In this document: positions 1 through 64,000 of the stretch, piece after piece | How positions within the stretch are numbered: the first letter of the stretch is position 1 | Layout: every line of letters starts with the position of its first letter | Assembly (NCBI GenBank): GCA_030159075.1 | Contig: BROG01000255.1 | Coordinates: forward strand, 722,501 to 786,500 | DNA length: 64,000 nucleotides | Source: Atrina japonica | Lineage: Eukaryota; Mollusca; Bivalvia; Pterioida; Pinnidae | Reading direction: 5' to 3' | Program-made: the position numbers and the translations under genes | The notes under the pieces: model-generated | The model's database searches: none | What the model was told of the DNA's origin: nothing | What the model saw: the letters and a program-made list of their open reading frames with translations, nothing else

Positions 1-62
1 ATGTACATGTATTCTAATTTTGGTATATTTGTACTGACTTAAGATGGAAGTAGGAAAAAAGA

Positions 63-66
<4 letters not shown>

Positions 67-97
<31 letters not shown>
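67..97. repeat. (GA)n microsatellite
   Basis: About 15 GA dinucleotides. Confidence 0.97.
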
Positions 98-99
<2 letters not shown>

Positions 100-3000
100 G
101 CATAATAATTTTAAATCTTATTGTAATGTAATAAAACAGCCTTTGATACATATTTATACATATCCATGTATATATTTTGCGATGAACAGGAATGAGAGGA
201 CTTAACTGGCCTGAATATCTTAAAAATTACACTTGTTTGTCTCTAAAGAAATATTCAGCAATTATGAAACCAGTATATTTTCCATTTTGTTTGAACTATT
301 TTATTATTTCTGCCAATACCTGTACATTTACTACAGCATGTGAAAGGGTTTGTAAAAAAAGTCTGCAGGACTTGTATCAATCCGTTTCCTTAATTTATCA
401 TAATTATCATATAAATAATGTATGAATACAATGATGAAAGCAGGATACAGCATTTATCATGTTTTTTGATGGATGTTATAATAGCTGTGCATATTGCTTT
501 CATATCTGCATTCATAAATGGGGAAGGAACGGTGTGAATGAATATAAATAACATTTTTACCATTTACTTTTTAAACGTTGTTTGTATTTATAATCTTTGC
601 TATTAACAATATATTTTGGTTTATATTTTAGCGCATTTTAGTCACCCTTTATTGAAAGTCTCAAACATGTTATTGATAACAATTGTTGTAAACATTTGGT
701 TTTATTTAAAAAAAATACATGACTAACCCCAGATTTGTTGACATACAGTATATCTATGGTAACGAAGACACAAATATAAATAGATTTTATCCCTGTTTCA
801 AGGGTTGTGTAGATGGGGTGGTACTTAGTTGACCGACACGGTGTTTTTTAAACCATTTTTTTCTTTATTGCAATATTCATGTTCGCTTTTTTCTGATATT
901 AACATGTATTAATAAAGGGATGTCACGGGTTTACGTGTTGGCAGCTCGATTTATGTTCCTTCAGAAATGTGTAGATTTGATAAATGGATGGGTGTTGACA
1001 TATACAAACCAAAGGCTGAGATACTCAAAGTCAAGCCTTTGTAAGTGACAAAAACAGAGTTAATATAAAGTTCAAACCAATAACCAAGATATTTGTCACC
1101 TTTGTATCTAAACACAACATTTTCCCAGATTTTATGTAATGCATGTATATGTATACGTGTATGAACTATCCATTATAGAATTTGGAGTATAAATAACATC
1201 AGCATAAAAAATCTCCATTTTATACTCACTAACCCTTGAAACACAACGGATTCTTCCGTAAATCATTGACCTCGACCAGACCAAATCTGTATTTAGGGAT
1301 AAATAGGTTATACGACTACGGCAGAGCTAACAATACATGCATTCTTCTGTTTTTCACGTCCAGTCACTTGTTCACGTACAGTGACGCGCCAAAATTTTGG
1401 CATTTTTATGCTTCTCTCTCTGCATATATCAAATAGGTTTTCAAAATCCTCACGGAAAGTCATTTCTAAATAAACTTTGACAGAATTAATGCAATAAAAC
1501 TCAAAATATATAATAGTTATATTGTGTGTTTGCTTATAATGTTCAAATTTTCAATTTTCATGATTCGGCAATTTTAACCGAAAATCAATTTCTTTATGCA
1601 ACTATTCCCTCTGTACACATATCAAAATGAGTTTTAAAAATATGTCAAACTCCTACAAAACTCGTCGTTACTAACATGACAAGATGCGATGGAAATTGAC
1701 ACCAAAGACAAAAAACAAAAACTTCAAAATATCAATGATTAATAGGGAATATTGTATTTGGTTTCCAGAGGTCCGTGTTTGTCCATTTTTACCGGATTTG
1801 TATCTATGTCCTGGACATTCTATTGATTTATACTTTGGTATCTGAAATTTTTATATTGAAATTAAATAGGAAATGACTTTGTAACACCTCTTTGAGAAAA
1901 ATGAAAAGGTGCTTCAATTTTGGCGCATCAGTGTATCTGAAAGACGTGGGTGAAGTTTTACATATACATGTATATGTCTATATATAAGATTAACGCCAAC
2001 ACATTGAGAGTTTTTGATGTGCCACACCTTCTGTGACACCGGCCCTCGGGTCTATGACTGATCCGAACGATTCACGCGAAGGAACAGTGACTGTCTTCGC
2101 ACTGATAACACCATTTAAATTCTGAATTTTTCAAAAGCTAAGATAGTCATCTTTTTACAGTGGTTACTCTTAAACGGATTTTGCTATATATTTAGATTTA
2201 TTACTTGGCCTTGTATGATACCACTTCACTTTCTCTTTACAAGATATGCATCTTTTATAAATTCGAGCGCAAATGATAAGTCTAATTGACAGAAACGATC
2301 GTCTTGCGCATTATAATTTGGTATTTGTTTACAGTATTTTTAAGTCATAGGTTTACCCTGTTACCCTGGAATCGAACCCGGGTTCTTCCAATTGTGAGCC
2401 AAAAGTTTGACTACAAGCCCACCGACTACCACCTTGAAATCAATATCATACAAACTTTTAATGATAAGATCTCTGAAGCCCACGAACTTCTACAATATAC
2501 GATTATATATAATCAATGTCATGCTTGTTGCTTGAGTTTTTTATTCCCTTTAGAAAAATCTTATATCAAATTGGTGTTCAACTGATGAAGTATAATTGAC
2601 AGACGCCATAGTCTTAAGCATTGTAACTTTTGTATTATGTTTATTATATCCACACCGAAGAAAAAAAATTACCAGTCTACATGCTTTTGCATTATCTATG
2701 TTGATTTAAAAGACATTTTAGATTGTCAGATTCTTTTTTTCATCCCCGTTTTAATTGCAATTTCAATTTTTAAAACAATAAAATCAATGATATATTCAGT
2801 GATAGAAAGAGTCTGTTATGAACAACGATAACAAATCGTCTTCAAGTAAATGGAGTTATGATAGACTTATCTTGATTTACAAAATTAAAAAATATATAAT
2901 TTTGATATTAATCCGATTGTTTTCAAACTCTGCATGATCTAGAAACAAGAAATTGATTAAAATCCACCAAAACTTGAAATATGAGTAGTAATGAACAGAT

Positions 3001-3200
3001 TGCCTAATTTGCGATAAATGAGCCAATCTGTCTACAGCTTTTGGAGAGTACCTGTACATGTACTATCAATTGCTGTGACCCATACAGGTCATGCGTCAAT
3101 AACCTTGACCAATATTTTCACCTGGTTTTGGCGACTTTTTAAACAACTTCTTTCTGATCCTAACGTCACTTCAACAGTGGGCGACAAACGAGACACACCT
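100..3200. other. Non-coding region with repeat relics
   Basis: AT-rich, no convincing exon. A repeat phrase TTCCAGAGGTCCGTGTTTGT and the following 90 bp at about 1763-1860 recur at 6060-6150. CAGTGACGCGCCAAAATT at 1379-1396 recurs at 4691-4708. Confidence 0.6.
2345..2432 (-). mobile_element. tRNA-like SINE head
   Basis: On the minus strand TGGTAGTCGGTGGGC (box A-like) and CCCGGGTTCGATTCCAGG (box B) are 30-40 bp apart. There is no complete cloverleaf with paired acceptor ends, so it is called a SINE relic and not a tRNA gene. A further box A-only relic is at 4655-4685 (plus). Confidence 0.6.
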
Positions 3201-3224
3201 GTTAACACGCAGAAAAAGATCAAA

Positions 3225-3254
3225 ATGAATCCATCTGTATTCTTATTGCTAATA
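3225..3254 (+). CDS. Gly/Ala-rich protein, exon 1 (signal peptide start)
   Basis: Ten codons from ATG to ATA, followed by a perfect GTAAGT donor at 3255. They encode the first part of the signal peptide. The ATG has AAA directly upstream, a good eukaryotic start context. The exon and donor are imperfectly duplicated directly downstream (3278-3326), but that copy has lost its ATG. Confidence 0.75.
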
Positions 3255-4880
3255 GTAAGTACAATATTTACTTGTTTAATCCATCTGTATTCTTATTGCG
3301 TACAGTAAGTACAATGTTTACTAGTTTTTTTAATTTCAATAATATTTTCAGAAGACTGAAAATGTGAAATATGATATTTCTTTTCACAAGAAAACTCGAA
3401 AAAAGAATCTATTATAAGACCTCAAATGATAGACAGATCGACAAGATGTCACTTATATTTTTCCGTTCTTTCTCGATGTATCGCATTATCGATATCTTTA
3501 TTTCTTTATGATATATATCATTCTAGCGATTCAAATGCAGACACCGTCATTCCTACTATTATTAATATTATCATGAGCATTAAGTTTGTAACATAAGTTC
3601 AACGGGAATGCAATTGTATAATTAATTTACTATCTTTGCAAAAGTATAACATTACTTTTTGTTTAAATATTTATAACAAAAGACTGAAAATTAATAGTTC
3701 CAGTTTATTTCTAAAATCCATTTCAATATAGAATTACATACTTTACTATTATGATGAAATATGACATGTAATGGTTTTTAATAATTCAATTCAACATTAA
3801 TTTTAGACGTATAAATTTCAGTTCTAAAGCTATTATAGACTGGTCTTAAACGATAGAAAAGAGCATACCTTTAACATACATCATTAACAATAGAATAGAA
3901 ATAAATCTTGAAGGGAAATGAAAATAACTGTCATTCTTATTAAAGTGCCATTAATCCTGATCATCTAACGACCATTTCATGAACAAGTAAACTACTTTTA
4001 TATATAATGACACAAGCAGAACAGGTTAATAAAAAACGATCTCTCATCCTCCCGTTTTCTGATTTGTAATTAAATTCTTAAAGGGACATTAACTGTGTTT
4101 ACCCCCAAAAATGATTTCAGTTTTTTTTTTTCTACTTTTACTACTTGTTCTTATGTACAGTAGGAAATAAGAGCTATACACAGACATAAGATATCTTATA
4201 TTCGTATATATTTTGTGAAAATGAAGTTTGGTCCAGTGTGGTATGCACATACAAATAGCAAGGTTGAATTAATAAACTGCAATTGAAAAAGTGCCAAGCC
4301 TGGGTTTCTCAAGCAATTTCCACAAAATATATAGGAATTTAAGAATTTTTATGTCTATCTATAACTCTATTTTGTTATTGTATGTCAATTTAAGTAGTAA
4401 ATAAAAACGAAAAAAAACCACTGCTAATGCCCCTTTAATTGATAGAAAATGATTTCCAAATATATGTAATTTGATTATACAATCTATTGGAGCATATAAT
4501 ATATTAACTGTATGGAAATATAAATATGTCGTATAAACGAAAATCAGGTTTACTTTCTAACAATGAAAATTCAAATTAATACAGATTATGAAATGTGTAT
4601 ACAAAGGAACATATAATATGAACGGCACATAATATAAACTCTATCTAATTGCTCGTGGTGGTCGAGTGGCAGAGCGTACTACTTTAATACAGTGACGCGC
4701 CAAAATTGATGCTACTTTTTTATGTATATTTAATAAGAATCAACAATGATTCAGATCAGTAATGGAGAGTAATCTTTGAATCAACTTTGTAAAAACTCAT
4801 ACCATAAAACTGTATTTGCTCAAAAGTTCATTTTTTTTTTGTATTGCTTTGTTTTGTTTTTGTTTTTGTTTTTGTTGTTT

Positions 4881-4912
<32 letters not shown>

Positions 4913-7449
4913 AATTTTATTAACAATACCAAAGTTATAGTTATACAATGAGATCAAAACAAATCAAACACAGAGATTTACAACATTTATTTTAATTGTT
5001 AATATTGAAAACTGAATTTAAATTAAATGGGAAGTGGCTTAGTAACAATGTTGTTTTATATATTATCAACATAATACGAAGATTGTAGTTTTGATAAAAA
5101 AAACCGAGTCAAAATGCTGCTGACGATCGTTTATATGAGATATATGGAGAAAAATAAAAAGTTGCATCCATTTTGGCACGTCACTGTAAATGTTAATCTT
5201 CGACCTTTCAGGTTGCAGTCTTGGTCTCGTTAGTTCCAGGAAACAAGTCTCAGGGACCAGGAGGAGGTAAATCATTTTAATTTACTAAACATATTTGGAG
5301 GTTGATGTTATATTTTACAAAAAGTAATGGGTTGTAACCACTGAAACTTTCAAGCGAGATATTGTCCTATTCACATAAGATGGCGGGGCGGAGTAACCTT
5401 TTGATTATCATACAGATGATTCTACTCACTTTTCGGTTATGACAAGCTTCACATGAAAAACATTTTATTCCTCACAGGATACTCGTTGACATGGTGACAA
5501 GTAGGAATGGGTTACTCTTGCCAATGTAATTTAACTTCTTCATGTTTTATTACCTAAATTTTAGATTCGTCAGGGTCAGGAAATGGTTCACGAGACTCCA
5601 CCCCGCTAAGTTATATATGGCTTTTACTGTAGTCAGAATAAAGCGTTTTAATAGTTTTGCGTTTGTGATAAATGTTAGCAAAGTTAAGGAAGTCTGTTTG
5701 GTGAGTCAAAGATGTATCCATACAATGACATGTACATGGGTTTATACTTTTATGATAATCATATGAACTAAGACAAGCATTAATCGTGAAAGGTTAATGC
5801 AGCGGCGGTTCTTTGATGTGCTGATGTCTACCTAACATGGGGTCTTACGTTTCATTCACTTATGAGATAAGCAACATAAAATAATTCATTAATGGAATCT
5901 TTTTTTCTGTTTAATAAATACTTGTTCGAGACGTCTGTACCAATTGTGACGAGGATTCGTTCCTCACTTATATCCTTTGGATTTGACTTTGGACTCACGG
6001 CAGGTGTGACCGATCGACAGGGGATGTTTACTCCTCCATGGCACGTGATCCCACCTTTTGATTTCCAGAGGTCCGTGTTTGTCCATTTTTACTAGATCTG
6101 TACCTATAGCCTGAACATCCTAAAGATTTATACTTTAATATCCGAGATTATTTATATTTACTGTTTGTGCCGCCAATTTTTAATTTTCATATTCCAAAGC
6201 TTTAGGTTTATCAACAAATAATAAACCCGTGCTACGGACGTATTCGCCAAATGTTTGACACGTCGTCTCTCGGATGTGACTTAAAACTTAAAGTTCCGTG
6301 TCTAAGCGTGTAAAGTTAAACACCCCTCACTATACTGCCTGGTGTCAGTCCAAAACACAAGTCAAAATTTGTGGTACTTAACATCATATGTAGGAATTTA
6401 AGAATATCCATACCTGTGTATATAGATCTATTGTTTCAATCTAAGTAGTAAAAAAGAAATATTAAAACAAACAAATACATAAATAAAAAAATATAAATAT
6501 ACGCCCCTTTAAAGCAATGCTATCTGTCGCCCACGACATATTTTTAAAATTGTGTTATGAATACTAAACCACAATAAATTACTTATACAAATTAAAAATA
6601 TCGTTGAAATCTAAATTACCTACTTCTAACGTGATTTAAACCCGTAAACCTAGCTTTTTAGCTTGAAAAAAAAAACTGTAATGCAATATTGTTGTTTAAC
6701 GCCCCACTCAAGAATCTTTCACTCATATGGAAATATCACCAAATGCCAGTGCCATTGAGCAGTGAGGGTTCTTTGATGTACCTACGCCTACTGTGACACG
6801 TGACCTATGTTTTTGCTGTCTCATCCGAAGGACAGGAAAAGCCAGCCGCACAATACATTGTTAAATTTAACCTATGGTTAGCCTATTTTTTAACATTGGT
6901 TAACTTCAACTTAAATTTGACATCGTATTGTGCAACCCGGTCCAGGGGACATGTTTTTGATGTATACGAGATAAAGTATAGCATAAAATATTCATGTAAA
7001 GTGTCTGTCAAAAAAAGTTCATGTTGCTTTATATAAATTCTAATCATTAATCATCATAATAAATAAATTATAGAATTATTTATTTCTTCTTATTTTTACT
7101 TTCTGGAGCGGGTGGAGAAGCATGGGGAGGTGCCGAATTTGGGCCTGAAGCTGGGGCTGGAGCTGGGGCTGGAGCTGGAGCTGGAGCTGGAGCCGGGGCC
7201 GGAGTAGGCCCAAATGTTGCAGCAAATATGCAAAACGTCGATTGGCGATCTTTTGTAAATAGAATGCCAAAGAACTCTAACTCATGGCTCGAATGGAAAA
7301 CCTGGGGTCAAGGTATCATGAAAAATTTAGGAATGAATATTCCAATGGGTCCAGGCGCTGCCGGAGCTGGAGCCGGAGGAGCAGGGGGACAAGGTGGACA
7401 GATGGCTGCCATGGGCCAGCAATACGCAGAGCAGTGGGGAGGAATGTGA
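3225..7449 (+). CDS. Secreted Gly/Ala-rich protein, three exons
   Basis: Coding exons are 3225-3254, 5212-5266 and 7109-7449 (426 nt, 141 residues plus TGA). Splice signals are GTAAGT after exon 1 (phase 0), a pyrimidine tract plus CAG before exon 2, GTAAAT after it (phase 1), and TTTCTGGAG before exon 3. The three pieces join in frame. Residues 5-18 are strongly hydrophobic after Met-Asn-Pro-Ser, a typical signal peptide, so the product should be secreted. A sequon Asn-Lys-Ser sits at 21-23. Then come a Gly-rich linker, nine Ala-Gly dipeptides (about 44-62), a Trp-rich segment with Trp at 74, 88, 91 and 94, and a Gly/Ala/Gln/Met tail ending at Met141. Ala-Gly runs resemble silk-like and shell or byssal matrix proteins of molluscs. 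That role is inferred from composition only. No known family is recognised. An AATAAA lies 86 bp after the stop. Confidence 0.78.
3229..3326 (+). repeat. Tandem 49-bp duplication of exon 1 and its donor
   Basis: ATCCATCTGTATTCTTATTG and the following AGTAAGTACAATATTTACT occur twice, at 3229-3277 and 3278-3326. The second copy has GCGTACAGTAAGT instead of GCTAATAGTAAGT and TT in place of the ATG context. Confidence 0.85.
4078..4438 (+). mobile_element. MITE family B
   Basis: Inverted ends TTAAAGGGACATTA / TAATGCCCCTTTAA. Interior landmarks are TCTACTTTTACTACTTGT, TATATTTTGTGAAAATGAAG, AAAAAGTGCCAAGCCTGGG and CAATTTAAGTAGT. In intron 1 of the Gly/Ala-rich gene. A 3' fragment is at 6380-6515. 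Confidence 0.85.
4850..4912. repeat. (TTG)n microsatellite
   Basis: TTTTG units grading into about ten TTG units, inside intron 1 of the Gly/Ala-rich gene. Confidence 0.95.
5212..5266 (+). CDS. Gly/Ala-rich protein, exon 2
   Basis: 55-nt internal exon between CTTTCAG and GTAAATC. Entering in phase 0 it completes the hydrophobic signal core, then gives Pro-Gly-Asn-Lys-Ser and a Gly-Pro-Gly-Gly linker, leaving in phase 1. Both the phase fit and the amino-acid sense with the flanking exons support it. It is too short to appear as an open reading frame on its own. Confidence 0.75.
6688..6830 (-). mobile_element. V-SINE/RUDI-type fragment
   Basis: TGTTGTTTAACGCCCCACTC, CAGTGAGGGTTCTTTGATG and CTACTGTGACACGTGACC. 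The head is missing. It lies in intron 2 of the Gly/Ala-rich gene. Smaller relics occur near 2010-2065, 5795-5850 and 17615-17655. Confidence 0.7.
7109..7449 (+). CDS. Gly/Ala-rich protein, terminal exon
   Basis: Enters in phase 1 (G+CG gives Ala) and runs to TGA at 7447-7449. It encodes the Gly linker, the Ala-Gly repeat built from near-identical GCTGGA/GGGGCT hexamers at 7159-7211, the Trp-rich core and the Gly/Gln tail. The first in-frame ATG inside it is at 7228, but starting there would drop the repeat and leave no signal peptide. Local GC is much higher than in the surrounding AT-rich DNA. Confidence 0.8.
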
Positions 7450-7534
7450 GAGGAAAAATACTTAAAGGAATTGTACTTATTGTATTGTTACATTAATGTT
7501 GTAGTAATTTTGACAATTGAAACACAAAATAGTA

Positions 7535-7540
7535 AATAAA
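7535..7540 (+). terminator. Poly(A) signal of the Gly/Ala-rich gene
   Basis: AATAAA, 86 bp downstream of the TGA stop, in an AT-rich 3' region with a T-rich stretch following. Position and orientation fit the end of the transcript. Confidence 0.6.
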
Positions 7541-7919
7541 CCATTATTTTATTATTGAATTGTTTCCAGTTGTCTTACACTTTCCGTTTAGCCATTTTAC
7601 TTTTGTTAAGTTAGCCTTTTGTTGGAAATCTGTACGCTTATGTCTAAAAATAACCGATGTAATCTGGGGACTTGAAGTTCTCTTTCATGCTCTGATGAGA
7701 CGTATCTAAAGTATTTACTATATTCCAGAAAAATGGTAAATTGAATATTGTAGTTATTCGACTGTCACCCAACTTGAGTTTATACCATAGCTAAACGAAG
7801 TGACTACGTAAAAATGAATTGACCTTGAATATTTACTAAACTTGGTGGCGCTTAAACGTGATCACATACCAAACCTATATCAAGTAAACCATCAGGCGCT
7901 CCAGGGACCTTTTATATCA

Positions 7920-8660
7920 AGAAGTATCGAGTCCTGAGTCTAAAGTTATTTGACATTAAATTAAAACAAGGGGTCGTTTTATCAACGATACCCTAAATAC
8001 AGTCTTAAGGTATAACTGCATTTTTGCAAATAAGATTCCGACAGTTTATGAATACTGATACCTGGGCCCGAAGTGACCAAATTTACTCAATACTCAAGCT
8101 CAACTTTTATTTCATTATTTTGACCATTTATCCGTTTGTAAAACTTTTGGGTCTGAATGATTAAGAAGCATATTATTATTTTTCATCATTTCACATATAA
8201 ATTTTTGCATCACACTTATTATTTTCCTGTAAAAAATTAATAAATACGTTGAGTACGGTACTCAAGATTTGAGTACGTACTCAAGGAACTTTTTAATATT
8301 TCTGAAGTTTTCTACAAATGATAAAAATTTTGATCATTATTTACGATTGTATGCCATCAATATAAAAACATGTCCAGTTACATGATAACTTTTGCATAGT
8401 TTTACCCTAAAATAATGAAAAGTTAGTTGAGCTTGAGTACCGAGTAAATCTGGTGACTTCGGGCCCTGCTACATTTACATAGAAAATGATGACACATACA
8501 ACAATAATTTAGGTGTGTCCACTGCCTCTGGGTGGTCATAAAGAATTGACCTGATTTGATCATAAGTCACAAGTCCTAATTCTTTGTAAAACGGTCGCAA
8601 GTCGCGAATGTGGTCCTAAGACCAAGTCTTAGACTTAGGACCTTTCGTAAAGTGGGCCCC
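7920..8660. mobile_element. Family D repeat interrupted by MITE A
   Basis: The left part (TCTAAAGTTATTTGAC ... TTATGAATACTGATACC) and the right part (TGCTACATTTACATAG ... CTTTCGTAAAGTGGGCCCC) are contiguous in the uninterrupted copy at 55940-56247, which documents the insertion. Confidence 0.8.
8064..8466. mobile_element. MITE family A, ~400 bp, long TIRs
   Basis: Ends GGGCCCGAAGTGACCAAATT and AATCTGGTGACTTCGGGCCC, inverted over about 40 bp, also including ACTCAAGCTCAACT / AGTTGAGCTTGAGT. AT-rich interior without a coding frame. It is inserted inside a family D element (7920-8660). Confidence 0.88.
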
Positions 8661-9524
8661 AGAAGATATACAAATCAGGTGTACATTGGACAACTGAGAA
8701 AATATAGCGGTAAGATCTGGTGTCCTGGAGGAGTAAGACCCCTGACATCCAGTCACATGACCTGCCGCAAGTCCATAGTCAAAAACAAATCAAAACGAAT
8801 AGGAAATTTAACATCCAATTTACAAATGTTTGTGGTTTTTAGGTACATTCAGAGAATTAACTTACATTCACTTTGCTGTACATTTTCTTACTTTATTGGT
8901 ACATACAAGTACAAAACTTCACATTACAATCTATAAATTTACCAGGCATATCAGACAACAAATATTATGACAATTTTACAAAATTATATATCATATTCGG
9001 TGACTCAGACGGCTGGCCTTGCCTTGCTTCCAAAGCTGAAAATCTCAGTTCTTGGTTAAGGTCATTACGTTTTAATTCGAATTTTGAATGTTGTGTAATG
9101 TCAAACTCAACAATTTTTCAATTACATGCTGGTGGCAATTTTCAGTCACATGTAAGAGTTCTTCAGGTATCCTGATTTTATGAAAATTCGATGAAAATCC
9201 GTTTTCGATGGTCGTTCTCTTTCCATGCGACAAGGCCCGTGTGTCATTGTTGTTAGAATGTTAAAATATTACAATTGAAATGTTTATATCTTCATTTAGG
9301 TATCATTAAGAAAATATTTGTCAACTGTCTACACACAACTTTTATGTCATTACATTGTTGACAACCCATAAAAAAAATCAAGTTAAAAGTCTTACAGATA
9401 AAACTGTCAATTGCGGTTTTGCTGTACATTTATAAAATAACACAGGTCAAAATATATAGCACATAACCTATAGATGCTGACAGTTCCGTTTAAGTGAATA
9501 TGTTTGGTAAATTTTGTTGTTGAA

Positions 9525-9780
9525 AAATCATTCACTCATATGGAGACCGGTCACCAAAGGCCAGTGAAGGGCTTCAATATTTGGCCTACGTTTGGCACTG
9601 ACGGCCATTGTGCAGTGAGGGTTTTTTAACCTGCCGACACCTACTGTGACACGGGACCTCGGCTTTTATTGTCTCATCCAAATGACAGGAAAAGCCAGCT
9701 GCCTCCGCTGAGGCTCGAACCCTGCGACCCTCCGGTTGCGAATTGAGCACTATACCGTGGAGCCACTACGGCTCTCTTTG
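9525..9780 (-). mobile_element. tRNA-derived SINE copy, minus orientation
   Basis: Same central domain reversed (CATATGGAGACCGGTCACCAA, GTGCAGTGAGGGTTTTTTAA, CTACTGTGACACGGGACCTC), ending in a tRNA-like head with GAGGCTCGAACCCTGC. The head differs from the 10.4-kb copy. Confidence 0.8.
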
Positions 9781-10435
9781 GTAGATGTAAAACGAAAATA
9801 AAATAGTAACAGTACTTGTTTGAGAGACACAATGCCAACAATACTAGAGTCCTTCATAAAGATGTAAATCTCACACATTGGCAAAAACCGCTAAAAGTTC
9901 AAACAAGACATTATTGATATACAAAGCAACATACTAAATCTGGTTCAAAATTGAGGAAAGAAACTTCTGCAACTAGAATATTACATACACAAGAGACTTA
10001 TGAGTCCTTAATGGTGATCACCTGGAAAATTTGGTCAACCATGTAACTATGTAGAAGACGTCAAAAATGTCTAAAAGTTGATTAAAAATTGATACTTTCT
10101 GTTTACTTCAGTACATACGACCTTGACACTTTGACACAATTATTCTTTGATAACAACTTTCTAATACATGCTTATGTTTTGATCAGACCTTCACCTACAA
10201 CAAAATTTTGACTACATATCCGAGTAGCATTATAATAAGTAAGTTTGAAGTCCTTCCGCACTAATTTACAGCATTTTATCCAAATACTTCTTCGTAAATC
10301 TGTGCATCATAACTTTCTTATTATTTATAAATTTCTTTGCATGATTTGTACAAATACAACAGTATATCTTGTTTGTGGCCATCCTAGCGCTAGTCTCAAT
10401 GTAAATGAATACATCTGTTTCTAAGATAAACAGAG

Positions 10436-10722
10436 CCGGCCTGGTTCAGTCGGTAGCGCACTCGACTTTGGATCGTGAGGTCGTGAGTTCAAGTCCCGCC
10501 AGCGGCAGGTTGGTTTCCTGTCTTTCGGATGAGACCGTAAAAGTTGGAGGTCCCGTGTCACAGTAGGTGTCGGCACGTTAAAGAACCCTCACTACTCAAT
10601 GGCCGTAAGTGCCGAGCATAGGCCAAAATTTGAAGCCCTTCACCGGCATTTGGTGACGTCTCCATATGAGTGAAATATTCTTGAGTGGGACGTTAAACAA
10701 CAATAAACAAACAAACAAACTA
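10436..10722 (+). mobile_element. tRNA-derived SINE, V-SINE/RUDI type, near full length
   Basis: Begins with a tRNA-like head containing box A (TGGTTCAGTCGGTAG) and box B (GAGTTCAAGTCCC). A central domain follows (GTGTCACAGTAGGTGTCGGC, CGTTAAAGAACCC), then a 3' part (TGGTGACGTCTCCATATGAG) and a CAATAAACAAACAAACAAAC tail. The structure matches the conserved V-domain SINEs described in molluscs; the family name is from memory. Confidence 0.85.
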
Positions 10723-11461
10723 AGATGAACATTGACTGGCACTTGCCGGATGCAAATGTTGCTGAAACAGAAGAGTTTTCCGGCAAAGCAAAGATATCTC
10801 ATGTTTTCGTATCTGCCGATACTAAAAGTCAATCCGTTTTTAGTTAACAAGCAATTTGTATAAAACCATAGCTAGCACTTGCTAAAATCTTGTTTACTAA
10901 CAAATTACAATTTCATTCGCAAAGGTTGTAGATATTGACTCAAGAGTATTGGATGATAGACATTAAAAAAAATTACAAATGATACTCTGGAAATTGGGTG
11001 TAATTTGGAATTTGAAATAAGAAAGCATTAAACAAGACGAGTATATTATTGCTGAATCTATTCATTGTAATTACATTGTTTTATTGTCGTTTATTGTATA
11101 ATGTTGAAAGTTTTGTCTTCCCAAAAGAAACCCAAACTCTTACGCATCAGAGAGTGTCACATATTAATGCTTTATTGTATTATATTATATACCACCAGTA
11201 TCATTTTGGAGTCCTTTCTAATTCTTTTTTGATCCTTTGTTTGCAGTGTTGAGACACACATGACAAATTTTCATGCCATCTTGGAAGGCAAAACAACAAC
11301 TATCAGAGTGTTAGAGAAGTGCTCAAAAGCACTAGTGCCAGGCCCTTATTCGAATCTGAAATGTAAACAATACAAATAGCCCGCTAATTTTGGAACATCT
11401 AAAGGTTTCAAATTTATACCTCAAATGTGAAACATGCATAATGACACAAACATCAAATAAT

Positions 11462-12062
11462 AACATGTTTCACATGTATCACACCATGTGTCACATGTAT
11501 TACATCATGTTTCACATGTATAACACCATGTTTCACATGTATCACACCATATTTTTCAAATGTATAAACTATGCTTCACATGTATCACACCATGTTTCAC
11601 ATGTATCACACCATATTTTTCAAATGTATAAACTATGCTTCACATGTATCACACCATATTTTACATGTATTACACCATGTCACATGTATTACACCATGTT
11701 TCACATGTATTACACTATGTTTCACATGTATCACACCATGTTTCATATATATAACACCATGTGTCACATGTATTACACCATGTTTCACATGTATAACACC
11801 ATGTTTCACATATATAACACCATGTGTCACATATATAACACCATGTTTCACATGTATAACACCATGTTTCATATATATAAAACCATGTGTCACATATATA
11901 ACACCATGATTCACATGTATAACACCATGTTTCACATGTATCACCTTTATAACACCACCTGTATAACAAAATATTTCACCTGTATAACACCATGTTTCAC
12001 ATGTAACTCGACTTCTGTTTCACGTATCGATATAACTCATATTTCACCTGTATAACAACACG
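11462..12062. repeat. 21-bp satellite
   Basis: About 28 units of CACATGTATAACACCATGTTT. The 21-bp length keeps several frames open on both strands (up to 221 codons), all of them heptapeptide repeats, so they are not taken as genes. There are sub-variants with ATATATATAA and TATTACACC. Confidence 0.93.
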
Positions 12063-12537
12063 TTTAACAAACATAACATCACATTGCATATTTTATTGGG
12101 TTTTTTTTTTAAATCCAGCCAAGAATTTCTTACTAAAATGGATTCATCATCAGCTTTCAGCAAAGTATCACAAATTTTGACCAGTGCTATGGACTTATGC
12201 CTAAGCAGAGAGAGTTCATTCACATGCCATGTCTGCCTTGACATTTGACCTTGGTTATAATGGTTAGTGACTTATGTCAAAACAGTATCATTACTAGAGT
12301 CTAGAACCAGCAATTGAATCAGCAACTTCTATTTTCCGGTTGGACAATTTACCATTAAACCACCGCGAGTGGTATAACATCACATTTCACATGCATGACA
12401 TCTGATCTAAACATTTGCACCGCTCATCTTTTAGTTTCTCCTTGGACTTAAACTGTACTCCTCCAAACATGGAATAACGGGCAGCTCAAAAATATTCTGT
12501 GGAAAAAAGAATCATAAGTGCAAATAAATACTATACA

Positions 12538-13168
12538 TTAAAGGATCGTCAGCTGTGTTAACCCAAAACATTATTTTGGTTTTTTTCTACTATTACTACT
12601 TGTACTTGATATACAATAACAAATAACAGCTATACACAGGCATAAACAATCTTATATTCTTATATATTTTGTGAAAACAAGGTCAGGTCCTGTGTGATAT
12701 TAATATGCAAAAAGTAAGATTCAGTTCATCAATTGCAAGTGAAAAAGTGCCAAACCTGGGTTTCTCAAACAATTTTCACAAAGTATATGGGAATCTAAGA
12801 ATTTTTATGCCTGTTTATATCTCTTTTCTGTTATTGTATATCAATCTAAGTAGTTAAAGAGAGAAATTTGTTTAGAAAACAAGATGTTTGTGAAACACAA
12901 ATGCCCTTGTACCAAAAAATGTCCTACATTTTTACCCCACCCAACCCCCAGGGGCATGTGATGTCAGTGAAGTGTAAGCAACCCTTAGATGAGCTTACAG
13001 TCTAAGTTTGGTTATTGTATCACAATCTAAACTTGTACCATTGCACATTATATGTAAGTAGGAAGGATCGAATTACGGACAGACAAACAGACAGACAATC
13101 CAAACACTAGATGCCCTTGGCGGACCTTTCAGGCCGGGGGCATAAAAACACAGCAAATGTCCCATTAA
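12538..13168 (+). mobile_element. MITE family B with an inserted second element
   Basis: Left part 12538-12875 matches the family B copy at 4 kb up to CAATCTAAGTAGTTAAAGA. The right end AAATGTCCCATTAA resumes at 13155. Between them, about 12876-13150, sits another repeat starting AACAAGATGTTTGTGAAAC and ending GGACCTTTCAGGCCGGGGGC, with ACAGACAAACAGACAGACA inside. Confidence 0.8.
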
Positions 13169-15805
13169 ACCTGATTTACACAAAAATGACCAATAAACAA
13201 ATCTAATCTAACTATTGTAATGGGACAGTAGTTAATTTTCTATCCACTGCTAAAAGGGTCACACATTTTGACCTGTGTCATGGACTGATGCCCATCAGTG
13301 CTCCAGATAACTTTCTGAGCACTTTGGTATAATACCTATCATTTCCAAATCCAGTGGATACTTTTACTTTAAAAATTTCTGTCAAGTGGGTCTTTTCCAA
13401 TTCTGTTGCCATATTATGATTGCCATTGATTTTATTATAAAGGTTTGGTTGCTAAATTACCATTAATTAATCTGTATTTAACTGTCTGTACAATGTAAGT
13501 CCACAATTTAAACATCTGGGTTTGGGTCAGCTTAACTGCATTATCACTACAGAGCTTTAAAACACATTATGACCAAGATCCATTCAGAACAAGTGGACTC
13601 AAAATTTATCTCTCAGCAGGTTTCAGATCCAATTTCTTTAATTTTACCCTTCAGTTTTTATTTGCATTGAGTATCTTACACATGGATTTTAATTTGCTTG
13701 GGCATCCATTTATTTTTTATGCGTAAAATACACAAATACGCAGCTTATCTGGAGCACTGGTCCATGCAGTGAAGATTTTTTATTAATTTGCCAAGATCTG
13801 AAAGATCTGTGTATATTCACATGCTATAGGAACACAAACTTTACATCCTTGACTGACAGAATTAACATAAACTATTTTGCTTTCTTTCGTTATTCACAAA
13901 GAATTCACATGAAAAATGGAATTTTATAAATAAAGCGATTTCATAATCTCAGAGAATTATCACATTTTACAGAATTGACATGGAACATTATTCATCCCCA
14001 GAGCAAGGGACAGACTCCAAGATTAATCGGGAAGAAGTTACAATTCTTACTTTATCTATATTAAAACAAGTCACTGTATTATCACTCACATTTTTATACC
14101 CTGGTATTGACAACAGAGGGCGTATTACATTGGTATGTCTACTTGCAACACTTTGATTTCTGTCAGTTTCAATCCTCCAATTTTCACTGAATTTACGATG
14201 TAGATTTATATCAATAAGATCACAAATGTGTCTGATTAAGGTCAATATTTGGCGATATCTGTCAAGAGTTATGGGACTTTAAAAGATTTATGAATGATTT
14301 ACTAAACTTAGCTTTCAGGAGGCACATTAATTCCCAAAACACATCTAGATTTCCTGTTTAAAGTGATCATTATGATGTACATCATTTCTCTGATATTAGT
14401 CTTAAACATGACCACATAACATATTTACGAGCACGAGATATACTGGATATTAATTTTAGTATGGACATAAAAAATCATGTTTTCACAACACTGCAGCTTG
14501 AGGCTACAGTTACACATGTACCTACATGTATTAAATAAGATACTTAAGGTACATGTACATATAAAGATGGACAGTCCACGCCTCAATGGGCATACTTTCA
14601 CAAGGTCAAAACAACAACAACAAAAGGTCAAATAACCTTTAACAGGTACTTTTCCTAATTTAGATTTTCTTTTTTCATCATAGAATATTGTCAAGATAAT
14701 ATTAAATTGTATCAATGATAACAGTTTACTATAACAAATTATATAAGTCCTATTCTTGCTATTTCAAGATTTTAGAATCAATCCAACAGATCTGTGGGTT
14801 GTCATTGACACTCATGTTGTTATATATAAAGACACACTATGTGTCCATAAAACTAAAGCCACTCACACCAACACCAGAGCCAAACAGAGACACTTATACA
14901 TGTTATATAAGCTAAAAAAAAAAATTTGTTAATTGTTGTAAATTGAGTAAAATTTATTAAAAAGTTAGAAAAAATTCGAGGATGGCAGAAAAAATTGAAA
15001 ACACAAATATTCCTAATTTAGACAACTTTGTATGTGTCTTTATCTATACTGACAGGTAATTTAAAATGAAATGAATTTTGTTTTGAATATCACATTTAAA
15101 ATCTTTTTTATTGGACCAAGAGAAAAAAATAAAGGTTTTAGGCAAAATTAAAGCCAAAATTGCTAACCTGGAAACCAAACTTATTATGACGATTGCAACA
15201 AATTGAAATATAGCACCTGTCAGACATGTAGACAGACAAACAATGGGAGAGACATGACGAGATGGTTATGTTTATATATTAATATTCTCAATACAACAGG
15301 GTTAAGAATATGAACCCTTCAATGAATTTACACTTGTATACAGTACCATGCCAAAAGTGAGTTAACGGTTAATGTTAAATCAACCTTTTTTAAAATATGT
15401 ATCAAAAAGTAATGCTTGTGTCAATTATTGTCAAAATTCAAATATTTATGAAAATGTCTATTCATCTTCATCTGATAGTCATTTTAAACTACTTTGAAAC
15501 TTTATTTTTGAGATGAAATCATTTATTCTTGCTGTAAGAATTGTGTTGACACTATTTTTTTTAACAAAGAAGGAAATGTTGCTGCAAATTTAGCTTGTCA
15601 CTTACAAATACTTGCAGTTTTCAAGAGAAGGAATTGACACATTCCAAACCAATTTAGAAAGATAGTCCATAGACTTCAACACGAATGCTCAAACATTTAC
15701 AAGTTTCCTTTGTGTACATCAGTCAGGCCAATTATTTCTAAAAAGTTGATATAGCATAGAAAAATGTTGGAAAATGACGTTAGTTGACTCACTTTTGACA
15801 TGGGA

Positions 15806-15809
<4 letters not shown>

Positions 15810-15874
<65 letters not shown>
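15810..15874. repeat. (TA)n microsatellite
   Basis: More than 30 uninterrupted TA dinucleotides, just after CATGGGACTG. Confidence 0.98.
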
Positions 15875-15877
<3 letters not shown>

Positions 15878-15904
15878 TTAATGTCCTCCAAAGGGAAGTA
15901 TCAG

Positions 15905-15988
15905 TATGCGAAAAAACGGTAAAACACTCAAACACTAAAAAACACTAAAAACCTCAAACACTTTGAGTGTTTTACTGTTTTTTTGCAT
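15905..15988. repeat. Short imperfect hairpin
   Basis: AAAAAACGGTAAAACACTCAA pairs with TTTGAGTGTTTTACTGTTTT across a spacer of CACTAAAAA units. A separate dispersed repeat (CTGCACAGAATTTTTTTCCA ... AAAATGAAAAACAATCCTTA) follows at 15998-16095 and recurs at 32733-32815. Confidence 0.65.
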
Positions 15989-17202
15989 ATATTTGTGCTG
16001 CACAGAATTTTTTTCCATAATACAGAATTTTTTTCCATAATCCATTGCATTTATACTCGATGCAGTCCAAAAAATGAAAAACAATCCTTATATTTATATA
16101 TATTACCATTTTCTGTTAATCTGTAGTCAGCTGGTTACGAAATTCATTTTATTTAATGGGCTTTGCGGTAAGAGTTTTTTCATACGACGTAACAGCTAAA
16201 CAGCTGTGTGAGACAAGAAGTAGTTCCCCTTTTCTGTCCGGAAATACTAAATGGAATTAAGGTTTATTTTCTTATTTTCATACCATTTTGAAAGAAACTA
16301 GTGATATGGAAAATTTTAAATAAGTGTCAGACTTGTTTTTAAGTTATTTTAGAATATTTGTCTGCTTGGTAACTGGAAGGTTAAATGTGTCAGAAGAGAA
16401 TTGAAAATGCAAATGGCCACACCCATGAGTATGCTGTATACTGTATTTACAACAAATTTGCGTTTGAATTCTGATATATTATTAATGGGATATACTATAG
16501 AAAGTTTGAGTGTGACTTACGAGAAGTGAGACAGCTAATATTCATTCATGACAACTGAAAGTAACCATTTTATTTGACATTTTTACCAAGCAGCTGGGAA
16601 CCACGATGACAGAGTAAGTAGGCCTATTTCACACGACCTGATTTCACACAATGCGGGTGACCAATTGTTTCTGATAGAAATATCCAGTGAAGGCAAACAA
16701 ATTGACTTGTTTATCAAGAGATGCTTGACAAAGTTGCACTAGGCCTTACTCTCTTTTTTTTCTGTTGTAACTATGAAGCGAACTTTCATTTCTGTGCCAG
16801 ACGGTGGTCTGTGGTTCTGGTCATAACATGACCTAGATATATCGCGATATGGGCCTGTAGGCTGTACAATGTGCTACAGATGTAGTCTCATGTTTCCGAT
16901 TTCTTTCTGGTTTTTTTATTTGTTTTGTGGTAGGCCTAATGTATGGCTTTTAAGATTAAATATACAAGAAATAAACATGTGATATTCTATTCTTTATTGA
17001 TTCGTTCATATATTCTTACGCTGAAAAGTAAAGTGGTTAATACTCGGCGCACGCGACTGCATTTACCAGAGTATACAATATATCGCTCTATATACTTGCA
17101 ATGAAGGGAATTGCATTCGGTATGTAAATATTAAACTGTGATTGTAATTTCATAATATTTGGGGTTTGTCGGCAAAAAGGAATTTATGTTTAGTTTGCAG
17201 TA

Positions 17203-17467
17203 TCATATAAAAAATGTATATGTAAATAGGTAATGAAATTCATCGCCAATCTCATTTTCATTATAAAGAGTACATTTTCTGTCACAAGCATGGTATATCT
17301 CGCCATCTTCTCGTCTCGATTGGTAAATGGAAATTACCTGTTCTAAATTTACAGAATAAAGTTCTAAATTTAGAAGATAATGAAAGGAGATAAATTTCAA
17401 AATTTAAGTCTATTTTAAAAATGCGACAATTTAGGCATTTCAGTGAAGAAGATAATTTATTTTTCAT
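17203..17467 (-). pseudogene. LINE fragment, frameshifted C-terminal end of a reverse-transcriptase ORF
   Basis: One minus frame (17467-17282) reads Cys-Lys-Phe-Arg-Thr-Gly-Asn-Phe-His-Leu-Pro-Ile-Glu-Thr-Arg-Arg-Trp. An overlapping frame (to 17203) reads Lys-Cys-Thr-Leu-Tyr-Asn-Glu-Asn-Glu-Ile-Gly-Asp-Glu-Phe-His-Tyr-Leu-Phe. Together these match the Leu-Pro-Ile-Glu-x-x-Arg-Trp ... Cys-x-x-Cys ... Ile-Gly-Asp-Glu-(Phe/Tyr)-His C-terminus common in animal non-LTR retrotransposons. A frameshift near 17290 and loss of one Cys show it is dead. Upstream RT domains are not present. Confidence 0.7.
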
Positions 17468-18577
17468 CGATCAGGTTTATTGTTGGTCTGATCATTTGCA
17501 TTTACCTGTCTGGAGGGGGGTGGAAGAAACTCTGTTTGTGGTCAAGCATTTTCAGTGGAATAAATATATTGCAAACACTTTTTGTTTTTCTTTGTTCAAT
17601 TTACTGTACTAATATATCGTTAAACAACAATAAACAAACAAAAACAAACAAACTGTACTAATATAAGTTTGAGAAACTAAAAAAATATTTAGAGGTAATT
17701 TATCTTTCATCAGTAGGATTTGGTGTTGCTCTGTTTATTTACCTTTTTTGATAGGAAATTGCAGAAAAAATGGCAGAAACTTCAATGAGGTCAAGTATTT
17801 TCAATGGAAATTAATCAAAATACTGGAAATATTTTTATATTCATTCTATTTACACTTGTATTAAGTCCAGAAATTTATGTTTGGTAACTCGTTTGCCATT
17901 TGAGGATTCTTTGCTGTTTTTGTTGTAGGCTACTTCATGGAAGCAGTAAGTCACTCCCACAACACAAAGAAAAAGCCAATCATACAACAACGTGGAGGAA
18001 CGACCAAGCTATTATTGGTCACAAAATTTTTTAAAGTCAAGTGTATTGTTTCGCAGGGTGGCAAACTTGCATGTCTAAGTTCAAATTTTGGGACACTGAT
18101 CATTTCTTTTCTCATGTTATTTTGATAATGAATTATCTTGTATTTACCTGTATATATTCTTGACCACATAGCTACATGGGGTAGCATTATTTAAAAAAAA
18201 AAATGAGAGAAACAAGGTTTATTTTTTGAAAATGATCCAGAGGTCATAAACCGGTGCCAAAATCAGAAGACCCAAAACTGAGAGAGTTGGCAAGCATGCT
18301 AAATATTTTCCCTTATTGTAATGTGGAACCGATAGTATAAAAGTATTTGAATATTCAAAAATCTGCAGGCATCACTTCGTCTATTTGGAAGCCTACATTA
18401 ACAGCAAATAATGGTGGTCATGTTAAGTATTTCGAATTAATTTCTTCATGATGGTAATTGATTAGAATATTGCTGGTATCATCTTCCTTAAATAGCCCTC
18501 ATATTGTATAAAACATATTTTGGGGGATTTTCAAACGAAAGATTCACTGACAGATGTCATATACTTCTTCCATATCT

Positions 18578-18583
18578 TTTATT
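18578..18583 (-). terminator. Candidate poly(A) signal of the SLIMP-like gene
   Basis: TTTATT on the plus strand is AATAAA on the coding strand, 107 bp after the proposed stop. This supports a transcript end near 18560. Confidence 0.45.
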
Positions 18584-18689
18584 TGACTAAAACTAAACTG
18601 TTGGATATGGCTAAAGGCCAGACAGACAGACCAAAACATTATGCCTACAATGTCCCATCTCCAGGCCATAATAATGTTGTACATGTAAT

Positions 18690-18803
18690 TCAAAGTATTT
18701 CAGTAATCCTATCATTGAGTGGTCTTACCTGTCTATGGTCAACTTTTCCATACTCCAGCAGAGCAGCAACAAGTCTTGAGGTATCTAATGCTTCCCCATA
18801 TAC
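18690..18803 (-). CDS. SLIMP-like terminal exon 15 (motif 3 region)
   Basis: Acceptor CACACAG. Encodes Val-Tyr-Gly-Glu-Ala-Leu-Asp-Thr-Ser-Arg-Leu-Val-Ala-Ala-Leu-Leu-Glu, the motif 3 pattern, with the class II Arg kept. Reading on gives Val-Arg-Pro-Leu and a TGA at 18692-18690. A strong GTAAGA at 18728 could instead splice to a further exon after 25 codons. The nearby AATAAA on this strand favours ending here. Confidence 0.68.
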   Translation of the reverse strand, partial: VYGEALDTSRLVAALLEYGKVDHRQVRPLNDRITEIL

Positions 18804-21800
18804 CTGTGTGGTTAAGTAGATATACAGGTAAATACAAGATAATTCATTAACAAAACAATATGGGAAACAAAAATCACATATGAAGTAAACATGACAGAAA
18901 CCTATGAGAGAAAGAAAGAAAAACAAATAGGATAGAGAAAACAAGTAGGTGATACAGAAAAAAGAAATGGGAGGGAGAAAGAGAAGAGAGAAATGGGAGG
19001 GGAAGAAATGGAAAGGAGAGAGACAAAATAAAAAAGATGAAGAAAAAAAGAGAGAAATTGGAAAGAAGAGGGGAAGGAAACGGGTGGGTAGGGTGGGGAG
19101 AGGGAGAGGAGAAAATGAAAGGAAAGAAATGTGAAGGACTGAAATGAATTGGATAGAGATAGAGAATGAAAAAATTAGAGGGAGGTACAGAAAATGGTAA
19201 AAAGAGAAAAAGATAGAAAGAGAAAAAGAAATAAATAAAAGAGGGAAGTGAGTTGGAGAAAGAGATTGTTCACCATTCACTTTATAAATATTTCTTAAAC
19301 AGTTGGAGACATGTAATGATTCATCATTACTCTCAGAAATTTTTTTTTCAGTTACTGGAAATATGCTTTTAAAAGCCAAAATTTCAAGGTCTACAATACG
19401 ATAGGAAAAAACTAAGATAAGATCTCTATAGTCTATGAACGAAAATCGTCACACTTTAAAGTCAGAGAATGAATACAAAGACTTACCATGTGAACAAGAT
19501 GGCTATCAAAGTAATTGTCAAATTTTAAACCTCTTCTTATCATCAGCCTGCGGCTAACATAGTCTCCCAGAAAAGAAACTGACGCAATCTGTAAAAAATT
19601 CTCTTCAAGTTTATTGATTATATGTCTGCATTACTTGTTTTGTTAGTTTGTTGTTTTGAGAGAGAGAGATTTTGGAGTTATTTTCAAACAAAATATTTTG
19701 TTTTCATTCTTATTTACTTAACAAAAAGAATTCAATGACGCATGTAAACAAAATTGATAACAGACCTCCAAATAGCAAAATATATACAGTGAAACCTATT
19801 ACACTGAAATCACACTTTATTTGAAATTATTTTGATTTCCAGGACAAATTTCATTATTACAATTATAACCCGGTTATTTTGAAAACCCTGATTATTTGTA
19901 AGACAAAGTTATTCCCCTTTGATGTCAATATATCCTGCTTTGACTGTACATATATCACAGATTTCTATTTGTCTTATATATTTTTATATCTCATCAACAA
20001 TTTTCCGCTTTTACAGAATTGTCAACATCAGGGCCCGAAATCACCAAATTTTCTCAACACTCAAGCTCAACTTTTATTTCATTATTTTAACTATATAACT
20101 GTTTATAAAACTTTCGGGTTAGAGTGATTAGGAAACATATTATTATTTTACATCATTTAGATAGAACATTTTGCGTCACATTTATGATTTTCCTGTAAAA
20201 AAAATGAATAAATATGTTGAGTACAGTACTCAAAATTTGAGTACATACTCAACTATTTTTAAATAATTTTGGAAGTTTTCTTCAAATGAGCAATGATTTT
20301 GATGATTACTTACAACTGTATGCTGTCAATATACAAACATGTCAAGTTACAGAATAAATCTTGCATGTTTTAACCTTAAAATCATAAATAGTTAGTTGAG
20401 CTTGAGTATTGAGTAAATTTGGTGACTTCGGGCCCAGATGTACAGTGGAACCTGTGTTAACAGACCATAACATCAACCGCTCAAATGTGGTGCTTTCTCA
20501 AGACGAGTGGTCCCATACGAGAGGTTTTATTTTGAGAATCATCTTATTGAGTGGTTGTGTGGTTCCAAGACAGTGGTCTCAAAAAGGATGATAATTACAA
20601 GATTAATGTTACAGAGACCATTTACACTGATGTATGTTTTGTCTAGAAGAATCTGATTTTTAAAAGTCATACAGGTAAATACAGGTGTGCACTAGGTACC
20701 CATATCTGTAACTCCGTCCTTTGCTGCTCGGAGACATGCAGTGAACTAGCTGGTACTACACTCAACCTGTGAAGTGAGATCAACAAATGTTTATGTAAAC
20801 AGTTCTTTTTTCTGTGTCACATATGCAAAAATAAAATATTCGAGAGTTTGTGTCAAGTAAAATTAATCTAAATAAAATATGTCTCATTTACAAATACAGT
20901 GGAACCTGTCTTGAGAGACCACTGTGTCTGTCACTGTAATGTGATTGTACAGGACAGGTGGATTAATTAGCCAAGTGGCTTTCAGAATGTGGTCTCAACA
21001 GCCAGGTGGTCTTATTTGAGAGTGGTCTCTCAATACAGGTCCCACTGTATCATGATTTATTCTAAAGTTTGTGTCATGTTGGATAAACAGATAAATCAGA
21101 AACAATATTTTTATCCTGTCTATGGGTAATTTCTTGGAATTTGACTGGTATAAATAAACCCCACATTATTCTGTATCCGTCAGCTACTCCACGTATATAA
21201 TAATCTACTTGACGCATAGAGCTTATATCCCCTGTGGCGAGCCTCACTTTGGTGACGACAGTGTAAAGAAATATGGCAACTGAGAGGTTTGCATCATGGG
21301 GCAATGCGGAAATCGCCCAGGTCAGAGGAGATTTAAATGCTAAAAACATCCAGAAAATATAAATATGTTGAAAGAATTTCTTTTTTTTTTTCATATTTAT
21401 TATAATTATTCTTAACCCCATCATTCAGCGCTCAAAAATCTCTTTGAATGCCCATAGACAGGAAAAATTTGTTATGTAGTGTTCTAGAGGGCGATACGGA
21501 AATATATGGGGTCCTTTATAAAAAGCTGTATAAGGCTTGGCTTCGCCTCGCCCAATACATCTTTTTATTATGGACCCCATATATTTCGATATCCCCTCTC
21601 TAGAACACTACATAACTAATAGTATCTTGGGGGCATAAAATTGTTAGTTTTTGTTCATTCATTTTTGTACAGTTACTTATACACGTATATATAAAAAATC
21701 AGCTGTTCATTTATAATGACCCAAGTAAATCTTCATAAAGATAAGATATTATTTTATAAAAAAGTTGGCAGTAAAATAAAAATTGAATAGCTACAAAAAT

Positions 21801-24800
21801 CGGGGACTAGTGTAACAAAATTCAGTAAATATTCAAGCTCAACTCAGTGTTTTTTAATGGTTCTGATGTGAAAACATACTATAACTCTTTGCTGCAACTG
21901 GTCGTTTTTGTGAATTTATTGCGCAATTATTAATACAGTTCTCCCTCGATATACTGCCACCTTTTGTTTTCCTTAATTTTGACAGTATAACAGGGTTAGC
22001 GATATATCTAGGTTTACTATTTTTGAGGTGTTGTCATTTCCATGTCTTTAATCCCTGCTGTATATCATATTCAGTTCTCCCCCAATATAATGCCCCCTGT
22101 TATAACACCAAATGCTAAAAATGATCGTTCATTAGTAGAAATCATCAAAAACATCCAAAAAGTAATTTTGATTACCGAACCATACTCAGGTATTTTTCAT
22201 TTTTATCATAAAATTATAAATTTTATTCAACGTTTTGTTTGAATTAAAATAACAGTTGTTGCTTTTTCTTGTTAATCTAATAGTTATACAAATATCTGTA
22301 AAGTCAAAATAAGTTTAGCATAATTTTTTTAATACTAGTAAATTTGGTGGGGAACAGGCCCAATTACTCAGTTAAGGGGGCATTAGCTGTTTTTTTTTTT
22401 TTTCAAAAATCGACTTCTCATTTTTTTTCTACTTAGATTGATGTACAATGAAAGAGAGATATTAATACACAGGCATAAAAATTCTTAAATTCCTGTATAT
22501 TTTGTGAAAATGGCTTGAGAAACCCAGGTTTGGCATTTTTTCAATTACAATTGATTAACGCAACTTCACTACAGTGAAACTTGTATATAAAGACCCTCCC
22601 TTAGGCACACAACAAAACCAGTCTTTACAGGGAGGTGGTCTGTATATAGAGACTGATTTGTACACAAATGGTACTATTAAGGACAGAACAAAACATGACC
22701 AGGTGGTCTTTATACACAGATGGTTGCTAAAGCAAGTTTTACTGTATTTGTATATGAATACCACACTGGACCTGACCTTATATTCACAAAATATACAGGA
22801 ATATAAGATTTTTCATGCCTATGTATAGCTCTTATTTGTTATTGTACATCAAAAAATAAAAATATTTATTTTGGTAAACATAGCTAATGCCTTTAATATA
22901 GAGATCAGAATTTTTTTTATAAAGATTATTACATGAGCGCATCTAATACCTCATTGGAATATTCAACGGTTTATACATATCCCACAGATCTGTTTGCATT
23001 TGTGTCATAATCTTATAACACTCTTCATCACTTTCGCAAACCGTACACATCGCCGCCTACAAAGAGACAAAACAATGATAGCCGTCAAATGAAGATAATT
23101 CATTCTGATTTTCTTTGAATCACAAACTCTATACTCCCTTTTAACCCTCCAAGAATAATAGATTTATCATTTTAAAACAATAACTGTATTTGGCCACATA
23201 AAAAAAGCAATTTCTATTTTTGCACCACATGTTATCCAAGACTTTTTATAATAAAAAAACAAGTAAAAGGTATAAAACATACTGTCAGGGCATGAGGTCA
23301 CCAACTTTACTGAATACTCAAGCTCAAATTTTACTTTATCATTTTGACTATATAGTTATTTATACGACGACTTCTGGGTGTGACTAAATAGGAAACATAT
23401 TATTTTTATCATTCATATCAGTTACACTGGGTCAAATGTATGATGCTCCCATAAAAAAATGAAAAATAAGTTACCATAAGAATGAGTATATACTCAAACC
23501 ATTTTTTTGTTTTTTGATATTTTAAGTTTTCTTTGAATGAAAAATAAATTTCATCATTAATTACAAATGTATCCAGGTGCAGCATATATTTGTGTGTTGA
23601 GTATTAAGAAAATTTGGTGATCGGGCCCTGATGCCTAATGCTCTAAAATTTACTTTTAGAAAAGTATGGGTATATGAAAGTTTAATAGTCAGATATTTAT
23701 ACAGAAATCATTTATGATTAGCAAAGGCCTTCATGACGACAGGTTAGATTATCACACTTTGAACCAGTCTCTCACTTCTGGTCAGCACAGGTTCGAGCCC
23801 CACTGGAACCTAAGCTGATTTTTGTGAGAATGTTTGCCAGTTTACATGCGAAAGGCTGGTGGTATCTTCTTACTGGGTACTTTGTAACCGGGTTATCTCC
23901 TCCACCATTAAAAAACTGGCCGCCACCATATAACTGAAAACTTGTTGAATGTGGAGTAAAACACCACTCAATAAAAAAAAAAAAATAACAAAAACCAAAC
24001 AGATATATAGTACACATTTTCTGTATACTAGCTGAGCTATGAACTGGCTGGAGGAATAAACCACTACAATTATTATCAGAGCCCCTAATTAAAACATACA
24101 GTGTATATAATAAATGTATGGTATTACACTAACCTTTACTGTCTGTGTACAACTTAACAGCCCAGGTAGGGATACATCTGTGTTTCTTCTAGCTAAAACG
24201 AAAGTAGAACAATAAACAGAACTATCATTATCATATATGTAAAACTAAACTGCCTGAGTAGGGGTACTTCTGTATCTCTTCCAACTAAAGTGAAAGTAGA
24301 ATAAACAAGTCTATCATTATCACATATGTAAAAATAAACATCCCAGATAGGGCTATAGATATATCTATAAATTTATTCAAAACTTATCCACTGTTTCTGA
24401 AATTTGTGGATTGATCAACACTTGGAATAAAGCTAATATTAACAACGCAAGTATTTCCCCTGTGCAGCAGATTGAAAGATTTAAAAAATGTTTAAATATT
24501 TAAAAATGTTTGTGCATTTTTCATATCGGTTACAATTCTGGACTGAGGAATTGATAGTAGTGTCCAATGTTTTATAAGGAGTTTGTGGGGTAAAGAGATA
24601 AAGAATAAGAATTTAAAACAAACCTGGTTGATAGCTTCTGCCCACAGAAAAATATTTCAATGGCAATATCTTTGATGATATGTTCATCTTGGTTAAAAAT
24701 GCTGAAAAAGTATGATAGAAACATTTAAATTGGTTCTAGGACCTTGTCATTTGAACTCATACCTTTTGCTGACTCAGGCTTTCATACTTTTTATACACTG

Positions 24801-27800
24801 AAATTGACCTATCGCCAAATGTCGGACACGAGACCTTTTGGCAAACTTTTCAATTATGACGTCACAATTAAATGGCCCATGAAATGCTTGTGTGATTATG
24901 ACATCACAATCCAATGACGCCAAAAAAGCACATGGACAGCCATGTGTCAGACACTTGGCAATAGGTCAATTGGTTCTATGACCTTGACCTTGAATGTTGT
25001 ACATTTATTATCAAATATGAATCACTAGTCAGACACAACTAAATACCCTAGAAATTGGTTAGTTTAAAAAGTGATGGGAAAGCAGAGCTGCTATTTTGAA
25101 TGTAAGCTGGTGTCTAATTGGTATATATCATATATATCTCATTAGTGAGAAAGGGAGCATACTCACCACTATGCTACTCACACACCAAGATCATTACCAT
25201 CAAGAAACATTTCTAAATAACTTGCACAGCTTGTTTATTTTTTATTACAGATAAATAAAGTTTTAAATTTCAATAAACAGAATTTACTGTCTTAGGCAAG
25301 TGTTCTAAATTTTGAGGATCAGGTAGATAGCAAAAATAAAGAAAGTGGAGACAAATATTGGGGACAATTATAAACAAGAGGCCCAGGAGGGCCTCAATCG
25401 CTCACCTGAGAACCATCTACAAATGTGGAGAGAAGACCAAGAAGAATATGTGCATGTAGGCTGATCTGGCCAAGAAACATAAATATTGCTGTATTAAGAA
25501 ATTCATCAAAAATTCTAGAAATCAAATTTCGACAAAATTCTTGCACAAAAACATTTCTTCAACTATACACAAGTAAAGCACTTTAATGCAAGGGGAGATA
25601 ACTGAGGAAATCATGCAAAATTTAATGAAAATGACCTAAAAAACGTGTCAAAAATTAATATTCCGATGTCTATGAAAAATACAAACTTGAATCATACATC
25701 CATGTAGATCACTCAGAATTAATCCATTTTTAAATTAATGTAATAGTTCTGGAGAAAAAGATTTTTAAAGAGGGTACCTTTTGGGAACTATTCTGCCCCG
25801 CCCTGGATCCACCCCTGGGCCAATCTGACTGAAAAGTACAAACTTGTTAAAGGACCATGAGCATTTACTTCCTGTAAAGTTTTGTCAAAATCCCTTCAGT
25901 AGTTGTGAAACAAAAGCTGATAGTGTGAAAAATGCATCCTCCTCTTTTTTTGCAGTCTTAAAAAGTTCATAAAAAATTCTTGCATAAAAACATTTCTTCA
26001 ACTATATACAAGTAAAACACATTAAATGAATGCATCAAAGTGAATGCAAGGGGAGATAATTGAGGAAATTATGCAAAAATTAATGAAAATGACAAAGTCT
26101 GAAAAGACCTCAAAAGCACGTCAAAAATTAATGATTAAACGATTTCTATGAAAAATACAAACTTGAATCATACATCAATGTAGATCACTCAGAAACAATC
26201 CGTTTTTCAATTCATGCAGCGGTTCTGGAGAAGAAGATTTTTAAAGAGGGGTACCTTATGGGACCTACTCTACCCCACCCTGGATCCACCCCTGGGCCAA
26301 TCTGGCTGAAAAGTACAAACTTGGTAAAGGACCTTGAGCACTTGCTTCTTGTCAAGTTTCATCAAAATCTCTTCAGTGGTTTCAGAGAAGAAGTCGAAAA
26401 TATAAAAAGTTTCCGGACAGACACCGGACGACGGACGGGGAGTGATCACAATAGCTCACTTGAGCCTTTGGCTCAGGTGAGCTAAAAAAAAGTTATGTTT
26501 GATGTAACCTGACCCACCTACGAAACCCTGACCCAAACATGTAAAAATAAATGGTTTCACTATACCTGAAAACTGAGCAACAGAGGAACCAATCACACAC
26601 ATCTGCTTCACCGATCGTTCTTTCTCCTCCTCTTCTCTGTGTAAGATGAAAGTCTGAAAAATAGAGGATTGATAAAAATATAAGTGTCATTAAAAAACCA
26701 GGAATTAAGGTGTAACTTACATGTCCCCCACGCGCAAAACCATTATCAATTGAATGAGCATTTACAGAACATTAACCGAAACCTTGGTCTGCTCCCGGGT
26801 ACATTGTAACTGCGTTTTCTACTCCACAATTATAAAATGGCCACCAAAATGTAATTGAAAAATTGATGAGTGTGGCTTTAAAAACCATTAAAACAATTCA
26901 AAAATCTTTTAAAATGTTTACTTACACATACCAGCCTACTTTGTGTCCCAGCAAACCCAGATTTAGTCATTTACGTTCATCAGCGATATTTACAGTAGTT
27001 TGGAAAGTAATCAATGTAAATACAGTTTTTTTTTTTGTAATGAATATGGTTATATCTGATCATTGCATGGATATTTTTCCCACACAACCACTTTTTAATG
27101 AAATATTTACAAAAAAAAACACATTCCAGTTATGCTGGAACATAGCAGTATTATTAGAATCATGTCAAATTTCTTATATAATCTAGTGCATAAAATATTG
27201 CAGTTCTATAAATCTATATCGGACTGAAATGTCGCCATTTCATTGGCTATAAAGAATCACGTGAATGCCTTCCATTGACGGTCAGTGGCAAAAAAAAAAA
27301 AAAAAAAAAAAAACAGATGGTAATGGCAGATTATCCGATACACAATTCTGAGTACAGGCAATTGAAACCATTTGCTAAATAAAGAGAGTTTGACTGACAA
27401 AATAAAACAATTATCATTTGTATTACAGACCATCCATGGCAATATGTCGGGCTGATTAAGTCCATGGAAGGGGCTGACTCATGGATGGTCAGTAACTAAC
27501 CTAACTACTAATAATGAACAATTAAAAGCAATTACTCCATGTAATACAAGTACTCACATCTTCAAGCTTAGTCCCACAGCCTTCCTGGAAAATTAGAGGG
27601 AAAATAATTAATTATGTAAGTCATCTGTTTTCATCACAGCATCATAAATTGACAGATTGCAACAAACAGGTCATTTCCTGGCTACAACGTAACCAGGTTT
27701 TCTCCTCCCCCGTAAACTGGCCGCCACCATACAACACAAGTAATATGAATGAAGACAATGCCTTGAAAGTGAGATCAGCTACTTGTTATCCACATGCAAG

Positions 27801-30800
27801 GAAAAACATTCTTCGAGAGAGTCAATTTGAAATGTGGTCATTTACTTATCTCATCTATTCTTTTCATTAATATGTCAAGTTATATCACGATATAATTGCA
27901 TCTAGTTGAAACGCCCGATACCCATCATTTGCGTACATATTACCCTCACTCCATTATGTTTTCATAAGAAAATCTGATACACTCTGTGATTGGCTGACTA
28001 ACCATCAGGTCAAACGGTATGACATTTCGTATAAGGAAAACTTTACTTCACTTTAGATTGTCAGCCAATCAGTAACCTGAAGCATACCGAGGTTTTCCTT
28101 ATATGGAATGTCTTACCTTTTGATGCTTACCATATCTCACTAACCAAGAGACATTTCAGCTTCCTAATGAAAGTTTGTCAATAACTCGATTAATTCAATT
28201 ATTTTTTTTAAAAAATTATTTCTTTTCCCACTTTTAGGAATGGATTTCTGTAGAAAAATGCCAAGAATTACAAAAAAAATTTACAGGAATGTGACTTGGA
28301 TACATACCCCTACATCTGCCTAAAGAAATCATGATTATATGAATCCAAAATAAACACACTTACCACAACAAAATCTTTGATGAATTCCGGTGCAGATATT
28401 GGTTCAAAATCAATCTGCGACAGCTTGGAGGTAAAATAGTTGATAAGAGTCTGTTCTAGTAATGCTGCATCTCGTTTGAGGAAGTAAGCATTTTCGCCAC
28501 AGTTACTGTGACAAAAAAAAAAGAAAAGATATATCAGTACAAGTCATATGAAAGAATTATCAGTGTGAAAACCAACACAACTCATAAAACTAATCACTTT
28601 CAATTAGAACTGCTGTTTAGATATTTGGTAAGGGGAGATAACCTAGAAATATGCCTGTACAAGTCATACGAAAGAATTGTCAGTGTAAAAAAAACAATAC
28701 AACTCATAAAACTAATTACTAGCTGTAAGAACGGCTTTTTAGATATTTGGTAAGGGGAGATAACTTATGACAATAATTGTTCGTGTAAAAATCAATGCAA
28801 CACATAAAAGTATAACTCACTAGCTGTTAAAACGAATTTTTTTGATATTTGGTAAAGGGAGATAACCTTAGACAATAATTGTTCGTGTAAAAATCAATGC
28901 AACACATAAAAGTATAACTCACTAGCTGTTAAAACGAATTTTTTTGATATTTGGTAAAGGGAGATAACCTTAGACAATAATTGTTCGTGTAAAAATCAAT
29001 GCAACACATAAAAGTATAACTCACAATCTGTAAGAACTGCTGTTTAGATATTTGGTAAGGGGAGATAACCTACATGTAAGACAATAATTGTTCGTGTAAA
29101 AATCAATACAACACATAAAAGTATAACTCACTATCTGTAAGAATGGCTGTATAATAATGTAAAATATTCTACCTTAACTTTACCAGCTAACACTAAACAG
29201 AAAATCACGAATATTCTACCTTAACTTTACCAGCTAACACTAAACAGAAAATCACGAATATTCTACCTTAACTTTACCAGCTAACACTAAACAGAAAATC
29301 ACGAATATTCTACCTTAACTTTACCATCTAACACTAAACAGAAAATCACGAATATTCTACCTTAACTTTACCATCTAACACTAAACAGAAAATCACGAAT
29401 ATTCTACCTTAACTTTACCAGCTAACACTAAACAGAAAATCAAGAATATTCTACCTTAACTTTACCATCTAACACTAAACAGAAAATCACAAATATTCTA
29501 CCTTAACTTTACCATCTAACACTAAACAGAAAATCACAAATATTCTACCTTAACTTTACCAGCTAACACTAAACAGAAAATCATGAATATTCTACCTTAA
29601 CTTTACCATCTAACACTAAACAGAAAATCACAAATATTATACCTTAACTTTACCAGCTAACACTAAACAGAAAATCACTAATATTCTACCTTAACTTTAC
29701 CATCTAACACTAAACAGAAAATCACAAATATTCTACCTTAACTTTACCAGCTAACACTAAACAGAAAATCACAAATATTCTACCTTAACTTTACCATCTA
29801 ACACTAAACAGAAAATCACTACCATAACTTTACCATCTGACACTAAACAGAAAATCACGAATATTCTACCTTAACTTTACCATCTAACACTAAACAGAAA
29901 ATCAAGAATATTCTACCTTAACTTTACCAGCTAACACTAAACAGAAAATCACGAATATTCTACCTTAACTTTACCATCTAACACTAAACAGAAAATCACG
30001 AATATTCTACCTTAACTTTACATCTAACACTAAACAGAAAATCACGAATATTCTACCTTAACTTTACCAGCTAACACTAAACAGAAAATCATGAATATTC
30101 TACCTTAACTTTACCATCTAACACTAAACAGAAAATCACGAATATTCTACCTTAACTTTACCATCTAACACTAAACAGAAAATCACACATATTCTACCTT
30201 AACTTTACCATCTAACACTAAACAGAAAATCAAATATTCTACCATAACTTTACCATCTAACACTAAACAGAAAATCAAGAATATTCTACCTTAACTTTAC
30301 CAGCTAACACTAAACAGAAAATCATGAATATTCTACCTTAACTTTACCATCTAACACTAAACAGAAAATCAAATAGTCTACCTTAACTTTACCATCTAAC
30401 ACTAAACAGAAAATCACACATATTCTACCTTAACTTTACCAGCTAACACTAAACAGAAAATCACACATATTCTACCTTAACTTTACCATCTAACACTAAA
30501 CAGAAAATCAAATATTCTACCTTAACTTTACCATCTAACACTAAACAGAAAATCAAATATTCTACCTTAACTTTACCATCTAACACTAAACAGAAAATCA
30601 AATATTCTACCTTAACTTTACCATCTAACACTAAACAGAAAATCAAATATTCTACCTTAACTTTACCATCTAACACTAAACAGAAAATCAAATATTCTAC
30701 CTTAACTTTACCATCTAACACTAAACAGAAAATCAAATATTCTACCTTAACTTTACCATCTAACACTAAACAGAAAATCACAAATATTCTACCTTAACTT

Positions 30801-33800
30801 TACCATCTAAAATTAAACAGAAAATCATGAATATTCTACCTTAACTTTACCAGCTAACACTAAACAGAAAATCATGAATATTCTACCTTAACTTTACCAG
30901 CTAACACTAAACAGAAAATCATGAATATTCTACCTTAACTTTACCAGCTAACACTAAACAGAAAATCACAAATATTCTCGTTAAACTTTAGCAGCTTACA
31001 CTAAAAATGACTCCGGAAATTTTACTAACGTAAACTAAGTGAATACTGTACCTAAATTTAATAAGGTCAAACTTCTGACCGATATCCACATGGGACATTT
31101 TGTTTTCTGTGTGAGTATCTACAACAGGAGAAAAACAACAGGAATTAGCTGATAGTTTGTATTTTGTTATGTATATTTATATGAGTAAAGTACACAGAAC
31201 TAAGCTATTAATAAAAGCTTGCATAATTACATTGTACTTGAGGAAAACAAAAGAAAGCTGCCAACATTCAGGAATTAATTTTTAAGTGATGATAAATAGG
31301 GCTGTATAGTAGCAAGATAATGTCAATGCGATACGATGCGATACGGTATTGTAGCTAAAGATACACGATATATTGGATTTCATATATCTTACAGAATTTT
31401 CATGTAGAGATAATGAAAAGACAACAACTTGATGTGTTTGTGAGTAATGATATAATATTGATACACCCTTAATGATAAAGCAATTTGAAATACTTGGACA
31501 ACTTCAATAAAATGGGAGATTACTGATCAGCTTACCTGGGCTATTATGTTCCGCAATAATCTTTTCCTCTGTTTCAGGCTAAAATCATCAAATTTGGTCA
31601 TTTTTACAACATTTCATTTTATTCAGGTTATTTTTGTAATATTTTGCGCAGAGAGAGAGAGAGAGAGACAGAGAGACAGAGAGACAGAGAGACAGAGAGA
31701 GATAGAGACAGAGAGAGATAGAGACAGATATAAAGACAGATATTGAGAGACAGATATAGAGACAAATATTGAGAGACAGATGTAGAAACAGATAGATAGA
31801 AAGAAGAGAGAAAATGACATTGTATGTGTTGACAAATTCATTATGTAAAACCACCACATCATATGTCATTATTAAGAGTGGTGTACAACACCATTTAAAG
31901 AAACACAATTATTGCTCATTAATTTAAACTCCTGTATTCATATATCATTAACAGTTGATGAGTCATAGACCAAATCTACCAGCCTCCGTAGCCAAGTAGT
32001 AAGAGGTTCACACTATAAACCATAAAGTCTCTCACCTCTGGTCAGTGCAGGTTCAAGACCCACTAGAACCAAACCTGATTTCGTGACAAAGTTTTTGCCA
32101 GTTTACTTGCAGAGCGGTCTCTTCCCTGATGTACTGTAACGGAGTTCTCCCATCCACCACTAAAAACTGGCCACCACCATATAAATGAAAAAATTGTAGA
32201 GCAAGGCGTAAAACAGTACTAAAACAAACAAACAGATGGACGAGATCTTAACTCATGAACCCCTGAAAAACAATGAGCTATTCTGTAAATCAATGACTTA
32301 GACCAGTCCAAATGTGTCTTTAGGGGTGAATGGGTTAATATTGACAAGTTTGCTGTACTCACTGTGTCGTTACTTAAGACATTTGGTAGATCCAATGCCA
32401 TCAATGTTACTTCCTGTTTTAACTTTGTATATTCTCTCTGTAAAATAAATTTCAATAACATAAAATTGTGTTGATGTTAAAATTTGATGAACAAATAGCT
32501 GGAGGGAGTGGCTAGGAAATACATGTGCATAATTCTCAATTTAGTTAAAGTTGGAATTTACATGGATAAGCCTCAAGGACTGTTATTTCCTTCATTGCAA
32601 GTAATTGTTAACAGAACGAGCATTCCATTGAATGTATTCATATTTCAATAACACAAGTCCGTCGTCGCGTGACCCAAGCGTTTAATCGCTTTACTTTTTA
32701 GCGTAGGAATACTTAACATTTCAGAAATCCTTTCGTGCTGCACAGAATTTTTTCCATGAGCAATTGCTTTTAAACCCCGATGATGTTCAAAAAATGAAAA
32801 ACAATCCTTAATTATAACTATATCTGCTCCAGGTCTGACTCACTCCTGCACAATACACAATTTGCACCTGCATAAGGCATCTTATAAACTCACACCTGTA
32901 TTAAACAAGACAAACACCTTCACGAGGCATGACTATTACCTGCACAAGGCATGGCTCACACCTGCACAAGGCATGACTCACACCAGCATGAGGCATGACT
33001 CACACCAGCATGAGGCATGACTCACACCAGCATGAGGCATGGCTCACACCAGCACAAGGCATGACTCACACCAGCACAAGGTATGACTCACACCAGCATG
33101 AGGCATGGCTCACACCAGCACAAGGCATGGCTCACACCAGCACAAGGTATGACTCACACCAGCATGAGGCATGACTCACAACAGCACGAGGCATGACTCA
33201 TACCAGCACAAGGCATGACTCACACCACCACAAGACAAGACTCAGTCACACCTGTGAAATGCATGACTCACACCTGCACAGTGCATGGCTCACACCAGCA
33301 CAAGGCAAGACTCACACCTGCTCAATGTATGACTCACACCTATATGATAGTTGATGACAACTAAACACGAAAAGTCACCCAAGTCACTCAGTTGATTTAT
33401 AATGGTAATTTAGGGTCTATCTTACATTTGTCAATAACTGGGATGTAGTAAATACAACTGGTTAGTTTAGCCATGACAGAAAAGTGTATTTAAATATACA
33501 ATTTGGATATAAATTACCATTATCATCATTATAGACTTGAAACTTTTTATACTCATTACTTATTATAACAGATTAGAGATTTTCATATATAATATTTACC
33601 ACTAAAGACTTGAGATGTTGGCGATGTTTCTGTTTACTTTGCTGTAAGCTTGTTTTCTGATCCTCTGAGTTCATATCACTGATCTGAGACAAAAAATCAA
33701 AGGTTAAATATGTCAGTTTGTGTAAATTTATAATCCAACATATACATGTATAAGAGTGGTAAGAGAGAACTATTCTAAATAACTCAAAATTCAGGCTCTA

Positions 33801-36800
33801 TAGAGCAAACAGCAATGTTCTAGATAGTTGACAGCTGGGTCTAGACAGTAATATTCTACATAACTGTGACTATAAGATCTACAGTGCAAACAGCAATCTT
33901 CTAGATAGATGACAGCTGGGTCCAGACAGTAATATTCTACATAACTGTGACTATAAGCTCCACAGAGCAAACAGCAATCTTCTACATGTAGACAGATGAC
34001 AACTGGTCCAGACAGTAATGTTCTACATATCTGTGACTACAAGCTCTACAGAGCAAACAGCAATCTTCTACATGTAAATAGTTGACAGCTGGGTCCAGAC
34101 ATTAATATTCTACATATCTGTGACTACAAGCTCTACAGAGCAAACAGCAATCTTCTACATGTAAATAGTTGACAGCTGGGTCCAGACATTAATATTCTAC
34201 ATATCTGTGACTACAAGCTCTACAGAGCAAACAGCAATCTTCTACATGTAAATAGTTGACAGCTGGGTCCAGAGACAGCAAATGTTCTACATATCTGTGA
34301 CTACAAGCTCTACAGAGCAAACAGCAATCTTCTACATGTAAATAGTTGACAGCTGGGTCCAGACATTAATATTCTACATATCTGTGACTACAAGCTCTAC
34401 AGAGCAAACAGCAATCTTCTACATGTAAATAGTTGACAGCTGGGTCCAGACATTAATATTCTACATATCTGTGACTACAAGCTCTACAGAGCAAACAGCA
34501 ATCTTCTACATGTAAATAGTTGACAGCTGGGTCCAGACATTAATATTCTACATAACTAAAACTACAAAGGACTGAGACAGAAGAACACATCTGAACCACA
34601 AAATTTATTAAGTAAAGCATGTTTTGTGACTATGCATATCTTGGACGGTTACATTTCATTGGCAAAATGACAAGTGGGTTCATTTCAGTTACCAGATTTC
34701 ACTAATATATACCATACATTTACCGACAATTACCTGATGATCAGCTTCAGAAATCTCTTTCAACTTGCTAATTATAGAATCAATTTCCTCCTCCAAATCA
34801 TTTTTCTCTGCGGCAGTCATGATCAGCTTGTTATACTTTTTTGCCTTTCAAAAAAAAAAGTGAAGTTGAATATTACTATGTGTAAAACTTGCATCCAGAT
34901 AATTAAGATGCATGCAATGCATATTTGTTTTATTTTCTCTCCGTTTAACCCTTTCAACACTACAGACCATCACAGATAAGTCCAAAACAATAGATTTTAA
35001 ATTCCATTTAAATACTTAGGGGTGAGTAGGTGCTCTTCCACAAATTGTCATGAGTTGAATCAAATGTAAACTTGATGAGTTGAACATTAATACATCGACT
35101 TAAAACAGTATGAATAACCGTGGGTTGAAATTGAGCAATTCTGTCTCATTAGTCAGTTGTACTAGTTGAAAACAAATATGACTAATCCTATGACAAATTC
35201 ACTAGCTAAAAAGTGGTACAACTAATTACCAAACTGACACCAATTTACAAAATTGGTACCAGAAATACCGAATTGGTGTCCGGGTAGCGCAGTGGTTAGT
35301 GCACTTGCATCTCACCAATGCGACACGAGTTTGCTCCCTAGATTTGACATGGAAGTATGTGAGATGATATGGCGGTAGTCAACTCGGACACGTTGGTTTT
35401 CTCCAGGCACTCCGGTTTCCTCCCACAGCAAACATCCCGCACGCCAACGTCAGCGCCAACGAGAGATATTTATATAAGTTGCTTTAACTTGTTTGTCAAT
35501 CGTTGTAAAATAAATAAAGTTAAAACTTTTTTTTTAAATACCAAATTGGGAGGTTTTTTTTTCTCCAAACTAAATACTTAGGGGTGAGTAGGTGCTCAAT
35601 GACCAATATTTGCCTATATTCCCAATAACAAATCCTGTCTTTGTTCCCAATTTTTTGCCAAAACATAACCTACCATCTTGTCATTATTTTTCATTTCTAT
35701 GCTAATATTTTCAATTATTGTTTTTCTTGAGAGTTGAAATATGGCAGAAAGACAGTAAAAAATTAAAAGAAATAGCAAATAGCAAAATAAATGAAACAAA
35801 ATAAGTAGAAATATAAGAGAGAAACATTCCCAATTTTAATTGTTTATTGTTGTTTAACGTCCCACTCAAGAATCTTTCACTCATATGAAGACGTCACCAA
35901 ATGCCAGTGAAGGGCTACAAATTTTGGCTTATGCTCTGCACTTACGACCATTGAGCAGTGAGGGTTCTTTAACGTGTCAACACCTACTGTGACACTGGTC
36001 CTCGGTTTTTACTGTCTCATCGGAAGGACAGGAAAACAACCTTCCACCAGCTGGACTTGAACACACAACCTCACGATCAAGAGTCGTGCCAGGTCAGCTC
36101 CCCAATTTTGAACCAAATTGCCACGAAATTCCCAATTCAAGTGCCGTGGACCATGTTCACCAAAAGGGTAATAAAAGTCCCGATTGGTAATTGGCTTGAC
36201 TATTGAAATCTTGGTGCTCAGTTCACACTTAAACATACACTGTGCAAGTGGGCACCTGCTAACGTCTAACCTTGTAAACTTCCATTAATCATTGCCCATC
36301 TTTGTACTTTAATGCTTATACAGATTTTCTACAAGTTAATTAGACTAACTGAAGCACAACCTTGACTAGTTACTGCAAAAGTTACTAGTCTTTGGCTGGC
36401 AGACTATTGTTTATTTCAAACCCTGATATTGATAACCCCAAAAGTCTATATTTTTTCTTTTTGACATGCATTTTATAAAGTTTATAATATAAGGAACTAA
36501 GAAAGTGTCTAAGATGGTATAGCTCTTCTTGGCCGCTGAGTATCTTAACTCATCAACCCCCTGTGTTCACATTTAGACTCACTTAAATCAATAAATAGTA
36601 CTCTCTTCAGTCATGATCCAGGGGCCCGTTTTACAGAAGGTCATATGTCCTAAATCCTATGTCTTTGTCCTAATTGTCATGGAACTGACCAATCAGTGAT
36701 GCACTGAAATGGTAGTTAGGACTAAAAGTTAGGATTTAGGACTTACGAACTTTCGTAAAACGGGCCCCAGGAATCAACAAGTTAATATTGCATGTAGAAT

Positions 36801-38851
36801 TACAGTATTGTAAATGTTAAATTTGTTTTATACTTAATCATACACTTCTGAATTCTGACAGTGAATTTTATTCTGTTCTTTGAAATGCCAATGGGCAATT
36901 CCAAAAGTGGCTACAGGGATTGATAAGTTAACTCATCCACCCCTTTGGTCTCATTTAGACTCACTCAAATCAATAAATAGTATGATCTATAATCATAATT
37001 TAGGAGTGAACAAGTTCATATTACATGTAAAATTATTATTAAATTTTTATTCTAAATCATAATCAAACACCTATCAAACACACAATATATATACAGTAAA
37101 ACTTGCTTTAGCGACCACCTGTGTATAAAGACCACCTGTGTATAAAGACCATCTAGTCACAAAGATTGTTTTTGCTGTCCCCAATACAATAAAACCTGCT
37201 TTTGCAACCACCTGTGTATAAAGACCATCTGGTTATAAAGACTGTTTTTTGCAGTTCCCCAATAGTACCATTTGTATACAAATCAACCTCCATATAAAGA
37301 CCACCTCCCTATAAAGACTGGTTTTGTTGTGTCCCTAAGCTTAAGGGGGTCTTTATGTACAAGTTTCACTATGTATACTTTACATTACCAACTTCTGAAG
37401 ACTGATATCATTGTTCGCCTTTCTAAGTTGAAGGTTTCTTTGTAGCTCTGCAGGATTCAGAAGTCTGGATCCAATGTCAAGGTCAAATTCTACAGGTGAT
37501 GTTTCCTTCATTAAAGCATCCCCTAGTCTTGGCCTAGAGTTGTTATCAACTGAAACAAAAAACAGTAAAATCTACTTGCTGCAGGCATAATGTGTCAAGC
37601 AGGCAATTTTTCGTTTATATTTGGTGGTAGTTTGCTATTTTTTAATCAAAACTTCCATTTGATCTGTAATTTCTAAAAAGAGTATGACTAAAGAACATGC
37701 AATTATTTTTTTTAACGATAAGGTGGATGACCTAATACTGTGCCATTGTCAAACAACATTATAAATAACTATGCATGACTAAATTTCTGTTAAAATATTG
37801 GTATAACTATTAACGTAATGATAAAATGGTTACATGTGATATTCAGGGCTTTCAAAAATAGATGATAGACTAGCCAATGGAAATCAGCTCACTGTAAAAT
37901 GTAATCTGATGCCAGCTACTTCAACACTAGGCCAAAAAAAATAATAATAATAATAATATTAACTGAAAATAAAAATTTATTTTACCCAAGAAAATGCAAA
38001 ACAACGAAGAAAAAATTAAGAATAAAGTTTGGGAAAGAAATTAAAAAGTGACACAAAATATTGTTTTCTTTAATTAGGGGGAGGGGGTGTACTAAATCCA
38101 ATCACCATTAAAAGCATTTAAAATTTTGTTGAATTTTATAGGTTTTGATCACCCTTAGATCCCAACCTTATTTTTGTGTTATACAAAGTGTAGCTCAAAC
38201 GGTTGGCTGTTCCCGAAGCAAACTAGTATTGATTAGAAATTAACCAAAATGCAATACTATACTAGTCACATTTACTTTCTCCATGAACACTAAAATGTCA
38301 ACTTCCAAAAATGTTTGACAACGAGGTACCGTACTTAACTACTATATAAGCAAACGTTATGCAGACCACATGTATGTTCATGGTAACACTGGAACTGCTA
38401 ATTATGTTCTAAATATTTGACTTCATAATTTAACTGTTACATCATTTTGCAGGAAAGATGTTGCCCAACTAGACCGAATGGATTCTTGATGAATGTTTTT
38501 TCCCCCGCATGTGTAAATGAAATAGCTGCACTCTCTTTCAAGGCTTTGCTTTAGTGCAAATTAGTACATTGTACTGAAGCTAGATGCATCCTTGTTTTGA
38601 AAGCCCTGAATGTTTACGACAGTCGACTGGAACAAACTAGTATAATTACCATCTTGAAATTGACAGCACTGTGACTGGTGTCGACTGGCAGAAAAAAACT
38701 GCAGACATGTTGTCCGTCTCAACTTTTCCCACTGGCAAAAATTCAAACTGGAATATATTTTCCTGACAGGATTATAGAACAGGATATGATGAGGCCTGCG
38801 GCACTGCAGAGCGGAGCCACTCCATCGCCATGTGAGTCTTGCAAGACGCAT
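18690..38851 (-). CDS. Seryl-tRNA synthetase-like mitochondrial protein (SLIMP-like)
   Basis: Fifteen coding exons, in transcript order: 38851-38650, 37549-37389, 34845-34735, 33683-33600, 32437-32359, 31118-31052, 28505-28364, 27584-27558, 26653-26566, 24701-24624, 24192-24134, 23056-22950, 21242-21188, 19588-19487, 18803-18690. Phases agree throughout and sum to 1476 nt (491 residues). Residues 1-40 are basic, with no acidic residue, as in a mitochondrial presequence. Residues 80-212 match the SerRS N-terminal arm: Leu-Asp-Ile start, two helices of a coiled coil, then Leu-Pro-Asn. The rest follows the class II core in order, with Phe-Ser-Asn-Cys before the catalytic domain, a motif 2-like arm and a motif 3-like end that keeps Thr-Ser-Arg. 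Motif 2 lacks the Arg-x-Glu and His-Gln-Phe pattern of active SerRS, which favours the non-charging paralogue SLIMP over SARS2. Less certain points are the exon 5 donor (GTACAG, chosen over GTGAGT for frame), the exon 13 donor (GTAGCT, or 14 residues longer to 21146) and the 3' end. Confidence 0.83.
18900..19262. repeat. Polypurine tract in the last SLIMP-like intron
   Basis: About 360 bp almost entirely A and G on the plus strand (pyrimidine on the transcribed sense strand), lying 100 bp upstream of the terminal exon acceptor. It creates a long Ser/Phe/Leu frame on the minus strand that merely reads through the pyrimidines. Confidence 0.9.
19487..19588 (-). CDS. SLIMP-like exon 14
   Basis: Between TTTTTACAG and GTAAGT, phase 0. 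It encodes Ile-Ala-Ser-Val-Ser-Phe-Leu-Gly-Asp-Tyr-Val-Ser-Arg-Arg-Leu. This aligns with the SerRS block Ile-Ser-Ser-x-Ser-Asn-Cys-x-Asp-Tyr-Gln-Ala-Arg-Arg, with the Asn-Cys pair replaced, another sign of altered chemistry. Confidence 0.82.
20031..20435. mobile_element. MITE family A, second copy
   Basis: 405 bp with the same termini (GGGCCCGAAATCACCAAATT ... AATTTGGTGACTTCGGGCCC) and the same interior landmarks (TGAGTACAGTACTCAAAATT). In the intron between SLIMP-like exons 13 and 14. Confidence 0.9.
20897..21047. mobile_element. MITE family H
   Basis: CAGTGGAACCTGTCTTGAGA ... TCTCAATACAGGTCCCACTG, about 150 bp between TA dinucleotides. It ends about 140 bp from SLIMP-like exon 13. Related copies: 55780-55905 (TA-less but same termini) and a diverged one at 20443-20590. 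Confidence 0.82.
21188..23056 (-). CDS. SLIMP-like exons 12-13
   Basis: Exon 12 (23056-22950) is a helix with several Cys and Met, ending Ile-Pro-Met-Arg, like the SerRS Leu-Pro-Tyr-Arg. Exon 13 (21242-21188) begins with Leu-Ala-Thr-Gly-Asp-Ile-Ser-Ser, like the SerRS Thr-Gly-Asp-Leu-Gly. The exon 13 acceptor (GTGAG) is clear from frame. Its donor is a weak GTAGCT; the alternative at 21146 keeps the frame and gives a length closer to SerRS. Confidence 0.6.
21474..21617. mobile_element. Palindromic MITE, family E
   Basis: TTATGTAGTGTTCTAGAGGG ... ATATATGGGGTCC inverted against GGACCCCATATATTTCG ... CTAGAACACTACATAA. Strong hairpin potential; no coding frame. Confidence 0.88.
22372..22896 (-). 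mobile_element. MITE family B (reverse) split by a family C MITE
   Basis: The outer element runs from TTAAGGGGGCATTAGCTG to CATAGCTAATGCCTTTAA. The inner element is 22572-22744, CAGTGAAACTTGTATATAAA ... AAGCAAGTTTTACTG, flanked by TA on both sides, as expected for Tc1/mariner-type insertion. Confidence 0.85.
23288..23628. mobile_element. MITE family A, degraded copy
   Basis: Starts GGGCATGAGGTCACCAACTT and ends AATTTGGTGATCGGGCCC with internal deletions. Another remnant spans about 21800-21850 and 22340-22365. Confidence 0.75.
23695..23990 (+). mobile_element. Second SINE family copy
   Basis: GTCAGCACAGGTTCGAGCCC (box B), GCTGATTTTTGTGAGAATGT, TGGGTACTTTGTAACCGGGT, AACTGGCCGCCACCATATAA, AAAACACCACTCAATAAAA. 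In a SLIMP-like intron. Confidence 0.82.
24134..26653 (-). CDS. SLIMP-like exons 9-11: motif 2 region
   Basis: Exons 26653-26566, 24701-24624 and 24192-24134. Exon 9 ends Val-Ile-Gly-Ser-Ser-Val-Ala-Gln, which corresponds to Leu-Ile-Gly-Thr-Ala-Glu in SerRS. Exon 10 gives Leu-Pro-Leu-Lys-Tyr-Phe-Ser-Val-Gly-Arg-Ser-Tyr, the motif 2 strand. Exon 11 gives Leu-Pro-Gly-Leu-Leu-Ser-Cys-Thr-Gln-Thr-Val-Lys, where active enzymes have Gly-Leu-x-Arg-Val-His-Gln-Phe. The amino-acid- and ATP-binding Arg/Glu positions are not conserved. Confidence 0.8.
24806..24972. mobile_element. MITE family F
   Basis: ATTGACCTATCGCCAAATGT inverted against CACTTGGCAATAGGTCAAT. The interior has ATTATGACGTCACAATTAAA and ATTATGACATCACAATCCAA as a second, direct pair. 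Confidence 0.82.
25373..26490. mobile_element. 1.1-kb non-autonomous repeat with internal duplication
   Basis: Begins AACAAGAGGCCCAGGAGGGC with CGCTCACCTGAG and ends GCTCAGGTGAGCTAAAAAAA, so it has inverted ends. The segment 25540-25850 is repeated in diverged form at 25980-26330 (ACATTTCTTCAACTATA, GGGGAGATAA, GATTTTTAAAGAGG, CTGGATCCACCCCTGGGCCA). Near the right end is CCGGACGACGGACGGGG. The layout is common among mollusc intron repeats (from memory). Confidence 0.75.
27558..27584 (-). CDS. SLIMP-like exon 8, 27-nt microexon
   Basis: Nine codons (Glu-Gly-Cys-Gly-Thr-Lys-Leu-Glu-Asp) between TTTTCCAG and GTGAGT, phase 0 on both sides. It bridges exon 7 and exon 9 where SerRS proteins have a variable surface loop. 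Skipping it would keep the frame. Confidence 0.7.
27985..28135. mobile_element. Foldback element, family G
   Basis: GTGATTGGCTGACTAAC and GTATGACATTTCGTATAAGG with reversed partners GTCAGCCAATCAG and CCTTATATGGAATGTC. Hairpin-forming. Confidence 0.7.
28364..28505 (-). CDS. SLIMP-like exon 7: entry to the class II core
   Basis: Runs from CACAG to a GTAAGT donor. It encodes Asn-Cys-Gly-Glu-Asn-Ala-Tyr-Phe-Leu-Lys ... Ala-Ala-Leu-Leu-Glu-Gln ... Ile-Asn-Tyr, then Phe-Glu-Pro-Ile-Ser-Ala-Pro-Glu-Phe. This follows the SerRS pattern of a Tyr-Phe-Leu strand, a motif 1 helix with Ala-Leu-Leu-Glu, and a Pro-x-x-x-x-Pro strand. Confidence 0.85.
28530..29150. repeat. About 102-bp tandem repeat next to SLIMP-like exon 7
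   Basis: Around six units with AACACATAAAAGTATAACTC, GATATTTGGTAA(A/G)GGGAGA and ACAATAATTGTTCGTG. Begins 25 bp upstream (transcript sense) of the exon 7 acceptor. Two adjacent units are virtually identical, so expansion is recent. Confidence 0.85.
29155..30985. repeat. 45-48-bp satellite in SLIMP-like intron 6
   Basis: About 38 units of AATATTCTACCTTAACTTTA plus a CCAGCTAACACTAAACAGAA-type half. Most are 47-48 bp. A homogenised block at 30461-30781 uses a 45-bp variant lacking CGA/CAC, which opens a 106-codon minus-strand frame. That frame is not a gene. Confidence 0.95.
31652..31800. repeat. GA/GACA microsatellite in SLIMP-like intron 5
   Basis: GAGA, GACAGA and GATAGA mixtures over about 150 bp. 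The C/T strand gives spurious Ser/Leu frames. Confidence 0.95.
31978..32232 (+). mobile_element. Second tRNA-derived SINE family
   Basis: Head with box A-like GCCAAGTAGTAAGAG and box B-like AGGTTCAAGACCCACT. The body includes TGGTCAGTGCAGG, TGCCAGTTTACTTGCAGAG, AACTGGCCACCACCATATAA and GTAAAACAGTACTAAAACAAAC. It lies just 3' of SLIMP-like exon 6. Confidence 0.8.
32359..37549 (-). CDS. SLIMP-like exons 2-5: SerRS-type coiled-coil arm
   Basis: Exons 37549-37389, 34845-34735, 33683-33600 and 32437-32359. Exon 2 carries Phe-Asp-Leu-Asp-Ile ... Asn-Pro-Ala-Glu-Leu, matching the SerRS first helix start. Exons 3 and 4 are Lys/Glu-rich helices, antiparallel in SerRS. Exon 5 ends with Ala-Leu-Asp-Leu-Pro-Asn-Val, the conserved turn after the arm. 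In true SerRS the arm grips the long variable arm of tRNA-Ser. Each intron here contains a different satellite. Confidence 0.8.
32870..33345. repeat. 22-bp minisatellite in SLIMP-like intron 4
   Basis: About 21 units of CTCACACCAGCACAAGGCATGA with CATGAGG and CACGAGG variants, in the intron between exons 4 and 5. Confidence 0.9.
33785..34558. repeat. 87-bp tandem repeat in SLIMP-like intron 3
   Basis: About nine units with GACAGCTGGGTCCAGACA, CTACATATCTGTGACTAC and GAGCAAACAGCAATCTTCTA. The central five are nearly identical; the outer ones (near 33800) are diverged, as expected for an array expanding from the middle. Confidence 0.92.
35275..35535 (+). mobile_element. Third tRNA-derived SINE family
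   Basis: tRNA-like head GGGTAGCGCAGTGGTTAGTG. The body carries GGCACTCCGGTTTCCTCCCA, AACGTCAGCGCCAACG and ATAAGTTGCTTTAACTTGTT, with an AATAAATAAAGTTAAAA tail. In SLIMP-like intron 2. Confidence 0.78.
35833..36095 (-). mobile_element. V-SINE/RUDI-type SINE copy
   Basis: Reverse-oriented: GTTTATTGTTGTTTAACGTC, CATATGAAGACGTCACCAAA, GAGGGTTCTTTAACGTG, CTGTGACACTGGTCCTC, then a mutated tRNA head. It lies in SLIMP-like intron 2. Confidence 0.85.
36540..37022. repeat. Dispersed unit TCATCAACCCC...AATAAATAGTA...GGGGTGA
   Basis: Pairs of TTAACTCATC-AACCCC, CATTTAGACTCACT, AAATCAATAAATAGTA and a GAGTGA/GGTGA end at 36540-36620 and 36925-37022. Other copies are at 45728-45832, 39068-39168, 32250-32338 and about 1225-1300. 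The type is unknown; copies are too diverged to define ends. Confidence 0.55.
36621..36768. mobile_element. Palindromic MITE, family D-like termini
   Basis: About 148 bp. GGGGCCCGTTTTACAGAAGG ... GTCCTAAATCCT is inverted against AGGATTTAGGAC ... TTTCGTAAAACGGGCCCC. In SLIMP-like intron 2. Confidence 0.85.
37095..37372. mobile_element. MITE family C, partly duplicated
   Basis: CAGTAAAACTTGCTTTAGCG at the left and GTACAAGTTTCACT at the right, with GTGTATAAAGACCACCTG repeated inside and a second left end at about 37187 (CAATAAAACCTGC). It ends 17 bp from SLIMP-like exon 2. Confidence 0.8.
38650..38851 (-). CDS. SLIMP-like exon 1: mitochondrial presequence
   Basis: Starts at ATG (38851-38849) and ends at a GTAATT donor in phase 1. 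It encodes Met-Arg-Leu-Ala-Arg followed by a long stretch rich in Arg, Lys, Ser, Gln and aromatic residues; the first acidic residue comes after about 40 positions. This is the usual composition of a mitochondrial import signal. Joining to exon 2 gives Gln-Asp-Val-Asp-Asn-Asn without a frame break. Confidence 0.75.
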
Positions 38852-39787
38852 GATTCTTTCTTCTTATGCTTACTGGAAATATAAAGTTTACAAATCTAAT
38901 TTTAATTTGAATGACCATGAATAATGAAGCATGTTGGAGTACTATGTAGGCCTATGTCCTCACATAATGACCCTTTTTTCTGTCAATAGAGGGGGGTCCA
39001 GTAAAACATATAAACCTCTGGTCATACATCATAACTTAAGTTATACTCAGGTCTTAACATTTCCTTTATTGGCTATAACTCATCGACTCCTGACAACCAA
39101 TGGAATCTTCAGTTAATCAGTGATTCAGGCAAGTCCAAATGTGTCTCTAGGGATGAATGAGTTAAAATTTCTTAGATCTTAGATTCTTACGTATAAAAAA
39201 GAGAGAGATGAATGAAACACGTGCTTATTTTGTTCAAAAGGAATGTATAGTTGCAAACTTTTGATCAATGAACACGATAAGATGATATTTACACGTTCAA
39301 ACGTTGTAGCACTAGGCCTAATGACAGATTACGGTTAATCAGGTCAAAGTATCGTGCAGAGTCTAAACACCGAACCTAACAGAACCTAGCCGAAGCCAAA
39401 GTATCGTGCTTCTGGAAGGCTAACCGGTGATGTTCGTCCTCAAAAGTTTTGCCTAAAGAAGTAACTGTAAAGTATCCGTAGCTTCCAGTTACGATTGGAA
39501 TATTTAAAGTTGAACCCATAACTTACTTTCAGTAATGTAAACGGGACACTTTTGAGGGCGACCAAGATGACAATAACGCACTTATAGTAAAGCTTCCCAA
39601 ATTATTTAAATATTTCGGTAAAACTCATGTCACTTATGGGCGCAGACATCTTGACCTGAAATCGAGGCTGAACATTGGTTTCACTTTGTCGCGCGTCGAA
39701 CGTCAGTTACGTTTAAAAAGTAAACGTCAAACACGCGGAACGGCACGAGTTTCATTTTCTCAGAATACTTCAGAGTTGCAGAATTAC
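38852..39787. promoter_or_regulatory. Head-to-head intergenic region, candidate bidirectional promoter
   Basis: 936 bp between the start codons of the SLIMP-like gene (minus) and the RING-bromodomain gene (plus). No coding sequence. The 39620-39740 part is the least AT-rich and contains several CpG (GTCGCGCGTCGAACG) and an ATTGGT (inverted CCAAT box) at about 39673. No TATA box stands out. A dispersed repeat fragment lies at 39068-39168, on the SLIMP side. Confidence 0.5.
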
Positions 39788-39793
39788 ATGGAG
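39788..39793 (+). CDS. RING-bromodomain gene, proposed first coding exon
   Basis: ATG-GAG followed by GTTTGTG. It joins in phase 0 to Ala-Glu-Ile at 41817, giving a short N-terminus ahead of the RING, as in many TRIM proteins. The upstream part of the same frame (39686-39787) is open but has no ATG. Another non-coding or coding first exon cannot be excluded. Confidence 0.5.
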
Positions 39794-42700
39794 GTTTGTG
39801 TTTATGAATTTTCGGTTGCTCGTCAAATTTATGAAAACGCGAAAATCATTTTCAAAGACCACGTTGACATATAGGCTATCCCATGAATGATAAAAATCTA
39901 CAGCAAACTGCAATTTTGCAAGTTCACCGTCAGATTTATAAATATGAAAAGAATCACCCCTATAGACCTACTTGACTGTAATTTTGAAATGCAATATTTG
40001 CACTACTTGAACTTGATTTATATAACCAATGTCAATTCATTTAGATCTAATAATAGAAATCTATTTATTTGGTAAATTTTAGTGTGATGGGGTGAGTAAT
40101 GTTCATATTTCTTACTCATGTGAAGATCAGTCTTAAATTTCAGAAAAAGACATTTTGAATCATCGAAAATTGTTTGGAAATTTGTGGTGGAAAAAATTAA
40201 CATTTTTAAATTTGGTTTAAAAACAAAAAACTAGAAATCTTCAAAAGGACTTTTGTGTGTCCCAAGGATTTTGCAATTCTTTCAACATTTAATTGATATG
40301 ATTTTTTTTTTGCTTTTTGGGTATATTTGATGATTGCATGGATTAATTATATTATTCCCAAAGCGCAACCAATGCCCCGGGTTCGATCTTTTTATGAAAT
40401 CTTACAACCCGGATACAAGACAGTAAAAACCGAGGTCCCGTTCACAGTGTGTCTGCACGTTAAAGAACCCTCATGCTCAATAAAGCATAGGCTTTGAAGC
40501 CCTTTTGCAATTGAAAGATGATACTTTTAAACAACAATAAACAAACAAATATTATTCCCATGTGACAACATTATTACAAAATATTTACAAAAAATAAAAA
40601 ATAAAAAACAATTTCTTGCATTGCTCAGGAGCACACAGTGGTCCAATCAATGTTATAAAACTTTTTTTGTATACGTTAGTAAAACAAAAATGCATAGGTA
40701 TTTTAGCTGCAAGGTTTAATATTGTACGTTTTATCAGCTATATTTAAATGGTCACAGCTTGCACTCTGATATCAGGGGTCAGTAAATTTCACAAAGTTTT
40801 GGAACTAAAATGCACCTATAAATCCACATTTTAAATTTTGAGTGGACTTCAAAGTTTGCAAAGACTCTTGAATATGTACAATCCAATACTTTACAAAGAT
40901 AAAATAAAAAGAGAGATAAAAAACCCCCATTTTTTGCAAAATAGGGTGCCCATGGTATCCATGGGGGAAAAGGGGTCAAACCACTAAAATTTCATATTTG
41001 TATTAGGGCTATCATTGAAGAAATTCTATATCGATATATCAATAAGTAAAAAATATATAAATCTAATTTTACTTGCATAAATCCAGTGGTTACAGGTGTT
41101 GTATTGTGTATTTTATTATCTGAAGATTAAAAAAAATCATTGCAAGGAAAACATTGTTTATTTGAACAATTAGAACAAAATATAATATAGTACAACAACA
41201 TGAAGTAAAACAATTGGAAAATTTGGAAATTGTAAAAGAAAATACATCCTGTGAAATGCATTATGAAATGTATCGATTCTAAAAAAAATATGTATCGATT
41301 ATCATAATAAACAATTTGTATATCGATGCATCGATGTAGAATCTATCAGTGACAGCCCTAATTTATATATATGTACAGCATGTATTCTGTAGTGTTACAA
41401 AAAATATGGCATGAAGTAAAAAAAAATGTGCATGTCACAGCTCGGTGAACAAACAAGACATTTGAAAAAAGGTAGGGTCAGGGGGCAAGCAAAAATCAGT
41501 AGGACACCTTGTAAAATTCTCAGCCAATACCTCACTAGATTGGAAATTAAATACATGCATTCACTATTTTTACAATAAATAAAAAGAAAAAGAATCCACA
41601 TGACATTTAAATTCTTGAGGCTGGAAAACTTAAACGAAGTTGGCATGAAACAGATGAAATTACAATGACCACCAAGGTCTCAATTCCAGAGACTTACTTT
41701 TAAACTACATACATAGACATGACAGAAATTTTAGAATTCATGAATTTGTGAATTTAAAGGGCATTTTCCACAAATATATTTAAATATATTTTCCTGTTTT
41801 CTTTTTTATTTTTCAGGCAGAAATTTCAAGCAGAGCTTTGAAGTGCTCTAGCTGTTACAGGCCTTCCTTATTAATTGAAGGTGAAGGTCAAAACAGTATC
41901 AAGCTCGGATGTGGTCATTCCATGTGTTTTTCTGTAAGTTGCATGATGATATTCTGTGTGTGTGTGCAGTGGTCAGTTATATATATCAAGTGGAAGAATC
42001 TCTCTTTACTTTTGACTTCTGTCTTAAAGTACACGTGCGGTGACATCTCATTGGTCAGAGTCACTCGAATGGAAACATACAAAATGTACCGTATTTCAAA
42101 GATACTAATGTATTATGTAATGATATACAGTAAAATTTGCATTAATACCGGCTATTTCTGTATTACTATATAAGGAACACATGCCTATAAAAATCACTCA
42201 AACATATTAACCTCGAATTGCTAACATTTTTATAATGAATAAACCTCTTTATAAAGGCCACCTATCTATAACAACTACTTTTCCCTCGAGTGGCCTTTAT
42301 AGACAAGTTTGACTATATCATATGCATAACATCTCTAATTTAGTTCTTGGACTACATATATTGTGAAGATCTTGTAATATATATAATGTATACAGTGAAG
42401 CTTGTATATAAAGATCCTCTGACAGACACAACAGAAACAGGCTTTATAGTGAGGTGATCTTTATATAGAGGTTGATTTGTACACAAACAGTATTATTGGG
42501 GACAGCAAAAAACTTTTGACCAGGTGGTCTTTATACGCAGGTGGTCACTAAAGCAAGTTTTACTGTATGTCTTTGTGCGGAGTAAGCTTTAAGATTATCA
42601 TACAGTCATTAAAGAATCTTACCCTCGGATTGAGATTCCTTTGTCATACTCTCAAAGTAGGGGTAGACTCTTTTAGTCCTCTATATTGGTTTTTTTTTGT

Positions 42701-45700
42701 GTTTAATTATGAAAAATGATATTTATATTAAATTGGTAGATTTACAATGTAGTCCCAGGAACAGATCACCAGCCATCGGCAAGTAAACTGGCAAACTTCC
42801 CCACAAAAATCAGCTTAGGTTCCAGCGGGGCTCAAACCAGGACTGACTAAAAGTAAATGACTTCATGGTTTAAAGCGCGATGCTCGAACCACTCTGCCAT
42901 AGTTTTTATCTATGAAAAGACAGTGAAAACTTGGGGATAATATTTTATTTTCTTTTTACCTAGTTGATGGCAACTCTGTACAAAAGATACAGATGGTATT
43001 ACATCATATAGATTAGTTAATGTTCTTTTCAAGGATTCTCATGACAATGACATTGTCTTCAATACAAGAAGTCGTGAAGTAGTTCAGCATTTTATTTCCA
43101 GTGCTTACAGAGTCAGTGGTTGTCTTCCGGTTATAACGACAGTGAGAGCATTCGCTGCGTGACTTGTGCATTTACTACCTCTATTTCTGATGCACCAACT
43201 GGGACCAAGGTATGATATTTAGGATTATTCCAGTTTTTTTTTTTACCTTTTGATAACAGTGGCCTGAGCCTTTCCAACTGGGAACAAGAGTACCGCAAAC
43301 GGTACAAAGCATGCCCGCGATAAAAAGTGATGTACAGTTTATTTGTAGGAAGCAATTGACACTAAGCATGCACTTTTGGGGTGCGAAAGAGGAATACTGT
43401 TTACTTGGAAATTTTCGCTCTCGTTTAATTTTCACCTTTTTTGCCATTAGATTAGAGGGCGATTTTTAAATGAAAGCAAACAGTTAAATATTGTAGCACT
43501 GACATACATACCATCCATGAGACTATGGTGATTTAGGGCGAATTCAAGACAGGGTCAATATGTTTTCTGCTGTGAAAGGGCAAAAATAAGCAAGGGCGAA
43601 AATTTTAAGGTATACAGTATTAGTTGCGTTGAGATTAGTAACTGATTAGATGTTTATGTTTATTGTTGTTTAACGTCCCACTCAAGAATATTTCACTCAT
43701 ATGGAGACGTCACCAAATGCCGGTGAAGGGCTTCAAATTTTTGGCCTATGCTCAGCACTTACGGCCATTGAGCAGTGAGGGTTCTTTAACGTGCCGACAC
43801 CTACTGTGACACGGGACCTCCAGTTTTTACTGTCTCTTCCGAAAGACAGGAAACCAACCTGCCGCCGGCGGGACTCGAACTCACAACCTCACGATCCAGA
43901 GTCAAGCGCGCTACCGACTGAGCCAGGTAACTGATTATAACACTGTATAATATACAGGTATAAGAGTATACAATGAGATGTATTATGAAATGTGCCTGCA
44001 TTCGAAAACCTATACACAGCACATAAAGTTATGTATGATTTTTAAAAATAGTAATGTTGCCCTACATTCATAAACAGTGACATTGAAATGTTGATTGTCT
44101 CGAGAATATGTTGCAAGGAACAGTTGTATAAATTTCATCAAAATTCATTCAGTTACTCAGAAACCGTCGACACGCAAAGTTACATATTATTTCTGAAAAT
44201 AGTAATGGTGACCTACATTCACAAACCACAACCTTGAAGTTTGACTCGTCTCAAGAACTAGTTAAAGGAACAACTATATAAAGTTTCAATAAAATCTGTT
44301 TGCTGGAAAAGCTCCAGACAAGCTAAATGTTGACATTAAGCTATATAAGATTTCTAAAAATAGTAATTGAAATTCAACTGGTCTCGAGAACTTGTTGCAA
44401 GGAAGAACTGTATAAAGTTTCAATAAAATTTGTTCAGTACTGTCTTTGCTTAAAAAGCTCCGGACAAGCTAAATTTCTAAAAATAGTAATGGTGAACTAC
44501 ATTTGCATATGACGACCTTGAAATTTGACTCATCCAGAGATCTGTTGCAAGGAACAACTGTATAAAGTTTCAATAAAATCTGTTTAGTACTTTGCTTAAA
44601 AAGCTCTGGACAAATGGATGAACGAACGTACACACAGACAGGGTGGGTGTATAAATATTATCGACAATTGGACAGAATTGGGAAATTTTACACTGCTCAG
44701 CCATGACAGTATTTTCTCCTTCAGTAGACTAGTTTAATTCTGATTCTTGTCTTTAAAGTATGAGATTGAGAAGATTTATTTACTTTGTTGTATAATTTAT
44801 TTTTTTGTAGAATTTTGATTTATGCAACATAACCATGTGTACATTCATTTGGAATCGGAACTCATACACTTACTTTGAATACTGATCACAAATGAATAAA
44901 ATTATGTTAAAAAGAGCCCAGAGAGTTACGAGAGAAAAAACACTCACTAGAAACACATTTACTTTTCAATTGAATTACTGCCTGTCCTTTGGGAAGTTTT
45001 ATCATAATTTGGGGATAAACATTACATTTTGTACAGGTAAATTTTTTCAACGGCTAAAAGGCTGCTTCCCCTAAATAATTTTCCCCAAATTGAAGTCAAT
45101 TTTGTAAGTTTTGTAGAAAAAGTGCCCGGTATTTGTCTTCACTTATTCAGGGGTGAGGTAATCCTGTACCTGACTTGCTCATCTTGTTATGTTTGCTTCC
45201 TGGGCAAGTACTTTTTAGCAGTGTGATTACCTTTGGACAGTGAACTGTAGCAGAAATTGCGATTAAAATATAAATAAAAAATTATTAGAAAAGTCAATGC
45301 TGTATTAAGACTGATAATTGGATTTGATGTTAACTTGAAATTGTCACTAGCTTTTTATTGATATTGATAATTACATGTGATATCATAAGAAAAGCATGTT
45401 AAAATGTATTAACATTTGCCTCTATGGAATAGTGCACAAGGAATGTTTAGTTTCAAGGAATCAGATTTTTATAACTCATGTCCAAGGACAGGTACAAAAG
45501 CTTTTATTTTCCCACCCCTGGTTTTGTGGCACTTCTAAAGGTGGGAATGAAAAATCACCGATTTCATTTGTAGCCAAAATTTGTGGTCCACTTTTTCAAA
45601 ACATAACACCTCAGAAAGTTTAGACCCCCCAAACCCACCTACCCCACCAGATTTCCTTTGTTAAAGTGATATTTCAACAACACATATTTCTGTTTTTAAG

Positions 45701-48700
45701 TATCAGATTTTCATGACATCATTTGTGACTTAATTCATCAACCCCTGTGGGCACATTTAGACTCTTTCAGGTCAATAAATAGAATGGTCTACTGTCCTTT
45801 TTCAGGAGTGAGCAGGTTAAAATTACACCTAAAATAATTGTGTTATGAGGTCAGAATTACCTTAAAATATGGCAGCAAAAATCAAGAACACAGTAAAGTA
45901 AATTTATAAATTTTATTAACAATAACAAAAATAAAAACTTAATGTAAATGACAGTTTACAGTAATTAAAATCACAACTCACAGTTCAATTCCAGTTCAGA
46001 GATCCACACGAATACACAATAAATATTAAAAGGATCCACTTGAATACACAATGAAGTCCAATTTGTATGTAATATTGATGTGCCCTATTCTCACATAAAT
46101 CCCAATATAAAAAATATGGTCTGCTCTCCTATAACTTGGTCTCAAAAATAGTCTCAGCTGTTCTAAACTTGTTCTAAACTTGTTCTTCACTTGTTATATC
46201 CCAAAGACCTGACCATCTCTGTATCTATACTCTAAAACAGTTCTAGAAATCACTAGATAGGAACAATCAAGAAAATGGTCTTTCTACAAGATTCAGGAAA
46301 GTCCCTATGGCTAAATATAGTAACATGATGACAGAGTTAGAATGTCCTTGAACAAACACACAAATAACTGATCTTCCAGAAAGGTCCAGATGCACTAAGT
46401 TCAACAAGTACAAATAATTGTAAACAAGCACCCATTAACCCTCATAACAATTGTGAAATTTTGATTTCAAATCGTACACTCCTAAATTATGACAGTGGAC
46501 TTTACTTGAAATGGTGGAGACCAAATGAGGCTTTAGCAGTCCATGAGTTAAACATATAACTACTGATTGATTTCATCTTTCTTCTAGGGCTCATTTGACA
46601 GCGCCATCAACCTCTCATCAGACACAATTCTAGACAGGAATTCAAATGTCGTGAAGTGGGACAGACCAAGTATTGCTGATCTGCAGACTCGATATGTCAC
46701 AGAGCTATCTTCAACGGAAGCAAAAGAGCGGGATATCATTGGTGTGTCATCCTCTGTTTTCAGAACAATACCAACAAATCGACAGAGATGCGTAGAGGAG
46801 TCTGGTGTAGTCAAGTGCAAAGAAGAAAATAACAATGTACATTTTGATGTGGAATCTTTCGAAAAATGTGAAGGACTAGGATTCAAAGACAGTAAAGATT
46901 GTCAACAGTCTCTGAAAGGAGGGGGCATTGGAGTTGATGTAAATTACAAAGACAATGAAACAGAAAAGGACAGCTTAGTTACAGTTGGTTTTAATGGTAT
47001 TGCTAATGGATCGAGAGTGTTAAAACTTCCACTACAGTACGGACCAAAAGAACCCAGAATGCAAACAAGTTACTCAAATACTCGTAAGTCTTGGGAAGAC
47101 CTGACGGTCACACAAATCTCGCAGGGGAATACTTATGAGAGACCCTGTACACAAAGACTTTCAGAACCTGGAAATGATGCTGACTTTAAAGAAGTCAAGT
47201 TTTCAGACTGTTTCAATGAATCGAGGAATTATGGTAGACTTGAAAATATTCCAGAATCACGGTCAGATGAGGTTCTTGATCTTTCACTAAGTAAAAACCA
47301 TTCATTTCTGCATAGTACAATGATAGAGGACAAGACACTATTAGAAAATGCACATGCTCTAGCAGAGGCTGGCAATATAGGTGGTGACAAAAGAAGCTCT
47401 TTTGCTTTCGAAACTAGACAGCACTCTGGCATAACTAACACAGATGTCAATCAAAGTAAAGTCCAATTTTCTCCAGTAGCTGTTGATTTTGATGGAAACA
47501 GAACAAGACTCGCAGGAACACAACACCTACAGCTGTCGTCTGTGACTTCCCCGTATTTGAGTGTTTCAGGTGAAATAAATGATTCCCTGTATCAGACTTG
47601 CTTAGAGCCATGTGAAGGGGATGGCATTATGGGTAATGATAATCCTTTGTCTGTGTTAGATTTTTCTTGTGGCAACTCGAAGACTTCTCAGCAGGATAGA
47701 TTACAGAATTCAACTCCATATCTTCCTGACTCCCACATTTCTGCTCAAAATGACACATGGGTAAATCCTAACAGTACCAGCACCCTCTCTTGTAGATGCC
47801 AGTATGGAAATCATGTTTGTAATGAACGAAATACTCTCATTGAGCTGCAAAGCTGTCCCGTGGAGGGCTCGGTCAAAGAAAAGTCTCTGTATAATTTGCC
47901 GACTACATCTGACAAAGCTCTGCATCCCGAGGATACAGAGAGTATCCACCTTTTGTGTGCGGAGTCCTTAAATAGATTCAAATTACATCTGGATCAGATA
48001 AAATCCACCGACAGGAAAACGTGGCATGAAAGCCACAACATATACTTCCAAGAAAGCATAACTAACATAGAGAGATTGGTCGTAAGAGTGGCACTTCTTA
48101 ACGATAAGTACAAACAAAGTGTTAGTCAGGACGACAAACTCGGAAGCGACATGATGGAAGTCTTGTATTTGTGTTTATCTAATTTGATCTTTGCACACTT
48201 GACCTTTAAAAGAGTATGCTCACTGTCTCACACGGCATTGAATGAGCAGTTGACCTTTTATCCGGACGTCCTCGTAAATGCCGTACAGAATCTGATGCAA
48301 CAGTCAATATTGGCTACATCACTGGTGTGCAACGTCAGTGACGACATAGCACAGCAGTACCAAATAAAACACGAGAAAAGTATGGAAGCTTTGCAGAGAC
48401 AAAACCATGAGGAATCTCAGGAAAGGCAGGATACTGGAGTAAAAACATTCCTTGAACATACAGGAAATAAAGAGAGTCATGAAGATAGATCTGAGGCAAT
48501 GTCAGAAGATACCGTGGCTGATATAGCCAAAATTGTTTCCTCAAAAACTTTCCAGCAGTCTGGAAAAAATGAAAAAGATTCTTTTGAGGATGACTGTCCA
48601 TTATTTGATATTGCTATCAGTAATTATTTGCAAAAACTTGAGAGAAAAAAATCCTTAGGAAACAATGATCAAATGGCAACAGGGGAAAACGGCCAGCTGG

Positions 48701-51700
48701 TATCTTGCAAAAGAGATGGAGAAAATCTCCTTCAGCCATCTAAACTGCATGTTCTATGTAACAAGAAGTTGCAAAAGATTCATGGCGCTGCCGAGATACG
48801 TAGCAAGCAGCAGAAGGAAAAGATTTTATCTTCTTTACCAGACAAGACAGCGATTGATATAGACAAAACAGGATTAAGATGTAGAGTTGTCTGTTCACGA
48901 GTTGATGATTTCATTGATGGCATTGATAAAGGGAGCTCTGTAAATCTGAGTGCAGATTATTCTAAACAAATCACCGAGACTGATAAACGGAGTAGAGGAA
49001 CATCGCCATTTGTCTTTGAATCTGTCTCGAAACAATCGGGCTTTGGGTCTTGCACAGACTTGTTGAATGAATGTAGAACAGGAGCAAAGAGACACGGTCC
49101 AATGGAATCTCAGTCAACTGAAAACTGCTCGCCAGCAAAGAGGAAGTTGGTTTATCAAAAGGATCAGAAAGCTTGCCATAGCAAAGCAGGTGAAGATGGT
49201 GCTGGAATGTCATCTAAAGCACAGCCGAAAAGCAAAAAGGAACTGTTTTCCGAGCAGTTGCATAAAGATATAACAGAAAGAGGAAATGACAATATCCACT
49301 GTAAATCTATAAATAGCACACACAATAATGAAACATCATTTGACGCATTCAAAAGCAATTTAAGCATACCAGACCAAACAGTATCAACAACGAAAAATGT
49401 GTCATTAATTGACTCTGACCAAGCAGATGTCTCCGCTAGAAGACATTCGGCATCAAAGAAGTTGAACGTGGATAAGACTTCTTGTGTACGTAAGTGTGTA
49501 TCGTCTTGTGCAGCACCAAATCAAGATCACAGAAAGACAATGGTACAACCCATCTCCCAAAAACATGAATATTCACAAAGAAAAGGTTCGGCCAAAAGCC
49601 ATCGTGAACCATTGCACAGCAGTGCTTCAAAAGTACAGTGCTTGAAAAAAGGAGAAAGAGTACTGGGGAAATGTACAACTCGTGAAGATGATGACCCAGA
49701 TAAAGTTCAAAGTTTACAAAAATCTAAAATTTCTCATGCCTGTTCAGAACATTGCAGATCTTCAGATATCTCTTTGTCTGACAGACATGTATCTGAGCAA
49801 GAGAGAAAAATATTTGGGCTACCTTTAACAAAGGTCAAACAAACCTGCCCTGATAAAGGAGAAATACAAAACCAAGGCAAAACATTTGTAATAGAAAATC
49901 ATACTTCTCTGCTTCCATCAACAAAATTAAAGGAAGTTAAAAAGAATGGTCAGAACCTGACAAAAATGTCTGCCAGCAAAAGCAGGTATCACTGTCAGTG
50001 TATCCAAACTCATTTAGAGTCAAATCTGGAAAGATCTGGAAGTCGAACTCCTGATACAAGGAGTGGTCAGAGTGTGACTAGAATTGTAACACATAAATCA
50101 CAAGACAGTTTGCCTACTGGCAAGAAAGGAATGACTGATAAAGTCACTGTGGTACAAAATCATGAACACATTCGACGGTCAATGTCAGTTGAAGGTCATT
50201 CAAATAAAATGAAAAGGTCAAAGGTTATCGTAAACACTCCTGATTCCAGTCAGGTCAAGGCAAAGGACAGTGTAGACAACAGTGGGAAAGCATTATCTAA
50301 ATCAGAGCCCTCAGGGAGTGAACAAAAAAAAAATAGAGAAGGACATATAAAGCAATTGTCATATTTATCAGATTCAAGAAAGAGAAAAGAAAGGGAACAC
50401 GGAATGGAAAAATCTGACAGAAACTGTGGGAAAGTTGAGGAAAAAAGCGTTGGGAAAAGTAGCGATGTTAGAAACAAAGATGGCAAGTTCGTGCATAGAG
50501 AAAAAGATAAAAATCATGTTTCAGTGAAAGGATCAACTAAAACTAAATCTGAGAAAAACGGATCAGAGTCAAAAACCAGAGACCTTGAAATTGACAAAAA
50601 GTCCACTAAAAGCAGGACAGACTCTTCCGGCCATGACTTTAAAGATGATATGATAGCACACAAATCAAGTGACTCTGGCAAAGGGTCAAATCAAAACGTA
50701 CCAAGAACGAAGACAAGTAATTCTTGTAAAAATAAAAAGATCAAAGAGAAGACAGAGGATACAAATGTTTCCATGGCAGCTGTGTATGATTTCGTGGATG
50801 ACAATGTTGTGATAAGAAATAAATTGATTTCACTTAACAGGAAAGAATTAGGAGAGAGGTATAACCCAGTCACAGATAAAAGTAAGGACAGACAACAACC
50901 CCATCCATCAGCCGGGAAGACTGTCAAGAAGACGAGGAATCATCCTAAAGATGGAAAATACAAGAGCATTTTGTCCGACTCTAGTAGTACGGAGTCTGGA
51001 CATGAAGATGTAGACGGTATGTATCAAAATATGTCCTGCTGTTGTATTGTGAATAAAACTTGATGTTCAGATGTTTGGGAAGGAATAGTAAGTGAGCAAA
51101 TCTTCAAATAAAATTTCACCATTCAAATTTTCAGTCACCAGTATATTACCCTGTGTAGCATCATTCGGTCACATGTCTGATACCAGTGTATTACCAAGGG
51201 TAGCATCATTCGGTCACATGTCTGATAGCAGTGTATTACCCAGTGGTGCATCATTCGGTCACATTTCTGGTACCTGAGTGTGTTACCCAGTGTAGCATCA
51301 TTTGGTCACATGTCTAGTACCAGTATATTTCACAGTGTAGCATCATTTTGTCACATGTCTGGTACCAGGATATTACACAGTGTAGCATCATTTGGTCACA
51401 TGTCATGTACCAGGATATTACACAGTGTAGCATCATTCAGTCACATGTCAGGTACCAGGATATTACACAGTGTAGCATCATTTTGTCACATGTCTGGTAC
51501 CAGGATATTACACAGTGTAGCATCATTTGGTCACATGTCATGTACCAGGATATTACACAGTGTAGCATCATTCAGTCACATGTCAGGTACCAGGATATTA
51601 CACACTGTAGCATCATTCAGTCACATGTCAGGTACCAGTATATTACACAGTGTAGCATTATTTTGTCACATGTCTGTTACCAGTGTATTACCCAGTGTGG

Positions 51701-54700
51701 CATCATTCCGTCACATGTCTGGTACTGATGTATTACGCAGTGTGGCATTATTTTGTCACATGTCTGGTACCAGTATATTACACAGTGTAGCATCATTTTG
51801 TCACATGTCTGTTACCTGAGTGTATTGCCCAGTGTAGCATCATTCGTTCACATGTCTAGTACCAGTATATTACACAGTGTACCATTATTTCGTCACATGT
51901 CTGGTACCAATGTATTTCACAGTGTAGCATTATTTTGTCACATGTCTAGTACTGGTGTATTACGCAGTGTAGCATCATTCGGTCACATGTCTGGTACCCA
52001 GATATTACACAGTGTAGCATCATTCTGTCACATGTCTGGTACCAATGTATTACACAGTGTAGCATCATTCTGTCACATGTCTGATACCAGTGTATTACCA
52101 AGTGGTGCATCATTCGGTCACATGTCTGGTACCTGAGTGTATTGCCCAGTGTAGCATCATTCGGTCACATGTCTAGTACTAGTATATTACACAGTGTACC
52201 GTTATTTCGTCACATGTCTGGTACCAGTGTATTTCACAGTGTAGCATTATTTTGTCACATGTCTAGTACTGGTGTATTACGCAGTGTAGCATCATTCGGT
52301 CACATGTCTAGTACTGGTGTATTACGCAGTGTAGCATCATTCGGTAACATGTCTAGTGCTGGTGTATTACGCAGTGTAGCATCATTCGGTCACATGTCTA
52401 GTACTGGTGTATTACGCAGTGTAGCATCATTCGGTCACATGTCTAGTACTGGTGTATTACGCAGTGTAGCATCATTCGGTCACATGTCTAGTACTGGTGT
52501 ATTACACAGTGTAGCATCATTCGGTCACACGTCTAGTACTGGTGTATTACGCAGTGTAGCATTATTCGGTCACATGTCTGGTACCCAGATATTACACATT
52601 GTAGCATCATTCTGTCACATGTCTGGTACCAATGTATTACCAAGTGGTGCATCATTTGGTCACATGTCTAGTACCAGTATATTACACAGTGTACCGTTAT
52701 TTCGTCACATGTCTGGTACCTGAGTGTATTACCCAGTGTAGCAACATTTGGTCACATGTCTAGTACCAGTATATTTCACAGTGTAGCATCATTCGGTCAC
52801 ATGTCTGGTACCTGAGTGTATTACCCAGTGTAGCAACATTTGGTCACATGTCTAGTACCAGTATATTTAACAGTGTAGCATCATTTGGTCACATGTCTGG
52901 TACCTGAGTGTATTACCCAGTGTAGCAACATTTGGTCACATGTCTAGTACCAGTATATTTCACAGTGTAGCATCATTCGGTCACATGTCTGGTACCAGGA
53001 TATTACAGTGTAGCATTATTTTCCATCACTAATTCACATGGGTTAGATAATCTCTTTATGGGGGAAATTCTCCTTAAATGCTTCAGGTATTAAGGGCAAA
53101 TATTATTTTTTATAAACTTGTGTTTTTTTAAAATACTCACTCATTAAATTTCCAATGTTCAAATATTTACATACTCACCTGAGAACTCTAAGGTAATTCA
53201 AAAAATGGAAGAACAAATATGCATGTAGAAAAAGTACCAAACAGTAGTTACAAATAGGCCTACACAATGTATTTGAACATAGTTTTTTGGTGTTAGTGTC
53301 ACCTCCATTTTGTATAAAAAACACTTTTTCATAGAACTTTTTCACCCCCTTCGGGGTTGCTGAATTCAAAACAATCCAGTGATGGATATTTTTTTCACTG
53401 GAAAGAAAGATTTGATTATTATAAAAGTTATAAATATGATTTTATGAATTTTTGTGAAATATATCCTTTAACATGTTTAAGTCTTAGGTTGGTTAAAACT
53501 CTGCGGGATCAGGATTTTGACTTTCATATGTCGGCAAGCATGACCTTCATTCTTTGAAATTTATCAAACAGTGAGTTTTGATATTTTGTTAGTAAAACAT
53601 TAAGACATTATATATGTTTAAAAATCTAAAGTTAACATGTATCTTTTGTTGGGAATGAAAATGGTGATCTATTTTTAGATGATGGGCATTTCCCCCCAAG
53701 ATTTACATCAATCACAGAGCTTGACCTTCCATCCCTCAGCCATTCAGGAAGATTGTCATCAGAAATGGGAGATGGAAAGAAAAAGAGATGTCGTCGTCTG
53801 GACCCAGACACATTGCTTCAGATACGACATATTTTTGGAGGTAAAAAAGCAAACAATTTTTGGGGTTCTGAAACCAAGGGAAATAACTTGTGTCACTTGG
53901 TGTAGTACATCTTCAGGGATTAATACCATCAACAATGCAGGTCCTGTAAAAGGCCCCATTCCCAATGCAAAATCTGCTATTTTTTCCCACTTCAAAGTCT
54001 TCAGATGAAAGCCATGTTTTCAGTTAAAGAGAAGTTAAATGAATCACAATTTTGTGTCTTTACTCTTATGAATTAAATGACCATAGTTATTTTTTCCCAA
54101 TTTGACCCATTGACTTGTAATATTCCCAGTTGGAAGGGTACAGAACCCTGTCCCAAAAAGGGTCTCTAAACCCCTGATCTTAGAACATGATTCAGTGAGC
54201 TTCAGTTTGAGATACCCAGTAGTCATACCACAATGATTACCAGACTGATTACATTTTAGGTCATATGCAGAATTGAATCATGCATTAATTTTCAACATTT
54301 TAAACTTGTCAATTCTCTTCTTCCCAGGGGCTAGGGTTATGTAGGTTCAGCTGACAAATAATGCCCTTTTTCGGCCCCTTGGCCTCTTATGTGTATATGA
54401 GGCTAATGTGTTCAAGCATGTATCATTTAACAACTGTTGTCCAGTTCATAAAAATTGATTATGGTAATTGAACATGTTGAAGTAGATCTACCCCTGCTTT
54501 GTTTTGTTTTTTTTTTCTCTTCAGCACACAGACCTTATTTGCTTTTCCCCATTATTCACAGAGCTAACCCTCTTTTGATGGGGACATTTTCCTGTCAAAC
54601 CCTTTACACACTATAAAGGAAGTACAAACAGTGTCGTTATGCCACCAGGCTCAGTGGAACTGGCTTCAGATTTTTAACTTCATGTCTTTATTTACAAAAT

Positions 54701-57700
54701 GTTCAAGTAGAATTAAGTTGATGAGATAAAAATAGTCAATCCCTTCATAGGGGTTTGATGATAGAATCTCAATCCTCAGGGAATCAAATCTTGAATATGC
54801 AAGCCTCAGATCAGTCAAATTTCTTTTTCATACCTTCCAAGGTAAGGTGTTTCTTTAATTCATCCATTATTAATCTGTTATAAACAACATTTGCAAACTT
54901 TTAATTTTGTCTTTAATTTCAGTGGACTTTGATTTACACAAGTATGGCAATCTGAATTCAAGCGTAACAAAGCCGCCTGTCCATAAAGTGGAACCATTTA
55001 AACAGAAAGAGGAAGTAGATTGCAAGTCGGAGGGGTCCATTGACTTCAAGGGACACTCTGAAAACAACAAAACTTTTATCTGTGGGGAAAGTACAGGAAT
55101 AACAGATAATAATCGCGATCAGAATAACAATGATACAAGCATTAGACATGTAGATGAGAATGGCACCAGGAAAAAGGCTCAGGAAAGCGATTCTTTCATC
55201 AGTCACATCGACTCAGAATATGACATTAGCAGTGACAGAAGCTCCTGTTTACAGTCCAGCAGAACTGATTCTTTCATCACGGACAGCAGTCAGAACATTT
55301 CCGGACAAAGTGATTCATTTGTCAGTGACACAAGCCTCAGCCTCTCAAGTCAAGAATCAGGTAATCATTGGTTGAAAGTGATCTGGAATTCCTCTATTTG
55401 GGTCATTGAGGTGACATTGTGATTGGTTGGCCCTTGTAATCATGTGGATGTACAGTATGCAAAATTTTTATACTTTATAAACTTTCTTTGGAGGGTGGGG
55501 GGCACACAGCAGACAGTGTCAGACATTATCCAATGACAATGAATTCGAAGAGATTCTTATATTCTCACATAGTTTTGTGTATTTCTAGATTTCCCAGTTT
55601 CAATAAACTTTGCTAAAATTCCCAATTCAAAAGGCCCAGGACCCATTCTCAGAAAAGTCTGGAAAATCCAGATCAAAGGGCATACTGTTTTTGGTCTCTC
55701 TGTCTGTCCGTCTGCAACATTTGAGTGTCTGTCAATTTACGTAAGTTTATCTCCTCAAATTTTAACGAAATTTGGCAAACAGTAGAAACTGTCTTGAGAG
55801 ACCACTCTTATTTCAATCCACCTGTCTTTATCCTTCAAATAAAACCTCTTTTAAGAGACCACATTACAGCGGCAGATGGGGTGGTCTCTTAAGACGGGTT
55901 CCACTGTATTTACGTCAGTGAGAGATCACTGCCCATTTTATCAAGAGGTTGTAAGTCCAAAGTCATAAGTCTTAAGTCATTTGATCTAATGTCAATTTTT
56001 GCATACTTTCAAATAAGATCTTGAAAGTTTATGAATAGTTTTACCTGCTACATTTAGAATGATAAATAATAACACATACAGAAATAAGTTAGGTCTGTGC
56101 ACAATCTCTGGGTAGTCATAACGACCTGACCTGATTTGGTCGTAAGTCACTGGTCCTACTTCTTTGTAAAATGGTCGCAGGTCATAAGCGTGGTCCTAAG
56201 ACCAAATCTAAGACTTAAGACCTTTCCATTCATAAAATGGGCCCCTGGCTTAGGACACGTCAGAAGAAGAATTTGTTAACAAGGAACATTATACAACATA
56301 GAAAAAAATGGAGTGAGAGTCAACCCACAGAATTTTGTACTACATCAATCATGTTAATAGCATTTGCGTTTCTTTTGATATTTATTACTGAAAGGTTGTG
56401 AAAGGAAAAGGAGAAAAACACGGGGAAAAGTGACTTGTTCATCTTCGGATGAAATTATTCCTGCCAGAAAAGAGCGAGGATTTCAACATGTGGATGTAAG
56501 TTCTTCATTCCAGATCATCCCCGGAAAATGGGGTCCATTATAGATCACAGTTCTCTTTATTCATCTTTAAAATGTCTTATAACTTGAGAAGAATCTAAAC
56601 GAAACAGGTTGCATTAAACACTGTGTTTTTTTTACTACCATTAAAATTATATATAGTCATTGCTTGTCTAGGTTTTAGTTCAGAGATGACATTTACACTT
56701 TTATAGTATTGGCTGTGATTATCATTTCAGAAGTGTTTCTCTATCCTAAACCGACTGTACAATAATGTGCATGGTGAACCATTCTGTCATGAAGTGAAAT
56801 CAAGAGATGTAAGTAATTCAACACATATTTTATATACATATTTTGTGTATGTATATATTTATATATATATTTAGGATCTGTCACCAGTTTCATTTCACAT
56901 TACATGTATCACATTTATGATACGAGTTTTGAATTTTCCATCTGGAGAGCAAAAAGGGAAAATTAATAAGGAGTTGCATAAACGTGATATGAATGGAAAT
57001 TTGAAATAGATTCTTTTTATCACATGATCTAACATATATGCAATAGAACTTCGATAAGTCGAATTTCAAGGGAACACCTAGAAAAGTTCAGGACTACGAC
57101 TCATGGATGGTAACCAGGAATCATATTTTTAGTATCATAGTTTCTATAAGGTGAATATATGAAACCATTAGACGTACATGTACGGTCATTATAATTAATA
57201 ATTAGTGCTAAATTTGATTTAATTTTCGTGAAATTAAAACATTGAGTGTCTATGAGAAGGAGAAGAATTATCATGGGGTGATTTCCTACACATTTAAAAT
57301 TTGACTTTGAATTATATGTCTTTGGTTATAACTGTTACAACTTTACCACCATGCTTTATTCAAAAGTGTCCAACTCTTTTCCCCATTTTTTTTTAGCACC
57401 CTGGGTGTAAATCGTTTTTTGGTCGTATGTTATCAGAACATGATTTCAAATCAACAATTCTATTTGTTCTACAAACTTTCAGTGAAGAGTTTTTAAATAT
57501 GTATGACTGAGTTGACCGAGGGTCACATGTAGATTTGATTTTTGGCCGGATTGCAAAGCAGGTCAGGTCTATAGATTGACAATGTCCGTCTGTCCGTCAA
57601 CATTTTGGTTTAAATTTTGGTTTAAGCAAATTCTCAGCAATTGATAGAGGTGCAGATTTCATACTTGGCCTGTAGGTTACCTGTGGCAAATGCATTTGAA

Positions 57701-60170
57701 ATATGTGGGTTCCTGTGGCAAATGCAATTAAATTATGTGGGTTTGAATTTTTGGGGGTGGATCAACATTTTGGTTAAAGTTTCAGGTTCAAGCAAGTTCT
57801 GGGTAATGGATAGAGGTACAGACTTCAAACTTGGCCTGTGGGTTACCTGTGGTAAGTGCAATTGAATTATGTGAGGGTTAAATTTTTTTGGGGGGTGGAT
57901 CAAAGTAGCAATTGGGGTGGGGATCAACATTTTGGTTAAAGTTTCGGGTTCAAGCAAGTCCTGGGTAATTGATAGAGGTACAGACTTCCAACTTGGCCTG
58001 TAGGTTACCTATGGCAAGTACAAATTAATTATGTGGGTTTGAATTTTTGGAGGCAGAACAAAGTAGTAATTGGGGTCGGCAATAGATAGAGGTACAAACT
58101 TCATTCTTGGCTTTAAGGTTGCCTGTGACATGTGCAATTGAATTATACGGACTTGAATTTGTGTGTGTGTGGGGGGGGGGGCACAGTAGTAATGGGGATG
58201 GGGATCAATATTTTGGTTAAAGATTTGGTTGAAGCAAATTCTCAGCAATGAATAAAGGTACAGACTCCATACTTGGCCTGTAGATTACCTGTGACAAGTG
58301 CAATTAAGTTATATGGGTTTGACTATTGGGGTGGATCAAAGTAGTAATGGGGTGGGAATCAACATTTTGGTGAACGTTTTAGGTTGAAGTAAATTCTTGG
58401 CAATTGAAAGATGTACAGACTTCATAATTTTATAATTATAAACAAAAGTCTTGGGTGAATAGTGACTGAACATTTTGACATTTGATTTCAGGTTATTAAA
58501 ATGAACCTAATAAGAAATAGTTCCAAACACATGGGCATTATACTTGTGTCTAATTTACTGATTAGATTTTACTTTGCAATCTGGACATTCTGTCTTTAGC
58601 AGTTTCTTTTTAAAAATGTAGAAAACATTCTATAATACCTGTTTTATTATGTTGCAGGTACCAGACTACTACAAGGTCATCAAGAGAGGGATGTGTTTTG
58701 ATATGATAGCCTACAAGTTGAGAAATAACATATACCAGGAAATTAACGAGTTTGTGTCGGACATGCGACTTATTTTTCACAACTGTCGTCTCTATCATCA
58801 GGTATTGGGTTTATCAATGTCAATTATTGTATTGGTTTTCATATGTAAACATTGAAACAAACGTATCAGCTCTGACATGTAAACTTTGTAGTGTAACGTG
58901 CACTGGGGGTCACCCAACCAAATGCTGACCTTGCTCACTGTTCACAGTCCAGCCACAAATGGTAGCTGTTGGACTAGACAGTTAAACTGCCTATATCCAT
59001 GCCTGTTACACCACACCATCCACCAACAAACTCTGTCCCAAAGCTTCAGAGTTCAACCTGAAATCCACAGCTTACACTATGCCCTTCAGCTCAGCGGCTG
59101 TACATCCAGGATTTCAAGCTTTTCCGTTGCCACCAAGTGTAACATGTACTGGCAGTTCTCCAAGCCCTTCACATCAAACCCATCCAGATGCTTTCTGCAC
59201 TCCCTGTTGCTTAACTTTTGTACATGAATATTAACACCAACTGTAAAAAAGCTAGCTATTGTACTTGAGAGTTAAACTGCATATATCCATGACTGTTACA
59301 GTAGTAATTTGGACTGCCTCTGACAAAAGACTTCATACCATAACTTTTGACTCATTGATATATATATGATGTCATAAGACTTCACTTGTGAATTACTGTA
59401 AGATAGACTTATGGGATTGTGATCTTTAACTTGACTTCTGACCATTCCTCTCATAATAAAGAAGACGATTTTGGAGTCGTCTCTTCCCTTCAGTTTTGTC
59501 AGAACAGTTTTTCCTTGGATCATGTGACTTAAACTGAAAGTCGGGCAAGGTCCATTCTGGTCATGTAATATTCACATTGATGACATTCAGCTATGTCTTA
59601 AGTTTAGATAAATTTTCTATCTCGTAAATGTAGGAAGTGTCATCACTTTCCTGAAGGTTGTTTTTCCGGCAGCTTTTACTTCATGATATTCATATTCCAG
59701 GTCATATATATATATATATATACAAAAATCTGCTTAACTGGAAATAATGATGCCCCACCATTCTCTTTGAAACTGCACACAATTCGAAAATTGACCTTCC
59801 CATTCTTAAAGCTGATGACATCACAATACTCGACACTTCGGTCATGCCTCGGACAAACGTTTAAATGCATTGTGATGTCAAGAGATTTGACTAACTTTCG
59901 CGAAAATTTGATGTGTCAATGTCTGTTCAAAGTGTGGTAAAAACTCTTTGTTTGGGTACAACACCAAATTTTTGTCATCATTGTTTCGCTCCAGATGACC
60001 GTTTTATTTAGACATATTTCTTTGAATATTTGCCTTGTTTACTCAGCTTTTCGTGCAAAATGTTTAAATTTACATTTCAGTCAGACACCCATATTTACAG
60101 ATGCGGAGAAAAGATGGAGAAATGTTTTGTCTACTTGTTCAAAAAGACATTTCCGGAGAGTTTGTTGTAA
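39788..60170 (+). CDS. RING finger-bromodomain protein, ten exons
   Basis: Exons: 39788-39793, 41817-41933, 43102-43209, 46588-51016, 53679-53840, 54923-55360, 56395-56495, 56731-56808, 58658-58801, 60081-60170. All borders are GT-AG and phases agree, giving 5673 nt and 1890 residues. Residues 12-63 hold all eight ligands of a C3HC4 RING, as in TRIM-type E3 ligases. Residues 78-1554 are mostly low-complexity, rich in Ser, Lys, Asp and Gln, with one helix-rich segment at about 529-680. Residues 1788-1887 form a bromodomain resembling those of TRIM24/33/66 and SP140. No B-box or PHD finger is visible, so this is not a standard TIF1 protein. Likely a nuclear chromatin-linked ubiquitin ligase (inference). 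Exon 1, only ATG-GAG before GTTTGT, is the least certain part. Confidence 0.85.
40405..40550 (+). mobile_element. Degraded V-SINE/RUDI-type fragment
   Basis: Keeps ACCGAGGTCCCG, CACGTTAAAGAACCCTCA and the AACAATAAACAAACAA tail with internal deletions. It lies in intron 1 of the RING-bromodomain gene. Confidence 0.75.
41817..43209 (+). CDS. RING finger exons 2 and 3
   Basis: Exon 41817-41933 follows TTTTTCAG and ends at GTAAGT. Exon 43102-43209 follows TTATTTCCAG and ends at GTATGA. Together they give Cys12-x2-Cys15, Cys34-Gly-His36-x2-Cys39, Cys42, and Cys60-x2-Cys63, a full C3HC4 RING. The intron splits the domain directly before Cys42. Confidence 0.88.
42392..42564. mobile_element. MITE family C copy
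   Basis: CAGTGAAGCTTGTATATAAA to AAGCAAGTTTTACTG, 173 bp, TA on each side. The same length and layout as the inner element at 22.6 kb. A more diverged copy spans about 42126-42317. In intron 2 of the RING-bromodomain gene. Confidence 0.85.
42748..42905 (-). mobile_element. Second SINE family copy, reversed
   Basis: CAAGTAAACTGGCAAACTTC, AAAATCAGCTTAGGTTCCAG, GGGGCTCAAACCAGGACTG and a head with TGCTCGAACCACTCTGCC. Confidence 0.75.
43655..43927 (-). mobile_element. V-SINE/RUDI-type SINE copy, well preserved
   Basis: Reverse-oriented full copy from the TGTTTATTGTTGTTTAACG tail to the head GGACTCGAACTCACAACCTC ... GCGCTACCGACTGAGCCAGG. Very close to the 10.4-kb copy. It is located in intron 3 of the RING-bromodomain gene. 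Confidence 0.88.
44040..44640. repeat. About 120-bp tandem repeat in the RING-gene intron 3
   Basis: Around four to five diverged units with AAATAGTAATGGTGA, CTTGAA(G/A)TTTGACTC, GGAACAACTGTATAAAGTTT and CAATAAAATCTGTTT. Ends with a short ACGTACACACAGACAGGGTGGG tract. Confidence 0.75.
45000..46587. other. Rest of intron 3 of the RING-bromodomain gene
   Basis: No exon seen. Holds one dispersed unit at 45728-45832 and AT-rich unique-looking DNA. Confidence 0.55.
46588..51016 (+). CDS. Giant exon 4: disordered linker of the RING-bromodomain protein
   Basis: 4429-nt exon, open throughout, from CTTCTAG (phase 0) to GTATGT (phase 1), encoding residues 78-1554. The composition is Ser, Lys, Asp, Glu, Gln and His rich with many basic clusters toward the end, which suggests intrinsic disorder and nuclear location. 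Residues 306-310 read Val-Leu-Asp-Leu-Ser, close to the CtBP-binding Pro-x-Asp-Leu-Ser consensus. Residues 529-680 have regularly spaced hydrophobics and look like a folded helical domain. Cys and His are scattered but form no B-box or PHD spacing. Reading past the donor stops after 15 more codons at 51061. Confidence 0.9.
51110..53020. repeat. 45-bp satellite in the intron after the giant exon
   Basis: About 42 units of 45 bp, each with GTAGCATCATT, GGTCACATGTCT and GTACCAG(T/G)ATATTAC. It begins about 95 bp after the exon 4 donor. Because 45 is a multiple of three, long frames stay open (up to 193 codons), but these are repeat translations, not genes. Confidence 0.95.
53679..53840 (+). CDS. 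RING-bromodomain gene exon 5
   Basis: 162 nt between TATTTTTAG and GTAAAA, phase 1 on both sides, so it could be skipped without shifting the frame. It encodes Asp-Asp-Gly-His, a Ser/Leu-rich part, then a basic cluster Lys-Lys-Lys-Arg-Cys-Arg-Arg and Gln-Ile-Arg-His-Ile-Phe-Gly. The basic cluster could be a nuclear localisation signal. Confidence 0.75.
54923..55360 (+). CDS. RING-bromodomain gene exon 6, Ser/Asp repeats
   Basis: 438 nt from TTTAATTTCAG to GTAATC, phase 1 on both sides. It encodes an acidic, Ser/Asn-rich segment. Three copies of Asp-Ser-Phe-(Ile/Val)-(Ser/Thr) lie within the last 60 residues, in a setting typical of acidophilic kinase sites. Confidence 0.85.
55780..55905. mobile_element. 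MITE family H copy
   Basis: CAGTAGAAACTGTCTTGAGA ... GTCTCTTAAGACGGGTTCCA with ACTG end. Inside intron 6 of the RING-bromodomain gene. Confidence 0.78.
55940..56247. mobile_element. Family D repeat, uninterrupted copy
   Basis: Matches both halves of the 7.9-8.66 kb element, including TTTTACCTGCTACATTTAGA at the site where MITE A sits in the other copy. Ends ATAAAATGGGCCCC. In intron 6 of the RING-bromodomain gene. Confidence 0.8.
56395..56808 (+). CDS. RING-bromodomain gene exons 7 and 8
   Basis: Exon 56395-56495 (GAAAG to GTAAGT) encodes a Lys/Arg cluster, Glu-Arg-Lys-Arg-Arg-Lys-Thr-Arg, then a short acidic linker. Exon 56731-56808 (TTTCAG to GTAAGT) starts the bromodomain: Cys-Phe-Ser-Ile-Leu-Asn-Arg-Leu-Tyr, matching the first helix Cys-x-x-Leu-Leu-x-x-Leu-Tyr of TIF1/SP140 bromodomains. 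Both are too short to stand out as open frames and are recognised by phase and homology. Confidence 0.82.
57560..58440. repeat. About 160-bp tandem repeat in the bromodomain intron
   Basis: Five to six diverged units marked by AACATTTTGGTTAAAGTTT, then a phrase with GATAGAGGTACAGACTTC and TTGGCCTGTAGGTTACCTGTG, then a G-rich stretch. Starts are near 57599, 57762, 57928, 58207 and 58360; one unit is partly deleted. It lies between exons 8 and 9. Confidence 0.8.
58658..58801 (+). CDS. Bromodomain core, exon 9
   Basis: Phase 0 on both sides (TTGCAG to GTATTG). Starts Val-Pro-Asp-Tyr-Tyr-Lys-Val-Ile-Lys, the hallmark ZA-loop motif, and ends with Glu-Phe-Val-Ser-Asp-Met-Arg-Leu-Ile-Phe-His-Asn-Cys-Arg-Leu-Tyr-His. 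The usual Asn-Pro-Met-Asp after the Lys is Arg-Gly-Met-Cys. The acetyl-lysine-anchoring Asn, six residues into Asn-Cys-x-x-(Phe/Tyr)-Asn, is His1860 (58796-58798). Confidence 0.92.
60081..60170 (+). CDS. Bromodomain C-terminal helix and stop, exon 10
   Basis: Follows TTACATTTCAG in phase 0. Ser-Asp-Thr-His-Ile-Tyr ... Lys-Met-Glu-Lys-Cys-Phe ... Phe-Pro-Glu matches the BC loop and last helix of TRIM24-type bromodomains (Asp-Ser-Glu-Val ... Leu-Glu-x-x-Phe ... Tyr-Pro-Glu). TAA is at 60168-60170. The last 25 bp form the first unit of the tandem array that follows. Confidence 0.85.
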   Translation, partial: SDTHIYRCGEKMEKCFVYLFKKTFPESLL

Positions 60171-60435
60171 ATGGTTCATAAAAACATTTCTGGAGAGTTT
60201 GATGTAGGTTGGTCATAAAGACATTTCCAGAGAGTTTGTTGTAGGTTTGTCATAAAGACATTTCTGGAGAGTTTGTTGTAGGTTGGTCATAAAGACATTT
60301 CCGGAGAGTTTGTTGTAGGTTTGTCATAAAGACATTTCCAGAGAGTTTGTTGTAGGTTTGTCATAAAGACATTTCTGGAGAGTTTGTTGTAGGTTGGTCA
60401 TAAAGACATTTCCGGAGAGTTTGTTGTAGATTGCG
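60143..60435 (+). repeat. 37-bp minisatellite over the stop codon and 3' UTR
   Basis: About eight units of a 37-bp sequence containing AAGACATTTCC(G/A)GAGAGTTTG. The first unit is the end of the bromodomain coding sequence with its TAA; later units have TAG or equivalent at the same place. Confidence 0.9.
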
Positions 60436-60742
60436 TGTGTGGTTTGATAGTGTTTTAAAGCGTCACTGTATTCATTATGACAGTGTTCTTGTTTTTATGC
60501 CACTGATATCGGCAGAGAGTGAGGACATATTGTTGTTGGTTCATCTGTTCATGCTTTTGTCCCTCTATGTGTTTACAACATATTGGTTTCTATGAATTTG
60601 AACCAAATACGTTATGTATGGTAGCTTTGCATCAGTAACAAGTAAGAGGACTCTGATTATGACCAAAATTCTGCAATATTTACCAGAATGATGGGACTTT
60701 AAGGTATCCATTGTATAAGTGAGTGCAAGTATGTTAAATTTC

Positions 60743-60748
60743 AATAAA
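60743..60748 (+). terminator. Candidate poly(A) signal after the RING-bromodomain gene
   Basis: AATAAA, 573 bp downstream of the stop, beyond the 37-bp array. It sits in a phrase (TTTCAATAAAATC) that also occurs in dispersed repeats near 44 kb, so it may be repeat-borne. Confidence 0.35.
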
Positions 60749-60999
60749 ATCCAGAAAAAAGGAAATTTCATCAAAATATCTTAAAAATGAAGTTTCCTCA
60801 AAAAAAAAAATTTATATTTGATATAGATGAAATATTTGTTAATGAATAAGATTTTATTAGGCTTTATGTAAATAAGATTATCTGGTGGTCTGGATGATGC
60901 AGTTGCACAACAGGTTGTTAATTTTAACATGAAGTTAAGCAATGGTAAGCCAATGGGCTAACTGTAGGTCAAATTTAACAATGTGTTGTGCAACTGGGT

Positions 61000-61222
61000 C
61001 CTGGTAGTTAGAGCATCACCCCTTTAACCATGAAGTCTCTCACTTCCAGCCCTGCTGGAACCTAAGCTGATTTTTGTGAGAAAGTTCGCCAGTTTATTTG
61101 TGGAAGGCTGGTGGTCTCTTCCTGGGTACATTGTAACCGGGTTCTCTCCTCCACCAAAAAAAAAATGTCAATATATAATTGAAAAAGTGTTGAGTGTGGC
61201 GTAAAATACTATTCAAATCAAG
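61000..61222 (+). mobile_element. Second SINE family copy
   Basis: TAGTTAGAGCATCACCCC, CCTAAGCTGATTTTTGTGAG, CTGGGTACATTGTAACCGGG and GTGTTGAGTGTGGCGTAAAA. The box B region is partly deleted. 3' fragments of the same family are at 26790-26890 and 27668-27760. Confidence 0.8.
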
Positions 61223-62764
61223 CTTATATCTGTACATGGGACATACCTATCATGAAATATGATCATTATAGTACCTCAACAGGCACGTAATCTTGACGTT
61301 TTATACAATGGATACCAAATATCGCGAAGGACTTACCTCTCAGGGGTGTATCTCGAACACACATTGTTTTAGATTTTTGCTTGTTTTTAAAGAATCGATT
61401 TACTTTCACATGATTTGTTTAAGATAGTGTCCTATCTAAGTCAACTTATTCTTTTAATTATCTCTGTTTTGTGTACCAGAATCAATACAAGAATATTTGA
61501 AATAAAAAATCTAATTTGTTAAGAGTACATGATCATTGGTTGACCTCAGACAAAGGTTAAAGGTTACAAGTAGAGAATATATATGCAGTACTCCATCCCT
61601 CCCAGAATGTCACTGAATTATCAAGCCATTACTTTAAAAAATGTCATGGTTTCAAGTTTGCCCATCAGCCATTACCAATCATGTATACCACAACTGCATT
61701 TCTAAACTCAAGGTCACAGTCCAAAGGTCATGACCTTCAAGAATACTAAATGACATACTTGTACTTATGAGCATGCAGTAAATATTTGTGTGGACCATGT
61801 AGATCAAGGTTTGTAAGAGTTGTTACTTAGTCCAGACCTCGCTGGGACAAAAGAGAGCTAATGCCATACCCCACCTCCCGGTGTTTTGTCGGAGTCGGTA
61901 AACAAAACTTTATCCTAGCCTATAACTTTTTAACTGCAAGCGTCAGGGCTCTGGTATTTCACATATAGATTCCTTATGACGAGAACTTTCATTTGGTTCC
62001 TTGATTTTTGACCTAGTGACTTGACCTTGGTCTTTGACCTACATTTAAAAAAATTTAACCTTGGCTATAGACCCTTCAGCAGTAACTGCGGTCCTGTGAC
62101 TTTGCCAGTCTTCCAGTTGGCAAAATGATAGAGATATCCACAAAAACATAGACGTCATTATAGTAACTGATTGTTTCTTGACGTCATTTTCCGAGAATCT
62201 GTATCATTTTGCCAACCGGAAAAATGATACAGATTGGCACCATATTATATCATGTAGGGTTTCTATGTAATGGGAATACAGCACACAAAAAATGTTACAA
62301 GACTTTCAAATTTGCGTGCATAAACATGTCCCAGTATTTGAAACATTGGTGAAATTACTCAAAAGTGTGTCGACTGGAAAGGGAAATCTCAACATTTGTG
62401 GTAATAATCTAAAAAGTGAAATCCCGGGGATACTCCTGGACAGGAAAATGCGATTCCTACCACTCGGATGGCGATTTCGTTTACAACTGAACACTCAACA
62501 GATTGTTCTTCTCAAGACAGGTTTAATTATATTAGGCCTACTCGTAAACTTGTTAGGAATTATTTCGCCTGTATGACACACATATTACTGACATTGATCT
62601 GCTTATGAAGTTTACAAATTAAATTGTCAACATTTCATGTTTATGTTATCTTCTGGATGCTCTAGTGCTCTACAGACAGGAAATACTTCATGTTTCAATA
62701 GCACTGGTTTTTAATGTTTTATTTTCCTAACCCCATTTTTGCACAAGAAGTGAAAACCACGGGT

Positions 62765-62985
62765 AATACGTGTTGCACTGCCTAGCGCTTAGAGCCAAAG
62801 GTAATAAATGTTGTCCTGCCTAGCACTTAGAGCCACAGGTATTGAATGTTACACTGCTTAGAGCCACAGGTAATGAATGTTACACTGTCTAGCACTTGGA
62901 GCGATAGATAATGAATGTTAAACTGCTAAGCACTTATAGCCATGGGTATTGAATGTTGCACTGCCTAGCACTTAGCATAAGAAGT
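62765..62985. repeat. 38-bp tandem repeat
   Basis: About five diverged units carrying CTGCCTAGCACTTAGAGCCA and GGTAATGAATGTT. No gene lies nearby. Confidence 0.75.
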
Positions 62986-63164
62986 GGAAACCAAAGGTTT
63001 CGCTTTCACTGCGTTGGCATCAGTCCATAGCACAGGTAAAAATTTGTGACACTTAACGTTAAGCTGATGACATATCCATATAAGTGACAAAAGTTGAGTG
63101 GGACACAAAACAAAACTTATTATATTGTTGTGGGTAAAGTGCAACTTCTGTAAACCGATCAAAC

Positions 63165-64000
63165 CTGAAGTAAAGTGATGGCCTAATGTCTTATAGTAAA
63201 GTGATGGCCTAATGTCCTACAGTAAAGTGATGGCCTAATGTCTTATAGTAAAGTGATGGCCTAATGTCCTATTGTAAAGCTATGGCCTAATATCCTATGG
63301 CAAAATGATGGCCTAATGTCCTAAAGTAAAGTGATGGCCTATGGTAAAATGATGACCCAATGTCCTACAGTAAAATGATGGCCTAATGTCCTATAGTAAA
63401 ATGATGGCCCAATGTCCTACAGTAAAATGATGGCCTAATGTCGTACAGTAAAGTGATGGCCAAATGTCCTACAGTAAAATGATGACCCAATGTCCTACAG
63501 TAAAGTGATGGCCCAATGTCCTACAGTAAAGTGATGGCCAAATGTCCTACAGTAAAGTGATGGCCAAATGTCCTACAGTAAAGTGATGACCCAATGTCCT
63601 ACAGTAAAGTGATGGCCAAATGTCCTACAGTAAAATGATGACCCAATGTCCTACAGTAAAGTGATGGCCTTATGTCCTATAGTAAAGTGATGGCCAAATG
63701 TCCTACAGTAAAGTGATGACCCAATGTCCTACAGTAAAGTGATGGCCAAATGTCCTACAGTAAAATGATGACCCAATGTCCTACAGTAAAGTGATGGCCA
63801 AATGTCCTATAGTAAAATAATGAACCTAATGTCCTATAGTAAAGTGATGGCCTAATGTTCTATGGTAAAGTGATGGCCCAATGTCCTACAGTAAAGTGAT
63901 GGCCCAATGTCCTATAGTAAAGTGATGGCCAAATGTTCTATGGTAAAGTGATGGCCAAATGTTCTATGGTAAAGTGATGGCCTAATGTCCTACAGTAAAG
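63165..64000. repeat. 26-bp satellite running off the window end
   Basis: More than 30 units of AGTAAAGTGATGGCC(T/A)AATG plus TCCTAC, with variants of the middle dinucleotide arranged in higher-order alternation (GGCCAAA next to GACCCAA). The array is cut by the window edge, so its full length is unknown. Confidence 0.95.

Follow-up and report, generated by a model that had tools for sequence, protein, structure and literature searches.

Does the locus described here encode one protein with a RING at one end and a bromodomain at the other and neither B-box nor PHD finger between them, and if so, is that protein a form of TIF1? The gene predicted in the window (the whole 64,000-nucleotide stretch of DNA that was analysed) has 10 exons which splice in frame into a 1,890-residue product (Table 1), reproducing the model of the first-pass annotation; all nine introns are bounded by GT..AG and their phases are consistent throughout. 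The reading that we favour, with a probability of about 0.5, is that of one nuclear gene whose product would carry an N-terminal RING, some 1,700 residues lacking any known domain but including a predicted helical bundle, and an atypical C-terminal bromodomain, and would act as a RING scaffold tethered by that bromodomain.

Table 1. Features of the predicted RING-bromodomain gene, with positions in the window
Feature	Position	Strand	Content
Putative exon 1	39788..39793	+	Met-Glu only (6 bases); ATGGAG/GTTTGT at the donor; uncertain, a guess
Exon 2	41817..41933	+	RING part 1 (CSSC..CGHSMC)
Exon 3	43102..43209	+	RING part 2 (C..CVTC)
Exon 4	46588..51016	+	1,476 codons plus 1 base; without any Pfam family
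Predicted helical bundle	47914..48426	+	Residues 520-690, inside exon 4; AlphaFold2 single-sequence model
Exon 5	53679..53840	+	Basic KKKRCRR, NLS-like
Exon 6	54923..55360	+	Ser/Asp-rich
Exon 7	56395..56495	+	Basic CERKRRKTR, NLS-like
Exon 8	56731..56808	+	First helix and ZA loop of bromodomain
Exon 9	58658..58801	+	Bromodomain core; LYHQ (His for docking Asn); GMC for PMD
Exon 10	60081..60170	+	Last bromodomain helix and stop

Both terminal domains claimed earlier were recovered. The RING ligand pattern C-x2-C..C-x-H-x2-C-x2-C..C-x2-C, with all eight ligands, lies at residues 12-63 across the junction of exons 2 and 3. In Pfam it reached 20.4 bits at best (E 5.7e-4), under the curated cut-off of 30. 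A search for RINGs split between exons gave a single match, on the + strand; the - strand and 58 control segments yielded nothing. RINGs normally have Ile or Val at a position where this one has Ser, and a residue other than Ala after the last Cys, where this one has Ala, and E3 activity of the predicted RING is therefore doubtful. The C-terminal domain has the fold and core motif of a bromodomain and scored 69.8 bits with Pfam (E 2e-19, cut-off 21.7). The acetyl-lysine-docking Asn, located by alignment to that of BRD4 and kept in 23 of the 28 bromodomain rows compared, is replaced by His, and GMC stands where 22 of the 28 carry PMD. Because the docking Asn is absent, acetyl-lysine binding by the predicted bromodomain is doubtful.

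A counterpart of exon 9 was found in a metagenome (P0001; 75% identical, 36 of 48 residues kept), with Tyr at the docking position and the same GMC; the match spans exon 9 only and covers none of the remaining layout, and judged by its sequence P0001 shows a second carrier of this type of bromodomain exon. It was the one match among 2 candidates when a 136-residue bromodomain piece was searched against the protein database, while nothing matched residues 1740-1890 (54 candidates) and nothing matched the exon-4 bundle region (1,888 candidates, E up to 10). That database is seemingly poor in animal proteins, and such negatives carry little weight for other animals. Apart from this metagenome exon, no animal relative came from the collections searched.

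Each search bore out the absence of a visible B-box or PHD, as first annotated, and the predicted layout, with RING at one end, bromodomain at the other and neither of those modules detected, is upheld. Pfam found no B-box, PHD or SAND on pieces together covering the whole protein, nor when 38000-46587 and 52900-62400 were translated in the three + frames, each stop being written as X; the frame-wise search also missed the split RING, showing that it misses split domains. Motif searches for the three domains gave nothing on both strands of 38001-64000, and motifs split by one intron revealed no PHD or B-box on the + strand of 38001-46587 and 51000-60300. This last search does detect the PHD of the animal's own TIF1, which is itself split; for a split B-box it had no such control. 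By Pfam, motif and split-motif searches alike, no PHD was found directly before the bromodomain. In the genome, none of the 149 B-box matches (150 of 561 candidates scored) and none of the 77 PHD matches (150 of 273 candidates scored) lay on contig C255.

Since this model is a prediction from sequence alone, it might fuse at least two neighbouring genes, with exons 1-3 forming a small RING gene and exon 4, the bromodomain or both belonging elsewhere. Reading past the exon-3 donor meets a stop after one codon, which makes a 78-residue RING protein conceivable, and introns 3 and 4 are long (3.4 and 2.7 kb). We nevertheless consider such a junction unlikely. Exon 4, annotated as a single exon of great length, is indeed open for 1,491 codons, whereas the longest open run in 60 simulated sequences of 64 kb was 197, and its first Met comes only at codon 158; since 157 Met-free yet open codons would be improbable (P 3.7e-5), coding should extend upstream, which calls for a phase-0 coding exon, and this is the phase at the end of exon 3. 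Codon usage is shared between exon 4 and exons 5-7, the score of exon 6 being reached by 0 of 1000 null segments and those of exons 5 and 7 by fractions of 0.012 (n = 1000) and 0.010, and the agreement of intron phases throughout also argues against separate genes. The codon usage of exons 2 and 3 is not clearly apart from that of introns (0.11 and 0.117, or 0.575 and 0.67 with another training set). Exon 1 as originally called fared poorly, its donor scoring only 0.26 bits (threshold 0.25), at the bottom of 6 candidate phase-0 start exons.

The region between the two domains had been described as mostly disordered. On crude scales this applies to its second half, where 29 of 53 windows beyond residue 700 are disordered, but not to the whole, for which the 84 windows divide into 33 disordered, 31 mixed and 20 folded. 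The bundle was modelled as six helices (mean pLDDT 70.3, pTM 0.62, a middling confidence for a single-sequence model), and the model matched only common helical bundles. It lies at residues 520-690 and not directly after the RING; in TIF1 proteins a coiled coil follows the B-boxes.

Compared with the TIF1 or class VI TRIM proteins (TRIM24, TRIM28, TRIM33 and Drosophila Bonus), the predicted protein has the same N-terminal RING, C-terminal bromodomain and, presumably, nuclear site, but differs in that no B-box or PHD was found and in the length separating its ends. Contig C560 carries a separate gene of the TIF1 type in which RING, B-boxes, PHD and bromodomain are all present, so that the window gene is not the canonical TIF1. 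The gene could instead be a diverged TIF1 duplicate whose B-boxes, coiled coil and PHD were lost and which acquired the long exon, a reading that we regard as rather unlikely. Uniting its bromodomain with those of TIF1 and SP proteins costs no likelihood relative to the free tree (lnL 0.27 higher, p-AU 0.526), the KC..IL..LY pattern of human TIF1 recurs in the first helix of the bromodomain, and the borders of exon 9 are both borders of the core bromodomain exon in the animal's own TIF1 and in a third gene, L009 (3 of 22 rows, compared by eye). SP100 and SP140 bromodomains likewise lack the docking Asn (having Tyr, as P0001 does) and the Asp of PMD. However, the RING is unlike TIF1 RINGs by score (8.1 bits against the animal's own and 2.5 bits against the human), with no TIF1 RING matching it among 25 PDB sequences at E up to 10, and the top pairwise bromodomain scores were with yeast GCN5 (70 bits) and BPTF (65), ahead of BAZ2B (56), TRIM24 (54) and SP140 (26), so the "SP140-like" label first given to the domain is weak by score. 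In the tree the domain sits on its own long branch; union with TIF1 alone lowered lnL by 6.65 (p-AU 0.207) and union with BAZ2 by 1.56 (p 0.307), and none of the 7 unions tried was rejected at 0.05. By sequence the bromodomain may thus be kin to TIF1/SP, with TIF1 itself not singled out. The window protein also differs from SP100/SP140 in having a RING and in lacking PHD and, in Pfam scans covering the whole protein, SAND and HSR.

A tentative extension of the single-gene reading is that RING and atypical bromodomain were joined independently of TIF1 around a new bundle, in animals that keep TIF1, giving a convergent family of chromatin proteins absent from the literature searched. In that literature, which leaves out most subscription papers, no RING-bromodomain layout of this type was found among the matches listed, judged by title and start of abstract; the one paper matching phrases for a RING-bromodomain protein seems to be on p300, and none joined bromodomain, RING finger, TIF1 and mollusc. 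BRCA1, which has an N-terminal RING, one giant exon and C-terminal BRCT repeats where the window protein has a bromodomain, offers an analogy only, and homology is not claimed.

Under the single-gene reading, basic stretches (8 NLS-like motifs in the predicted protein) would carry the product into the nucleus, where the bromodomain, with His or Tyr for the docking Asn, might anchor it on acetylated chromatin or on a partner protein. The bundle may self-associate or bind partners in place of the TRIM coiled coil, and the RING would recruit to that place either a ubiquitin-conjugating enzyme or another RING as partner, a working mode somewhat like that of TIF1 in a protein other than the animal's canonical TIF1. 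If confirmed, this would be a new domain layout among proteins carrying RING plus bromodomain, and a natural test of their coupling without PHD, B-box or coiled coil; the swap of the docking Asn for His in one source and Tyr in the other invites the question which ligands bromodomains without this Asn bind.

That the locus is decaying or a pseudogene appears very improbable. The weak exon 1, the lost docking Asn and the presence of tandem repeats both within intron 4 and across the stop codon would suit decay, but the 1,476 codons of exon 4 are intact and exon 9 is kept in another source. Nor was an intact sister copy found as a source of decay: in the genome search 9 of the 10 exons matched the window locus, the four other matches were bromodomains alone, and no second copy of the gene, or of exon 4, was found. 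The array over the stop codon has a 37-base unit, and the final 36 bases of exon 10 lie within unit 1.

The first-pass annotation was right in its central observation, a RING joined to a bromodomain without B-box or PHD, and this layout withstood the sequence-based tests. Pfam, motif and split-motif searches found neither missing domain. Pfam on the three + strand frames, with stops as X, gave the bromodomain exon as the sole clear match and no PHD or B-box, but this frame-wise scan also missed the window's own split RING, showing that split domains escape it. A motif search on both strands detected no PHD or B-box, nor did a split-motif search of 38001-46587 and 51000-60300, which recovered the PHD of the animal's own TIF1 as a positive control; its B-box part had no split positive control and a three-exon zinc finger could escape it. 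Two defining TIF1 features were not found in the gene, which, judging from its RING joined to a bromodomain, may be at most TIF1-like in action.

Splicing of ten exons (+ strand, 39788-60170; GT..AG borders, agreeing phases) reproduced the product length previously proposed, 1,890 residues. Exon 4 is 4,429 bases long, and the longest stop-free run of the window is 1,491 codons, compared to at most 197 in any of 60 first-order Markov simulations, each 64 kb long. The first Met of exon 4 is at codon 158; given the local frequency of stops, a chance stop-free stretch of 157 codons has P 3.7e-5, and it is therefore very likely that an upstream phase-0 exon would feed coding sequence into exon 4. 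Exon 3 has an available phase-0 donor. The proposed exon 1 is weak, being the lowest-scoring of six candidate phase-0 start exons from the 13 donors scoring at least 0.25 in 37000-41700. Codon usage was scored as the fraction of 1000 stop-free intron segments (each up to 240 bases) reaching the exon's score; trained on exon 4, this was 0/1000 for exon 6, 0.012 for exon 5, 0.010 for exon 7, 0.11 and 0.117 for exons 2 and 3, and 0.133, 0.547 and 0.261 for exons 8, 9 and 10. Training on homologous exons from the same genome, largely bromodomain exons, gave 0.008 for exon 9, 0.07 for exon 8, 0.124 for exon 10, about 0.05 for exons 5-7, and 0.575 and 0.67 for exons 2 and 3. An eight-copy 37-base tandem array lies at 60135-60433, its first unit including the last 36 coding bases of exon 10, stop codon among them, and the rest lying downstream.

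The RING ligands (residues 12-63; C-x2-C..C-x-H-x2-C-x2-C..C-x2-C) are divided between exons 2 and 3. When scored splice sites across 38001-46587 were joined donor to acceptor, this was the only RING obtained from the + strand; the - strand gave none, nor did any of 58 equal-length control segments (29 sequences, two strands). The control is imperfect, as the own TIF1 RING inside one segment went unrecovered; under looser join rules that RING was completed by 31 different joins. No Pfam RING score reached its cut-off (the highest was 20.4 bits, E 5.7e-4, where 30 bits are required), and PDB matches were weak, led by TRIM32 (E 0.021), with no TIF1 RING among the 25 matches at E up to 10. The window RING scored 8.1 bits against the own TIF1 RING and 2.5 bits against the human one. 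Its second Cys is preceded by Ser and its last Cys is followed by Ala, both unusual in active RINGs, and, by our own reading, the residue after the second Cys, which we take to be the E2-binding hydrophobic site, is Tyr. PMC6487577 reports a hydrophobic residue (L17 of TRIM25, M24 of TRIM32) as important in E2 binding, describes the TRIM24, TRIM28 and TRIM33 RINGs as inactive in isolation and mentions a TRIM28 RING structure.

Class VI TRIMs (TIF1) are listed for bilaterians in PMC3503706, and the same animal's genome (832 Mb, including the window) holds a TIF1-type gene on another contig, C560. The final exon of that gene's bromodomain was looked for without success, so the gene may be incomplete.

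Parts of the TIF1-type gene of the same animal, in order
Feature	Location	Strand	Content or support
TIF1-type gene, whole	C560:213500-243200	-	RING, B-boxes/coiled coil, PHD, bromodomain
RING, first part	C560	-	38 bits; first in order
B-boxes and coiled coil	C560	-	147 bits, 43% to TRIM24; B-box also in genome B-box search
PHD	C560	-	71 bits, 57%; also by split-PHD search
TRIM33-like bromodomain, two exons	C560	-	last in order

Exon 4 DNA matched only itself in the genome, and the whole protein matched nine exons at the window locus and, elsewhere, four bromodomains alone (best 34.5 bits, 39%), so that these searches found no second copy; with the C560 gene, this indicates that the window gene is distinct from the animal's canonical TIF1. 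One of the genome's 32 bromodomain matches is the window gene. Scoring of 150 among 561 B-box candidates across the genome gave at least 149 matches; many of them lie in long open frames, and the TRIM-like repertoire may therefore be expanded.

The C-terminal bromodomain is clear (Pfam E 2e-19). Among the best 60 of 415 PDB matches, the top one-bromodomain chains were GCN5 (yeast; 70.9 bits), BPTF (65), BAZ2B (56) and TRIM24 (53.5); multi-bromodomain chains (PBRM1, BRD4) were higher in sum, with single domains at 41 bits or less. The docking Asn column of the BRD4 alignment is His in the window; in 28 reference bromodomain rows this position is Asn in 23, Tyr in three (SP100, SP110, SP140) and Thr in two (TRIM28, PHIP). 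PMD occurs in 22 of these rows, the three SP rows carry MW in place of MD, and the same site is GMC both in the window and in P0001, a 118-residue prediction from a metagenome contig of 1,472 bases, whose docking residue is Tyr. PMC3326523 states that the conserved Asn anchors acetyl-lysine and that Thr or Tyr can replace it, with Asp in MLL. Exon 9 is identical to P0001 at 36 of 48 residues, and the match, confined to exon 9, fits the same exon borders in P0001 as judged from the protein alone. The window and P0001 paired at 100/100, on a branch of length 1.23, in a 35-bromodomain tree built from the reference rows, exons of the animal's own genome and P0001. The p-AU for uniting the pair with other groups was 0.526 for TIF1+SP, 0.307 for BAZ2, 0.249 for SP, 0.247 for GCN5/BPTF/CECR2, 0.207 for TIF1, 0.175 for BET and 0.077 for BPTF; none of these seven placements was rejected at 0.05. 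As judged by eye, both exon 9 borders recur in the own TIF1 core exon and in the PHD-bearing gene L009, giving 3 of 22 rows.

Pfam gave no noteworthy family for exon 4 or for exons 5-6. On crude scales, the 84 windows between RING and bromodomain were 33 disordered, 31 mixed and 20 folded; as disordered windows were 3/30 up to about residue 700 and 29/53 beyond (one crossing the divide), the description of this middle as mostly disordered is valid for its second half only. For residues 520-690, single-sequence AlphaFold2 modelling predicts six helices (mean pLDDT 70.3, pTM 0.62), and the model's structural matches are common helical bundles. The protein carries eight basic NLS-like motifs. In intron 4, a 45-base minisatellite is repeated about 42 times (51137-53020); conceptual translation gives 15-residue repeats, with as many as 212 codons free of stops.

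Elsewhere in the window, an Rfam tRNA match at 10435-10507 (30.9 bits, cut-off 29) was not confirmed as a tRNA by ARAGORN and is perhaps a tRNA-derived repeat. A short ORF at 7063-7449 has Gly-Ala repeats (AGAGAGAG..) and looks silk- or shell-matrix-like by eye, and a 47-base tandem repeat occupies 29163-31005 in about 40 copies with 95% matches.
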